Part shown: piece by piece, positions 1 to 64,000 of the stretch
How positions within the stretch are numbered: the first letter of the stretch is position 1
Layout of the letters: each line of letters opens with the position of its first letter
Assembly: GCF_032362555.1 (NCBI RefSeq)
Contig: NC_083508.1
Coordinates: 6,229,001-6,293,000 of the forward strand
DNA from: Amyelois transitella
Taxonomy: Eukaryota > Arthropoda > Insecta > Lepidoptera > Pyralidae
Reading direction: 5' to 3'
DNA length: 64,000 nucleotides
The notes under the pieces: model-generated
Seen by the model: only the letters and a program-made list of their open reading frames with translations
Database searches by the model: none
What the model was told of the DNA's origin: nothing
Program-made: the position numbers and the translations under genes

Positions 1-710
1 TATGTTAAACTCGGGCACACTTGTTTAACATTAATATAATCCTTCGTGCTGTAATAGGCTTAACTACAAAGCTCTTCTTTAATGTACTTTTTGAATTTTC
101 TTTCGTTCATTTCAAGAACACTTCTTGGTAATATATTATAAAACTATACAATTAATCAGAAATGATTTTCCTACTTTAGCCAGCCGATGCTTGGATGTCA
201 ATGGATTAAGTAGATAAAATTTATGTAATAATGTTGTTTGTCATACTTAGATACTTTTAGTCAAATAAATTAAACATTATATTTTAAGCTTTGAGCAAAC
301 ATAGGTACCTACTTAGTGATTTCTTTTTGGTCCCACCTAGCGACAATCGATCGTCTAGACTCTAGACCATACGTACACGCACGCTTATACCACAGGCTTA
401 CCAGACACGTACCCTCTCATTACGTCAGTATAACAGTGATAAGCGCTGTCAAAATTGAAGAATATTGTCAAACGTGTCATGCTTGGCATTCATGTTCATT
501 CAATTAATGTCATGTATGTGTGTATTTATTAACCTGATGATTATTATAGTTTTTCGACAATAGAGTATAACAAATATATTATAAAATCTTGATTAATCTG
601 AAATTGAATACTATAAACAAAAAACTTCTAAACCCTACAATAACCTATTATCTTTCAATTTGCGGCAGAGGTAGTGATGTGCTTATAATTATCAACTAAA
701 CATTAACATT
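1..710. other. AT-rich sequence upstream of RER1
   Basis: No gene is visible. The region is AT-rich and presumably holds the RER1 promoter and 5' untranslated sequence in its last few hundred bases. A 63-codon open frame at 316-507 shows no recognisable protein features and is not called. Confidence 0.5.
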
Positions 711-3700
711 ATGATGGATGGAAATGACTTAACGTCGGACGCATCAAGAAAAGGCATAGTTTCTCAAGCATGGACCCGTATTTCACAGGTACTCTGTAAA
801 ATAATTCTTGCCTTTTTCAGGTCTCGTAACCTCGGTTGTAGGGTACTTTTTATTAAGACATCTAATTGGCATGTAACTCGACCAGTGCATTTTCCACTAT
901 CACCCTCGAACCACGTAAACCATCGCTGGCATATCTCATCATCAAAGGCCAGTGTGACCATTTTTTTCACTACTAATCCTGCCTAATTCAAACTTTTTTA
1001 AAAACTGTGGTATATAACCAAGAACAGTAAAAATACGTACATGTCCTTATTAATCAGTTCATTCTTTTTTCATAATTCATTGATTCAGTCAGATAAAGGT
1101 ACCTAAAAAGATCAGATAAAGGTCTTATGGATGAGTTATGAATTCAATTTACAAAGAGATTCTTCATACTTCTCCCTATTCCAAAGTTTATAAGGATGTG
1201 TGTGTTTCTTACTCTTTCGTGCAAAATTGACTGAACAATGATTATCAACTTTTAGTACAAAGTAGGTATTAAAAATTGAATTCCATGCAATACAAACATA
1301 ATTATGAGATGTACTGGGTAATCCCCAAAGATCTCAAAGTTTTTTCTAGATTGCCATATTTAACTTGAACATTTTGAACTGAAATATGGAAAATTATTTT
1401 TTATTTCAATGCTACCAAGTACAATTGAATGTCGAACAATCATTCATTTAATTATTTCTGTGTCCCTTACGGGGTAGACAGGGCCAGCAGTCTTGAAAGA
1501 CTGATAGGCCTCATTCAGTTATTTTAGAGGATTTTTCATTTTAATATTCATGTCATGTCATAAAATATTTTTTTTTCTGCTCTGCTAAATTAGTACATCT
1601 CTAATCCAAACCTACCCTAACCAATTTTTTTAAATCTATAACTGAATTATGCTCAAAAATTTTTGAGTTTAAAGCATTTGCTGAGAAACAGAGCAGTAAG
1701 AAGATTAAAGTATTACATTCTGATAATGGCACAGAAAGTAATATCAATAGGCGGATGGATAATTATCTGACAGCATGGGATACCGCACCAAGTTACGGTT
1801 GAGTACACACCTACGGTACAATCTACGAGAAAGCAAGAAGTATGCTTTATGAAGCTGGCTTATGAAAAAGGTTCCGGGCGGAAACTGCCAATTATGCAGT
1901 TTACTTTCATAATAGATCTCCAACAATTGCTGTAAAAAATTTGACTCCAGAAGAGAAGTGGTCAGGAAAGAAGTGCAACCTGAGTATGGTGAAGACTTTT
2001 AGATGTAGCCTAAATGCACATTCCTGAACAGAAGAGGAAGAAATATGATCCAAAAAACAGAGAGCCTGAGAGATGTAGTATTCTTTGAAAACCAGAAACA
2101 TAAAGAAGAAAAGGAATCTTCCGAGAACACTAGGGTGTTCATTGACCATTCTTCAAAGGAAGAAGTTGTCTTTCCAAACTCAGTGGTCAATTCAACAGAA
2201 CCTGGAAATCATGAGACGCTTTTGTCATCACACTTTTTGTGGTTTGGACAGCAACCTACCAGAGACCAATATTAATGAAGATTATGAGTTTGAAGATTGT
2301 GAACCAGCTCCAATCCTTGAAATATACCTACCGAGAGTAAACGAAGATACCCACTGAGGATAGACTAATTAAACTTTTCTGATTATATCCTTTATCAAGC
2401 TGCTGCAACATCTGATATTGATGATCCAAAGACGATAGAAGAGACATTGTCGAGACCCGATAGTGAGAAATGGAAGGTAGCCATTAAAGAAAAGCTTGAT
2501 GCGATAACACATGGGTTATTGGGAAACCATCTTTTTTTTCGTAACATCGTTGATTCTAAATTTTTATTTTAAATTTAATTTGCAGGGGTAATAGGAGCAG
2601 ATATAAAGCACAATTGGTTGCAGGATGGTTTAGCCAAAAATGTGGCATAGACTAGGACGAAACATTTTCGCCTGTAGTGAGACAAAGTTCAGAACGTTAC
2701 TTGGTGGCTAGCAGTCAAGTATAATCAGAAAGTGATCAAATGGATGTGAAAACGGCATTCCTGAATGAAGATTTAAATAAAATTGTCTTCATGAAACAAC
2801 CGCACGATTTTGACGAAAAAGGAAAGAACTATGTGTGTTTATTGAAGAAATCCCTTTATGGATTAAAGCAGGGTCTGATAGCATGGAATCTGAAGCTTAG
2901 TACGGAACCTTTAAAATGTGATGTTAAACATCATCATATTAGCAGTGTCTGTTGATGATATGCTTCTATTATAATATTTTATAGTGATGCTAAGGAACTT
3001 CGACGACGAAGACTTCGATAGCCCTTATGTCTAAATTTGAAATGAAGGATCTCGGGAAGGCAAATTACATTTTAGGAATGCATATTTCATATTCATAGCT
3101 GAGGAGACATTTTACTGTGTCTACAGTGAAAGTCAATTTACTGTTGCTATTGCACAAAACCCTGTGCATCATCAACATATTAAACATATTGATGTGCGCC
3201 ACAACTTTATAAGAGAAGCAGTTGAGGATGGTGTTATTCAGCTTGAGTATGTACTAACACTGCATATGGTAGCTGATGCGTTGACCAACTTTACTACATC
3301 CATGATAAAGAGATGAAGTGGATCTATTCTTTTTTATATTGGTGCCGGGAATCCACACGACACAACCATTCATGCCATAGGGTAACTTAAAAGGCTTTCC
3401 AATATGGCAAGAACCTGTGACATATAATCACACAGTTACAAATTACAGGCTGTTTTGATATATTCTCAATATAATAATATAATTAATATATTTATTTAAA
3501 ATTTATGCACGTTAAATGTAGAACAGGTGTACTTAATGCCACTAGGCATTCTCTGCTAGTCGAACCAAACAGATGATTAATCCACAACTTTATCTTTATT
3601 AGGTGTACCAAGGGACGTTGGATAAGTGGACACCACATGCAAAAGCTAGATGGGCTGGAAGTATTCTACTTTTGATGGCATTTATGCTGCGAATTTTTAC

Positions 3701-6700
3701 CAAACAAGTATGTATAAAACTAATACTCATCTTATAAACACGCGTTTTTATGCTTTTTTTTATTAAAATCATTATTCATAATAATTTATTTATACATTTT
3801 TGTACTTTCCTTTTTTAATCATGGGTAGAATCAAAAACAATACCAAGTTGTTTTTTGGCCAGCTGTGACTTATAATACGTTTTAGTACAACCAGCTGTTT
3901 GTTTCTGTAGCGACATATTTACGCCATAAGTCTTAACAGGCAATCACTTGACGCTATCAGCCAATAATAGCGAGCGTAAATCATGGTATCAAAGTTTCCA
4001 TGGATTGGGTCATTAATACAACCTCCGACTCAATACCGTTAGAACCACGGTTCCCCAGGCATAACACCTGGCCTGGCATAAGATCTTCCCTTTGCGGTTG
4101 AGCCCGAATCATTGCTCCCGCTACATTTTGAAGCCTAAGTTTGCAAGAGACAGCATCTCCTTACTATTAGAAGTAGGACATGCTGTTAAAACTACCAAAA
4201 CCCTCCCAAAAATTTTACATGCAGTAAAACAAAGAGCGAACAACTTACATACAGCTCCTTCGATATGAACCCACGTGTTTGCTATTACTTTTTAGTTAAT
4301 CTTATAACATCCAGTGAACAGTGATGAAGTAATTCATAGAGACAACGTAGCCTTTTTCTACTCAGCTGGAATCATTATATATGCATAAATTTCGATACCA
4401 TACACAATCATGAACTTTTTAATTTCAGGGCTGGTATATAGTTACATATGCTCTTGGCATATATCACTTGAACTTATTCATTGCATTCCTAACACCAAAA
4501 ATTGATCCGGCTATGGATTTTGATGGTGAGTTATGTGATGTCTATTTAATTGTCCTCAGGTGAAGTGGATTTGAAGTGATTCAAAAAATATTTTTGTCAG
4601 TATCAATTGAAGCATTCCTACTAATTCCTAGGAATCGCTACTACTAAATAAAATTTACTATTAGATAGCTACTAGTAAATTAAGACGTCAAAGCATCATC
4701 ATTCGAAAAGGGTTTGCACGGAAAACTGATCTTGCCGTGCTGATTACTCTTATCCTACTAATATTATAAATCTGAAAGTTCTTAAAGATACGTGTGTCTT
4801 TCACTCAAAAACCACTACCGGTTTTTCATGAAATTCTGAAGTAATTATGTAGTTTAAATATTGGAATCAATACATATAATAATACAGTAAAAAAATTTTG
4901 TCTGTACATTGGGTATATTTAAGAAGGAAAAATTTATAACTATATAAAAATAGTAACCGAGCATGAATCTGAAAAAAAGGTTTGTATGTTTGTTTGTACA
5001 CGCTAATCTCCGGAACTACTGAACAGGTCCGGAACTACTGAACAGGTCCGGAACTACTGCCTGGCCTACATATCTATACTAATATTATAAAGCTTAAGTG
5101 TTTGTTTGTTTGCTAATCTCAGGAACAACTGGTTCGAATTGAAAAATTATTTTTGTGTTTAATAGACCATTTATCGAGCTAGGCTATTTATCATCACGCG
5201 GCAACTATAAGGAGCGAAGAAATAATGGAAAATGTGAAACAAAAGGGGAAAATTATTCCTCCTTGAGGGATTCAATGATGCCCAAAATAACTATTCCACG
5301 CGGACGAAGTCGCGGGCATAGCTAGTAGGGTATAATTTATTTTAGAATCTGGTACAGCTGATATCGAATCATAACAACTCAGCTATAAAGGAAATATCGA
5401 AACTTGAAAATACTGAAAATACATATACTTACTCAATGAGCAGACATTTTTTTTTTATTGTTTTGTTATATGTATTGATAACGTTTAGCGAAATATAAAT
5501 CTACCATAGATTCAAATAAAACAATTTATATTTGTTTTTAATTTTATTACAAAATCAACTTGTAGTTACTTTCAATTAATTAAAATTCTTCTAAGCAATA
5601 ATACGTATATTAAATAAATTACAATCAATATGTATACCTATAACAAGACAGTAAAAATCGATGTTAGTAGGTACATTCAATATTTTTTCCAAAAGCTGAT
5701 AAGGGGCGATTAAAGAAGAGTTTAATTTTTGTCTATGTCCTCTGTACTCCACACGTACATCGCATACATAATTATGCAAAATTTTATGGAGATCAGATGC
5801 AGACAAAACATGCAACAGACACTTTTCATATTTATAATATACCACCTGTGCCCGCGAGTTCGTCTCGTACAAAGTAAATTTATTATATTGGTATTTATTG
5901 AAATCATTTTCAGGTGATGACGACAATGGACCTGCGTTGCCAACTCGGTCAACTGAAGAGTTTAGACCATTTATAAGACGGCTGCCGGAATTCAAATTCT
6001 GGCTCTCTGTGACTAAGAGCACACTAGTTGCTATATGTTGTACCTTTATTGATGCTTTTAATATTCCAGTATTTTGGCCAATTCTAGTTATGTACTTTAT
6101 TACCCTATTTTGTATAACGATGAAGAGACAAATCAAAGTAAGTAGATTTTTATTTATTTATATACAATTTAAACGAAGATATAGATGGCACAACTATAGC
6201 GGCAGTAAAATGCTATTATTATTAACTGTAGTAGCAAGAAATTCTAAATAGAATCTTAGCAACCCCCTAAACCTCGACAAAAATGTTTCTAAAAGTTTGA
6301 AGGATTTTTTAATCTTCGATCCTATCGGGCTATGTGAAACAGTTGCAATTGTATTTAAACATAATTAAGAAAAACTAGCTTGCCCGAGCCCCGGGGCTAT
6401 CTCTCCCGTGGGAATTTCCACGAATATGTTTGACTCAGCTATTTAACTATATCCATACAAAATCGGTCCATCGGTTTAGCCGTGAAAGCGTTGCAAATAT
6501 ACAGACGGACGGAAACAGACCAACTTTTGCATTTATAATAGGTATAACGTAGTAAATTATCAGCATCGCGTTGACACCGTGACATAGGTATGCTGAGCGG
6601 GAACCGTAAATGCCATTTGTATTTTTTATGTACAATGTGGTTTCCGGCACCAAAAAGAAAAAACAATAGGAACACTCCATCTTAGTCGCCTTTTACGACA

Positions 6701-7098
6701 TCCATGGGTAGTTCCCATGGATGTCGTAAAAGGCGACTAAGGGATAGGCTTATAAACTTGGAATTCTTCTTTAAAACAATGGGCTAACGACTTGTTGCTA
6801 TTTGAATCTCAATTCTATCATTAAGCCAAACAGCTGAAAGTGTTAGCTCTATCTACCCCAAGAAAGGATATAGACGTGATTATATGTATTTTTATATCCA
6901 AATTTCCATGAGACTAAAGCCTCAAGGCATCGGTATTGTAAAAATTGCTTTAGTGTCTAATAATTTTGATAATAATTGCAAATATTTAAACTAATAAGAT
7001 TGTTTCTTTTTCAGCATATGATCAAATACCGCTATCTACCCTTTACACACAGCAAACCTAAGTACAAAACTGTTGACTCCTCAGTTACTATAAACTGA
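711..7098 (+). CDS. Rer1: RER1, Golgi-to-ER retrieval receptor, five exons
   Basis: Rer1 is a four-span membrane protein of the early Golgi. It returns ER residents and unassembled subunits to the ER in COPI vesicles. Exons: 711-788, 3603-3707, 4429-4525, 5914-6137, 7015-7098. All junctions are GT-AG and the phases join (0,0,1,0), giving 195 aa, about the usual family length. Exon 2 reads YQGTLDKWTPHAKARW; exon 3 gives GWYIVTYALGIYHLNLFIAF; exon 4 gives EEFRPFIRRLPEFKFW and VFWPILVMYFITLFCITMKR; exon 5 gives HMIKYRYLPFTHSKPKYK. All of these are family hallmarks. The start is an ATG ATG pair with a short acidic N-terminus. Intron 1 (2.8 kb) holds a copia remnant; introns 3 and 4 hold Helitron and SINE copies. 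Poly(A) signal candidates (AATAAA) lie near 7290 and 7463. Identity is very secure; only the choice between the two start ATGs is uncertain. Confidence 0.95.
1450..1520 (-). repeat. Fragment of RTE-derived SINE
   Basis: A short stretch matches, in reverse, the 3' half of the SINE copies at 9598-9853 and elsewhere (GGGGTAGACAGGGCCAGCAG, then CTTGAAAGACTGATAGGCC). It lies in RER1 intron 1. The ends are decayed. Confidence 0.6.
1620..3320 (+). mobile_element. Decayed Ty1/copia retrotransposon in RER1 intron 1
   Basis: Translated pieces follow copia pol order. Integrase core comes first (VLHSDNGTESN near 1705-1740, then a degenerate stretch to about 2050). A linker follows (DPKTIEETLSRPDSEKWKVA near 2425-2480). 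The reverse transcriptase follows at 2740-2925 (MDVKTAFLNEDL, then KKSLYGLKQG). The RNase H C-terminus lies at about 3175-3316 (KHIDVRHNFIREAVEDGVIQ). Frames shift and stops interrupt all parts, and an AT-rich stretch at about 2525-2585 interrupts the RT. Long terminal repeats are not recognisable. This is a dead copy on the same strand as RER1; the gene's exons are unaffected. Confidence 0.85.
3940..4075 (+). repeat. Dispersed repeat, pair of 34075-34180
   Basis: This segment of RER1 intron 2 shares, in inverted orientation, several short blocks with 34075-34180: ATCAGCCAAT, then ACCTCCGA.TCAA, then GTTCCCCAGG, in the same order. The two copies are strongly diverged. The family and function are unknown to me; it may be an old transposon or SINE body. 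Confidence 0.45.
5010..5059 (+). repeat. 19-bp tandem repeat (2.6 copies)
   Basis: The unit CCGGAACTACTGAACAGGT occurs at 5010-5028 and 5029-5047, followed by a partial third copy. It lies inside a Helitron-type fragment just before the fuller copy starting at 5073, and looks like a local slippage expansion. Confidence 0.8.
5073..5325 (+). mobile_element. Lep1-type non-autonomous Helitron
   Basis: The copy begins TCTATACTAATATTATAAAG, ends in CTAG, and sits between A (5072) and T (5326) with no target duplication, as Helitrons do. A GC-rich partly self-complementary stretch (GCGGACGAAGTCGCGG) lies just before the 3' end. It is a close relative of the copy at 8253-8521 and lies in RER1 intron 3. 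It has no coding capacity. Confidence 0.8.
6373..6545 (-). repeat. Lepidopteran Helitron-like repeat fragment, reverse orientation
   Basis: It starts ACTAGCTTGCCCG and continues through AAAATCGGTCCATCGGTTTAG and ACAGACGGACGG to a TTATAATA stretch. This is the usual reverse layout of the common lepidopteran CTAG-ended repeats. Similar decayed copies occur near 14648-14850, 35800-35945, 38035-38155 and 53028-53225. Confidence 0.5.
6636..6890 (+). mobile_element. RTE-derived SINE with internal 28-bp palindrome
   Basis: The head (GTGGTTTCCGGCACC), body and GACGTGATTATATGTAT tail match other copies such as 9598-9853. Where other copies read CTCTTT before CCCATGGATGTCG, this one carries an inverted copy of the following 28 bases. 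This gives a perfect foldback with arms 6681-6708 and 6714-6741 and a 5-base loop. The copy lies in RER1 intron 4. Confidence 0.85.
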
Positions 7099-7954
7099 CG
7101 GATATTAGTCGACCTGTGAAGAGAGTAACAAGAAGTTTATAGCTAATTTAACTTAAAAAAACTGTTGTATGATTTTAGAAATACAGTTTTTATTATAATG
7201 TTTCCTCATTTTTAATTATTTATTATAAATATCAACAGAAAAAATATGCCAAGCTTGATCGCTCGTTATAACCTTGTTGAAATGTTTTCAATAAATATCA
7301 AGAAAATGATATTTAGAACTATTTTTAAAAACTGTGTTAAACTTATAAAATGAAATGACCTATTCGTTATTTCTAATTATTTATAACCTATTGTAATAGT
7401 ATTATTGTTTTTACCTTGAAACCAAACTTCGCATTTTGCACTTATTTGTAAAGAAATCTTAAATAAAAATTCCAGCCCTGGACACACCATGACTGTTGAA
7501 TTAATAAATGATTTATCAGCATTTAAATTATAGAGGATTTTATTTATAAAGAGGAAGCAAAATAACTTTTTGGACCAGATTCACCATCAAATGATTATTA
7601 AAATTGTCCCTACATTTTAAAGACCTCTTTTAAGATCCTAAAGAAACATAGAGAAAAGATAAGACACATTTTATGAATATTACTCCCACATATTTACCTT
7701 TTGCCCATGGCACAGTTCAGTTGTCCCATTTACCGGACAACAGAAAAAAATATTTTCCATTGTGCAGTTGACCGGACTTCCGACGCCATTAACACATACC
7801 GTCCCACTACTACCTATATAGTTCCATGGTAAGACGGTTATTCAAAATGGCAGTAAAGTCAAAGCGCGATAAATCATCTGCAATCTAGCCGGCTAGACCT
7901 TGAATGCTTGCAACTTCATGCATAATATTGGCAATATCGCCGGGCTACTTGGCT

Positions 7955-7978
7955 ATAGTGCAACAATTGTTGCACTAT
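7955..7978. repeat. Perfect 24-bp palindrome
   Basis: The 24 bases at 7955-7978 are their own reverse complement with no spacer (half-site ATAGTGCAACAA). The surrounding 150 bases also contain short GCCG/CGGC inverted pieces, so it may be the centre of an old foldback element. No binding factor is inferred. Confidence 0.7.
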
Positions 7979-8252
7979 GTTGAGCTTTATAGTCGGCAAC
8001 TCGGCGGCTATAAAATTGCGCCAGGAAATTATCGTAAAACTAGCCCGTCTACCGTCTAGGCACCTTTATTTCTTAGCAATTAATATTTTTGAGCTAGACG
8101 TCGGTCATCGAAATCGGAATAACGATTTCTATGCCACCGACGGAAGGACATGGCGAAACTATAAGAAAATACATTGAGACACTAGGCCCATTAAGCAGTT
8201 GTCTAATAGTAGGCAGCAGAAATACTGCAATATGCAAGATGTTTATAGTATA

Positions 8253-8521
8253 TCTATACTAATATTATAAAGCTGAAGAGTTTGTTTGTTTGTTTGAACG
8301 CGCTAATCTCAGGAACTACTGGTCCGAATTGAAAAATTCTTTTTGCGTCGAAAAGATCATTTATCGAGGTTGGCTTTAGGCTAATATAACATCACGCTGC
8401 AACTTTTAGGAGCGAAGAAATAATGGAAAATGTGAAAAAAACGGGGAAAACTTCATCCTTGAGGGTTTCAACGATGCCCAAAATAACTATTCTACGCAGA
8501 CGAAGTCGCGGGCACTGCTAG
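8253..8521 (+). mobile_element. Lep1-type non-autonomous Helitron
   Basis: It begins TCTATACTAATATTATAAAG and ends CTAG, between A (8252) and T (8522). It shares its whole length with the copy at 5073-5325, including the GACGAAGTCGCGGGCA 3' segment, with scattered substitutions. It is intergenic with no ORF. Confidence 0.82.
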
Positions 8522-8574
8522 TGTTTTATATTTTAATAAGTAAAATAATATAGAATTACATCATCCTTCTGGAA

Positions 8575-8917
8575 TTAGTCCTTGTGCGTCTGCCTCACTT
8601 CTCTGGAGTTGATGCCTGAAACCCTCCGCAACTTTTGTAGGGGAACCTATATTGGATCATGGTATATTATACAAAGCACGCTGTGATCATGTTTACAGAT
8701 CCAGCTGCCTGAATGTGCAGGTTTCCTCACGATGTTTTCCATCATCGTAAGAGCATCCCTTAGCAATCAAAACTAATGTTGGTAGGTAACTATACCTACA
8801 TATTTCAGAAGAGGTCATCACTACATGGCAGTGGAAGCGGAAGGATTTGAACCTATGCCATTCTGGGCATCATGCTTTTTTATTTGGACATCTTAACCGC
8901 TCGACCACCGACTCGTA
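8575..8917 (-). mobile_element. tRNA-headed SINE, second family
   Basis: Read on the minus strand it starts with a tRNA-like head: CGAGTCGGTGGTCGAGCGG (A box), then GGCATAGGTTCAAATCC (B box). A long body ends near 8575. The head resembles a serine or leucine type tRNA with a long variable region, but the fold is imperfect and a SINE body follows, so it is not a tRNA gene. A related copy lies at 39982-40265 on the plus strand. Confidence 0.6.
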
Positions 8918-9597
8918 CCATAATGGCTACGTACGTACGTACGTTAAACCTGTGTATTAAACCTCCTGTTTAAATATGTTTATTAAATGGTTATTTAAAA
9001 TCGAGTACTTAAAACATTTATTATGTTAATATAATATTAAATGCAATAACATTACTTCTAATATGTTTTATCGGTGATTATTTGCTAACGCGTAGAACAA
9101 AGATGATGCTTTTATTTTTATCACCAGCGACTATTAATAGTTGCGTTTTTCAGGGGGTACCTCAGATGCTGTGTGTATAACTCTAGCTACATTGAAACTA
9201 TTTTAGTAAACGCACATTTGTAATGTTTAGGGCTTTATAGTTATCCTATTTGTGTATTTCAATATACATGTATCCTATATCGATTCAATGTTAATATCGC
9301 ACTACTGTTGAGTTGAATATATTAGATGACCTAAATAGATCATTTTGATGTGCCTAATGACCTATATATACGTCGTCGCACAAATGTGCTGTCGACATCT
9401 CTTCAATTCACATCATACCTAGTACGTATTCTCATTGTATCACTATCACAATATATTATAATATCACAGAATCAATAATAGTACTCATACTAACATCAAT
9501 TTATGCGCGAATCTTGTTGTAATCGAATAAAATTATATAATTCGAACCAATCTTATGTACCAACCTACAATTAATGTTTTTAAATCTGGGGTTACTA

Positions 9598-9853
9598 CCG
9601 TGCCGTGTGGTTCCTGGCACTAATGTAAAAAGGAATAGGACGACACCATCTCTTTCCCATGGATGTCGTAAAAGGCGGCTAAGTGGTTTTAACTTAAGAT
9701 TCTTCTTTTAGACGACGGACTAACGACCTGTCTCTATTTGAATCTCAATTCTACCATTAAGCGTAACAGCTGAACGTGGCCTGTCAGTCTTTCAAGACTG
9801 CTGGCTCTGTCTACCCCGCAAGGAATATAGACGTGATTACATGAATGAATGTA
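9598..9853 (+). mobile_element. RTE-derived SINE, near full length
   Basis: This is the best complete copy of the short family. It has the head GTGCCGTGTGGTTCCTGGCA, the GGATGTCGTAAAAGGCGGC block, the middle TTTGAATCTCAATTCTACC, the segment CTTTCAAGACTGCTGGCTC, and an ACGTGATTACATGAATGAATG tail. The first ~95 bases resemble the 5' end, and the tail the 3' end, of the large RTE element at 45901-49590. Confidence 0.85.
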
Positions 9854-11828
9854 ACTACCTAGGTAGATACTTATCTAAAAAAAATGTATAAGCTTATAAT
9901 TAATTAGACTTAACATTTTTGTTAGTAATAGGACGTCGGACCTACCTATATTAATCCGATTTACCTATATGGTAGAATGTTTTACGTCTAAAGTATTTGC
10001 TGAAAAATATTTAAGAAACCAGATGGTCTTGCTCAATCTTGGCTGAAGAGTACTAACGTAACTACGTAGGTACATATAAAAAAGAAAACAAAATTAAAAA
10101 AAGTAAGTAGTTAGTATTCCTTTTCTACTGTAGTAGGTATCTACCTACCTACCTAAATAAGGTAATCACTCACTATAACAAACATAATATGCACATTTTA
10201 TTGTCAGATAACTAAATAAATCACGCCTTTTCCGGAGGGATAGATTAATTATTGCATTTTATTCGTTGGTCGAAAAAGATCTTATTTACTAAGTACCCAC
10301 CTATACAACCCATAAAAATCGGAATACCTAATATTATTCCGATTTCTATTCCGCAACTGTGTTAATAAAATTATTCTTTGGTTAAGCTGCTGCAGTAAAA
10401 AAATTTAGATAGCTAATGAGGTCAGACGGAAATTGCTCCCTGTAAAAACTGACATCGGTACCTACCCACGTAATTAATAAGATTATGACTATGTTTAAAA
10501 ATGTATATGCACTTAAATTTGACAATTTTCTATGATCTTGTGAACACAGGAACACCCCTTGTCGGAAGTAAGTACCTACCTACCTAAGCTGTCTATATCC
10601 TTGAAAAATACTTAATCGAGTAAATCCCATGGAACATACAAAAGCCATTTATACTTAATCGAAAATAAGTACTATACCTAATCGAATTGAGAATAGATAT
10701 ACTCAAGTCCTTATCCCTGTGGGGTAGACAGAGTCAACGGTCTCGAAATGATTGTAAGTACAGACAGGTAGGTATACAAAAAGGTGAGTAGTTTATTAGA
10801 CTTTACCTTGGTTGACTTTTATAGACCAATATATTCGGACTATGGTAGTAGATATTATAATTGTCACATAATTGTATTACTTATTTTTAGAGTTTTAGAG
10901 AAGTACCTAGTCAATTGCAGGCAGGCGGAAATCGATACATCATTCAGGAATGACACATAATTCATGAATTCTCAAAAAGATTCCCAATCACTCTGTGTTC
11001 TACTATGAGTAAGTATCTACCTCAGCAGACAGCAGATTATATGAGAATTGACAGTGCTATTCATAATGTTTTGGGGAATATTCTTATCTTCCCTCTCTCT
11101 CTATCTCTAAAGCTAGCCCAAAAGGTACTACACAATTATGTCTTAACAACGTTCGTGAATAGCTTCCCAAAGCCAAAAATCAAAGCACCATGAAGTATTG
11201 CCATCTAATAATAAAATTATTCTGGTAGGAATCTTACTAGAATCACAGACTTACAATACGCTTACAAATTCATATCAGTAGACGTATCATATTATGTTAC
11301 TGCGCAACTACCGCGATTAAGCAACTTCTGAAGAAGTTGCGATCCAACTTGGTACAGTGATTATATTGAGTAAGTATGTACCTCTATCTAGTTCCTCATT
11401 GCCGAGACTGACGCAAACCCCTGAAATCAGCTTTTCATGAGGAAGACATTCACAAAGAGAATATAACCACTACGTTTGACATTGCCCCAAAACTTTTCTA
11501 TCGCAATTTTTTTGTATTTGCTGCGATAGTGGTATCCTATAAAATCATTTTCTTAATGTTAATTGTATTATTATTTTAATGATAACACTGGCAACTGATC
11601 CAAGTTTTGTCAGTGTTACTATATAATGATATTTTCAAAAGTAATAAAACGCGCTCGATATCCCTGTTTATTTTATTGACCACTCGCCAGATGTTTGCGC
11701 ATTGTTTTCCAGTGCGCAGTAGTTTCTCTGTCGTAAAATCGGGATTCTGTTTTAGTATTATATCTATTCTGCCATTTTGAAAATAGTGGCGTGTATGGAT
11801 TAGACCTAGTGTTTTATATGTGACAAAT

Positions 11829-13325
11829 ATGTCCGGGAGCAATGATAAAGTGTCGACGACGCAGCGTATGATCCAAAGTGTCGCTTTCCCTCCAAGCCAT
11901 AAGCTCACTGTGACGGAAGTATTCGATGAAAAAACTGGAAAGCCTCTTCCAGATGTACTGAAGCAACACTTTATCTTAGAAGGTCGGATCGAGGAAAATG
12001 CTGCTTTGCGAATCATCCAAGATGGTGCCACCCTATTACGATCAGAAAAAACGATGATCGAGATTGATTCACCGGTGACCGTGTGCGGAGACGTCCATGG
12101 CCAATTTTACGATTTGATGAAATTGTTCGAGGTGGGAGGCTCACCCTCTTGTACTAAGTATTTATTCTTAGGTGATTATGTCGATCGAGGTTATTTCAGT
12201 ATAGAATGTGTTCTTTACCTCTGGGCTCTCAAGTTGTGTTATCCGAAGACGTTATTCCTATTACGCGGCAACCATGAGTGCCGACATTTGACAGAATACT
12301 TTACCTTCAAGCAAGAATGCAAAATCAAGTATTCTGAGAAAGTGTATGATGCATGTATGGATGCTTTTGACTGCTTACCTCTGGCTGCTCTAATGAACCA
12401 GCAGTTCCTATGTGTGCATGGTGGTCTTTCCCCTGAAATCAACAGCTTAGATGATATTCGTAAACTAGATAGATTTAAAGAACCACCTGCATTTGGAGCC
12501 ATGTGTGACCTCCTTTGGTCTGATCCTCTTGAGGATTTCGGTAATGAAAAAAATGCAGAACATTTCTCGCACAACTCTGTTAGAGGTTGTTCTTATTTCT
12601 ATAGCTATGCAGCATGTTGTGACTTCTTACAAAGAAACAATTTACTGTCAATCATACGAGCCCATGAGGCCCAAGATGCTGGTTACCGGATGTACCGTAA
12701 GAGCCAAACAACTGGCTTCCCCAGCCTTATCACTATTTTCTCTGCTCCAAACTACTTGGATGTTTACAATAATAAAGCTGCAGTCTTAAAGTACGAGAAT
12801 AATGTTATGAATATAAGGCAGTTCAATTGTTCACCACACCCTTATTGGTTGCCGAATTTTATGGATGTCTTTACTTGGTCTCTTCCTTTTGTTGGCGAGA
12901 AAGTCACAGAAATGCTTGTTAATGTCCTAAACATTTGCTCGGATGATGAGTTGATGACTGAGGGGGATGATGCATTGGAGGAAGCTAATCTCAGGAAAGA
13001 AGTCATTCGTAACAAAATCCGTGCAATTGGGAAAATGGCTCATGTGTTCTCTGTACTTCGTGAGGAGAGCGAATCTGTTCTGCAGCTGAAAGGACTAACC
13101 CCCACTGGCGCCTTGCCACTGGGGGCTTTGTCCGGTGGAAAAACATCTCTTAAAAATGCACTTCAAGGCTTCTCCCCGAACCACAAAATCACCTCATTTG
13201 CTGAGGCCAAGGGATTGGATGCAATTAATGAGCGTATGCCACCCAGGCGTGATGGTCAACGCACACCAGAAGCTCAGGATTGCAAGAAATGCTCAGATTA
13301 TGTGAACAGCAATGCGCACTCGTGA
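11829..13325 (+). CDS. CanA: Calcineurin A (PP2B/PPP3C catalytic subunit), intronless
   Basis: This is the calcium/calmodulin-dependent serine/threonine phosphatase catalytic subunit, which pairs with calcineurin B and dephosphorylates NFAT-type and other targets. The 498-aa ORF is complete. Metal-site motifs are GDVHG (87-91), GDYVDRG (115-121) and RGNHE (146-150). The CnB-binding helix region carries [20 protein letters not shown] (about 350-370). The calmodulin-binding segment is [20 protein letters not shown] (about 391-410). The autoinhibitory [20 protein letters not shown] lies at about 454-473. The ATG at 11829 is used because the upstream in-frame GTG (11820) is not a likely start and a TAG stop lies at 11784. 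Coding sequence is one exon, unlike its 5-21 exon neighbours. Length and all motifs are normal, so it appears functional. Confidence 0.97.
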
Positions 13326-15139
13326 AGTGCTAACTGTTACTTCTCTTCGATCCTTACTTTTTGATCCACAAATATAGTGGTAGTGAAATATGTGTGAAGA
13401 AGACTCAGCTTTTGGAATGATATTTCACATTCATAATAACAAGGTGGATTTGAAGGGAATTGTCATAATAAATACAAAATATTTTTAAATTTGGATATAA
13501 CTTTTTTTCAATAGTTAAAGTTAAAATTTCTCTTAAGATATTACCTCTCGATATTTAAAATATGTCAGATTTGCAGGCAACAAATTTATTTAGTCAATTA
13601 AATGATAAGGTATGCACATTTATTTATAATGCGCTGCACTGTTTAATTTTTGGTAATGTAATTTTAAATTTTCATATGAAAAGACATGATATTGTAATGT
13701 AAATTTATTCAGATTGTCTACTTATACTCTACATTGTTATCTACATTAGTGAAAATTAGACATGTCTATAATTTTCAAAGCATAATTAGCTGTGATATTA
13801 AGCGACGATCAATGTATTATTTAATAGCAATCTGCTAGTGAATTACAAGCATGTTCATTGGCTAATCATGCATTGAAATATGTAAAGTAATTGGGGAGGT
13901 TCTCGGCTTGGGCGTGTCTTTATATTCTATTAAGTAATAAAATTAATTATGTACTATAGTGTGCAAGCACATGTGTGATGTTGCCATGCGTGTGTGCTGT
14001 GTAAATATGCCTTGTGCGTACACACACGTTATTGCAGCTTTAACACTTGAGATTCTCTCTTTAATATCTTTGCTACAAGTTGTACTTAATTGTATTTTAT
14101 TGTACAAAATATATTAAAATTACTATCTATGAACTATTACTTAAAAATTAATTTATATTTGGGTGTATGCTGGCCCCTCGTTGCCTGCATGCAGCTGAAC
14201 TTGTATGCTGGAACATCACATAATATTAAAGTTTCTTAGCATAATGTTTCGGTATATAAGATGTAGTGGCTAGTCTAATTGCAGATTTTCTTACAGCTTC
14301 TATTCCAAATTTCACTATTATAAAGTAAGGTTTAATGACCTATGCACTGTTGGAAAATCTCTTTTGGTCTGCCAAATATTCATTAATCAATGCAATAAGG
14401 TCATATTGTGAATACTAAAAGTGGCTTACATCATTTTCAAAGTCAGTACTAAGTATTTTATCTCAATTCAGTGTGTAGCCCTTCATATGTTCTGTACTTT
14501 TAAATAAATTTTGCCTATGTAAAAACTAACAATATATTTAATTTTATTTTGTACTAATCATGGGAAGTGTTGTTTTATCCTTATAAAATATATTAACATT
14601 GAGCTCCATTTAGTTTGGTTTCAATATGTTTAACCTTTATTATTTACTAGCGGCCCGCCACTGCTTCGCCTGTGGTACACAACATCGCATAAATAGGTCA
14701 CACCCGCAAGTTTAGAGCTTAAAAAAAATCATTATCTGTTCAGTGTTTCAGAAAATTAGCCCGTACAAACAAATCACAAACTTTACCGTAGATTCTTCCT
14801 AGCTTTAGCCCACGACTCCGCCCGCGTGAAGGTACCCTGTCATTTACGATCCATATATATTATATACATACAGTATATATATATATATATATATAGATCG
14901 AAAATGACTAGGTATATATACATATTTATAATATACCTAAATCAATAATAATTTATTTCGGTAAATGGGAACACTTATGAAGTAGCATGATGATGGACCA
15001 GCAATTTGACTTAACGTATAACACACACATATCTAAGTATATAAAACGTCTTTATCCCTTACAGGGTAGACGGAGCCAATAGTTACAAGACTCGAAGGCA
15101 CCTTTAGCTTAATAGAAATTATAAACCTTGATCGACTTT
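13326..15139. other. Calcineurin 3' UTR and AT-rich intergenic DNA
   Basis: An AATAAA poly(A) signal lies at 13467-13472, about 140 bases after the stop; further candidates occur to about 14510, so the 3' UTR may be long. A short ATG frame followed by a GTATGC donor-like site at 13562-13609 has no visible continuation. From 14648 on come decayed lepidopteran repeats and an (AT)n run near 14875-14895. No gene is seen. Confidence 0.55.
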
Positions 15140-15510
15140 TAAAGGTATAAGGAACAGCGTGATAAGGGAATTTTGTGATGTGAAAGAAGATGTAGTTACA
15201 GGAATAGAAAAGGGTATGTTAAGATGGTTTGGTCATGTGGAGAGGATGAATGAAAGCAGGTTGACTAAGCAGATATACAAGGAGAGTGTGGAGGGAAAGG
15301 TCGGAGTGGGAAGACCTCGACGAACGTATCTTGATCAAATTAAGGACGTCCTGGTAAATGGTCCGGTCAAGAGTACCCGAAACTGCCGAGCTTGCATGAA
15401 GAGAGTTATGAATGTGGATGGATGGAAGTATGCAGAGATCGTGGCAAGTGGAGAGATGTAGTCTCTGCCTAGCCCTCCGGGAAAGAGGCGTGGTTTAATG
15501 TATGTAGGTA
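15140..15510 (+). mobile_element. RTE-like non-LTR retrotransposon, 3' fragment
   Basis: It encodes the C-terminal part of the RTE protein ([20 protein letters not shown], then [16 protein letters not shown]), followed by AAAGAGGCGTGGTTTAATG and a degenerate (TATG)n tail. It matches the 3' ends of the copies at 44205-44620, 45901-49590 and 61580-63290. It is a 5'-truncated, dead insertion. Confidence 0.85.
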
Positions 15511-15729
15511 TGTATGTTTCGACTTTTACAATAAGAGTGAAAAAGACCTTTTTCTTTCGCGACCAGACCAGAAACTTGCATTAGTTAACAATTACCTACT
15601 ATACGCGGGCGAAGCAATGGACAAAAGCAACTTTTTTATATAGAGGAGGTTCAAAAATAATAGTATGACTACGGGGACACGTAAGAAGGTATAATTTTTA
15701 TTTATAATCATAGTCTAGTTCTAGTATAT

Positions 15730-16735
15730 GCAAAGCTACAGTGGGGTGCTCATATTTCTAAACTATCCAATAGACTTAGCTCTGCCGCTTATGCTGTTAG
15801 GAGGATCCGACAATTGACAGATGTAGCTACAGCTAGGCTTGTTTATTTCAGCTATTTTCATAGCTTGTTATCTTATGGTTTACTTTTATGGGGTAGCGCG
15901 GCTGATATACAAACTATTTTTATAATTCAGAAAAGGGCCGTTCGCGCAATTTACGGCTTAGGACCAAGAGACTCGTTAAGACAACTCTTTAAGAAAATAA
16001 ACATACCTACAGTAGCGTCCCAGTATATTTTTGATCTTATAATGTATGTTAGGAAAAATACCTCTTTTTTTCAAAAAGTTAGTGCCACAACTGATAGAAA
16101 TTTACGTAATAAACATAAATTAGTCATGCCGTTTCATAGGCTTAGCAAAGTCAGTAAATCATTTATGGGGAACTGTATACGATTTTATAATAGGTTGCCG
16201 GAGTCTGTTCTTGATATGCCCAACCGAAAATTCAAAGAGTATGTAAAGAAAGTACTTTGTGAGAAGGCTTATTATAGGACTGATGATTACCTTAATGATA
16301 AAAACATCTGGCTCGAGCTTGGCACAGGAACCTCGTAATTAATTGTAGTTTAATTTGAACTTAAATCAAAATTTCAGTACATAAATCTTTTTAAAATTGG
16401 CAATCCATTAAATATATATATATATATATATATATTTCTTTTTTCATTATTAAATCTCATAAATATATAAATCTGAACAATGTATTCTCCCGTCCACATT
16501 CTATTCTAAGTATAATTTAATATTGTGAAGTTGACGTTGTTGGAGAAAATGCTGCAGTGCAGTTTGTTACCGCTTCTTCTGCACTGACGCCTTGGAAGCG
16601 GCAGTAAACTTAGTTTTTAAGTAATTTATTTGACGTCAACCAAGTTGTTAAACCATACGACAATTATTAAGCGATATGATAGTATCCTATAATAATGAAT
16701 AAAAATTTTGAATTTGAATTTGAATTTGAGTAACC
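15730..16735 (+). mobile_element. CR1/jockey-like non-LTR element, 3' part
   Basis: An open frame from 15730 to the stop at 16336-16338 encodes the C-terminus of a reverse transcriptase protein: LQWGAHISKLSNRLSSAAYA, LVYFSYFHSLLSYGLLLWGS, then IIQKRAVRAIYGLGPRDSL. This thumb/C-terminal layout is common in jockey and CR1 superfamily elements. A 3' UTR follows, broken by an (AT)n run at 16412-16435, and ends in GAATTT repeats near 16710-16735, the usual tail type. The catalytic core is missing (5'-truncated). The 203-codon frame is still open, suggesting a fairly recent insertion. Confidence 0.75.
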
Positions 16736-18821
16736 AGGAGCAACAGCGATCGCTGTGCTTATTCGTTCGCATTTTACGACATCTATGAGAAAGGGATGTA
16801 AGTGCTCCTGGTTTACGTGCCTTTGAAAAAGTACTCACTTTAAGTATAAAAGGGGTTTTGACAACATAATATGGATACAGTTCTGGTACCTACATGAAGT
16901 GCCATTGCTATGATAAACTCTTCGCGTAAAGGTCGCACACACCATTTTGTTTAAAAAAAAAAACTAGTTATGCCCGAGACTTCGTAACTACGTTGAAATA
17001 GTATTTTTTACCGTAACAATAATATTTTACCGATTTCACAAACTGCACAGGAAAAGAAGCTGACTTCTGACACACAATAGGTGTTTCTTCACTACCAGAC
17101 AGGAAGCAGGAATATATGGGAAAGAGTTGAAGTTGGGCATATTCTAAATAGTGCCGAAAACCACACGTTCATGCATTAATTATATTCTACACACCGAACG
17201 TACAGTATGATTATATTATTTGTATGTACTTAGATAATTACAGAAAACATACTTAAACCTTCCAAGAGCGTCTGGTCTAGTGTCTGTACTTCGCACGAAA
17301 TGTGAGAATATTTTACCTTCATTCTGAATTTCAACAGCAGCAGTTCTGTTCAGCAGAACTTCTCGCTCCATTATCATCAGATGAAGAAAAATAACTGAAT
17401 AAATCAGTAGAGGATCGGAAATGTAGGTATGTATTTCATCTTTATAAGTGGCCTTAAATATTAGGTATAATTAAGGCAACTTATATAGATGAAGTACAAT
17501 GAGCCCGTAAATACCATTAGAAAAACTGCAGAAATGTAATGTGTTATATATGTTTGTTTGATCAAGAGTTTCAATCGCAATGTGGTCACAAAAACTGAAA
17601 GGCTACGTTCAGTTGTTCGGCTTTATGTGAATTTGATATTCAAATATGTAGTGATAGGGTTCTAGCCCATCGCCTACAAGAGGATTACACGTTTATAAGC
17701 CTATCCCTTAGTCGCCTTTTACGACATGCGTGGGGAAAAATTAAGTGGTTCAATAGTTTCGGGTGTGCCTTGACTTTACCTTAGAGTATCGACCTAATGC
17801 TATGACTTAATTAGGTAGGTAGGTATATACTTATAATCCCTTGACTGACGGGTCCAAGGACATGACAGATATTTCATTCCCTTTGCCTTTTACTTAAGAG
17901 TAACTATGCAATAGGGACCTATAGTTTTCTTTCCTACTGTTGAAGGAAAATACACAGCTATGAAGGTTTTTGTAAGTCGTGCGTGTAAAACAATGAATAT
18001 GCCTCGGTCTAGTTACAAACAGGCGCAGAACAGCCTTAAACCTTTCCACAAAGTATCGCGTGAGGATGAAATACAGTCAGTCAGTGTCTAGTCGATTTGG
18101 TTAGATAACGTCAGTAGCCGCGTAAGCAGTTTTGGTACATACATAGCTACATACATATAGTCATGCCTATATCCCTTGCAAGGAAGACAGAGCCAACAGT
18201 CTTGAAAAGACTTTAAAGGCCACGTTGAGCTGTACGGCTGAACTGACGTCATTGAGATTCGATTAAGCCATCGTCTACAAAAAGAAACCCAAGTATAATA
18301 ACTTTTATAAATTAGGAGTGCATGAAAAAGTAATTATTCTTCGTCACTATCGATAGTTAAGGCAATGGTATCGATAGCTTAGTTACCGTCAATACTATTG
18401 ACACCCAATGATACAATCGTTAGTATTGAAGCTCAATATCGAAAGCGATAATCGATAGTTTCGATACTAATGCAATAACTAACGATGCTGTTTAGTTTTG
18501 CTTATTGACAGTAACTGTGTTCTTTTGTTTTGTTGTATTCTTGTATTGTTCTTCTATCTCCCCTTCCTCGCCATCTTAGCCTTCCTTCCCTTCTTTAATA
18601 TACAATACTATCAATAGTAATAAGTATTGTAGTCTATCAATACTATTGCACCAACATGAGTTATCAATACTCTATAGTATTAAAAAAAATATATGCTCGT
18701 ATTGAGAGCCTCCTTTTTTATTTATTTCTACTTTAATTTTGTTATTAAATAAAACATATTTTTATTTTCTGAGGGAGATAATTTATTGAAGAGGCATTAA
18801 AACAAAAAAAAAAGTCAATAT
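16736..18821. other. Intergenic repeats upstream of the PIG-P 3' end
   Basis: No gene is seen. It includes reverse-oriented pieces of the RTE-derived SINE at about 17590-17745 (CCCTTAGTCGCCTTTTACGA) and 18160-18300 (AAGACAGAGCCAACAGTCTT). A stretch at 18330-18700 is rich in TATCGATAG and CAATACTATTG repeats in both orientations, probably an old MITE. The last bases before 18822 are the PIG-P 3' UTR with reverse-strand AATAAA-type signals near 18718. Confidence 0.55.
18330..18700. repeat. Inverted-repeat-rich stretch, possible MITE
   Basis: Short motifs recur in both orientations: CTATCGATAG, GGTATCGATAG, CAATACTATTG, and TAGTATTGA with its complement TCAATACTA. The arrangement (ATCGATA on the left, CAATACTATT on both sides, TATTGATAG complements on the right) suggests a foldback element of about 350 bp. 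I could not define clean terminal repeats or a target duplication. Confidence 0.35.
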
Positions 18822-19304
18822 TTACTTCGAAGTTTCATTATTTAAATACATTTTTCTGCACACCATTGATATATTTAAATCATGCAATGGTGGAACTGTA
18901 TTTTCTTGATATTCTCTGGGTGATAGTACACATCCTTTACGGCATTTACTTACATCAGTACAACAACAGACAGTCTCAACATTGCAAGGCAGTTTACTAT
19001 CTGCACTAGCATACTGTGAAAAGGAATCTTGAATTGTATTTATACTATCTATTTTAGTTGTTAGTATTAAATTAAAACTAGGATAAATAAAAAATGCATA
19101 CAAGGTTAATGCTACAAGGCACTGTATGGGGACTGCAGTTGACCAATATTTTAGTGGGTAATAATAAATACTAAAATAATGCAAATAATAATCAGGGACA
19201 AATGCCCAGATTAAATAAATACCCATCAAAGTCTTACTGAAAACATACATAAAAAATCCATACAAGGACCTTGCTGGAGTTGGTGCAGGCGTATGTTCAG
19301 GCAT
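18822..19304 (-). CDS. PIGP: PIG-P, subunit P of GPI-GlcNAc transferase
   Basis: PIG-P is a small ER membrane subunit of the complex that adds GlcNAc to phosphatidylinositol, the first step of GPI-anchor synthesis. The 160-aa frame has the family plan. A proline-rich N-terminus is followed by ARSLYGFFMYVFSKTLMGIY and LIWAFVPDYYL (first membrane span, about 14-36). YYPLKYWSTAVPIQ leads into the second span (about 56-80). DSINTIQDSFSQY follows, and the C-terminal NTVPPLHDLNISMV motif matches the conserved end. Between these last two lies an extra segment of about 30 residues with six cysteines (107, 113, 114, 115, 121, 125), absent from the vertebrate proteins I know. The coding sequence has no intron. 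Start: first ATG (19302-19304). The nearest same-strand neighbour is the Pcc1-like exon, about 250 bases upstream. Confidence 0.9.
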   Translation of the reverse strand: MPEHTPAPTPARSLYGFFMYVFSKTLMGIYLIWAFVPDYYLHYFSIYYYPLKYWSTAVPIQCLVALTLYAFFIYPSFNLILTTKIDSINTIQDSFSQYASADSKLPCNVETVCCCTDVSKCRKGCVLSPREYQENTVPPLHDLNISMVCRKMYLNNETSK

Positions 19305-19549
19305 CGTTTTCTAATTGCAGCTAGCTTGTTGAGAACAAATCTATTGTCTTTAATATCAGTAAAACATTCTTTAGAAATGCATTAACAGCAACACATAATT
19401 TTTTGAAGTCTTCCCCATAAAATATTCTGAAATTTAAAAAAAAACTTGTATTTATTAGTTGGTCAGGTTACAAGTTGACAAGTCCAGGATGCGCCCAGGA
19501 CTCCTAGGTAAGTCAGATTTTTAAAAGTTGAGGTGTCCCTTTGCGCATT

Positions 19550-19765
19550 CTAAACACTACACAGCCACTGAAATAGTAAAATGTTATTAAGGCTTGAAAT
19601 AGTTACAGAAAATGTAGATTCATTTAAAATACTAACACAATCAATTCCAAACCACTAGCAGTTATCTCCCTATGCACACCACTTCCTTTTAGCTCCTTGT
19701 CTACTTTTAATACTTCACTAGCTATTGAAACATGTTCAGGAGAAGAGAATGGTATATTAATACAC
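19550..19765 (-). pseudogene. LAGE3: Pcc1/LAGE3-like KEOPS subunit exon with frameshift
   Basis: Pcc1 is the dimerising subunit of the KEOPS complex (tRNA t6A modification). After a plausible acceptor (TTGTTGCAG, ending at 19766) the minus strand reads INIPFSSPEHVSIASEVLKV, DKELKGSGVHREI, TASGLELIVLVF and then stops (19624-19626). This matches the first half of the Pcc1 fold. The expected second half reappears after a one-base shift, as NESTFSVTISSLNNILLFQ, to a stop at 19550-19552. So the exon has an apparent single-base frameshift. It could be a real lesion, a base error in the assembly, or a short mis-modelled intron. The N-terminal exon was not found upstream; only a few residues would be expected there. 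Family call moderate to good; functional status open. Confidence 0.6.
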
Positions 19766-20254
19766 CTGCAACAAGCAAAGAACAAAAATTGTATACATTA
19801 GACTGTATGTTGCAATAATAACGACAAATAAAATAAAAACTTTAACAGATATCGACCAAAAGTTGAAAAAACTATACTGGAATTAGATCACAGAGCTCCA
19901 AATCTTGCTCGGTGAATGCAACTTGGAACTCGCAAAGAAAAGAGGAAAAACCGGAAAACAACCTGTGTTCTACGAAAGACGGCTTAACTTATTATAAATG
20001 CGAAGTGAGTTTGTTCACAGTTAAACCACTAAAGCGATCTGCTTGAAATTTTACATATATTGTAGAGTACGAAAAATAACGTAGGGTTGAACGGGCGGAG
20101 CGGCGGGTGAAAGCAAACAGGTAGGTCATGCATCTCAAAAACTTACAATTGCTTTTCACTTATTTCTACCATTCTATTGAAATAATTTCAAGATAGATAT
20201 CCAGTTATACAGAGCTTAAATTAAAAATTAAAATTTTTTGAAAGAACAAAATAA

Positions 20255-20980
20255 TAGGGATGATCGATATTAATCCATGTTGAATAAACATCGATGTTTA
20301 GCTGGAAAATATCGATGTTTTGACATCGATATTATGACTTCAATATTATCGACACGTCGATGTTTTATGAATAAATATATCAAAAAAAATTGTACTTACA
20401 AAAGAATAATATTTTGTCTGGTCAACGTGACACAAATATGCCTATGGAATTACAATTTTATTTAAAAAGTCCGGTAGCTGATTTAAAACAAGACCCATTA
20501 CCTACTTCTATGGAAAATAGTAGAATCCACCCTTCCAAATTTAATTAAAATAGCTCTTGAGTATTTGTGTTGCACAGTTACATCCAAAGTTTCAGAAACG
20601 GTTTTTTCTAAAGCTGGCCAACTCCTATACCAGCAACGTAACCGTTACATACATACATACATAAACTCACGCCTCTTTCCCGGAGGGGTAGGCAGAGACT
20701 ACCTCTTTCCACTTGCCACGATCCCGATCACGTAACCGATTGAAGGGAAAAACCATTCGAAGTATTTTTTTTTTACAAAGTGTGGACAAAAGATACTGGG
20801 ATTGTTAATATTTTTGTTTAACTTTTGTTATTACTGTTACAATGAATAATTTTCATAAATATAATAGACGGTTTTATTATATTTATACAAAACATCAATA
20901 TTTTACGTTTTGATGTTATACATCGATTTTTTTTTGATCCGATGTTAACATCGATGTTTTCTTAATATCGATCATCCCTA
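20255..20980 (+). mobile_element. hAT transposon remnant with perfect 19-bp terminal repeats
   Basis: Left end TAGGGATGATCGATATTAA and right end TTAATATCGATCATCCCTA are exact reverse complements. Flanks CAAAATAA (20247-20254) and CAAAAAAA (20981-20988) are an 8-bp target duplication with one change, as expected for hAT. Inside, 20541-20644 encodes the hAT C-terminal dimerisation motif (IALEYLCCTVTSKVSETVFS, then KAGQLLYQQRNR), which resumes at 20739 (LKGKTIRSIFF) after an inserted RTE fragment. Subterminal CATCGATGTT repeats flank both ends. The transposase core is deleted. Confidence 0.85.
20645..20729 (-). mobile_element. 85-bp RTE 3' fragment inserted in the hAT remnant
   Basis: Reverse-oriented 3' end of the RTE family: (CATA)n tail, then CACGCCTCTTTCCCGGAGGG and TTCCACTTGCCACGATC. 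It is bounded by a 9-bp target duplication ACGTAACCG (20636-20644 and 20730-20738). Removing it rejoins the hAT dimerisation-domain reading frame, so the RTE insertion is younger than the hAT copy. Confidence 0.88.
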
Positions 20981-20989
20981 CAAAAAAAT

Positions 20990-21470
20990 TTAATCAAAGC
21001 CACAGATATTGATATCAGAACTTGTTAACGTTACCACATTTAAACTCAATTAACGGTAAATAATGTTAGTTAGAAACGTTATTTTCATTAAGTTATAACT
21101 GATTCCGTTATAGGCGTGATATCTTTAATAAAATGTTATAAAATTATGTAACGTTTTTAAATTATTTTATATATCGATACCAATTAACGTTAAAAATAGC
21201 AATACCAATTAACTTTATAAATAACGTTATAATTTACGTATCGTTATGTAAATCTGTCTGTTTTATTAAATACAGGTAAGTACTTAAAGTTTGTCTGTTT
21301 ATCGCAACTGTACGATACGCAACGCGATTGGAAGTGTTCACGGCGAATCCGCTATTAAATCAATAAGTAACGTTATGTGGAATTACCGGTTTACTGTTAC
21401 TATAAATATAACAGTATAAGGAGCCGATGAAACAGTAAAAATATCGTTATCCAGCATAACGGTACGTAAT
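20990..21470. repeat. AACGTTA-rich iterated-motif region, possible MITE
   Basis: The motif AACGTTA or its near-variants AACGGTA and AACGTTT recurs at least eight times between about 21024 and 21475, with matching reverse-complement forms such as TTAACGTTA. Left part GTTAACGTTACC and right part ATAACGGTAACC are roughly inverted. Such iterated subterminal motifs are common in hAT-type MITEs, but no clean ends or target duplication were found. Confidence 0.4.
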
Positions 21471-21485
21471 ATATAACGGTAACCT

Positions 21486-21765
21486 TGTTTGACAGTTAAA
21501 TTAAATAAATAAATATAATATATATATTTATACGGGACAAATTACACAGATTGAGTTAACCTCGATGCAAGTTCGAGACTTGTTACGAGATACTAACTCA
21601 ACGATACTAAATTTTACAATAAATACTTATACATAATATAGAAAAACATCCAAGACCCAGGTCAATCAGAAAAAGTTCTTTTCTCATCATGCTTTGGCCG
21701 GGATTCGAACCAGAGACCTCCGGTGTCACAGACAAGCGTACCACCGCCGCGCCACAGAGGCCGTC
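21486..21765 (-). mobile_element. tRNA-derived SINE, first family
   Basis: On the minus strand it starts with a tRNA-like head (GACGGCCTCTGTGGCGCGGC, then GGTTCGAATCCCGGCCA-like B box). The body TTCTGATTGACCTGGGTCTT continues through AACTCAATCTGTGTAATTTG to a TCCCGTATAAATATATA tail. The same family recurs at 29940-30118, 34630-34887, 36013-36240, 42370-42610 and 48733-48994. Not a tRNA gene, because a SINE body follows the head. Confidence 0.85.
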
Positions 21766-22339
21766 ATAAGTAATAACGACACCAATTTTTTATCCGTTAT
21801 TCAAGACCTGATTAATACTTATAGGAATCAAAGCCATAGATATATACAATACAGATAGGTAGGAAATTCATTGGTTTACCGTTTAGTTCTTTTGTAGGCG
21901 CGTACCGCTAGTATCGCATCTGCCACTAGTGATGTGCACTGTGCAAGCCAAGCTAATGTCGACAAGCTAGTGGTGTACCAACTTGATATCGAAAAATAAT
22001 GCAGCGGTTTTCCTATGTATTGTACTTTTATTTTATGAGAATAAAACAAAAGTTTATTATTTATGTACATAAATCTTTATTTACAAATAGATTTATTTTT
22101 AAAATAGGATGGAAGGTATAACCTTAAAACGTCAATATAATTTATGTATCTATAAAAGCTTCCTTTCTCCTTCACGCCCCAGCCCCCGCATTTTTTTTCC
22201 GAACCAACTCTTTCTTTCCGAACCAACAATCTTGATAAGACTGGAATGCCAAATTCGGCTATACGGCCTAACTTTAGGTGGCTATTTTAAATACTATCTC
22301 TGTTATGGCCTGTGACAAAGGTATTTAGGACATCAATCA

Positions 22340-23179
22340 GCTACACAAAATAATGTAAAAGATTTTATTAATATTTGAAACACATTTCACTATGTACAAA
22401 TTATTTTGTAAAAATATTTATTCTTGTCTTAATATTTATTGATTTATTATCATAGGCAACACTTATAAAACATACTTATATAGAAAAACGTAATCATGAA
22501 ACAAATTATGAAAAAAATAGAAAATTTTATGATAAATTTATGCATAAGTACATCATAATTGACTACATAAAGATAGTTATGTAGTCAATTATGATGCACT
22601 AAGTTAAAATGATAATACATACCTAATTCAACATAATCAAAAAATTTGTCGAATGTATTTCATTACAGATTTTATATATTAGACATATGAATAACACATG
22701 GCATAATCAAATACTAATGAAATAATTATAATCGATTAGCCTTCTTTCAACCATAGAAAAAAATACCAGAAAAAAGATCATTTTTATAATAGTGATCAGG
22801 TTGAAATTAAAGAAAAATTAATTATTATTAGCGAGAATAAAAAAAGGGAGAGAATAATTGATCACATTCCCAAATTAACCTTTAATCCATGTTCGTAGCA
22901 AAATAGAGTAGCGAGAAGATATCAATAAAAAGGTTACACGGGTTAGTAGCATACAGCAAAATTCATACGCAATTGAAAACTGTCACCATCTGAGGCAACA
23001 TGTAGACGATCGATCACTTACTATCGCGTCGCAACTCCCCTTATTTATGCTAAAAGGGTAAATCAAGCATTGTAAATGGCGCATCATTACCGGCTTTAAA
23101 GTTCGCACTGTTGAAATAAAAAGTGAAAAAGTTTAAATACATGATGCGAGCTAAACGTTGAAAGGCTGCGGCATATGAT
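22340..23179 (-). other. Probable vigilin 3' UTR with long hairpin
   Basis: This stretch follows the vigilin stop on the minus strand. It is AT-rich, with reverse-strand AATAAA signals in the 22350-22440 range. A perfect inverted repeat (arms 22551-22569 and 22578-22596, 19 bp, 8-base loop) would form a stable RNA hairpin if transcribed. The 3' end position is an inference from the signals. Confidence 0.5.
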
Positions 23180-26100
23180 TTAGCGGCGAGGCCCCCAGGC
23201 GGCCGGCTGCGGCTGCGCGCTCGCGGCGGGCGGCGCGCGCGCGCTGCCGGGCATGGTGGGGAACTCGTGCGTGGAGGCGGTGTCGGGCGCGCGCTGCTCC
23301 CAGGGCCCGCCCGTCACCACGAAGCCGGCCGGCGAGGCGGCGGAGGGCTGCGGGGGCGCCGCGCTGTCTCCGCTCAGGTCGCCGAAGTCGCCTAGAGAAG
23401 GCGCCGCCGGCCGCTGGTAGCGGTCCGCAACGTCTTGCAGCTGTACAAAATTTACACTATATTATTAAACTTTATCGGGAAGATAACTAATATTGACAGG
23501 AATTGCCAGTTTTAAAGAAACGGCTATAATAGTTAAGACGTTAGCGCATTCAGACAAATGAAGTTACCTTATGAGTCAAACAGGAATCGCTTTGTGATAA
23601 AACTTGGCCATTTCGTCAGAGAGGTGAGGATGTGACTGAGACTAAAGCCGAGAGGAAATAAGTGAAAGCTTATTGCCAAATGCAATTAAGAACTTTATTC
23701 TTTTGCAATTAAGAACTTTCCATGGATTCTTATCTTTTTATAATTCAACAACAACAATTTTGGATAGCTGAAATAAATATACTACATATATCCAAAATCA
23801 AAATATTAGATTCATACCACACTTAAACTTCTTGTCCCAAGTGTCTCAAGTCTATATGATATTCTAATGTATATACAACAATGTCAATAACATAAAGCAG
23901 TAAGTCAATAACATAAAGGAGTAACTAAACTTACATATTCCTCAGCCAAATTGAGTAAATGATCCTTGGCATCCAAAACATTGTCTTCGTCGCCAATAAT
24001 GACCACAATGCTGTCTTCGCTGTTCTTAGGGAACCGAATATACACTTTATAATCGTCCATAATACGCTTAATGTTCCTGCCCTTGACACCAATAAGCCGG
24101 CGATGTACACGTGGGTCGATTTCCACTTCATCGCGGAACTGGTGGTCCTGTAATTGTTATAAATTATTTTTACCATTTCAAACTCAGAATGGTAAATATG
24201 TCTTTAAATTCAGTTACTCAGAAAGAGAAGCAGCTGGAACATACTATGCTTTTCTTCGCCCGCCAACCAGCATGGAAGCAAATCTTTTCAGTTTCCGATA
24301 TGAACGAAGTACATTTTGGAGAGACGTATTAAAGCTTTGTGATCTCAAAAAAAAAATAAATAGAACATGATGGAAAACTTACTAGTTGGTGGACGATTGC
24401 CATAATGGCTTCCTTTGCCTGATGTGCCTTGTCCTCGTAACCTTGAATGGTGATGATATCATCCTCAGGCTCGCCGCGCTTGGGTAGGTTTATTTGTACT
24501 CCATAATCGTTGCGAATTTTAATTATCACAGCGCCACCCTCGCCGATGACCAACGGATGGTATTCAGGGTCCACTTTGAATTTCAATTCAAATGACCTGC
24601 GTATTGGTATTTGAAAGTTAGACACAATTCATTAAAAAAAATTGTCTCTAATGGTAAATAGTTATGTGGTCGTAAAATATCTTCTTTATTAATTAACAAG
24701 TCTTAAACTAGACCATACTCATGATAAAAAAGACAAAACACATGTAAAGGAAGGTAATGCCGTGAAATTATTTACCTGAGAAACCTATCTTTTTTTTCTT
24801 TTTCCATTTCAACAATCTTATCTGTTAATGCATGTTTAGCCTTTTCCACATTGGTAGGAGTCCCTGTAACCTAAAAAAACAAAAAATAATATGAAACTTT
24901 CTTTTGGAAATTCCTAAAGGAGCAAAGTCTAAATAAACAAAAAATTAAAATTGATTAATATTTACCTTGACAATGTCACTGGTTTCATCACTTGGCGGCA
25001 GAAGGATATGAACATCGTACGTTTGCATTAACTCCCTTCTCTTTTGACCGGCGAGCAATCGATGTAGTTCGTTTGGCACTTCCACATCAATTTTTATAGG
25101 CACCTTATGTAATAATAATAATTAACATTATGCTGTAATATTAGCAGGAAATAAGGCGCCCAGGGATCTTTACTAGAAGTGAGGATGTTATCAAGACTAA
25201 AGCCAGATGTTGAAGATTCCCAGGGAAATAACAAGACTCGGGAGTGACAGAACAATAAATTGTGCAGTGCTGTTGGCTTTTCTAATTTCATCTATCTCAT
25301 AGCCTCACTCTCTCATCTTTGCATGTTTACAGTTGCCCTGAAGCTGCAACACAAGGGCTTTATGTTGCAGCTTCAGGACCCGTTGGCCGCCTTCTGTCTA
25401 ACAACATCGTTTTCAATTAGTCTTCTCTGCGACAATCTCACAATCTGTGTCTTAATTTTCGTCATGACTACCAAAAAGCGACGCCAACTAACGATACTCC
25501 GAAAAATGACAATGAACAAGATTGTAACTTAATGACAGTCTGTGTACTTAATGTTGATTGGTATTGTTCATGAGTACTGAGCTAGTGATAGAATTGTTAA
25601 ATAAGAAAACAATTTTAATTACAAAATTAAGTTACCTGTTCCAGTAAGGCTTTCTTAGCAGCTTCACAGTTCTCCGGGCGTCCTGTAATCCTGATAGTAT
25701 TATTAGGTCCGGGTTCAACTGGCTCGTCTTCATTCCTCAGAAGAGCTTCGGCGCCTTCGGCATAGTCACGATCAGGGAATTTGATCTGCACATCATGCTC
25801 GGCACTGATGTCCTTGACTTTGGAACCACGAGCACCCATAACGGTGCGGTGGTGCTTTTGGGGAATCACGCATTCTATCGTCACCTGTAATAATTGTATA
25901 CAGTAAGTAAGTCACTAACTGATTTAGGATACTATAAAGGACATTTGACAAATTTCACATTATTAACTACCTTGGCTTCCAAGTCTTCAATTATCTCGTT
26001 GATGCGGATCTTGGCAGCTTCGATGCATTCTTTAGGTCCCTTTAGCACGACTCTGTCGCTATTCACGCCTTGCCGAGGGAATGAGATCTGTACTCCACCA

Positions 26101-29100
26101 CAGTCATCGGCAATCCTGTGTGGTTAAGATAAACGTAAATTTTGAAGTCCTTTTAAACTTTATTGTAAAATTATAATTCAAAATAATATGTTAGTTACTG
26201 TTAATCGTTATACATTTACACATGAATTTGTGTTTCGTTAAACGTCTTTCATTTGTTTTCTTTCTTCTGATTTTTCTGATTGTGTCACTCAGTTTACAAA
26301 ATGGAAAACTTGAAATATCGCGTTATCTACGAGTACGAGTTCCAACGTGGCACCAGAGCTGTGGAAACGGCTCGCAGGGTTATTGATGTGTATGGCGATT
26401 GTGTGACGTTTTCGTCCTGGAAATTTCGACCTGCAAAACAAACCCCTTGGACGGCCACAACCCCTAGTTGATAATGAAGAATTGAGGGCTATTATGGAAG
26501 CGTAACCATCTTCCTAGTTAGCTTCAAGTTTCGGTGTTTGTAATAAAACTATTTTAATCCACTTGATGGAAATTGGGAAGATTAGACACTTGAAAGGTGG
26601 GTACCTAACGAATTGAGTGAAGCAAACTGGCAAACGAGTGTCGACTGCTGCGTTACAGTACTTAACCGACACAATAATGAAGTGTTTTAACTCAAATAAT
26701 GATTTGATAATGATCAGGTTATGACCTGTGATGAAAAGTGGATTCTCTAAGATAATCGGAAACGCTCATCGCATTGGCTGGACCCTGGCCGGCCAGCCCA
26801 ATCCTGCCCCAAGCGAAAATTGACCCAAAAATTTACTTGTACGCGTTCGGTGGACTAGTGCCGGTGTAGTCCATTACAGTTTTCTTAAATCTGGCCAGAC
26901 ATTTACGGCAAACTATGATGGTAAGGCTAGCTGCTAAACAACCGAGGCTAGTAAATCGCTCCACGCCACTGCTGCTTCACAACGCTAGACCACACACTGG
27001 GCTACAAAATTAGAGGAGCTCAAAGATTTTATATTACAGGGAATTTTATATTTTAGTAAAGGGATCAGTGAACAGTGAACCACCCATGAGATGGCAAAAG
27101 TGCATAGATAATAATGGTTCTTACTTTGATTAAATATAATTATTTAATTATATAATTATTTTTGTAGGCAACCTTCTTGTACGCCATAGCAATGGTTGTC
27201 ATGGTTTTGTTGGTTAGATAAAGAATGTCAGATATAATTTTTATTGTCAAATATTTTTATATTATGTTGAATAATATAGTAATTTTAAACTGATTATTTA
27301 TCTCCTCTTTTCTCCTTCTATCTTCTGTAGGAGTGACTAACTTTGTGACTATACTTCCTACAACTAACAACCCCTAAGAAAAAATAATTATATTATTCCT
27401 ACAATTTTAAAAATTTACAACATTTTGTTCCTCCTCGTATAAAACCTATACCAATTTCATATGTAAGCACCTAATATTATGCTGACAATACCTGCGCAAC
27501 ACTTCGCCACGTCGCGCCACAAAGTGCCGGTGGTGTCGCGCCGCCACCGTCATCTCTCCCTCCGACACGTTGCTGATCTCGGCTACGGCAGCTTCCAATT
27601 GCTTTTTAGCTGCTTGTACTTGCTCCTCGCGGCCTAAATACAAACAGTTCAGAATTTTACCAACATAATTTTTAATATTATCTGCACCCAATTTTGTCAT
27701 TTTAAGGGTTTCGTACCTTTTAGGTACGAAACCCTTAAAGTAACGTAAAGCTAATATTTTCACGAATTATAAATTTCCATTGCTACCGTAACAAGAAAAA
27801 CAAAAAAAAATTAAGTTATGTCTGCCTCCATACAATAAACGTGTTTTCTTCCTATTTCTTTTGTTCAATATGAGAAACAGTAACAGAGGTAGACTTACAA
27901 TTTTACAGAATATAAGTTGTATTTTACTTTTCAAAATAATTACATAAAATAAATTAAAAGTGCCGTGTGGCTGGCATAAATATAAAAAGAATAGGATCAC
28001 TCCATCTCTTTCCCATGGATGTCGTAAAAGCCCACTAAGGGATAGGCTTATAAACTTGGGATTTTTCCTTTAGTCAATGGTGCTAGCCCAACCTGCCACT
28101 ATTTGAATCTCAATTCTATCATAAAGCCAAACGGCTGATCAGCCTATCAGTCTTTCAAGACTATTGGCTCTGTCTACCGTATCTATAGCCATGACTATAT
28201 GAATGAATGAAAAAATTATCAAAGGGGAAGCTTCTACACAACAAACACAATTCTTTTTATAGATAATGATACGGAACCGTTAGTGCGCGAGTCCAACTCG
28301 CACTTGGCCGGTTTTTTATTTTTAAACATGTTCCAATCGCAAGTAATATTAGACTTTTGCAATAGTTATGTTTGTGCTTTGATAGTTAGAAGTAAAGTTT
28401 ACCAATAATAAATATAGCTTCCTTATCTTCATCCTTTTCTGTTGGGAATATGATACGCGCACCAGTCTGCTCCCGAATCTTTTTAATATTAACACCATTC
28501 TTTCCGATCAGGAACTTGTGGTGTTCAGGTTTGGCACGGACATGGGCAGTGTGGGAAGTGAGCTCCCGCTCGGACGCGTGCGCCAGTAACTGCTGTTTGG
28601 CTTTCTCGACATCTTCAACGGGACCTTTTATAATAACCTTATCACTCTCGCTATCGGCGGCCGGAAACTTGATTAGTACGCCGCCACAGTCTTCCATAAT
28701 AGAATGAATGAGTTTACCGCCGGCTCCGATCAATGAGTTGTAATACTTTGGCGGTATTGTTACTTCCTCAGTCACTATATTAGCCTTCTCGTTGTGTATT
28801 TGTTGTATCCTCTTTACGGCCTCCTCGACATTCTCGCGCTTGCCTCGGACAGTTATAACATCGCTGTCATCACCTTCAGCAGGAAGATCGATCTGGGTTT
28901 GAGTTTCATCTCGTATCTTTCTCAGATTAACACCACCCTTACCAATGATGAATTTATGGAATTGTTTGAAAATAGGTACTTCTTGCACGTAAGATGATTC
29001 AGCAATCTCTTTCAGTAGTTTGTGTAGAAACTTTTCACACTTTTCAATATCCTCTTGAGGTCCTCTTAACTTAATTGGGCTTCTTTTTTGTCCTTGATCA

Positions 29101-31849
29101 GGAAGAGTAATAAGAACGCGGTCGAATTTTTCTCGGATTTCCTTAATTTTTTCTCCTCTTACGCCAATTAGTGACTTAATGTATCTATGATCAACATAAA
29201 CCTCTTTTGTTCTTTCGTTTTCTAATTTCATTACCATCTCCCGAAGCTCCCTTTCTGCATCAGCAACACCTTGGTGGCTGCCCTCAATACGAATCACATG
29301 ATTACCTTCATTTTCAATATTTATAACTACACCAGTCTCATCCTTCAGTCTGTTAACTGCAATAAAACATAACCAAATTTATTATTAGTATATAACAATT
29401 TATTAAAAAAATTTAATTTATTAAACAATAAATTAACTTACTGTTAGATCCACTCTTGCCTATGATGTGCTTGAAGAACTTGGGGTCAACAGAGAGTTCG
29501 ACGTAGGTTAGAGTGTCCAGCAAATTTTTCACAAAGTCATTCAGTTCCACCTGGGCTCTTTCCACTTCTTCTGGGGGGCCATCAATCTTAACCTTATCTT
29601 CAGAATGCGTTATATCAACATGGACCTGACAAGAGAAGAAACAGTATATTATTAATTATTCACTGTAAATATAAAATTTTAAGTTAAATATGATTTACCA
29701 CTGCATTTTAAATATCTTTTTAAAAGATTATTGATACCTTTCCGCGCATACCTTAGAGAAATCCTGTGTGATCTTTTTGATGTTAGATCCATTTTTTCCA
29801 ATAATATATTTATGTATCCAAGTAGGAGCATCCACGGTGGCAGTTTTCACAGAGTTTGCTTTCTCGCACACCTTAGACAGAGCTGTAAGAAGAAACAAAT
29901 GTTTCTGTCACAATTTTTATTTTATTTAAATGAGATATAAATAAATAAATAATTATATATGGGACAAATTAAAAAGATTGAGTTAGCCTCGAAGTAAGTT
30001 CGAGACTTCGTGTTACGAGATACTAACTTAACGATACTACATTTTATAATAAATACTTATATAGATGAACATCCAACACCCAGGCCAATCAGAAAAAGTT
30101 ATTTTCTCATCATGCCCTATATGCTTGACAAATTACGATAGACTTCCAAGTTTATATATTATTGTGAATAGTTTTCAATTTAAATAAGACATACTCACCC
30201 AAGCCAATTTTATTGTGAGGACCATGGAGAGTGATTGTGCCAGTTGGAGAATCAGGTGGAGGCATTTCAACAGACACACCAGTTTCCTTCAGAATCTCTT
30301 GGATGGTCGTACCACGAGCGCCAATCACATACTTGTGCTGAGATTTAGGCACCTCCACCCTTACAGTGGAGCATTTCTTTGCCTAAAACATACCAAATTA
30401 TTGTATTTTTTTATATAAATATGACGCAGATAAAGACATATCAAGTAATAACTCAATTTATTTTTAGGCATAATCATCATAGAGTAAACTTTGATAAAAC
30501 TATGTACCATATCTTCATAAATCTGTTCGATTTGCGCCTTAGCAGCGAGCACTCCATTCTTTTCACCGGCAATGACAATTTCGTCGCTCTGCGTGGAAGC
30601 TGGCGGGATATGAATGCGTGCACCGGTTTCGTTGCTAAGAGCAGCGGCACGCTCGCCGTAAGGTCCTTGAATGAACGGGTGGTAGATCTTTGGCACAGTG
30701 ATACGCTCCAGAGCTTTGCGTGACTGAAATTTCAATATAACAATCAGATCAAACTCAACACAAAAAATTATAGTACATATTTATCATCATAAAATATATT
30801 AAAAATACCTGTTCTTCTGAGCAAACCCTGATTTCGTGCTCAGCCTTTTCAATGCCCTCCTTGGTACCTGTTATAGTGATTGTTTCACTGTTATCAGCGA
30901 TGCCTGGAACACTGATTCTAGTAGCAGTCACTTTCTCCAGCTCCTTCAGTTTTTGTCCTTGCTTGCCTAAGATCCAACGGTGGTGTTCCTTAGGAATCGA
31001 AATTTGCTTGCTAGCCTAAAAACATAGTTAAATTATATAGGACAAAGTATCCAAGACATAATACCTATAAGGAGAGAATAATTGTATTTAAACTTAAAAT
31101 TACCTGTTGCTGGAAATGAGTCAAAATTTGACGCCTCGCTTCAAGAACAGCACTGTGCTTCCCTGTGATAAGAAAAGTCAGACTGCCATCCTTGCTGGTT
31201 GATATTTCGATATGCGCTCCAGTGTCCTTTGTAATAGCCTGGCATGTTCTCAAAGATTCACCTTCTCCGAATGTGTTGGCATTATCCAATTTCCTTTCCT
31301 CATATGGCACATGGAAAACCTTAAATATTATTTTTTATATTATTTCAAAAAACACAATCATATCATATTATTAACATAGGATAAAAAGATTTATAATTGA
31401 TCAAAATACTTATTTAAAAAAATATTGAGAACATGCCTTGAGTAGACAAAAATGTTATTGTGTGACAGCAATTTTATTCTTACATACATTTTCCATACCT
31501 ATTTTAATACATAGTAGAATATGCCTGTAACATGTGCTAGCTTGAATCGACTCACGATATTTATCGATGTCTTACGTAATCGTTTACCACATGAGCATAT
31601 TTTTTGATAATCTTACGTGGTACGCACCTGCGTGTGCAGAGAGGATCCAACACGAAGCTTATTGGTGACCTGCTGAATGCTGCGCTGAACAGGTGGCTGC
31701 GAGTGAGGCAAGGCCGGGAACAAGTCATCGTAGGCGTATCCCGGCCCGCTGTTATCGTAGCCCACGTTGTTCATTTCCTCCCCATGCACAGGTATTTCAG
31801 AATGAACAGGAAGCATATCTCCAACCATCATGGATTGCTGATGCATCAT
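23180..31849 (-). CDS. Dp1: Vigilin (HDLBP/Dp1), multi-KH RNA-binding protein, 16 exons
   Basis: Vigilin binds mRNAs and tRNA on ER-bound polysomes and heterochromatin-related RNA through an array of KH domains. Coding exons from the start: 31628-31849, 31104-31319, 30809-31015, 30508-30723, 30199-30382, 29752-29882, 29442-29625, 28403-29356, 27492-27633, 25971-26115, 25636-25884, 24966-25103, 24776-24870, 24383-24596, 23935-24147, 23180-23440. Every junction is GT-AG and phases agree, giving 1256 aa, near the family norm. KH loops include ILGKQGQK, VIGARGTT, IIGKNGSN, IIGKSGSN, LIGVRGEK, IIGKGGVN, LIGAGGKL, LIGKNGVN, VMGARGSK, VIGEGGAV and LIGVKGRN. Several are degenerate (FGEGES in KH1, GQKRRE in exon 12, ARRGEV in exon 9), as in known vigilins. 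The last exon is GC-rich and ends GFVVTGGPWEQR...WGPRR. A 5' UTR exon piece may lie at 31850-31896. The mRNA start is upstream, unresolved. Confidence 0.95.
26300..27135 (+). mobile_element. Decayed mariner transposon in vigilin intron
   Basis: The broken transposase frame starts MENLKYRVIYEYEFQRGTRA and continues with AVETARRVIDVYGD, DNEELRAIMEA, HLMEIGKIRHLKGG, TCDEKW-like CDEKWILYDNRKRSHWLDPG and LLLHNARPHTG, ending PPMRWQKCIDNNGSYFD. These are the mariner catalytic surroundings in order, with many stops and shifts. Terminal repeats were not identified. It lies opposite to the host gene, between the exons ending at 27492 and starting at 26115. Confidence 0.82.
27701..27739. repeat. Perfect 18-bp hairpin at the edge of a lepidopteran repeat
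   Basis: Arms 27701-27718 and 27722-27739 (TTTAAGGGTTTCGTACCT and complement), with a 3-base loop. It resembles the GGGTTTCGTACC start of a widespread lepidopteran repeat. Its usual end, GTGCGCGAGTCCAACTCGCA then CTTGGCCGGTTTTTT, is found at about 28268-28315, with a SINE in between. Confidence 0.75.
27960..28210 (+). mobile_element. RTE-derived SINE in vigilin intron
   Basis: Head GTGCCGTGTGGCTGGCATAA, CCCATGGATGTCGTAAAAG, CTTTCAAGACTATTGGCTC and a TGACTATATGAATGAATG tail. It sits inside a larger repeat bounded by the 27701-27739 hairpin and the CTTGGCCGGTTTT end, so it is a nested insertion in the intron before the exon ending at 27633. Confidence 0.82.
29940..30118 (-). mobile_element. 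tRNA-derived SINE, head-less copy
   Basis: It carries the body and 3' tail of the family (GGGACAAATTAAAAAGATTG, then CCAGGCCAATCAGAAAAAG) on the minus strand, but stops at CTCATCATGCCCT. It therefore lacks the tRNA head: a truncated copy in a vigilin intron. Confidence 0.8.
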
Positions 31850-32089
31850 TTTTCGTCTCCTCCAGCAGTCCTTGTCCGCGCCAAGTCGTTACAGTACTGA
31901 ATTATTAGAATGGTCTCAATGGTGTGAACAATGTACTTAACCACATTACAAATAATTAAAATTTGTATTTGCATCACATATTTGAACACATGTTACTTCT
32001 TTTACAATAAGAATTGAAGGACACAACGTGGATCTGTTTCAGTTGTAATGCCAAATTATTTATAAAATGTTTAAAAATGAATAATATAT

Positions 32090-32300
32090 AATCACGTCTT
32101 TATCCCTTGCCGGGTAGACTGAGCCAACAGTCTTGAAAATACTGATAGGCAACTTCAGCTGTTTGGCTTACGGGTAGAATTGCCTGTCGCCTAAAAGAAG
32201 AAACGCAAGTTTATAAGCCTATCCCTTAGTCGCCTTTTACAACATCCATGGGAAAAAGATGGAGTGGTCCTATTATTTTTTCTATTGGTACTGGAACAAC
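32090..32300 (-). mobile_element. RTE-derived SINE, reverse copy
   Basis: Reverse match to 9598-9853: TTGCCGGGTAGACTGAGCCA, CTTGAAAATACTGATAGGC, CCCTTAGTCGCCTTTTACA and CCATGGGAAAAAGATGGAG. A second, more decayed copy follows at about 32510-32665. Confidence 0.8.
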
Positions 32301-34629
32301 ATTCATATTGACACTCCATATTATATCTTATAGACTATTTGTCCCAAAATTATTTGTTTTGGAATTTTTTATGTTCCAGAGAAATTAAATGTGACATTTC
32401 TTAATTTGATAATCATAAGCTTCACTAAATGTATTTTAATTGTATTGGTTAAAGTAAGGAACATTTTAATTAAAAAAGTTTTTATGACTGTCTTTATTGC
32501 ATACATACAACCTTGTCTTTATAGCTCACAGTAGACAGAGCCAAGTCTCACATAAGCTAAAAGGACATATTTAGCTGTATGGCTTAATGATGGAATTGAT
32601 TGAGATTCAAATAGTGGCAGGTTACTAACCAATCATCTAAAAGAAGAATCCCATGTTAATAAATACTTCATAATATGTAGAAGAACACACAAACATATCA
32701 ATGCATAACTACTGGGTAATTTTTTTTTTAAATTTTGTCATATAGGTTTTTTGTAATCTAGGGATGCACTGAGAGGGGAACTCCCAAAATTCTCACAGAG
32801 ATGAAAATGAGCAGCATTTCTCGTTTCACATTAAACAATAAAAGAGGCATTGAGTAAAAATTTTATTTGTTCATGTCAACAGCAAGAACTAAAGAACTTT
32901 TGTGACAACCCACATTAGGCACTTTCATTTATAGACTATATGTATAGAAATAAATAAATCCTTTTTAAATCCAGTTAGTAAAAGGTTTTTCAGTGCAGTT
33001 GTTCAATTAGCTGTATCAAATATTACCCAAGTCTCATCTTTCACATATCCATGGTTTCTAAGGCAAAACCATAGAATGTTGTGGCTCAGAAAATAATTAT
33101 TTGATCTAATTATCTTCATAAGTAAGTTAGATCAAATAACATACTTACATACCTACATTGCTTCAAGTTTGACAATGACATACATTTAAATTATTTTTTA
33201 AAATAGTATTGATTTTTAAAGTATCATGAAAACCCTTATGAATATAACAATGATAGTTAAATAACAAATTAATTAAAGAGGAATTCAATTGATCAAGTGA
33301 TTACAAAAAGATAAAATTATAAAATTGATAGCATTATCTCCATGCTAGCTTAATACTTTTAACAAGTACTTACGTTACATATTGTTGTGAAGAATAAAAA
33401 TGAAAAATTACATTGTTTGTAAAAATAACATTTCAGTAGGTAAATATGTTATAAAATATAAGAGAATGCATATCTCAATAGCAATAGCTTTTATCATATT
33501 AACATACCGGCAAGACAATTATGCAGAGTTTTGAATGTGAACACTAATTGCTACTCTTTAACATAATATGAAAATGTGGTATCGGCATCTCAAATTGTGA
33601 TAATACGTGTCACCTCCAACACATTTGACGTGGAACTCGTTTTAATAAAATACTGCACTTACCGTATGTACTGTAGCTAATCAACCTGTAAGTTTACGCC
33701 GTCGACGCCAGATTCAGTTATTCTTCCTCCTGCGCACAAATTTAAATGAAATTAGACATAAAGCTTCAAGAAAACAAAAAAATCCGAAAACTATTCAAGA
33801 GGCACACACATAGTACCGAGCGGCCGCGAGGAGAAAGATGAAAAAACCCATAGACAAGCAAGATAATCGTAATGTCAATCAATTATATAGTGGGTGACAG
33901 ACACACAATAATCTGATTTAAGGGGGAAGTGCACCAAGATGCCCGTCGTATAACTTTCGAAGCATATGAAGTTACCCCACAATATTTAAAAATTTGTGAG
34001 TTACCCAAAATTCACTGTGATTCAAGGTATAGTAGGAGCGATGAATGATTCTGGCTCGACAGCCATAAATGAAAGATCTTCCACTAGGCTTGGCCTGGGG
34101 AACCGCGGTTTCAACAATGTTGAATCGGAGGTAGGATTTAGAATATTCGCTGTGATTGGCTGATGTCGTATGACGTTTGATGTCACCACAACGGCATAGA
34201 GTTCAGTATCTCTTCTAACCATGACATTGGCAGAATCATTGAAAGAACGGTGGAAGCCATAAAACAGAAAAGAAAGAAAGAAATTTAATGTGCCGTTGAT
34301 CCTTCAAGTGATGTTTTTAAAGCATTAGTTATTTTATTTAAAAAGTTAAGTAAAGTTCATTTTATTTGTAAACCTATTATTAAAAATACAACTAATATTA
34401 TTTAATAATAAAAAGTAACTTTTCTAAATAACAGACTTAAAAGATTATTAATTATATAGATTATCAATAATTTATTATTTGTCAAAAAAACTGCGAAATG
34501 GTTTTCTGGGAAGATTATTTATATATTTGAACAAGTAATTGCCTAGTTACAACTTCATCACTTAAATTGTTATTTCAAATCATTTAATAATTCGTTTAAC
34601 AAATAATAATTAAAATGAACTCAATTTAA

Positions 34630-34887
34630 ATAAATAAATAATTAATAAATATATACGGGACAAATTACACAGATTGAGTAAGTTTGTCAAAAACTTTGTG
34701 ACTTGTGTTACGAGATACTAACTCAACGATACTATATTTTATAATAAATACTTATATAGATAAACATCCAAGACCCAGGCCAATCAGAAAAAGTTCTTTT
34801 CCCTTCATGCCCTGGCCGGAATTTGAACCTGGGACCTCCGGTGTCACAGACAGTGCGTACTACCGCTGCGCCACAGAGGCCGTCAAA
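34630..34887 (-). mobile_element. tRNA-derived SINE, first family
   Basis: Full copy on the minus strand. The tRNA-like head is at the high-coordinate end (GACGGCCTCTGTGGCGCAGC then a degenerate B box GGTTCAAATTCCGGCCAGG). The TGTGTAATTTGTCCCGTATA tail lies at the low end. Confidence 0.85.
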
Positions 34888-35227
34888 TAAAGCTTAAACT
34901 AAAAATAAAAGTAAATTTAATAAGTTTATATATTTGGTATTTAGTACCCAGTTAAGATTCTTAAGTCTCAACTTTGACACACAGCCTTCACTTGCAGGAC
35001 TCTTCTTTATGTTTTTAAAATTAAATAGTGACACGTACACACACATTGGCTGTATAATTTGAAGATCAATAATTCTGCGTAAAATGTCAATGTTATATTG
35101 TCAAGGGATTGTCAAAAATATTTCATGAAATGGACGCGTTTGCTATGTCGATTTGTAGAATTTATTGAAATAATCAATTTCAAGTATTTCGACGCTTTAA
35201 ATTTGTTATTTCTATGATTTCAGTATA

Positions 35228-38200
35228 ATGGATAAAATACCTAGGACACATGAAGGTAAGGACACGAGATATTTTTAAATGAAACGATAAAAATATGTTA
35301 CCCGTAGCCATTTCATTTACCTAATTATTGTCATGCTTGATCATTTGGTTATCATCTATTTAATTTTCATGTTTCCAAACATTAACTGATATCATGTGTA
35401 TTTTCAGCTATCGAAGCTCAAATTAGAGAAATACAATCTAAAAAGAATGAGTTACCAGAAAATGGCTCCAGTAAGGGTGTGCCACGAGAAACCTATTATG
35501 ACAGTGATATATATGACAATGCTGGACAAGGGGGCAAGTCGAGGTACGATGGCTATGTGACTTCAATTGCTGCTAATGATGAAGTAGAAGATGAAGATGT
35601 AGAGAATGTACCTGTATCACAGAAAAGGGGAGGTTATACTGCACCAGCTTCTTTGCTCAATGATATTGCCCAGGTAAAATTAACTCTTTTTAATATTACA
35701 CAATATAGTATGATTTATTAAATTAGCCAAATTATGTCTATACATGTTTTTAAAAATTGATTTTTAAAAACATATATACATAAATTAACTTTAAGCAAAG
35801 CCCTGCGGATTCGACTTGTGGCAATTTTCCTGAAAGAAGTAGTCTATATAATTCCTAAAGGTCTTAATATAATTCTATGTGTTCCAAATTTTATCAAAAT
35901 TAGTTCAATGGTTTTTGAGTTTATTCATTACAAACATACAAAAATATTTATCTCTAAAGTGTTGTGATGTTCCCGGCACTAAAGTATAGGACTACTCCCA
36001 CCCATATATTTGACAGCCTCTGTGGCGCAGTGGTAGTATGCTTGTCTGTGACACTGTATGTAGAATCCTGGTCAGGGCATGATGAGAAAAGAACTTTTTC
36101 TGATTGGCCTGGGTCTTTGATGATCTGTATAAGTATTTGTTGTAAAATATAGTATTGTTGAGTTAGTTTCTTGTAACACAAGTCTCCAACTTACTTCCCA
36201 GCTAACTTAATCTGTGTAATTTGTCCCGTATATATTTATTTATATTCTTAAACTTTACCTGGATATTTCCTCGACTCGATTCAACCTCACTCAAATGTTT
36301 TGGTATTATTCATTGGCTCTGCTCGACTTGAGGAATTTCCGTCACACTAGGTGAAAATAAAATTGATGTTTCCAAAAAATATATATTTTTTTGGAAACAT
36401 CAACTTCATAACATCACTTCCATTGTTCATTTTTATTGTGTTTTTTTAGGATACCTATCAGATATTGAAACTTTGTGGATATATCTTTATGATAATGCTT
36501 CGAATATTGAATATTAAAAAAGACGACGAATCCATTGTATTATGTTGACCATGATTAATTTTGAAAAAAAATTAATTCTGATAGAGTGCCATAATTTATT
36601 TTGTTTTAGTTTCGATTGAGTTAAATTGATTATCTAAGGCATAACCACGCCGTTTTTTATAACTGGGCCATTAGTGTCGATGAAAAAGAAGCTAAAAATT
36701 GTTTTTCCACATGTACAACATGTGACCTACATGTACATGTGGAAAAATAATTTTCTAGAACTAAAACAATATTAATGTAGAACACGCATCATATTTGGTT
36801 TTGAGCTTACAAATGAGCATGATACGCCCCAAAACTGCAAACAGTTAGTAAGAAACTTAGTGATATTGTAGTGTTTTCAAAATAGTAACCATTACTTTTC
36901 CCCTCAGAGTGATAAAGATTATGATCCATTTGCTGATAAAAGAAGACCAACCATTGCAGACAGAGAAGATGAATACCGCCAGAAACGGCGTAGGATGATT
37001 ATATCACCTGAACGTATGGACCCATTTGCTGAAGGTAAAATAATTTAAAATCAATTTGCATTCTCTAACTTCTGCAGCCCATTGGAAATAAGTTATCTTG
37101 TAGAAGAAAGTCAAAAACAATAATAGTGAAATGAAAAATTTGCTAGAATAACTAAATAATATGTTTATTTAATTACAATCTAGCCATATTTTATAGGAGT
37201 AATTTTACTTTAACTTACTTTTATAACATTATTTATCTAAGATTGTGTCCATTGGCACATTTCTTACTGTATCTTATTAATGGGAAGTCGCTTTGTTCAT
37301 GTGTTCTGTAATCACACTTACTGTTTTGCACATCAAATCTTAATAAAAAACTCTTATGTGTTACTTTACTGTTGATATTCTTATTCTATAACATTGAAGT
37401 CACATGCACAAAGTAGTGATAAAAGTAGTAGTATTGTATGTGTAATAAATCAAATTATATTCTTCCAGGGGGCAAAACACCGGATGTTGGGTCTAGAACC
37501 TACACAGAAATTATGAAAGAACAGTATTTGCGAGCTGAGGAAACAGAAGTAAGTACTTTATCGTCACCTTAAAATTTCGTGAAAAAATTGCATCAATTAT
37601 CAAAAAACTGCCTGTGATATCATAAAGATACACAAATCATATTATAAGCGAGTCTAAACGCCCCTTAAAAACTCTACCTAAATGTGATGTCACGCCCGAG
37701 TTAATACTCATACTGCCTAATGGCAGCTATCTTAATTATTGCATTAATGGATATGAAGTTTTAATTAAGTTTGTTTCATAATTTTTTATTCACTTAAGGC
37801 ATGGTTTTTTTAATTTCATCAAAATCGTATATGAATATCGTGTTTTTAATTAATATAAAACATTAAATGGTTTAAAATTGAAACTTAAAATTCATGTAAT
37901 GTATTCTATTACCTACGTATTAGTATTCTGTCTAGTTATTAACTAATATGTAATAACTAATCTCCCGGCAAACTTCAAACTTTGCGTTGCCAAATAAATT
38001 TTTTTTAATTATTTTTCACTAAGGTATATGAAAAATAGATGTTGGCCAATTCTCAGACCTACTCATTATGCTCACAAAATTTCATGAGAATCGGTCAAGC
38101 CGTATTGGAGGAGTACGGGAATGAACATTGTGACACGAGAATTTTATATATAAGATATTTTTTAAATAAATAAATAAATATTTCTGTTTTAAGACCTTGT

Positions 38201-41200
38201 CATCACCCTTGTTATAATTTAACTTCAATTTGACAAAGTATCAGAAAATAAATAGTTATTTTTATCCATATTTTGTATTTGTAGCTGAGGAAAAAGCTTT
38301 TGGAACGGGCGCGAGAAGGAACCCTGAAACCAGTGGCACAATCAAATGGTGAAGCCAATAAGGTGGCTCCGGCAAAACGTAAAGGAAGATGGGATCAAAG
38401 CTCAGAAGATACTCCTTCTGCTAAGAAACCTGTTTCGGCCACACCCAGCTCCCAAGCTACTCCATCTTGGGATACAGAGGTAAGGATATGCTTTTTCCAA
38501 CATTTCAAACAGGAACAAAATCCGAGTACACGTAGAGATGAGAGAGAGTGAGAGTAATTATTATCGTTTGATTTGCTAGAGAGGCGCATGGGAAGAGACG
38601 CCGGGTGCGGGCGGGCGCGGCGGCGAGACGCCCGGCGCGACGCCGTCGGCGCGCGTGTGGGACGCCACGCCGGGCCACGCCACGCCGGGCCACGCCACGC
38701 CGGGCCGCGACACGCCCGCGCAGCACGCCTCCAGGCGCAACCGCTGGGACGAGACGCCCAAGACTGACCGCGGTGAGCTAATGTTGCTAGTGCTGCCCTC
38801 TTCTAAAGATTGCTTTAGTATTAGCTCACATTGACACTTTGATTCATCTGGATAACTGCTGCTAGGGGTGAAATGAGAAGGAGAAAATTAGATATTTCAA
38901 TTCAAATATTGACATCTAAATTCATAACCATTTGTTCATTGCAATTAGTGATGTACTACGAAATTAAGATCGTCCTGTAATAATTTAGGAAATTTCGAAA
39001 ATCAAGGCAATCACTAAATATCTGTCTGAATGTCCCTGGGCTTCCTGGCATTTTAGCATAAGACCACTCCATAGCTTTCTCATTGATGTCGTGAAATGCG
39101 ACTACTGGAGAACTTTATAAATTTAGGATTCCTCTTTTAAGTGATAGGTTAGCAACCTGTCACTATTTAAATTCCAAATTCAATTCAATCAGTAAACCAT
39201 ACAGCTAAAAGACATGTTTATATGTATGAATTGTATGCCGCCGTTGTTAAGTGACCCACTTGTGCCATAACACTGACTAGCAAGACTGTTACAGAAACCC
39301 CCGGCCACAACAGCGGCTGGGCGGAGACTCCTCGCACCGACCGCGGCGTCGGCGTCGACACGATACAAGAGACGCCGACGCCGGGCACCAAGCGGCGGTC
39401 GCGCTGGGACGAGACCCCCGGCGCCACGCCCGCCGCCGCCACGCCCACGCCATCGCACGCCACTCCGTCGCACGCGACGCCATCGCACGCCACGCCATCG
39501 CACGCAACGCCAACGCCGCACACGCCCGTCTTCACACCGGGAGGAGTGAGTATTAGTTGTGTTTGAATCTTCTTTGTCGTTACCTTTTTCCACTCTTAGT
39601 GGGGTCGGCACAGTATGTAAGGTGTTCAACTAACATGTATTTTTAATTAATACACTAAACACAAGTTATGTATCACTTGGTTCTCTGTGATAGAACAAGA
39701 AGATGTAACAGGTTATTTCCATCTTCAGAAAATTCATTACAGCCTGGCAAATTTTTATTATTTTTTGTATGGCAGGGTTGCCATGCCAATTTCGGTTAGA
39801 CAACCTAGGTGACGATGATATCATAAGTTTGGCTGTTGATTTCAAACTGTATGTCTATTTATTAAGCCAGTCGAACATGGCCTTTCAGTCTTTGCCGCCT
39901 GTTGGCTGTGCCTATTTAGTAAAAGATAAAGCATTGATTATTTGTATGTATGTTTATTTATTTACTACTTAGTATTTCGGTTAGAGCGTCGGTGGCCGAA
40001 TCAGTAAGATGCCCGGTCTAAATGCATGATACGAAGAAATGCACAGGTTCGAATCCCACGTCAGTCTTATACCATGGCTATTTTCGAAGTTATGTGCAAT
40101 AGAATACTGACCGAGGAAAAAAATCAAAGAAACCTGCATTCAGGTAACTGAATGTGATACTGTGATCGATTCAATACGGGTTAGGTTTACCTGCAAAGGT
40201 TGAGGAGGACAGATGAGAGTCTCCAGAGTGATGAGGATGCAACCGAGACTAAAACCATGATATATATATAAATAAATATAGGGTAAACCGTATAGCTATT
40301 GCCCACTTAAGGACTTCAAACACTTTGGCTTCAAATAATAAAAAAAGTATTACAAGTTTCAACCATTTATAATTTTTTTCTTATGTCTAAATAAGATCTC
40401 CATCAAAGTGTTAACGATTTTTAGTCAAAACTTACATGGCTTAGAAAATAAATAAACAAATTTAAAATTATCCAAAAATGTACAGTTATTGCCCATTGCT
40501 TACACTAATTGCCCACACCACAGCACAGTAATTGCCCAGTACCCTTAAATGATAAATTAGACTTTGAACTTTTGTCACTCCTTCTGATGTTCTTCAAAAA
40601 TGCCTTCCACCAATCATCACCTGGCCTATTTAAAAAAAAACTAATTAGGGCGCGGGTTTTCTTCCAAAAACTTTTGCACGGAGTCTAAAATGTCTATTTC
40701 GAGGAAATCCTTTTCTAGCCGATATTTTTATCCAATCCTCCAAACAACTTTCTTCAGACATTAATAGGTATAGGTGACTAGCTGTGCCCGCAACTTCGTC
40801 CACGTGGAATAATTATTTTGGGCATTATTGAAGCCCTCAAGAATAAATATAGTAGCGGAGACTGGACCTCGGAACACAGTATTTTTCAGCAATTTGCCTT
40901 GTAGACAAATTGTTAGAAGCATCTTGAAGAGCCTCGATAGCTTTCTGTAAATTTTCTTTGCTATATTGCACTTTTGGTGTCTTTGGCATACTGTAAATAA
41001 AACAATAACAGCCAATAAGATGTTGTGCATAGCGATTGGCTACCCGCACCCACGAAATAATGTTAACAATATTTGCTACATTGTCAATATTATTGCGTAT
41101 GTTTGGCAAAAATATTGACAATATTATTGCGCGTATGCAAGCCATTAAGCTAATAAATGTGACGGCAACATTACTGACTTAATCAAAAAATTGCCGATAA

Positions 41201-44200
41201 TGATTGCCCTAGGAATGTGAAAAAAAAATCGATTATGGAAAAAATCGATTAAAAATCGATTTTTTTTAAATAAAAATCGATTTTTATACGCGATTTTTTT
41301 TAAATTAATAATCGATTAAAAATCGATTTTTATAATTATGTAATAAATGCACTCGGACATTACGTTTTTGTCTTCTGGCTTGGAGCCCGGAACGCAAATT
41401 GCCAAAGAATACTATCATAGCTCCATAATATTACATTAACGCCATCTGTGCATTCTTTCCGTGCTTTTAAAACAGTTTAGATGATTCATTTAATCAATCA
41501 TTCTCTAGATGGAGTAAGTCGATGAACAGTATTTTACCGACATTCGGTTAATATGTTATTCATTATTCGTTGCTGAAAGTTCCTTTTGTTAAACTTGATT
41601 GTTATAAACTTTAATTGGTGTTGATTAATTTGATTATATAAGAACTTACTGTTTCTGTTGTTTATTTTTAATGAATATATCTATTGATATAATGTATATG
41701 GCGTTTATTTTGACATTAATTGAAAAATTAGGAAAAAATCTATCAATATAATAAAATCGATTATTTTTTTAAGAAAAATCGATTATTCAGTAATCGATTT
41801 TTCATACTTAAAAAATAAATCGATTACATAAAAATCGATTTTTTTTCAGCAATATCACATCCCTAGATTGCCCTGGGCAATAACTATAGAAATTAACCAT
41901 GGCAATCACTAAAATTATGGTGGGCAATAACTAAAAATATGCCGAAATACGTACAGCGATTGCCCACCGTTAAAAAACCGTTGAATCTAGTCTGATTTCA
42001 AATATTCTCATTAAAAACATAACATAACACTTATGATTTCGTCATAACCATACACCAATAATGAAATATGAAATAAAATTAAAAAAAAAATGAACCTCTA
42101 AGCAAGTAATTCCTTAAGAAAATTGCTAAAAAGCTTACCTGTTTGAGTTACACGTTCACCCGTCTTGACAAAATATACCATTAATGTTTTTTTTTCTTCA
42201 GTGTTAACACTTATCAATTTTAAAATCTACTATAAATTGACCATAGAGTAACCTAGTAAATTATATTCGAAACAAGTGGGAACACAACCTTTGATTCAGA
42301 TTTTTTTTCTAAAAACGGGCAATCACTGCCTGTGGGCAATCACTCTCTGGTTTACCCTATATATATATATATATATATATGGGACAAATTACACAGATTG
42401 AGTTAGCCTCGAAGTAAGTTTGACACTTGTGTTACGAGATACTAACTCAACGATACTATATTTTATAATAAATACTTATATAGATAAACATCCAAGACCC
42501 AGGCCAATCAGAAAAAGTTCTTTTCTCATCATGCCCTGGCCGGGATTCGAACCCGGGACCCCCGGTGTCACAGGCAAGCGTACTACCGCTGCGCCACAGA
42601 GGCCGTCAAAGAAGAAAATAGTATCTTGTTTCACTGTTGGGGTACTGCTCAGATTCGAACGGCTTAACATCTAAATGAAGTATTATTTTTTAAACTTAAA
42701 TTTAAAAGCAGAGGGTTTTTTTTTTCAAATGGTATTGATGTTACTTCATGGACGCCATGGGATTATATTTCTTAAAGATGCCACCAAGAAACCCTCGTGT
42801 TGTAAACCACTACCTACCAATTACCTTGAATGAATGATGAATGGAATCTAACATAGATTCCATTCATCATTCATTCAACTTGACAGCATGATTTCATGGA
42901 TCATGAAAATAAATGTTGTAATTATCTTTTCAGTCAACTCCTGTGGGAGTGAAAGCTATGGCAATGGCCACACCCACGCCCGGTCACGTGGCCGCCATGA
43001 CTCCCGAGCAGCTTCAAGCGTACCGCTGGGAGAAAGAAATAGACGAGCGAAACCGTCCCTACACCGACGAAGAATTGGATGCCATGTTCCCAGCTGGGTA
43101 CAAGGTTTTGCCCCCACCGGCCGGTATGTATCAATTTGATTTGAATATTTAATTGTTCAAACTTTTTATTTCTCTATTATTCTTCGTAAAATATAGGATT
43201 GATTTAATTCAACATAAAAATAAGAGACAATAAAATAGTTTTTTAAGCAATTTTATTACAGAAATATCCTACATTTTACACGATGTTATCATAGAAATGT
43301 GGATGAACATCTAGTCATTAATTAACACTTTAGTTTCAGGACACATGTATCAAACAAAGTGATCGCCACGTGGATATCAAACGTCGTAATCGAGTTTCGC
43401 GATACATGTGTTGTCTTATTTGAAACCGAACAACTATTAAATTACTCAATTTTTCTTTCAGATGAATGATGACAATAAGGCTTTACGGCGTCATGCCTCG
43501 TCTACAGATTAAGCTTTTAATCGGTTGCTGAGTTGTCATTTTAAGTTATAGTTTGGCCGACGAAAGATGTTCGCCCGAATAGTCATTTGAATATATTTAC
43601 GTAATTGAAATCAAAACCTCTAATCGAGTGATAAATGTTGCGATATAATATCATCGATCGAAAGACTTGGGAGCGATCTCTCGTCGGTCGCACTACCACC
43701 GCGTTCCGTGTGCCGTGGCGTGTCTCACGTGTGCCGTTGTTGGGCAGGTTACGTGCCGATCCGCACGCCGGCGCGCAAGCTGACGGCGACGCCGACCCCG
43801 CTGGGCGGTACCCCAATCGGCTTTTTCATGCAGACGGAGGAGGCGGGCGGCTCGGCGGCGGCGGCGGCCAGGCTGCTCGACCCCCAGCCCAAGGGCGCGC
43901 AGCAGCTGCCGTTCATGAAGCCGGAGGACGCGCAGTACTTCGACAAGCTGCTCATAGATGTGGACGAGGACGCGCTTTCGCCTGAGGAACTTAAGGAGAG
44001 GAAGATTATGAAGCTGCTGCTCAAGATTAAGGTCAGTATTGGCACATATAAAACGTCTTTTCCTTATTGACTATGCTCGACCCCCCAGCCTTAAGGCGCA
44101 CAGCAACTGTTCTTCACGAAGCCAGAGGACGGCGTGAGTGTCAACCGATGGTGACAGCACGCCACAGCTTACTGCGTGCCCTATATTTCGTGAGTTGAGA

Positions 44201-47200
44201 CGTTTAGTTGAATGAATTTTGTGATGTGAAAGAAGATGTAGTTACAGGAATAGAAAAGGGTATGTTAAGATGGTTCGGTCATGTGGAGAGGATGAATGAA
44301 AGAAGGTTGACTAAGCAGATAAACAAGGAGAGTGTGGAGGGAAAGGTCGGAGTGGGAAGACCTAGACCAACGTATCTTGATCAAATTAAGGACGTCCTGG
44401 TAAAGGGTCAGGTCAAAAGTACCCGAAACCGCTGAGCTTGCATGAAGAGAGTTATGAATTCCCGTATATATTTATATTATATCTTATATCTATAATTCCC
44501 GTATATATTTATATTTATAATGTGGATGAAGCGAAGGAAGTATGCAGAGATCGTGGCAAGTGGAAAGAGGTAGTCTCTGCCTACCCCTTCGGGAAAGAGG
44601 CGTGATTTTATGTATGTATGAGACATTTAGGTATAAAATAACTTCAACCTTTATTAGGACTAGTTTTACCGTATAGCCGCTGAGGACAGCGAGCTGGTGA
44701 GCACTCAAGTAGAACAAAAGCGGACGCGCGCGCGCTTACTTAGGTCCCCGGACGGTAAAGAGGGCGGCGCAGGAGGCCACAGCGGCACGACGTCACACGA
44801 GTTGAATACAAATAGATAGACCAAACGCTTTCTTCAGCTGAAATGATATTCTTCATTACAGAATTTTTGCAAGTTACTCTTGTTTTAGTGACGATAAAGA
44901 TATTTATTATTTACAGAATGGAACCCCGCCAATGTGCAAAGCTGCCTTACGCCAGATCACTGACAAAGCGCGCGAGTTCGGAGCGGGTCCGCTGTTCAAC
45001 CAGATATTGCCGCTGCTCATGAGCCCTACACTCGAGGACCAAGAACGACATTTGCTGGTTAAAGTCATCGACAGGATCTTGTATAAACTTGACGACTTGG
45101 TCCGACCTTATGTGCACAAAGTGAGTATTGATTATTGTGTTGGCGGTATTTTTGATACCATAGTATTGTAATAGATGCGCGCTCTGCACACATGGATCTG
45201 TATATGTTCCTTTATATTTTTGACTTATTAAGTTGATCATATCTGTGTATCTAGACCGCAAATATCACTTGATAAAATAATAAACAGAACCAACCATTCG
45301 AAATCTATATATTCAAAATATTTCAGATTTTGGTGGTGATCGAACCGCTTCTAATCGACGAAGACTACTACGCTCGCGTCGAAGGCAGGGAGATAATCTC
45401 GAACTTGGCGAAGGCGGCCGGGCTGGCCACTATGATCTCAACCATGCGGCCCGATATCGACAATATCGACGAGTACGTGCGCAACACCACCGCTAGAGCG
45501 TTCGCTGTTGTGGCTTCGGCTTTAGGTAACTATATGCCATATTTTTTATAGTTAGGTTTGGTTAAGTTTTGATACTTGTTATTACACTAGTTTTATTATG
45601 CAATATACATTTACTTAGAATTTAAGTGGTGATGAAGTTGATATACAGACGAAAGCGCAAGATTTGTTTATACGCTTTCGCTTATGTACACATGAGATAA
45701 CGCTTGTTTGAATTTTCAGGTATTCCATCGCTTCTGCCTTTCTTGAAGGCTGTTTGTCGCTCAAAGAAGTCTTGGCAAGCGCGACACACCGGTATCAAAA
45801 TCGTGCAACAGATTGCCATTTTGATGGGATGTGCTATATTGCCTCATCTCAAATCACTTGTGGAAATTATTGAGCACGGTAAGTTGCATTGCTTATATAT
45901 ACATACATACATACATAAAATCACGCCTCTTTCCCGGAGGGGTAGGCAGAGACTACCTCTTTCCACTTGCCACGATCTCTGCATACTTCTTTTGCTTCGT
46001 CCACATTCATAACTCTCTTCATACAAGCTCGGCGGTTTCGGGTACTTTTGACCTGACCCTTTACCAGGACTTCCTTAATTTGATCAAGATACGTTCGTCT
46101 AGGTCTTCCCACTCCGACCTTTCCCTCCACACTCTCCTTGTATATCTGCTTAGTCAACCTGCTTTCATTCATCCTCTCCACATGACCGAACCATCTTAAC
46201 ATACCCTTTTCTATTCCTGTAACTACATCTTCTTTCACATCACAACATTCCCTTATCACGCTGTTCCTTATCCTGTCACTCAATTTCACACCCATCATAC
46301 TCCTTAACGCTCTCATTTCCACTGCATTTATTCTGCTTTCATGCTTCTTTTGCCATACCCAACTTTCACTCCCATACATTAATGTCGGGACCAACACGCC
46401 CCTGTGCACAGCCAGTCGAGCCTTTTTGGATAGTTTCTGACTGCTCATAAAGGCATGCAAAGCTCCATTCACCATGTTCCCCGCGTTCACTCTCCTTTCA
46501 ATATCACTATCATACTTGCCATCTGATGTAAACTTTGATCCTAGATATACAAACTCTTTCACTTGCTCCACTTTTTCTCCTCCAATCAAAATATTACATG
46601 CTGTCATTTCTTTCTCCATTTCAAAAACCAGTGTTTTAGTTTTACTTACGTTCACTTTCATTCCTTTCTCTTTTAAAGCTTCATGCATACAGTTTACCAT
46701 CTCCTGTAACTCCTCCGCTGATGACGCCAGTATAACCTGATCGTCGGCATAGAGCAGACATTTGACGAGTAACTCATTCATCCTTAATCCACTTTTAGAC
46801 TCTTTCAAATCTGTCAAACAGCTATCCATAAATAGGTTGAACAGCCACGGTGACGCAACACATCCTTGCCTAACGCCTTTCTCAATCTTAAACCACTCAG
46901 TGTGCGCTCCGTTTATCCTGACACAAGCACTCGAATCCTCATATAAGGATTTCAGTGCTCGTATTAAGAGACTGCTCACCCCATGCATAGAAAGTGCTGA
47001 CCACAATTCATTCCTCTCAACTCTGTCATAGGCCTTTTCCAGATCTACGAATGTGCAATAGACTTTTTGACTCTTGGCCAAAAACTTTTCGGCTATGCAC
47101 CGCAAGGAAAAGACCTGATCAGTACATCCCATTCCCTTTCGAAATCCCGCTTGAGCATCCCATATTTTGTCATCAGTTTCATTCCTGACTCTATTAATCA

Positions 47201-50200
47201 ATACCTTAGCATACAATTTGCCGACGACGCTAAGCAGGCTTATACCACGATAATTTTTGCAGTCCAGCTGTGACCCTTTTCCTTTGTAAAGTGGCACGAT
47301 AACAGCCTTACACCAATCTTTTGGTACTCGGCCGCTTCTCCAACACAAATTGAAAAGGCAGTACAACTGACTAGCTACTACGCCTTTTCCTGCTTTAAGC
47401 ATCTCGACCGACACTCTATCACACCCAGCAGCCTTTCCCGCTTTCATACTCTTAAGTGCTTCCACAATTTCGAACATTTCAATTTCGCCTTCCATCTCAT
47501 TCTCTTTTTCTTCGCTATAGCAGAAATCTTTCTTATTTCCTTCCTTTTTTTCAAATAAACTTTCAAAATAGTCCTTCCATATCTTTAGTACACATTCTTC
47601 TCCTTTCACAACGCTACCATCCTGGCATCTGATCCTAGTCAGCTCTCTGGTTATAGTATTTCCTCGGGCTGACCTTACGGATTTCCAGAATACTTTCAGA
47701 TTTGACTGAAAGTCTTCTGATAGCCTTTTATCAAAATCCTCTTTATACTCTTCTTTCTTTCTAATCACAGCTTTCTTAACCAAATCTTTCATTTTCTTAT
47801 ATTCCTTACGTGCTTCATTCACATCTTCATCTATAACCTCTTGCATTCTTAAGTTAGCTTTTGCTGCTAACAAATCCAGCCATGCTTTCTTCTTTAATCG
47901 CACAAGTTCTTGCACATCTTTACTCATCCACGCATTTTTGTGATTTTTTCCTTTCCTTCTTCTACTTACACCACACACTTCAACAGCTACTTTCACAATT
48001 CTTTCTTTAAATTCCTTCCATCCATCTTCAATATCGCTCATTTCCTCTAAATCTTCAAATTCATCCTTCAGTCTATTAATATACTTCTTACCTACATCCA
48101 TATCTTGCAAATTTTCTACTTTTACTCTTTCCAAAGCGCTGGTTTGCTCCCTTACCCTGTGCCGCCAGCGATTGAAGATACCCCTTATCCGGGATATCAC
48201 CAGTAAATGGTCCGAGTCAATGCCAGCACCGCGATATGCACGGGTATCCAGCACTTTGTTCTTCAATCTTTCATCTACAATCACAAAGTCTATCATACTT
48301 TTTAAAATACCTTCCACTCTTGTGTAGGTGTGGATCTCTTTATGTTGAAACATTGAGTTCGACACAAAAAGATCCCACTCTAGACAAATTTCTAATACAC
48401 TTCTTCCATTATCATTCACCTTTTCGTCACCAAACGCACCAAGCACCTTTTCATATCCATCACGCTTTACACCCACCCATCCATTAAAATCACCTAACAT
48501 AATAATCTTCTCATTTGGCTTGGTAACTTTCAATACTTCTCTTACACTATTCCAGAACTCCTCGTTTTCGCTTTTTGCTGATGTTGTACCCCTCGAACCC
48601 ACATCCCAAGGTGCATAAACACCTAGAACGAAGATCCGAGTGATTCCAACTTTCAGCCTAATCCATAGAAGACGAGGGCTGACACACTCATACTCATTCA
48701 CGCACTCAGCCATTCGTGCAGAAAGAATTAGAATTATGACGGCCTCTGTGGCGCAGCGGTAGTGCGCTTGTCTGTGACACCGGAGGTCTCGGGTTCGAAT
48801 CCCGGCCAGGGCATGATGAGGAACGAACTTTCTCTGATTGGCCTGGGTCTTGGATGTTTATCTATATAAGTATTTATTATAAAAATATAGTATCGTTGAG
48901 TTAGTATCTTGTAACACAAGTGTCAAACTTACTACGAGGCTAACTCAATCTGTGTAATTCGTCCCGTATATATTTATTTATTTATTATTTATTTATTAGA
49001 CCGACCCCTTGACAGCCTCGGCTGGTACTGGAAATTCCAGACCAATACGCCGTGTAAGGGCCGTGCTGCGTCGCGTCGCATCCTTTCCGCTTCGTTTCAT
49101 TCACGCACAACACATCCAAACGTCTTTCATCCATCATCTGGCATACTTCCTCAATCTTATCCTTCATTCCTCCTCTTACATTCATCGTCGCAAAGCGGCT
49201 TTCAGCAGACCGCATACCGCTCCCGCCGGGAACGAGACGTGATGGGGTGCGGACACCATCGCCGCCATTTATATGCTTTTTAAGGTTCATAATGCGATTC
49301 CCACGAGACGCTAGGGAAAAATTTTGTCCGCCCCAGCAGAGCCCCGCATGCCAGGGTAAGGCTAGCCATTACCTGGGGGTCGCCCAACCCCATGGCGGAA
49401 GTGGCACGCTCGAGACTAGGCTCGCCCCTAGCCATGCATCCATCGGCGCGGCAGACCTTAGATTGGCAGGGATTTACATTAAAGAGGAATCCCAAGTCTA
49501 TCCCTTAGTCGGCTCTTACGACATCCGTGGGAAAGAGATGGAGTGGTCCTATTCTTTTGTAATGGTGCCGGGAACCACACGGCGGCGGCGGCATTGCTTA
49601 TATATGCATTATTATATATTTGCTTTTCAACCTTAATATGTCAAATACACACATTTTGAAAAGTTTTAATTTCGCCCACGGGCCGGATTTTTTGTGGGCG
49701 AAATATGCCTTAATTGAATGTGCCATAACATTCAGTATTATGCAGATTATATTTATATAATATAATTCTTAGCTTTTCAACAAAACAAGTAATGATGAGA
49801 TGACTTTGTTGCAAATTTTATTTAAATACTGTGTTTATTATAATTCAAGGGGTTTCTAGATAACTTTCATTCATATATATTATTTTTATGAAACCCAGGA
49901 CTGGTCGACGAGCAGCAAAAAGTGCGCACCATCACGGCTTTAGCGAGCGCAGCCCTGGCCGAGGCCGCCACTCCGTACGGCATCGAATCATTCGACTCCG
50001 TGCTCAAGCCCCTCTGGAAAGGTATCCGCACCCACCGAGGAAAAGGTCTGGCTGCGTTCCTCAAGGCCATTGGTTACCTCATACCGCTCATGGACGCCGA
50101 ATACGCCAATTATTATACTCGGGAAGTGATGCTTATCCTCATCCGTGAGTTTCAGTCGCCCGATGAGGAAATGAAGAAGATTGTGTTGAAGGTTGGTTTG

Positions 50201-53200
50201 CACTTATTTTATTCTCTTCTTTAATATATTTATTATACGAATCTTAGATGAGCAACTTAGAGATAATATTGGCGCCCCAAATTCTGGGCACTAAATGTGT
50301 GTGTGTGTGTGTTCACATATAAATGAGGTATCCCGTCACAGAAGTCAAATGGAAGACCATGTAATTATTTGACCTTCTCTATAGATTGATCATATGTGAT
50401 TTCTGGGTCTTGCGAAACTCATAAATGCTATAAAAGCCCTTCCCTTGATTTTCTTTTACAATCTGCGTGGGTAGTAAAGCTTTGTCTGTATATATTTATT
50501 CATCCATAAATTTAATGTCAAAATGTTTTAGGTAGTAAAACAGTGCTGTGGCACGGACGGTGTGGAGCCGCAGTACATAATGGACGAGATCTTGCCGCAC
50601 TTCTTCAAACATTTCTGGAATCATCGCATGGCCCTGGACAGGCGGAACTACCGCCAACTCGTTGACACCACTGTGGAAATCGCTAACAAAGTGAGTACAT
50701 GATATCATATTTTGTATTTTCTAGGTAAAAGAACATTGAATTAATATATTATTTAATCCTAATTTTTGTTACTGCTATAAGGCCATCCCCTCAGAGAACA
50801 TGAGCGATTTAGATGACTTGATTTGGTAGAGAAGATTGCTGTTTTCCAGAATGATTTAGAATCATGTACCTTGTAACACTTATTTTTCTCATTTTATTTT
50901 GGTACTTAAACAAGAGCATTATATATTTTGTTAGTCACAAAGGAGCTTCTTTTGACAGATGTCGAAATAAAAGAATTAAAAATAAAAATATACATACATA
51001 CATATGTATGTAAAATTAGATCTATATACTTGCCCCCACCTATAGTCTCTTATTTCTGAAGTAAATACAAACAATGCGGACTTACTTTATGGTTACATTT
51101 TTCATTAATGTTTTAGGTCGGTGCATCAGAAATAATAAACAGAATTGTTGACGATTTGAAAGACGACAATGAACAGTACAGAAAGATGGTGATGGAATCC
51201 ATAGAGAAAATTCTTGCCAATTTGGGCGCGGCCGATATCGACTCAAAACTCGAGGAAGCCTTAATCGACGGCATTTTATATGCCTTCCAAGAACAAACCA
51301 CAGAGGTAAGTTTATTTAAACAAACCTTACCGTATATAATGCATTGTAGAATATTAAATTTCAGCTCTAAGAATTATTTAATTCCTATAAACCTGGGTCA
51401 TATGATTATATGGTTATGTGGTAGGCAACTAGGTAATTATTTTTAGTAGAATATACATCAAATCCAATAATATCAAATCCTTGTTTGTTGAATATTCAAA
51501 GATGTGTCTTTAGTTTAAATTATCTAAAAATAAATATTTATATGTTAATCTCTTCATTCAGGACGTGGTAATGCTAAACGGTTTCGGCACGATAGTGAAC
51601 CAGCTGGGCAAGCGCGTGAAGCCTTACCTGCCGCAGATCTGCGGTATAATTCTGTGGCGCATGAACAACAAGTCCGCCAAAGTGAGGCAGCAGGCCGCCG
51701 ACCTTATATCGAGAATCGCTGTCGTCATGAAGACGTGTCAGGAGGTAAGTGCATTTTAATCATACAAATCGAAACAATGCTGTGTGGTTTCCGGCACTTT
51801 AAAATAAAAACCATTCCATATCTTTTGCATGGATGTCGTAAAAGGCGAGTACGGGATAGCTTATAAACTAAGGACTCCTCTGGGAAGCCGATAGGCTAGC
51901 AACCTGACACTATTTGAATCTGAATTCCATCATTTAGTCAAACAGCTAAATGTGGCCTTTCAGTCTTTTCAAGACTATTGGGTCTGCCTTCCCTGCAAGG
52001 GATGTGGACGTGATTATACATATATGTATTTATGTGTGTCAATGTCGAAATAAAACAATAGACCTGTGGATAGTCTAGGAGATCATTAAGAAAGTGTCTC
52101 GAAATTTTAACGGAAGAGGTAAATCCATCACTTTCTTGTCAATGTCAGAAAATTCAACATACAGCTGAACGTGGTCATTCAGTTTTGAAAGGACTTTTAG
52201 CTTTGTCTAAGTACTATAAACATAAATGATCACGCCTTTATCCCGGTAAGGGATAGTAACTCATATTTTTTATGTTACAGGAAAAATTAATGGGACATCT
52301 TGGTGTCGTCCTTTACGAATACTTGGGTGAAGAGTACCCTGAAGTGTTGGGATCTATATTGGGAGCTCTCAAAGCAATCGTCAACGTCATTGGTATGACT
52401 AAAATGACACCGCCCATCAAAGATCTTCTCCCGAGACTTACACCAATTTTGAAGAACAGGTACGGCAAAGATTTATTTCGTGCTCTCACATGATATATAT
52501 TTCGAGATGTATTCATTCACATATAAATATGTATTATCATTTGCATTAATTTAACCCATTAAAATGTGTATAATGGCGATCCATGCCCCAAAAATATTAA
52601 TTTATTAGTATTTAAAATTGTTTCTTTTTTGAACGAGATTCCACAAAAACATTTGAACCAGCATGTGATTGTTATATTTTTAAAGTACCAAATCGGAAGA
52701 GACGCTCTTAGTTTTTCTTAGTTATAAATAATGGCATATCTTTTTTTCAGACACGAAAAAGTACAAGAGAATTGCATAGATTTGGTTGGTCGTATCGCCG
52801 ATCGTGGGCCCGAGTTTGTGTCTGCTAGGGAATGGATGAGAATATGCTTCGAGTTGTTGGAACTCCTGAAGGCTCACAAAAAAGCAATTAGAAGAGCGAC
52901 AGTCAATACATTCGGTTACATTGCAAAAGCTATCGGTCCACATGACGTATTAGCAACCCTGCTAAATAACTTGAAAGTACAGGAACGACAGAACAGGTAT
53001 GTCATTCATATATATGAGAAAACTAGCTTTTGCTTGCGACTTCGTCCGCGTGGTTTCTTTTTGTTTTCAATAAACAGTAGCCTTTGTTCGTCCTTAAGGT
53101 TGACTTTTTATTTCTGTACAATATTTTAATCAAAATCGGTTTAGTGGTTTAAGAGTGAAAGCGTAACAGACACACAGCTGTCTGTCTCAGTTACTTTCGA

Positions 53201-54411
53201 GTTTATAATATTAGTAGGATTATAAAAGGTAGTGTTGTAGAAGAGTAGTACAGACAAAATAATTTTATTTTGATAAATTAATATGTACTGTATTTGAATA
53301 GAAAAGGGGAAGCATTTATTGCCTGTAGTGGGAAATTTGAGTTGTAATATTAATTTTCCTTTTTCTTGTTAACAGAGTATGTACTACTGTCGCGATTGCC
53401 ATTGTGGCGGAGACATGTTCGCCATTCACAGTATTGCCCGCTTTGATGAACGAGTATAGAGTCCCCGAGTTGAACGTGCAAAATGGAGTTCTGAAGTCAT
53501 TGTCTTTCTTGTTCGAGTATATTGGAGAAATGGGCAAAGACTATATTTATGCTGTTTGCCCATTATTAGAAGACGCTCTTATGGACAGGTATTTATTAAA
53601 GTAAAAGATTCAACTATAATGAGATGTTGCCTTTTTTTAATAATTCTTGTCAGGAATTATGTTTGATAGGTACTGTTACATAGGTGGTTTCTGAAAATTC
53701 CAGTACACATTGACTTAACTTTAATGACAGGAAAGGCTCTTATGTTATTGTTGTTCTGCTAATTACAGAGATTTGGTGCATCGTCAAACTGCGTGTGCAG
53801 CGATAAAACACATGGCACTCGGCGTTTATGGATTTGGGTGCGAGGACGCCCTCATCCATTTGCTGAATCACGTTTGGCCGAACATTTTTGAGACCTCACC
53901 TCATCTTGTTCAGGCGTTCATGGACGCTGTGGAAGGAATGCGAGTTGCACTCGGACCTATCAAAATACTTCAATATGCATTACAGGTTGGTAGTACATAC
54001 ATGGCTTTTCATTATTAAGTTTAAATGAAGGGTCACTTTTTATATTAAAGGGTATTTAAACAAGCAGGGCCTTGAAGATAAATAGCGACGGTGTCCTAGC
54101 AGTGAGTATTTTGGTAAAGTGGAAAAATTCGTAAAATAGTCTAGACTGGTGTTGGACCGCATCTGTTTTTGGATTAGTTCAGACAAATATCGTATATAAT
54201 GTTATGTTACTATTTTATTTGCTTGTTTTTAATTTTGCAATGTTGGTTTTAGGGACTCTTTCATCCAGCGAGAAAGGTTCGCGACGTTTATTGGAAAATC
54301 TACAACACACTGTACATCGGAGGACAGGACGCTTTGGTCGCCGGATATCCAAGAATACAAAACGATCCCAATAATCATTTCCAGAGATACGAGTTAGACT
54401 ACATATTGTAA
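35228..54411 (+). CDS. Sf3b1: SF3B1 (SAP155), U2 snRNP branch-site subunit, 21 exons
   Basis: SF3B1 is the scaffold of SF3B in the U2 snRNP and clamps the branch-point adenosine. Exons: 35228-35255, 35408-35673, 36908-37034, 37469-37548, 38285-38479, 38580-38772, 39295-39545, 42934-43123, 43748-44031, 44917-45120, 45327-45525, 45720-45878, 49899-50191, 50532-50690, 51117-51305, 51562-51744, 52281-52459, 52751-52996, 53376-53588, 53769-53985, 54253-54411. Phases all join: 1337 aa. The N-terminus holds RWD/RWDETP U2AF-ligand motifs and many TP sites. Residues from about 539 form HEAT repeats ([20 protein letters not shown] onward), almost identical to vertebrate sequence. The residue matching human K700 (DEQQKVRT) is an intact Lys at 49919-49921. 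Exons 6, 7 and 9 are GC-rich with TPGH/TPSHA repeats. Introns 7 and 12 are enlarged by transposons. Poly(A) candidates: 54853 and 55127-55132. Confidence 0.97.
36013..36240 (+). mobile_element. tRNA-derived SINE in SF3B1 intron 2
   Basis: Head GACAGCCTCTGTGGCGCAGT, with a mutated B box, then GATTGGCCTGGGTCTT, AATCTGTGTAATTTGTCCCG and a TATATATTTATTTATA tail. It has the same orientation as the gene. Confidence 0.82.
36363..36747. repeat. Two perfect hairpins in SF3B1 intron 2
   Basis: Hairpin one: arms 36363-36379 and 36387-36403 (17 bp, TTGATGTTTCCAAAAAA). Hairpin two: arms 36702-36717 and 36732-36747 (16 bp, TTTTTCCACATGTACA). They lie about 300 bases apart in otherwise unremarkable intron sequence and share no sequence with each other. 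Confidence 0.75.
39035..39210 (+). mobile_element. RTE-derived SINE, partial, SF3B1 intron 6
   Basis: Degenerate copy: TTCCTGGCATTTTAGCATAA, GACCACTCCATAGCTTTCTC, GATGTCGTGAAATGCGACTA and GGTTAGCAACCTGTCACTAT. It ends about 85 bases before exon 7. Confidence 0.75.
39982..40265 (+). mobile_element. tRNA-headed SINE, second family, SF3B1 intron 7
   Basis: tRNA-like head GCGTCGGTGGCCGAATCAGT (A box) and CACAGGTTCGAATCCCACG (B box), followed by a SINE body. The body ends AGAGTCTCCAGAGTGATGAG then GATGCAACCGAGACTAAAAC and a TA-rich tail. It resembles the reverse copy at 8575-8917; tail-like scraps also occur near 23600-23660 and 25160-25220 (GTGAGGATGT...GACTAAAGCC). Confidence 0.65.
40557..40989 (-). 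pseudogene. pogo-like transposase remnant
   Basis: Starting at the ATG ending at 40989, the minus strand reads [20 protein letters not shown] then [17 protein letters not shown], a psq/pogo N-terminal helix-turn-helix. After a repeat insertion it resumes as [20 protein letters not shown] and then, after a stop and shift, near 40610-40640 as [10 protein letters not shown] (normally the [10 protein letters not shown]-type CENP-B HTH motif). The DDE catalytic domain is absent. It is not functional, but the domain order identifies the pogo/Jerky group. Confidence 0.7.
41210..41865. mobile_element. hAT MITE with AAATCGATTT arrays
   Basis: The element has imperfect terminal inverted repeats (TAGGAATGTGA on the left, TCACATCCCTA on the right). 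An exact 8-bp target duplication GATTGCCC lies at 41202-41209 and 41866-41873. Both flanks inside the element carry many copies of AAAATCGATTTT: at least six in 41228-41335 and at least four in 41755-41845. The 400-bp centre has no recognisable coding sequence. The duplicated target is part of the pogo element, so this MITE landed in it later. Confidence 0.88.
42370..42610 (-). mobile_element. tRNA-derived SINE abutting the pogo end
   Basis: Full copy on the minus strand with a good B box (complement of GGATTCGAACCCGGGAC) and A box region (GCTGCGCCACAGAGGCCGTC on the plus strand). The tail lies next to the (AT)n run that joins the pogo-like right end. Confidence 0.87.
42826..42878. repeat. 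Perfect 25-bp hairpin 55 nt before an SF3B1 3' splice site
   Basis: Arms 42826-42850 and 42854-42878 are exact complements (TTGAATGAATGATGAATGGA...) with a 3-base ACA loop. Exon 8 starts at 42934, so the pre-mRNA would carry a very stable stem just upstream of the branch-point region. Confidence 0.85.
44072..44136 (+). pseudogene. Decayed duplicate of part of SF3B1 exon 9
   Basis: Positions 44074-44131 align over about 58 bases with 43873-43930 of exon 9 (shared blocks TGCTCGACCCCC, GGCGC.CAGCA, TTC.CGAAGCC/TTCATGAAGCC, AGAGGACG/GGAGGACG), with one indel and several substitutions. The copy starts only 40 bases after exon 9's donor and is followed by GGCGTGAGT, a donor-like site. The reading frame is not preserved, so it is a dead partial exon duplication. 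Confidence 0.8.
44205..44620 (+). mobile_element. RTE-like 3' fragment with small insertion
   Basis: It encodes [20 protein letters not shown], then [15 protein letters not shown] and [16 protein letters not shown], and ends AAAGAGGCGTGATTTTATG with a short (TATG) tail. At about 44458-44519 a 60-base TCCCGTATATATTTATA-rich insert interrupts it; that insert looks like two copies of the tRNA-type SINE tail. It lies in SF3B1 intron 9. Confidence 0.82.
45901..49590 (-). mobile_element. Near-full-length RTE-like retrotransposon in SF3B1 intron 12
   Basis: The element is bounded by an exact 15-bp target duplication GCATTGCTTATATAT (45886-45900 and 49591-49605). On the minus strand it encodes one ORF. 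An AP-endonuclease comes first ([59 protein letters not shown]). Reverse transcriptase follows ([56 protein letters not shown]; catalytic [12 protein letters not shown] at about 46735-46757). A C-terminal [14 protein letters not shown]...[12 protein letters not shown] region follows, stop at 45921. The (TATG)n tail and single ORF fit the RTE clade. The RT part (45921-48726) is a 930-codon open frame. A SINE at 48733-48994 interrupts the endonuclease. It lies antisense to SF3B1. Confidence 0.9.
48733..48994 (+). mobile_element. tRNA-derived SINE inserted into the RTE endonuclease
   Basis: Complete copy: head GACGGCCTCTGTGGCGCAGC with B box GGGTTCGAATCCCGGCC, body CTGATTGGCCTGGGTCTTGG, tail TCGTCCCGTATATATTTA. 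The target duplication ATTAGA lies at 48727-48732 and 48995-49000. Removing SINE plus one repeat rejoins the endonuclease frame (...[12 protein letters not shown]...). Confidence 0.92.
51780..52025 (+). mobile_element. RTE-derived SINE in SF3B1 intron 16
   Basis: TGTGTGGTTTCCGGCACTTT, GGATGTCGTAAAAGGCGAG, ATAGGCTAGCAACCTGACAC, CTTTTCAAGACTATTGGGTC and a GACGTGATTATACATATATG tail: a full but diverged copy, same strand as the gene. Confidence 0.82.
53028..53225 (-). repeat. Lepidopteran CTAG-type repeat in SF3B1 intron 18
   Basis: It starts ACTAGCTTTTGCTTGCGACT, TCGTCCGCGTGG, continues with AAAATCGGTTTAGTGGTTT and ACAGACACACAGCTGTCTG, and ends TTTATAATATTAGTAGGAT. This is the reverse layout of Helitron-like repeats seen elsewhere in the window. 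Confidence 0.6.
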
Positions 54412-55577
54412 CACTAGAATTACTTCACGTTAAGCTTAAAGTAGTTATTAGTTTGATTTGTCTTAAAAGTAAAAATGAATAATTATAGACTTATTTGAAT
54501 TATAAGACTCTGGAGTGGCATTTTGTAAGAATCTAATGACTATAAATTAACATGCAATATTTTCTTTGCTAATAGTCGGTAATAACAGCAGATCAATATA
54601 ACGTGAGGTGTGTTCGTGCCTCTAGATGAAGTAATTTTCGTTGAATTTATAATTAATTTTCCAGGCGATAAATAGAATTTGTTTCTATAGTTCGTGTTTT
54701 TTCGCACTTGGTAATGTGATTCTTTACATACCCTCGTTAAATTTTCTGTCGGCTGAAAAAAGCACATTTACAACCATGGAACATACCATCCATTATAGTA
54801 TACATATTTACGATTCCACTGCATAGTTTTTAATCTCCTTTGAGTTTCGTTGAAATAAAAATATTTTGATAAATTTTGTTCCCATTTTTCCCAAGAAGTG
54901 AATCTTATCATGTATTTGATTTCTTTTTACATGCATTCATTTCCTATAAATTTTTCATTTGGCTCATTAAAAAAATGGAAATAATCCACAGTGGTTATTC
55001 AAGACAATTTTGTGAAATTAAACTACGACTATAAAGATATTGCAAGTTAATGAGGGATATAGTCGAATCTTTTATTTTGTTCTGTGTCGACTACACGAAA
55101 AAATGTAAAACACTTGAGAGATTCTTAATAAAGAAAGACCTGAAGGTGTAATAATACTTTGTTTTATTTACTTTACAAGCAAAAGCAGTTGTTTACACAC
55201 AATTATCAGTAATGACTAGAACAACTGAATTTTATGCTAATTTAATAGAATTTTATAAAGGAATTACTATAAAATAATGTCTTTTAGGTGCCGACGCCAA
55301 TTAACATATTAAATTAATTCAAATTATATCAAAATTGCATTAAACTTCAATCTTTGGAAATAAAATCTTTATGGTCATTAAAATCCCATTGTATGAGGGA
55401 TTATGAGCTATAGGAATTCAATTTACGCTTAAATTAATTAAGTAGTATCTACATAAAGCTAAAGAAATGTAAAATGAGTATAAAAATAAAATGGAAGTTA
55501 AATATCACGAATATACTCAGCAGCTAATATCACCACTGGGAGATCATACATAGACGACAGACATTGCTCATAAATGG
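54412..55577. other. Shared 3' region of convergent SF3B1 and TECPR1
   Basis: SF3B1 (plus) ends at 54411 and TECPR1 (minus) at 55578. Plus-strand AATAAA signals lie near 54853 and at 55127-55132; a minus-strand AATAAA lies at 55163-55168 (TTTATT on the plus strand). If these are used, the two mRNAs end tail to tail within a few tens of bases. No other gene is seen. Confidence 0.6.
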
Positions 55578-58500
55578 TTAAGGTGGGCTGCCCCTGGCGG
55601 TGACGTGCACCACGGGCCCGGAGAGCACGCGTTGCCAGGTCGAGCCGGTCGCGTTCTCCGTCGTCACGCCTAGTCTCCTATACAGCGCGCCTTCAACACT
55701 TATGGCCCAAACCTCATTTCCCATTGCAGACACATTTTTGAAGAATAAATCACAATCTGAAAAGAAATTGGTTGTGAAATTCTCTCACATACTAGGGCTT
55801 TGAAATTAGTTTTTAACATTTTTTTGCCATAAATAGGCATCATTTTATGTATGTATGTATATTTGTCATGTACATGGCAACAAATCAGGTATTGATTTAT
55901 TGGTTTACCTGATAAATATTTCCATTGCTTTCCGTTCTTATTATCCTCCGAAATGTCTGATCTTATAACAATAGCACCATTTGATAACAGAACCCAAGCA
56001 GCATGTTGATTTAGGGATACTGATTTTGCTCCTACAGATGACTTGTGACTGATGGGGTAGGTATTTTTCGGAGACTCAATTAGCTTCCAATTAGATCCCC
56101 CTGGCGATTCTTTAGAAATACCCTCTCGGTAATAGAGCTCGCCTTTTCTTCCCACGGCCCAAACAATTTGATTGCATGTACTTATTGCAATCAACATCTG
56201 AGGATTATTTATATTTTCCCAGTGAAGGCCCTAAAATAAACACAAAAAACATTTCCTTATAAACAGTGCCGTGTGGTTCCCGGCACAAATAGAAAAAGAA
56301 CAGGACCACTCATCTTTTGATGAGTAAGGGATAGGCTATATACAGATTTGAATGAGGCTATATTTTAATCTCAATTCTATCATTAAGCCAAACAGCTGAG
56401 CGTGGCCTATCAGTCTTTTCAAGACGATTGACTGTCTACCCCGCAAGGTATATAGCCAAACAGCTGAGCGTGGCCTATCAGCCTTTTCAAGACGATTGAC
56501 TGTCTACCCCGCAAGGTATATAGACGTGATTATATGTATGTATGCATTATATAGATACATAAATTGCGAATGCCGCTACCAAGTTATCATCTTTTTTGTG
56601 TAGTTTTACTAACTAAAAACTATGTATGAAAGTTATTTACACTCTTCACGTTCTTTACAATTCCTAATCACAATATATCTTGGAATTTAAACGACTATCA
56701 TCAGTGCAACGCAAATCCCTGTATAGTAATGGGTCACGTTTTTAAATTTTAGGTCCAGATCCCTAAAAATACATACCGATGGAGTTGAAGTAGTCACCCC
56801 AGTACGATAAATTGCGTCGCCAGCTAGGGTCACACCCCAAACCACAACATCGTCATTGTTGCTCTGAAACATAATATATTTTTATCTATATGTATGTATG
56901 TACAGTTTTTTTGGATAAATTAATTTAAACCAGGGCATGATGAGAAACAAACTTTTTTGGGTCCTGAATGTATATGTATTAATTAAAATCCCGCACCTTC
57001 GTCCACGTGATTTCTTTTTTCGCGATAAAAAAAATTCTTCCTTAGGATCAACTCTATCTCTGTAGGTACCAAATTTAATTGAAATCGGTTCAGTAGTTTA
57101 GGCGTGTAAACGTAAGAGACAAAGTTATTTATCTATTTATAATGTAGGGATAAGGATGAAGATACATTAATCTACCTATATAAAAGTTGCCTTATCATCC
57201 ACCACCTCCGTTTATGCCCCATTTTACAATAAAAAAAAATAACATAATGTAAGTAGTGTGATGTGGTGAGCTTATAGGAGGTACAATACATACATTTTTC
57301 GTTGTCATTGTCGTTAAACTTGTAAAATCATTACGTTACTTACCCATAATGATATATCCAGTAAGGCGGTACTTCCCACTCGGAGCCAAGGTCCCTCTGT
57401 GATTACTTGTGCCTTTCTATACCATCTTCGCCGCCGAACACAATCTGTAAAAATCTTTTTTCCATGGTACGGAGCTGGGAAATCCGTAGCATATTGCCAT
57501 CCATCATTATCTACTCCTCCAGGGGTATTGTAGTCAATCATCCACTCGGATACCTAAATAACGAAAAAGTTTCGTCAAAAATAATGATGTGATGGCGATA
57601 CCCTATTAACCTGTTCTCACAAAGCCCGCCGGTTAGATCTTGTAAAAAAACAGTTAAGTCAACAGAATAAAGATATACCCAGTGCCAGTGACGATTAATA
57701 AGTTTGGTATGTTCCCGAGTCCTCTTTTGTTTGCCAGTAATATCACTCCACATATATCTATCAGTAGGGAGACCAGTTGAAGTGTAACCAGAAATTGGAT
57801 TCCACCTCTGGTTTTCATATACACAATAAGTTTGGGTGTCTGTCATGGAGTTTATGCCCTCATTTCCATTCAACCCTGAAATTATTTAAAATTTAAAAAA
57901 AAAAAAATATACTCAAATATTAAATAATGTTTCTGATATGTAAAGACAGACCAATTTTACCTTTTAACATACCACCACCCCATCCTCCTGTATATAACCA
58001 AACACGATGATCATGAGATATTCCCCACACTACACCATTCTGACAAGTTTCCACCTTGCGGAGATACCCACCAATCATACGCCAAACCATTTCATCTGAT
58101 CCTATAATAACACTTGTTGAAGAGAACTCCATACTATATAGTTTTACTGATCCTTGTATTTCAATTGCAGTAATACTTTCTGGGCTCAATCTGTGCTCAT
58201 AAGTACAAAATGTACTATCATTCACAATTATTTTAAAAGTTTGTGCACTACACTTTACTATAATCAAAAACTCTTGTCCCCGTGAAAATGGCAATGGATG
58301 TCGCTCTTCGACTCCCCAACTACCAGATGTTTTTGTATTGCAAACCACAGCACTTTCATCAAACCTGATATCAAAATGGAGAGGAATTTCGGTAACTTCA
58401 GTTTCAATTCTGTGTCTTTGTCTTTTAACTTCTGGACCTTGAAGATTAATGTGAAATCTTTTAATATCATCATTAAGGCAACCAGTTACTTTCAGAGTGC

Positions 58501-60772
58501 TTCCAGGGGCGAAATTGTTATTCAAATTTATGGTATAACCTGGTAAAATATTTTTACCAAACACTTGAAATTCTTTGGTATAAATACCATTTTTCTCACT
58601 GTTAAGTTTTGTTGGCAAAGGATCCCAACTAAGAATATCACCAGAACTTGCTACTGACCACACTGAACTTGCAGATGGTTTCCCTGATAGTCCATTAATT
58701 TCTGATATTATACGTACTAAAACACTTAGCCACTCTTCTTGTTCCATTTCAGATATAAACTGTATTTTTATGATATTTTTGCTATTCCTTGGCACTGATA
58801 ATATAATTCTTGGACATCCAGGTTCTGATAAAGTAAATACAGAGTTGACTTCTCTCAAATTAAGTATAAATTGGATAGTGCCATCAGGCTGAAATACTGA
58901 CAAAGTTCCAGTATTTTCTGAAGCATGCCAATACAGTGATAAGATGCAGTCTTCTAAATTATTACTCGAACCGACTAGCCTTGCTTCACAGCTGCGTGTC
59001 CAGCCCTTTTCTTCAATAGCAATTCCATAGTTAGTTAGATCTATGTTTTGATAATTATTTCGATTTTTCAGAGAATTTAGAATATGAAGCCGCCAAGTGG
59101 CACTTAAGTCTGAATTATGTGCATTATGTGAATCTGCAAACCAGTGAGGTACTTGTACTGTATCCACAGAACAAGCTCCGGCGTCAACAAAAGACCAGGT
59201 TGTGTCACATGTCCCCCATGCAGTTTGGCTAACTTCTTCATCAAAATACATACCAGAATCTAAATCAAATACACTGCTATCACTGTCTGGTTGAGCTTCC
59301 ATACCAACAACTGATCCAACACTACGTACTGGACTCCAAGCACGGGGATTTTTCAAAGTTGTCTCATAACTTTTACCTGTTAAGTCTATTTGTTCAATAT
59401 TAGTATTTCCCTTTGACCGTATCTCTTTTGGAGGTTTAATGGGCAAAGTGTGCTCAATAGGAGCTGAATGGGATTCCTCCCATGAATTTTGCAAATGAAT
59501 ATTAGTCTTAAGTTCTGGAATTGTTTCATTTAACATACTAAGACTGTGATGTTTTGCATTTGAAGATGATGAAATAACACTAGCTGAACTAGATGTACGA
59601 CTTAGTTGCATATTAGCTTGAACCATTCTCCATCGTTTTCCAGTAAGTTCAGCTGGAGTAATACCACCTCGCCAATATATACATTTGTCAGTTTCCCCAA
59701 TAGCAAAAACTTGGTCATTTATTCCAACTGACACATGCACCATGTTTCCTGTGATTTCGAGCCATCCTGTACCCATTGCGGCAGTTTCAGAATTACCTGC
59801 TGCATTGCCCTCAATACCTTTTCTGAACCATACCCTTGCATCTGAACTAGTGGCCCAAACAACATTATATCCAACAGATATAACAGATAGTTTTGTTTCC
59901 ACTGGAGATTTTACTTCCAACCAAGCTTCTCCTGTTGGGCAGTCTTTAGTTACTCCTTTTCTAACAATTGCTCTACCAGTCCACAGCAGAGCCCAAACAA
60001 GGCCTTGCGGTCCCACTGATATTTGTTTAATATCACAGTTTGGTGGAATGCTTATATTAATCCATTTTAATCCTTCTGGAGACGTTGTACTTACACCTGA
60101 CCTAAACATTACTCTTCCATGTGCAGTAATTGACCACACAGCTAAAGTGCCAGGAGCTGCATATGGGATCTGATTTCCTCCAATACTTACATCTATAAAA
60201 GGTTCTTGAGTGGGATCTTTGTGCAAAGGAGCTATGGCACACCAGGAGTTCATTGCACTAAATTTTCTATAGCGTATCCACTTTCTTCTTCTTACACATG
60301 ATTTCCACTGCTTCACAGCACCAAATTGAGCAGGAAAATCAACTGCATAGCTCCATCCATCATGATCTAATGGCTGTCCATCTAGTGTGAGTTCAAGTTG
60401 CCAATCTCCTTCCCATTGCCAAGCCATGGATGGAAGCCTAATATGATCTATTGACCGGTCTTTGGTGCCATCTTGGGAAGAAAAATGGTATCTGTCAGTT
60501 GGTAGCAATCTCCCACTAAAACCTTCCAATGGTAACCACCTTTCATTTTCATAAGACTCTTCTTTCACTCGAATCGGAATTTCTAATCCATGAACATGTA
60601 GATATATCTGTCTATCACCACCAACAGCCCACAAATAATGTGGTACAGCAGACAAAGTCTTGAACTCCAAACCAAGATACATAAATTCTCTCCAACAGGA
60701 TCCGGTGGTCGATAGGGCGTAGACTTTGCCTTCGTTGTTAATAGAAAACAATAATGAACTACTTCCTGACAT
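55578..60772 (-). CDS. Tecpr1: TECPR1/Pex23 with an embedded galectin-like domain, six exons
   Basis: TECPR1 works at lysosomes and autophagosomes, where the vertebrate protein binds ATG5-ATG12 and membrane lipids, including after damage. Exons: 57961-60772, 57679-57875, 57344-57553, 56777-56863, 55909-56230, 55578-55756; phases 1,0,0,0,1 join to 1268 aa. Order: dysferlin domain (about 60-172; RWLPLEGFSGRLLPTDRYHF, SCVRRRKW), tectonin propeller repeats (about 205-380), a low-complexity linker, a PH region (about 588-690), then WSVASSGDILSWDP (704-717) and MVWRMIGGYLRKVE. In between, residues about 737-882 form a galectin-type domain: H799, R803, N812, W819, E822, R824. The second dysferlin domain (exons 2-3: ENQRWNPISGYTSTGLPTDR, CVRRRRWY) and final tectonin repeats (exons 4-6) follow. 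Start: first ATG. The human protein, as I know it, lacks the galectin segment. Confidence 0.95.
56267..56545 (+). mobile_element. RTE-derived SINE with internal tandem duplication
   Basis: Head GTGCCGTGTGGTTCCCGGCA and a GACGTGATTATATGTATGTA tail. The segment from AGCCAAACAGCTGAGCGTGG to CCCCGCAAGGTATAT is present twice in a row (about 56384-56452 and 56453-56521), with a single difference noticed (CAGTC versus CAGCC). It lies in a TECPR1 intron, opposite strand. Confidence 0.87.
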
Positions 60773-61316
60773 TCTGGGTAAATTTATACTTTAAACTTAG
60801 GTTTAACTTATATACATTGTAATCAACGTTGATGGATATTAGAAGGGGTAATTGTACGAAAGCTTCATCCTATTATTTTAAAATATTAAAATTAAACACT
60901 GATTGAATTTTTGAGAATGGAAACTTTCATTAGCTATAATAAATAAACATTATTAGCACTTCGGAAAAAGTTCTCAAGAGGTGAGTGAACATTGATTGTC
61001 CAACTCCAAACACTCTGTAATGCCTGGCGCAATTCTACGGAAAAAAAAACGATTGTGTGAAACAAATACGAATTTTTAAGGCAGTTATGTTCAAAAGAAT
61101 CTTCATTAATTCATATTCTCAGGGGATCCGGTGGCTTTCGAAATTTGTCGGATTATTCTGAGCTGCCATCTTAGAGCCACCATGCTGGCATTTAAAGCAT
61201 TGATATTTCTCAATTTCTCATTGACCATGACGCTCGTTTGGTTGTTGTTGTACATAGTTTGATTTGAAATATCTGAGCTTATTTTCCAAGCAATTTGCAT
61301 ATTTTTCTAAAATTAC
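60773..61316. other. TECPR1 upstream region with a small unidentified ORF
   Basis: It should hold the TECPR1 promoter and 5' UTR (minus strand). A 64-codon minus frame at 61106-61300 (MQIAWKISSDISNQTMYNNN..., ending SKATGSPENMN) is preceded by an acceptor-like AATTTTAG and abuts the hAT insertion site. I recognise no family. It could be the last exon of another minus-strand gene whose upstream part lies beyond 63777, or chance. Confidence 0.35.
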
Positions 61317-63769
61317 TAGTGTCCGACCGAAGGTCTATTTTTGGCCGAAGCCGAAGCCGAAGCCGATTAATCGGCTATCGCCACAACCTTCGGCCGAAGC
61401 CGAAGCCGAAGGTTTATATTCTCTCAGCACTCAGTAATTAATTTTGTTCAATATTGTCTACAAGCTACAATTAATGTTAAAATTATTTCAAAACCTCAAT
61501 ATTGAAGGTTTATATATTGACTGTCTCAAATAGAAGTTGATATATCATAGAGATGGTTGGTTTAGAGATAAATAAAAGTAACCAGAGAGCTGACTAGGAT
61601 CAGATGCCAGGATGGTAGCGTTGTGAAAGGAGAAGAATGTGTGCTAAAGATAACGAAAGACTATTTTGAGAGTTTATTTTAAAAAAATGAAAAAAATAAG
61701 AAAGAGTTCTGCTATAGCGAAGAAAAAGAGAATGAGATGGAAGGCGAAATTGAAATGTTCGAAATTGTGGAAGCACTTAAGAGTATGAAAGCGGGTAAGG
61801 CTGCTGGGTATGATAGAGTGTCGGTCGAGATGCTAAAAGCAGGAAAAGGCGTCGTAGCTAGACAGTTGCCTTTTCAATTTGTGTTGGAGAAGCGGCCGAG
61901 TATCAAAAGATTGGTGTAAGGCGGTTATCGTGCCACTTTATAAAGGAAAAGGGTCACAACTGGACTGCAAAAATTATCGTGGTATAAGCCTGCTTAGCGT
62001 TGTCGGCAAATTGTATGCTAAGGTATTGATTAATAGAGTCAGGAATGCAACTGATGACAAAATATGGGATGCTCAAGCGGGATTTCGAAAGGGAATGGGA
62101 TGTACTGATCAGGTCTTTTCTTTGCGGTGCATAGCCGAAAAGTTTTTGGCCAAGAGTCAAAAAGTCTACTGCACGTTTGTGGATTTGGAAAAGGCCTATG
62201 ACAGAGTTGAGAGGATTGAATTGTGGTCAGCACTTTCTATGCATGGGGTGAGCAGTCTCTTAATACGAGCACTGAAATCCTTATATGAGGATTCGAGTGC
62301 TTGTGTCAGGATAAACGGAGCGCACACTGAGTGGTTTAAGATTGAGAAAGGCGTTAGGCAAGGATGTGTTGCGTCACCGTGGCTGTTCAACCTATTTATG
62401 GATATTTGTTTGACAGATTTGAAAGAGTCTGAAAGTGGATTAAGGATGAATGAGTTACTCGTCAAATGTTTGCTCAGCGGAGGAGTTACAGGAGATGGTA
62501 AACTGTATGCATGAAGCTTTAAAAGAGAAAGGATTGAAAGTGAACGTAAGTAAAACTAAAACACTGGTTTTTGAAATGGAGAAAGAAATGACAGCATGTA
62601 ATATTTTGATTGGAGGAGAAAAAGTTGAGCAAGTGAAAGAGTTTGTATATCTAGGATCAAAGTTTACATCATATGGCAAGTGTGATAGTGATATTGAAAG
62701 GAGAGTGAACGCGGGGAACATGGTGAATGGAGCTTTGCATGCCTTTATGAGCAGTCAGAAACTATCCAAAAAGGCTCGACTGGCTGTGCACAGGGGCGTG
62801 TTGGTCCCGACATTAATATATGGGAGTGAAAGTTGGGTATGGCAAAAGAAGCATGAAAGCAGAATAAATGCAGTGGAAATGAGAGCGTTAAGGAGTATGT
62901 TGGGTGTGAAATTGAGTGACCGGATAAGGAACAGCGTGATAAGGGAATGTTGTGATGTGAAAGAAGATGTAGTTTCAGGAATAGAAAAGGGTATGTTGAG
63001 ATGGTTCGGTCATGTGGAGAGGATGAATGAAAGCAGGTTGACTAAGCCGATATACAAGGAGAGTGTGGAGGGAAAGGTCGGAGTGGGAAGACCTAGACGA
63101 ACGTATCTTGATCAAATTAAGGACGTCCTGGTTAAGGGTCAGGTCAAAAGTACCCGAAACCACCGAGCTTGTATCAAGAGAGTTATGAATGTGGATGAAG
63201 CGAAAGAAGTATGCAGAGATCGTGGCAAGTGGAAAGAGGTAGTCTCTGCCTACCCCTTCGGGAAAGAGGCGTGATTTTATGTATGTATGGATAAAAGTTT
63301 GATTTTGTGATTTACCTACTGGTAAAAAATAATGATTTCATTTCTTAATTATGTAATTGAATTACAGTAATTCACAAATTACAATTAGACCAATCAGTCT
63401 TTGTTTTACTCGACTAGACCAAAACTAGACTAATAAATAAAATAAACAAACACTAACTTCTTACTAAATAATTAATTGTTGGAGTGTTTTGTTTTGAATG
63501 TGATAAACACAAATTCAAAACAAAACAATCGTTTAAATACACGTACGTACTTGTTTTGATGCATGCAATCAGCAATGTGATATTTTGACAGTGACTCCCC
63601 GCCGCCTCATGACTTTCGTAACAGTTCGTTCAATCTCGACGGTCGCTCGGACCTTCGGCGAAACCTTCGGCTTCGGTCGGGTTTTGGGCCGAAGCCGAAT
63701 GCTTCGCCGAAGGTGGATTTTTTGGCCGAAGGTGGCCGAAGCCGAAGCCGAAGCTTCGGTCGGACACTA
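61317..63769. mobile_element. GCCGAAG-rich hAT element carrying an RTE copy
   Basis: Terminal inverted repeats TAGTGTCCGACCGAAG and CTTCGGTCGGACACTA are exact. The 8-bp target duplication AAAATTAC (61309-61316 and 63770-63777) is also exact. Subterminal zones (61320-61420 and 63640-63760) consist of repeated GCCGAA/TTCGGC motifs. No hAT transposase is visible; the interior is a 5'-truncated RTE copy (61580-63290) plus AT-rich sequence. It is a non-autonomous hAT, fairly young to judge by the exact ends. Confidence 0.9.
61580..63290 (+). mobile_element. 5'-truncated RTE copy lacking the YADD site
   Basis: It is a close relative of the 45901-49590 element, bounded by target duplication ATAAAAGT (61572-61579 and 63291-63298). 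It starts within the pre-RT region and runs to the (TATG)n tail. Compared with the other copy, it has lost about 32 bases at about 62475. This removes the catalytic YADD and following residues ([16 protein letters not shown]) and shifts the frame between the ORFs 61879-62514 and 62450-63274. A further shift lies near 61880. It is not functional. Confidence 0.9.
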
Positions 63770-63777
63770 AAAATTAC

Positions 63778-64000
63778 ACATACATGTGGTTATCGTCCAT
63801 TAGAGCTACTTTAAAAAATTACAACCTGAAATGAATGAAATATAGAAGAAAAACTACGAAATTTGTGAAATAAAAAGTTGTGTGGAGTGGAGTATTTATA
63901 TTATTACCATGTGACAAAATTTGTTATTCTGAAATTAACTGTAAAATAAGGAAAACAAGTAATGTAATAATAATCTTATTTGCGTATAAACAATAGTGCT
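63778..64000. other. Flanking AT-rich sequence at the window end
   Basis: This continues the DNA that lay next to 61316 before the hAT insertion. On the minus strand a TTTCATTTCAG acceptor-like site occurs near 63820, followed by a short ATG frame. Nothing firm can be called in the remaining 200 bases. Confidence 0.4.

Follow-up and report, generated by a model that had tools for sequence, protein, structure and literature searches.

A galectin domain inside the second propeller of a predicted TECPR1 protein of the moth Amyelois transitella

Background

A stretch of 64,000 nt on contig NC_083508.1 of Amyelois transitella (from here: the window) raises the question whether one insect protein combines the domains of TECPR1 with a galectin domain, and what such a protein would do. 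In human cells, TECPR1 binds exposed sphingomyelin in a W154-dependent manner and recruits ATG5, as described in passages of PMC10476172. At damaged lysosomes of human cells, the lipid signal (TECPR1) is described, in part of a published account, to precede the sugar signal (galectin-3), and the relation between the two is under study. A sequence-only reading of the window had claimed that a galectin domain is built into TECPR1 inside a propeller repeat and that this protein could couple glycan sensing to the ATG5- and lipid-related functions of TECPR1. Here we report a computational analysis of this gene, its galectin domain and its possible relatives.

Results

The minus strand of the window encodes a predicted TECPR1 of 1268 residues in six exons, joined in a GT-AG spliced model. 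Exon 1 (57961..60772, 2812 bases) has a reading frame that is open over 956 codons without a stop and comprises the N-terminal propeller with its DysF domain, the ATG5-interacting motif, a PH-like region, the start of the second propeller and the galectin domain. The C-terminal DysF domain starts in exon 2 (57679..57875) and is completed in exon 3 (57344..57553), with a Pex24p/DysF match at residues 950-1049. One tectonin repeat is encoded by exon 4 (56777..56863) and further repeats by exon 5 (55909..56230), while exon 6 (55578..55756) includes the stop codon. On the plus strand, stops are present in the frame tried over 58127-58564.

Pfam matches in the protein comprise eight stretches of Hyd_WA, five of Tectonin and two of Pex24p/DysF. 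A local alignment between propellers 1 and 2 reached a score of 392, against no more than 71 in any of 200 shuffles, which shows, at the level of sequence, that the two propellers are homologous. The Pfam matches, the phmmer match to 8p5p and the propeller alignment thus together give two tectonin-repeat sets that both include a DysF domain, and the identification as TECPR1 rests on the spliced protein together with these repeats, the DysF domains and the 8p5p match. A search of the moth's own genome yielded a single full TECPR1 locus in the 33-contig assembly. With exon 1 (937 residues) as the query, no relatives were found in viral contigs, and the three pattern-matching stretches in genome contigs encode no relative; the NCBIfam library, which covers prokaryotes, gave no family match.

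The Pfam Gal-bind_lectin profile (PF00337) matched the whole protein at residues 746-883 (58124..58537, minus strand) with an E value of 2.3e-35 and 121.4 bits at a cut-off of 22.1 bits, covering profile positions 2-132 of 132. The segment alone gave an E value of 6.2e-37, and the same stretch, free of stops, came out at 9.5e-35 when the whole genome was searched in six frames. As a sequence match, this is far outside chance. The best phmmer match among PDB sequences was the galectin 4hl0 (1.4e-35), a nematode protein, followed by galectins 9 and 8. A model predicted from the single segment sequence was all-beta at low confidence (mean pLDDT 42.5), and the 50 Foldseek matches listed of the 991 obtained with this low-confidence model were all galectins. 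The profile search that the sequence-only reading had proposed as a check therefore bears out its central claim. Its domain boundaries, residues 737-882, correspond exactly to 58564-58127, and its motifs lie at the residues it had given (HFDIRF at 799, VVCN at 809-812, WGVEER at 819-824 and ITAIEIQGSVKL at 867-878), as do the flanks WSVASSGDILSWDP at 705 and MVWRMIGGYLRKVE at 895 in the minus-strand translation.

The galectin domain lies wholly within the one unbroken 2.8-kb exon, where it occupies the loop that connects strand motifs one and two of propeller 2, so that its placement inside a propeller repeat was right in substance. The counterpart loop in the first propeller of the same protein served as an internal control for the insertion: the strand motifs are spaced from 8 to 47 in propeller 1 versus 704 to 915 in propeller 2, making the latter loop approximately 172 residues longer. 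Leaving out the galectin segment did not alter the propeller alignment score of 392, since this local alignment begins at the DysF domain, downstream of that segment; the alignment has no bearing on the insertion point, and the argument for an insertion is therefore the motif spacing. The two flanks of the loop are presumably near-adjacent in vertebrate TECPR1, of which the DysF segment of 8p5p was the sequence compared here.

The galectin stretch could also be read as a fragment of intronic, pseudogenic or assembly-derived origin lying inside the TECPR1 gene. The stop-free frame, the complete profile match, the conserved pocket described below, the single locus in the assembly and the large galectin-bearing relatives reported in passages on other insects all speak against such an annotation artefact, which we consider extremely improbable and reject.

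The putative sugar pocket was compared at nine positions with the galectin-3 contacts given in passages of PMC4422656: H799, D801, R803, E806, V810, N812, W819, E822 and R824 (58301..58378, minus strand). Eight of these are identical to human galectin-3, and the sole exception is D801, which replaces an Asn; the earlier statement that only the usual Asn is changed thus holds for the positions compared. Arg144 of galectin-3, also named as a contact (PMC11934519), is outside this set. The Asn at the D801 position makes a direct contact with galactose through a hydrogen bond, and the counterparts of R803, E806, E822 and R824 form a salt-bridge network in galectin-3, both according to passages of PMC4422656. 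The Asn is kept in all three other galectin CRDs found in the moth genome. The same exchange in human galectin-1 reportedly abolished lactose binding; a literature search for N46D together with galectin returned no paper. D801 argues for an altered or lost galactose binding and makes it likely that the ligand differs from plain lactose and LacNAc.

The galectin fold can also be used for protein contacts. A domain that has retained the fold and lost ordinary sugar binding might act as a protein-binding or structural module that, for example, docks a partner or shapes propeller 2 and the DysF domain that goes with it, a reading that we consider conceivable and hold only tentatively. It is favored by the fact that the only change in the pocket falls on a core galactose contact that the other CRDs of the genome have kept. 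However, the other eight positions, including the set R803-E806-E822-R824, are intact, which counts against lost binding because drift would be expected if sugar binding had gone.

Between the propellers, where TECPR1 would be expected to carry its ATG5-interacting region, lies the candidate motif WRLHILNSLKNRNNYQ (59048..59095, minus strand). All five key residues are present (W560, I564, L568, R571 and Q575), spaced like W13, I17, L21, R24 and Q28 of ATG16L1 in the table of PMC6769624. The motif occurs at one site in the protein, and its pattern appeared in 8 of 20000 shuffles. A phmmer search with the residues around it against PDB sequences found no chain of an ATG5 partner. An ATG5 locus is present in the same genome, and the ATG16 encoded there has WRNKIITQLQGRNKRE, with four of the five key residues.

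The N-terminal DysF domain (residues 64-173; 60254..60583, minus strand) is identical to 8p5p at 53 of 110 positions (phmmer E value 7.4e-35 with residues 1-741 as the query), and the lipid-contacting W154 of the human protein is retained as W156. Among the 12 human DysF residues described as essential for recruitment in passages of PMC10476172, seven, including W154, are identical here and five differ. One of the latter is C84, which is a Ser in the moth; according to the same source, this exchange alone abolished recruitment of the human DysF domain. No Pfam match was found for a PH region, and the PH-like region at residues ~584-693 showed seven strands and a helix in a very poor model (mean pLDDT 32.6).

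The sequence-only reading had left it undecided whether the fusion is annotated in other arthropods. Papers on Drosophila, Apis and fig wasps answer this in part: they indicate the same build there, by description rather than by compared sequences. CG32226/Pex23 of Drosophila (TECPR_DROME) is judged to be a TECPR1 in PMC8172628, considered a likely TECPR1 in PMC3837297 and matched to human TECPR1 in PMC4334200, each seen in passages; at 1350 aa (PMC3837297) it has room for the same insert. It carries a peroxin annotation, which is rejected in the PEX comparison of 2021 (passages of PMC8172628), and the fusion fits this view of Pex23 as a non-peroxin. In a muscle RNAi screen in flies, CG32226 was described as a positive regulator of autophagy (passages of PMC4334200). 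Passages of PMC3837297 report that its silencing made peroxisomes more numerous and smaller, an observation left unexplained by the damage-receptor role proposed below. What PMC4728360 and PMC5746007 give on TECPR1/CG32226 is a reference and small expression changes, and a literature search for peroxin 23 together with galectin found no paper.

In fig wasps, passages of PMC8702095 describe a galectin clade 2 whose members combine 'one CRD and other domains'. Each of 12 species has a single such large galectin, and we take the 'molecular weight' of 1172 to 1399 given for them as residues. TECPR1 and the other domains are unnamed in these passages, and the likeness is one of description; three galectin genes per species are given there, and three loci occur in the moth genome too. 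The fusion may account for this very large galectin in an insect immune-gene survey. The galectin-TECPR1 build would thus appear to be common to other insects and is probably not special to this genome.

A humoral or phagocytic galectin that recognizes patterns of microbial sugars is what the company of these genes could suggest: parts of a bee study label the honey-bee orthologue of CG32226/Pex23 a galectin-family gene alongside immune genes, and PMC8702095 presents its clade as pattern-recognition galectins, which counts here if this clade is TECPR1. However, the moth protein starts with MSGSSSLLFS, which opens straight into a propeller strand, and by eye no signal peptide was seen there; its DysF domains, its ATG5 motif and its tectonin repeats indicate that it is intracellular. 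All fig-wasp galectins lack signal peptides according to the passages of PMC8702095, and the fly gene scores in the autophagy screen. We consider the pattern-recognition reading very unlikely and reject the view that the protein acts mainly as a secreted lectin in immunity.

Discussion

As read from its domains and motifs, the TECPR1-galectin protein is most likely a damage receptor that couples lipids of the membrane and glycans of the lumen to the lipidation of ATG8, a reading to which we assign a probability of about one half. Such a receptor would serve the ATG5-ATG12 ligase at damaged membranes. The N-terminal DysF domain, possibly with the PH-like region, would engage exposed lipid, and the galectin domain would provide a second contact, with luminal glycans or glycolipids bared by the rupture of a lysosome or vacuole. 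Through the ATG5-binding motif, ATG5-ATG12 would then be brought in and ATG8 lipidated on the broken membrane. The suggested coupling of glycan sensing to the ATG5 and lipid functions gains support because the ATG5 motif is complete and the DysF tryptophan is kept.

In insect membranes, ceramide phosphoethanolamine predominates over sphingomyelin, and few insect N-glycans end in galactose. Since insect lipids and glycans differ, the mammalian ligands may not apply. A further-reaching version, which we offer with some reserve, is that insect TECPR1 uses one chain to sense both lipid and glycan where an endolysosome or pathogen vacuole has broken, and starts ATG8 lipidation directly via ATG5, with a pocket retuned by the Asn to Asp exchange to insect glycans without terminal galactose; it would thereby take on tasks that in mammals are divided between TECPR1 and galectin-8 or galectin-3 with their partners. 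As a natural fusion, the gene would be evolutionary evidence that lipid and sugar signals belong to one pathway, and insect cells would hold both sensors within one gene.

Human TECPR1 resembles the moth protein in its central ATG5-binding region and in having two propellers that both contain a DysF domain, whereas the architecture given in passages of PMC10476172 is without a galectin domain. The likeness to human galectins 3, 8 and 9 is one of sequence, extending for galectin-3 to the shared pocket positions; these are stand-alone proteins and have Asn in the pocket where the moth TECPR1 has Asp. Galectins 3 and 8 are markers of ruptured vesicles in passages of PMC10476172 and of another paper, and galectin-8 partners with NDP52 (passages of PMC10476172). 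Glycan sensing and TECPR1, which reside in separate proteins in mammals, would be joined in a single chain in this moth.

Results

The TECPR1 gene is encoded on the minus strand and was modelled as six exons with GT-AG joins (exon 1, 60772-57961; exon 2, 57875-57679; exon 3, 57553-57344; exon 4, 56863-56777; exon 5, 56230-55909; exon 6, 55756-55578), yielding a spliced conceptual protein of 1268 residues. Splice sites were picked from the reading frame and from likeness to TECPR1. The intron between exons 4 and 5 harbors a tandem pair of a 68-base unit (99% identical; window 56386-56521). Genome searches covered the 327-Mb, 33-contig assembly, to whose contig C4 the window belongs. With the 937 residues of exon 1 as query, one full-length TECPR1 locus was found; the two further matches were weak and fell into this gene's own exons 2 and 3 (second DysF), hence TECPR1 appears to be single-copy.

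A Pfam search with the whole protein identified eight Hyd_WA, five Tectonin and two Pex24p/DysF stretches and a single Gal-bind_lectin domain (PF00337; residues 746-883, window 58124-58537, minus strand; E 2.3e-35). The galectin segment alone scored 126.4 bits against this profile, at a cut-off of 22.1. Using phmmer, it matched 175 distinct PDB sequences at E ≤0.001, and of the best 60 of these, 59 carry the name of a galectin or lectin and the other that of a putative fibre protein (2wsu). Top of the list was the nematode galectin 4hl0 (1.4e-35), followed by galectins 9 and 8. An alignment-free structure model of the segment was poor (mean pLDDT 42.5); the best 50 of 991 Foldseek matches obtained with this poor model were all galectins, which is supporting evidence only. 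The domain is located wholly within one stop-free exon of 2812 bases. The galectin plan recognized in the sequence-only reading is thus borne out by the profile match, the PDB galectins and the uninterrupted exon, and the galectin domain in TECPR1 is real.

In the first propeller, the starts of tectonin-like strand motifs are at residues 8, 47, 212, 259, 305 and 355, and in the second at 704, 915, 1081, 1125, 1180 and 1225. The motif expression also matched at 818 and 896, which were excluded as part of the galectin and as the first strand of the next blade, respectively. The first two motifs are spaced by 39 residues in propeller 1 versus 211 in propeller 2, indicating about 172 additional residues there. 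As originally placed, the galectin lies within the propeller, in the loop between motifs 704 and 915. The corresponding loop of human TECPR1 presumably has about 20 residues. In human TECPR1, each propeller is described to carry its DysF between blades 1 and 2 (PMC10476172), so that the loop occupied by the galectin immediately precedes a site already known to take insertions.

The sugar pocket was compared with the galectin-3 contacts named in PMC4422656. Eight of the nine compared positions agree, namely H799 (H158 in galectin-3), R803 (R162), E806 (E165), V810 (V172), N812 (N174), W819 (W181), E822 (E184) and R824 (R186), while Asp replaces Asn at D801 (N160), a direct galactose contact in galectin-3 (PMC4422656). 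The claim that only the Asn of H-x-N-x-R is changed therefore holds for these nine positions; Arg144, another galectin-3 contact (PMC11934519), lies outside them. The spacing equals that of galectin-3 except for the R803-N812 loop, which is three residues shorter (9 vs 12).

An exon-by-exon search detected at least two other galectin loci above threshold, on contigs C30 (locus L009) and C13 (L010). The three carbohydrate-recognition domains (CRDs) found there all retain the Asn (HLNFR, HFNVR and HVNVR); the scan required H-x-any-x-R, then N, then W-x-x-E, and a CRD without this frame would escape it. Among the galectin CRDs found in this genome, Asp at 801 seems particular to the TECPR1 domain. 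L009 resembles a single-CRD gene and L010 a tandem two-CRD gene, the second CRD exon of which escaped the galectin family search; this third CRD is absent from the five matches of that genome search.

The ATG5-interacting motif of ATG16L1 consists of W13, I17, L21, R24 and Q28 (PMC6769624). TECPR1 contains W560, I564, L568, R571 and Q575 with identical spacing and as the single occurrence in the protein; the pattern was present in 8 of 20,000 shuffles. Counting against the motif, no ATG5-partner chain was among the phmmer matches of this region in PDB sequences. With a relaxed pattern, ATG16 of the same genome (L013) reads WRNKIITQLQGRNKRE, with four of the five key residues and E replacing Q, close to the ATG16 matches; an ATG5-domain locus exists as well.

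The N-terminal DysF (window 60254-60583, minus strand) is identical to the human segment in structure 8p5p at 53 of 110 positions. Of the 12 positions at which changes abolished recruitment in human cells (PMC10476172), seven carry the same residue here (R76, W77, L88, D143, K152, W154, C157) and five are substituted (C84S, L89P, S90T, I142V, K153Q). Since C84S alone abolished recruitment of the human domain (PMC10476172), the lipid preference of the insect protein may differ, though the key W154 (W156 here) is kept; this Ser is a possible sign of a different insect lipid ligand. The suggested coupling of a putative glycan sensing to the ATG5 and lipid functions stands in part, with the motif spacing and W154 in favor and C84S and the PDB search against it.

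Elsewhere in the window, a 512-aa open frame in one exon (11787-13322, plus strand) matches calcineurin-like phosphoesterases (E 3e-41) and resembles calcineurin A; lacking introns, it may be a retrogene. At 45924-48857 (minus strand), a long unbroken frame of 978 aa with matches to reverse transcriptase (3.4e-41) and endonuclease (3e-6) represents a LINE-type element. A second LINE-type reverse transcriptase (61683-63271, plus strand), broken across several frames with a weak RVT_1 match in its last piece, lies near and upstream of the TECPR1 start. PIG-P (18825-19310, minus strand; 4.4e-32) and vigilin-like KH repeats (28389-29378, minus strand; KH_1 5.1e-61) represent ordinary genes.

Discussion

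The observation of a galectin domain in TECPR1 is confirmed, and its initial functional interpretation is partly supported. Replacement of Asn by Asp at the equivalent position of human galectin-1 reportedly removed lactose binding. Sugar binding by the pocket with D801 is putative and the least certain element of the interpretation. Human TECPR1 reaches damaged lysosomes via sphingomyelin, minutes ahead of galectin-3 (PMC10481663), and galectin-8 acts with the separate receptor NDP52 (PMC10476172). The insect chain would unite both sensors with the ATG5 motif, and might remain bound while damage proceeds from lipid scrambling to open rupture. The function of such a fused protein would be of interest.

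Drosophila Pex23/CG32226 (1350 aa) was considered a likely TECPR1 (PMC3837297) and judged to be TECPR1 (PMC8172628). In a muscle autophagy screen, CG32226 was paired with human TECPR1, scored as a positive regulator and listed among genes with at least two scoring dsRNAs (PMC4334200), which supports an autophagy role of TECPR1 and is silent on the galectin domain. RNAi of fly Pex23 gave smaller, more numerous peroxisomes (cited in PMC3837297), a phenotype that the lysosome reading does not explain.

Regarding a TECPR1 fusion, the words Drosophila and invertebrate are absent from the available text of PMC10476172, PMC12128658 and PMC10481663, as is insect from the first two, and "Galectin" is absent from that of PMC8172628 and PMC4334200, figures apart. 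Among the titles listed in the literature searched, which excludes most subscription papers, none was on a fused galectin-TECPR1 protein. A bee gene, apparently the CG32226 orthologue, was called galectin-family (PMC2447852). In 12 fig wasps, three galectin clades were reported, with a single CRD, with one CRD plus other domains (1172 to 1399, termed molecular weight) and with two tandem CRDs (PMC8702095). The loci on C30 (one CRD), TECPR1 and C13 (two CRDs) match these three kinds, and we infer that the second fig-wasp clade is TECPR1. TECPR1 with a galectin would thus appear to be a build that insects share, of which the gene described here is a further example.
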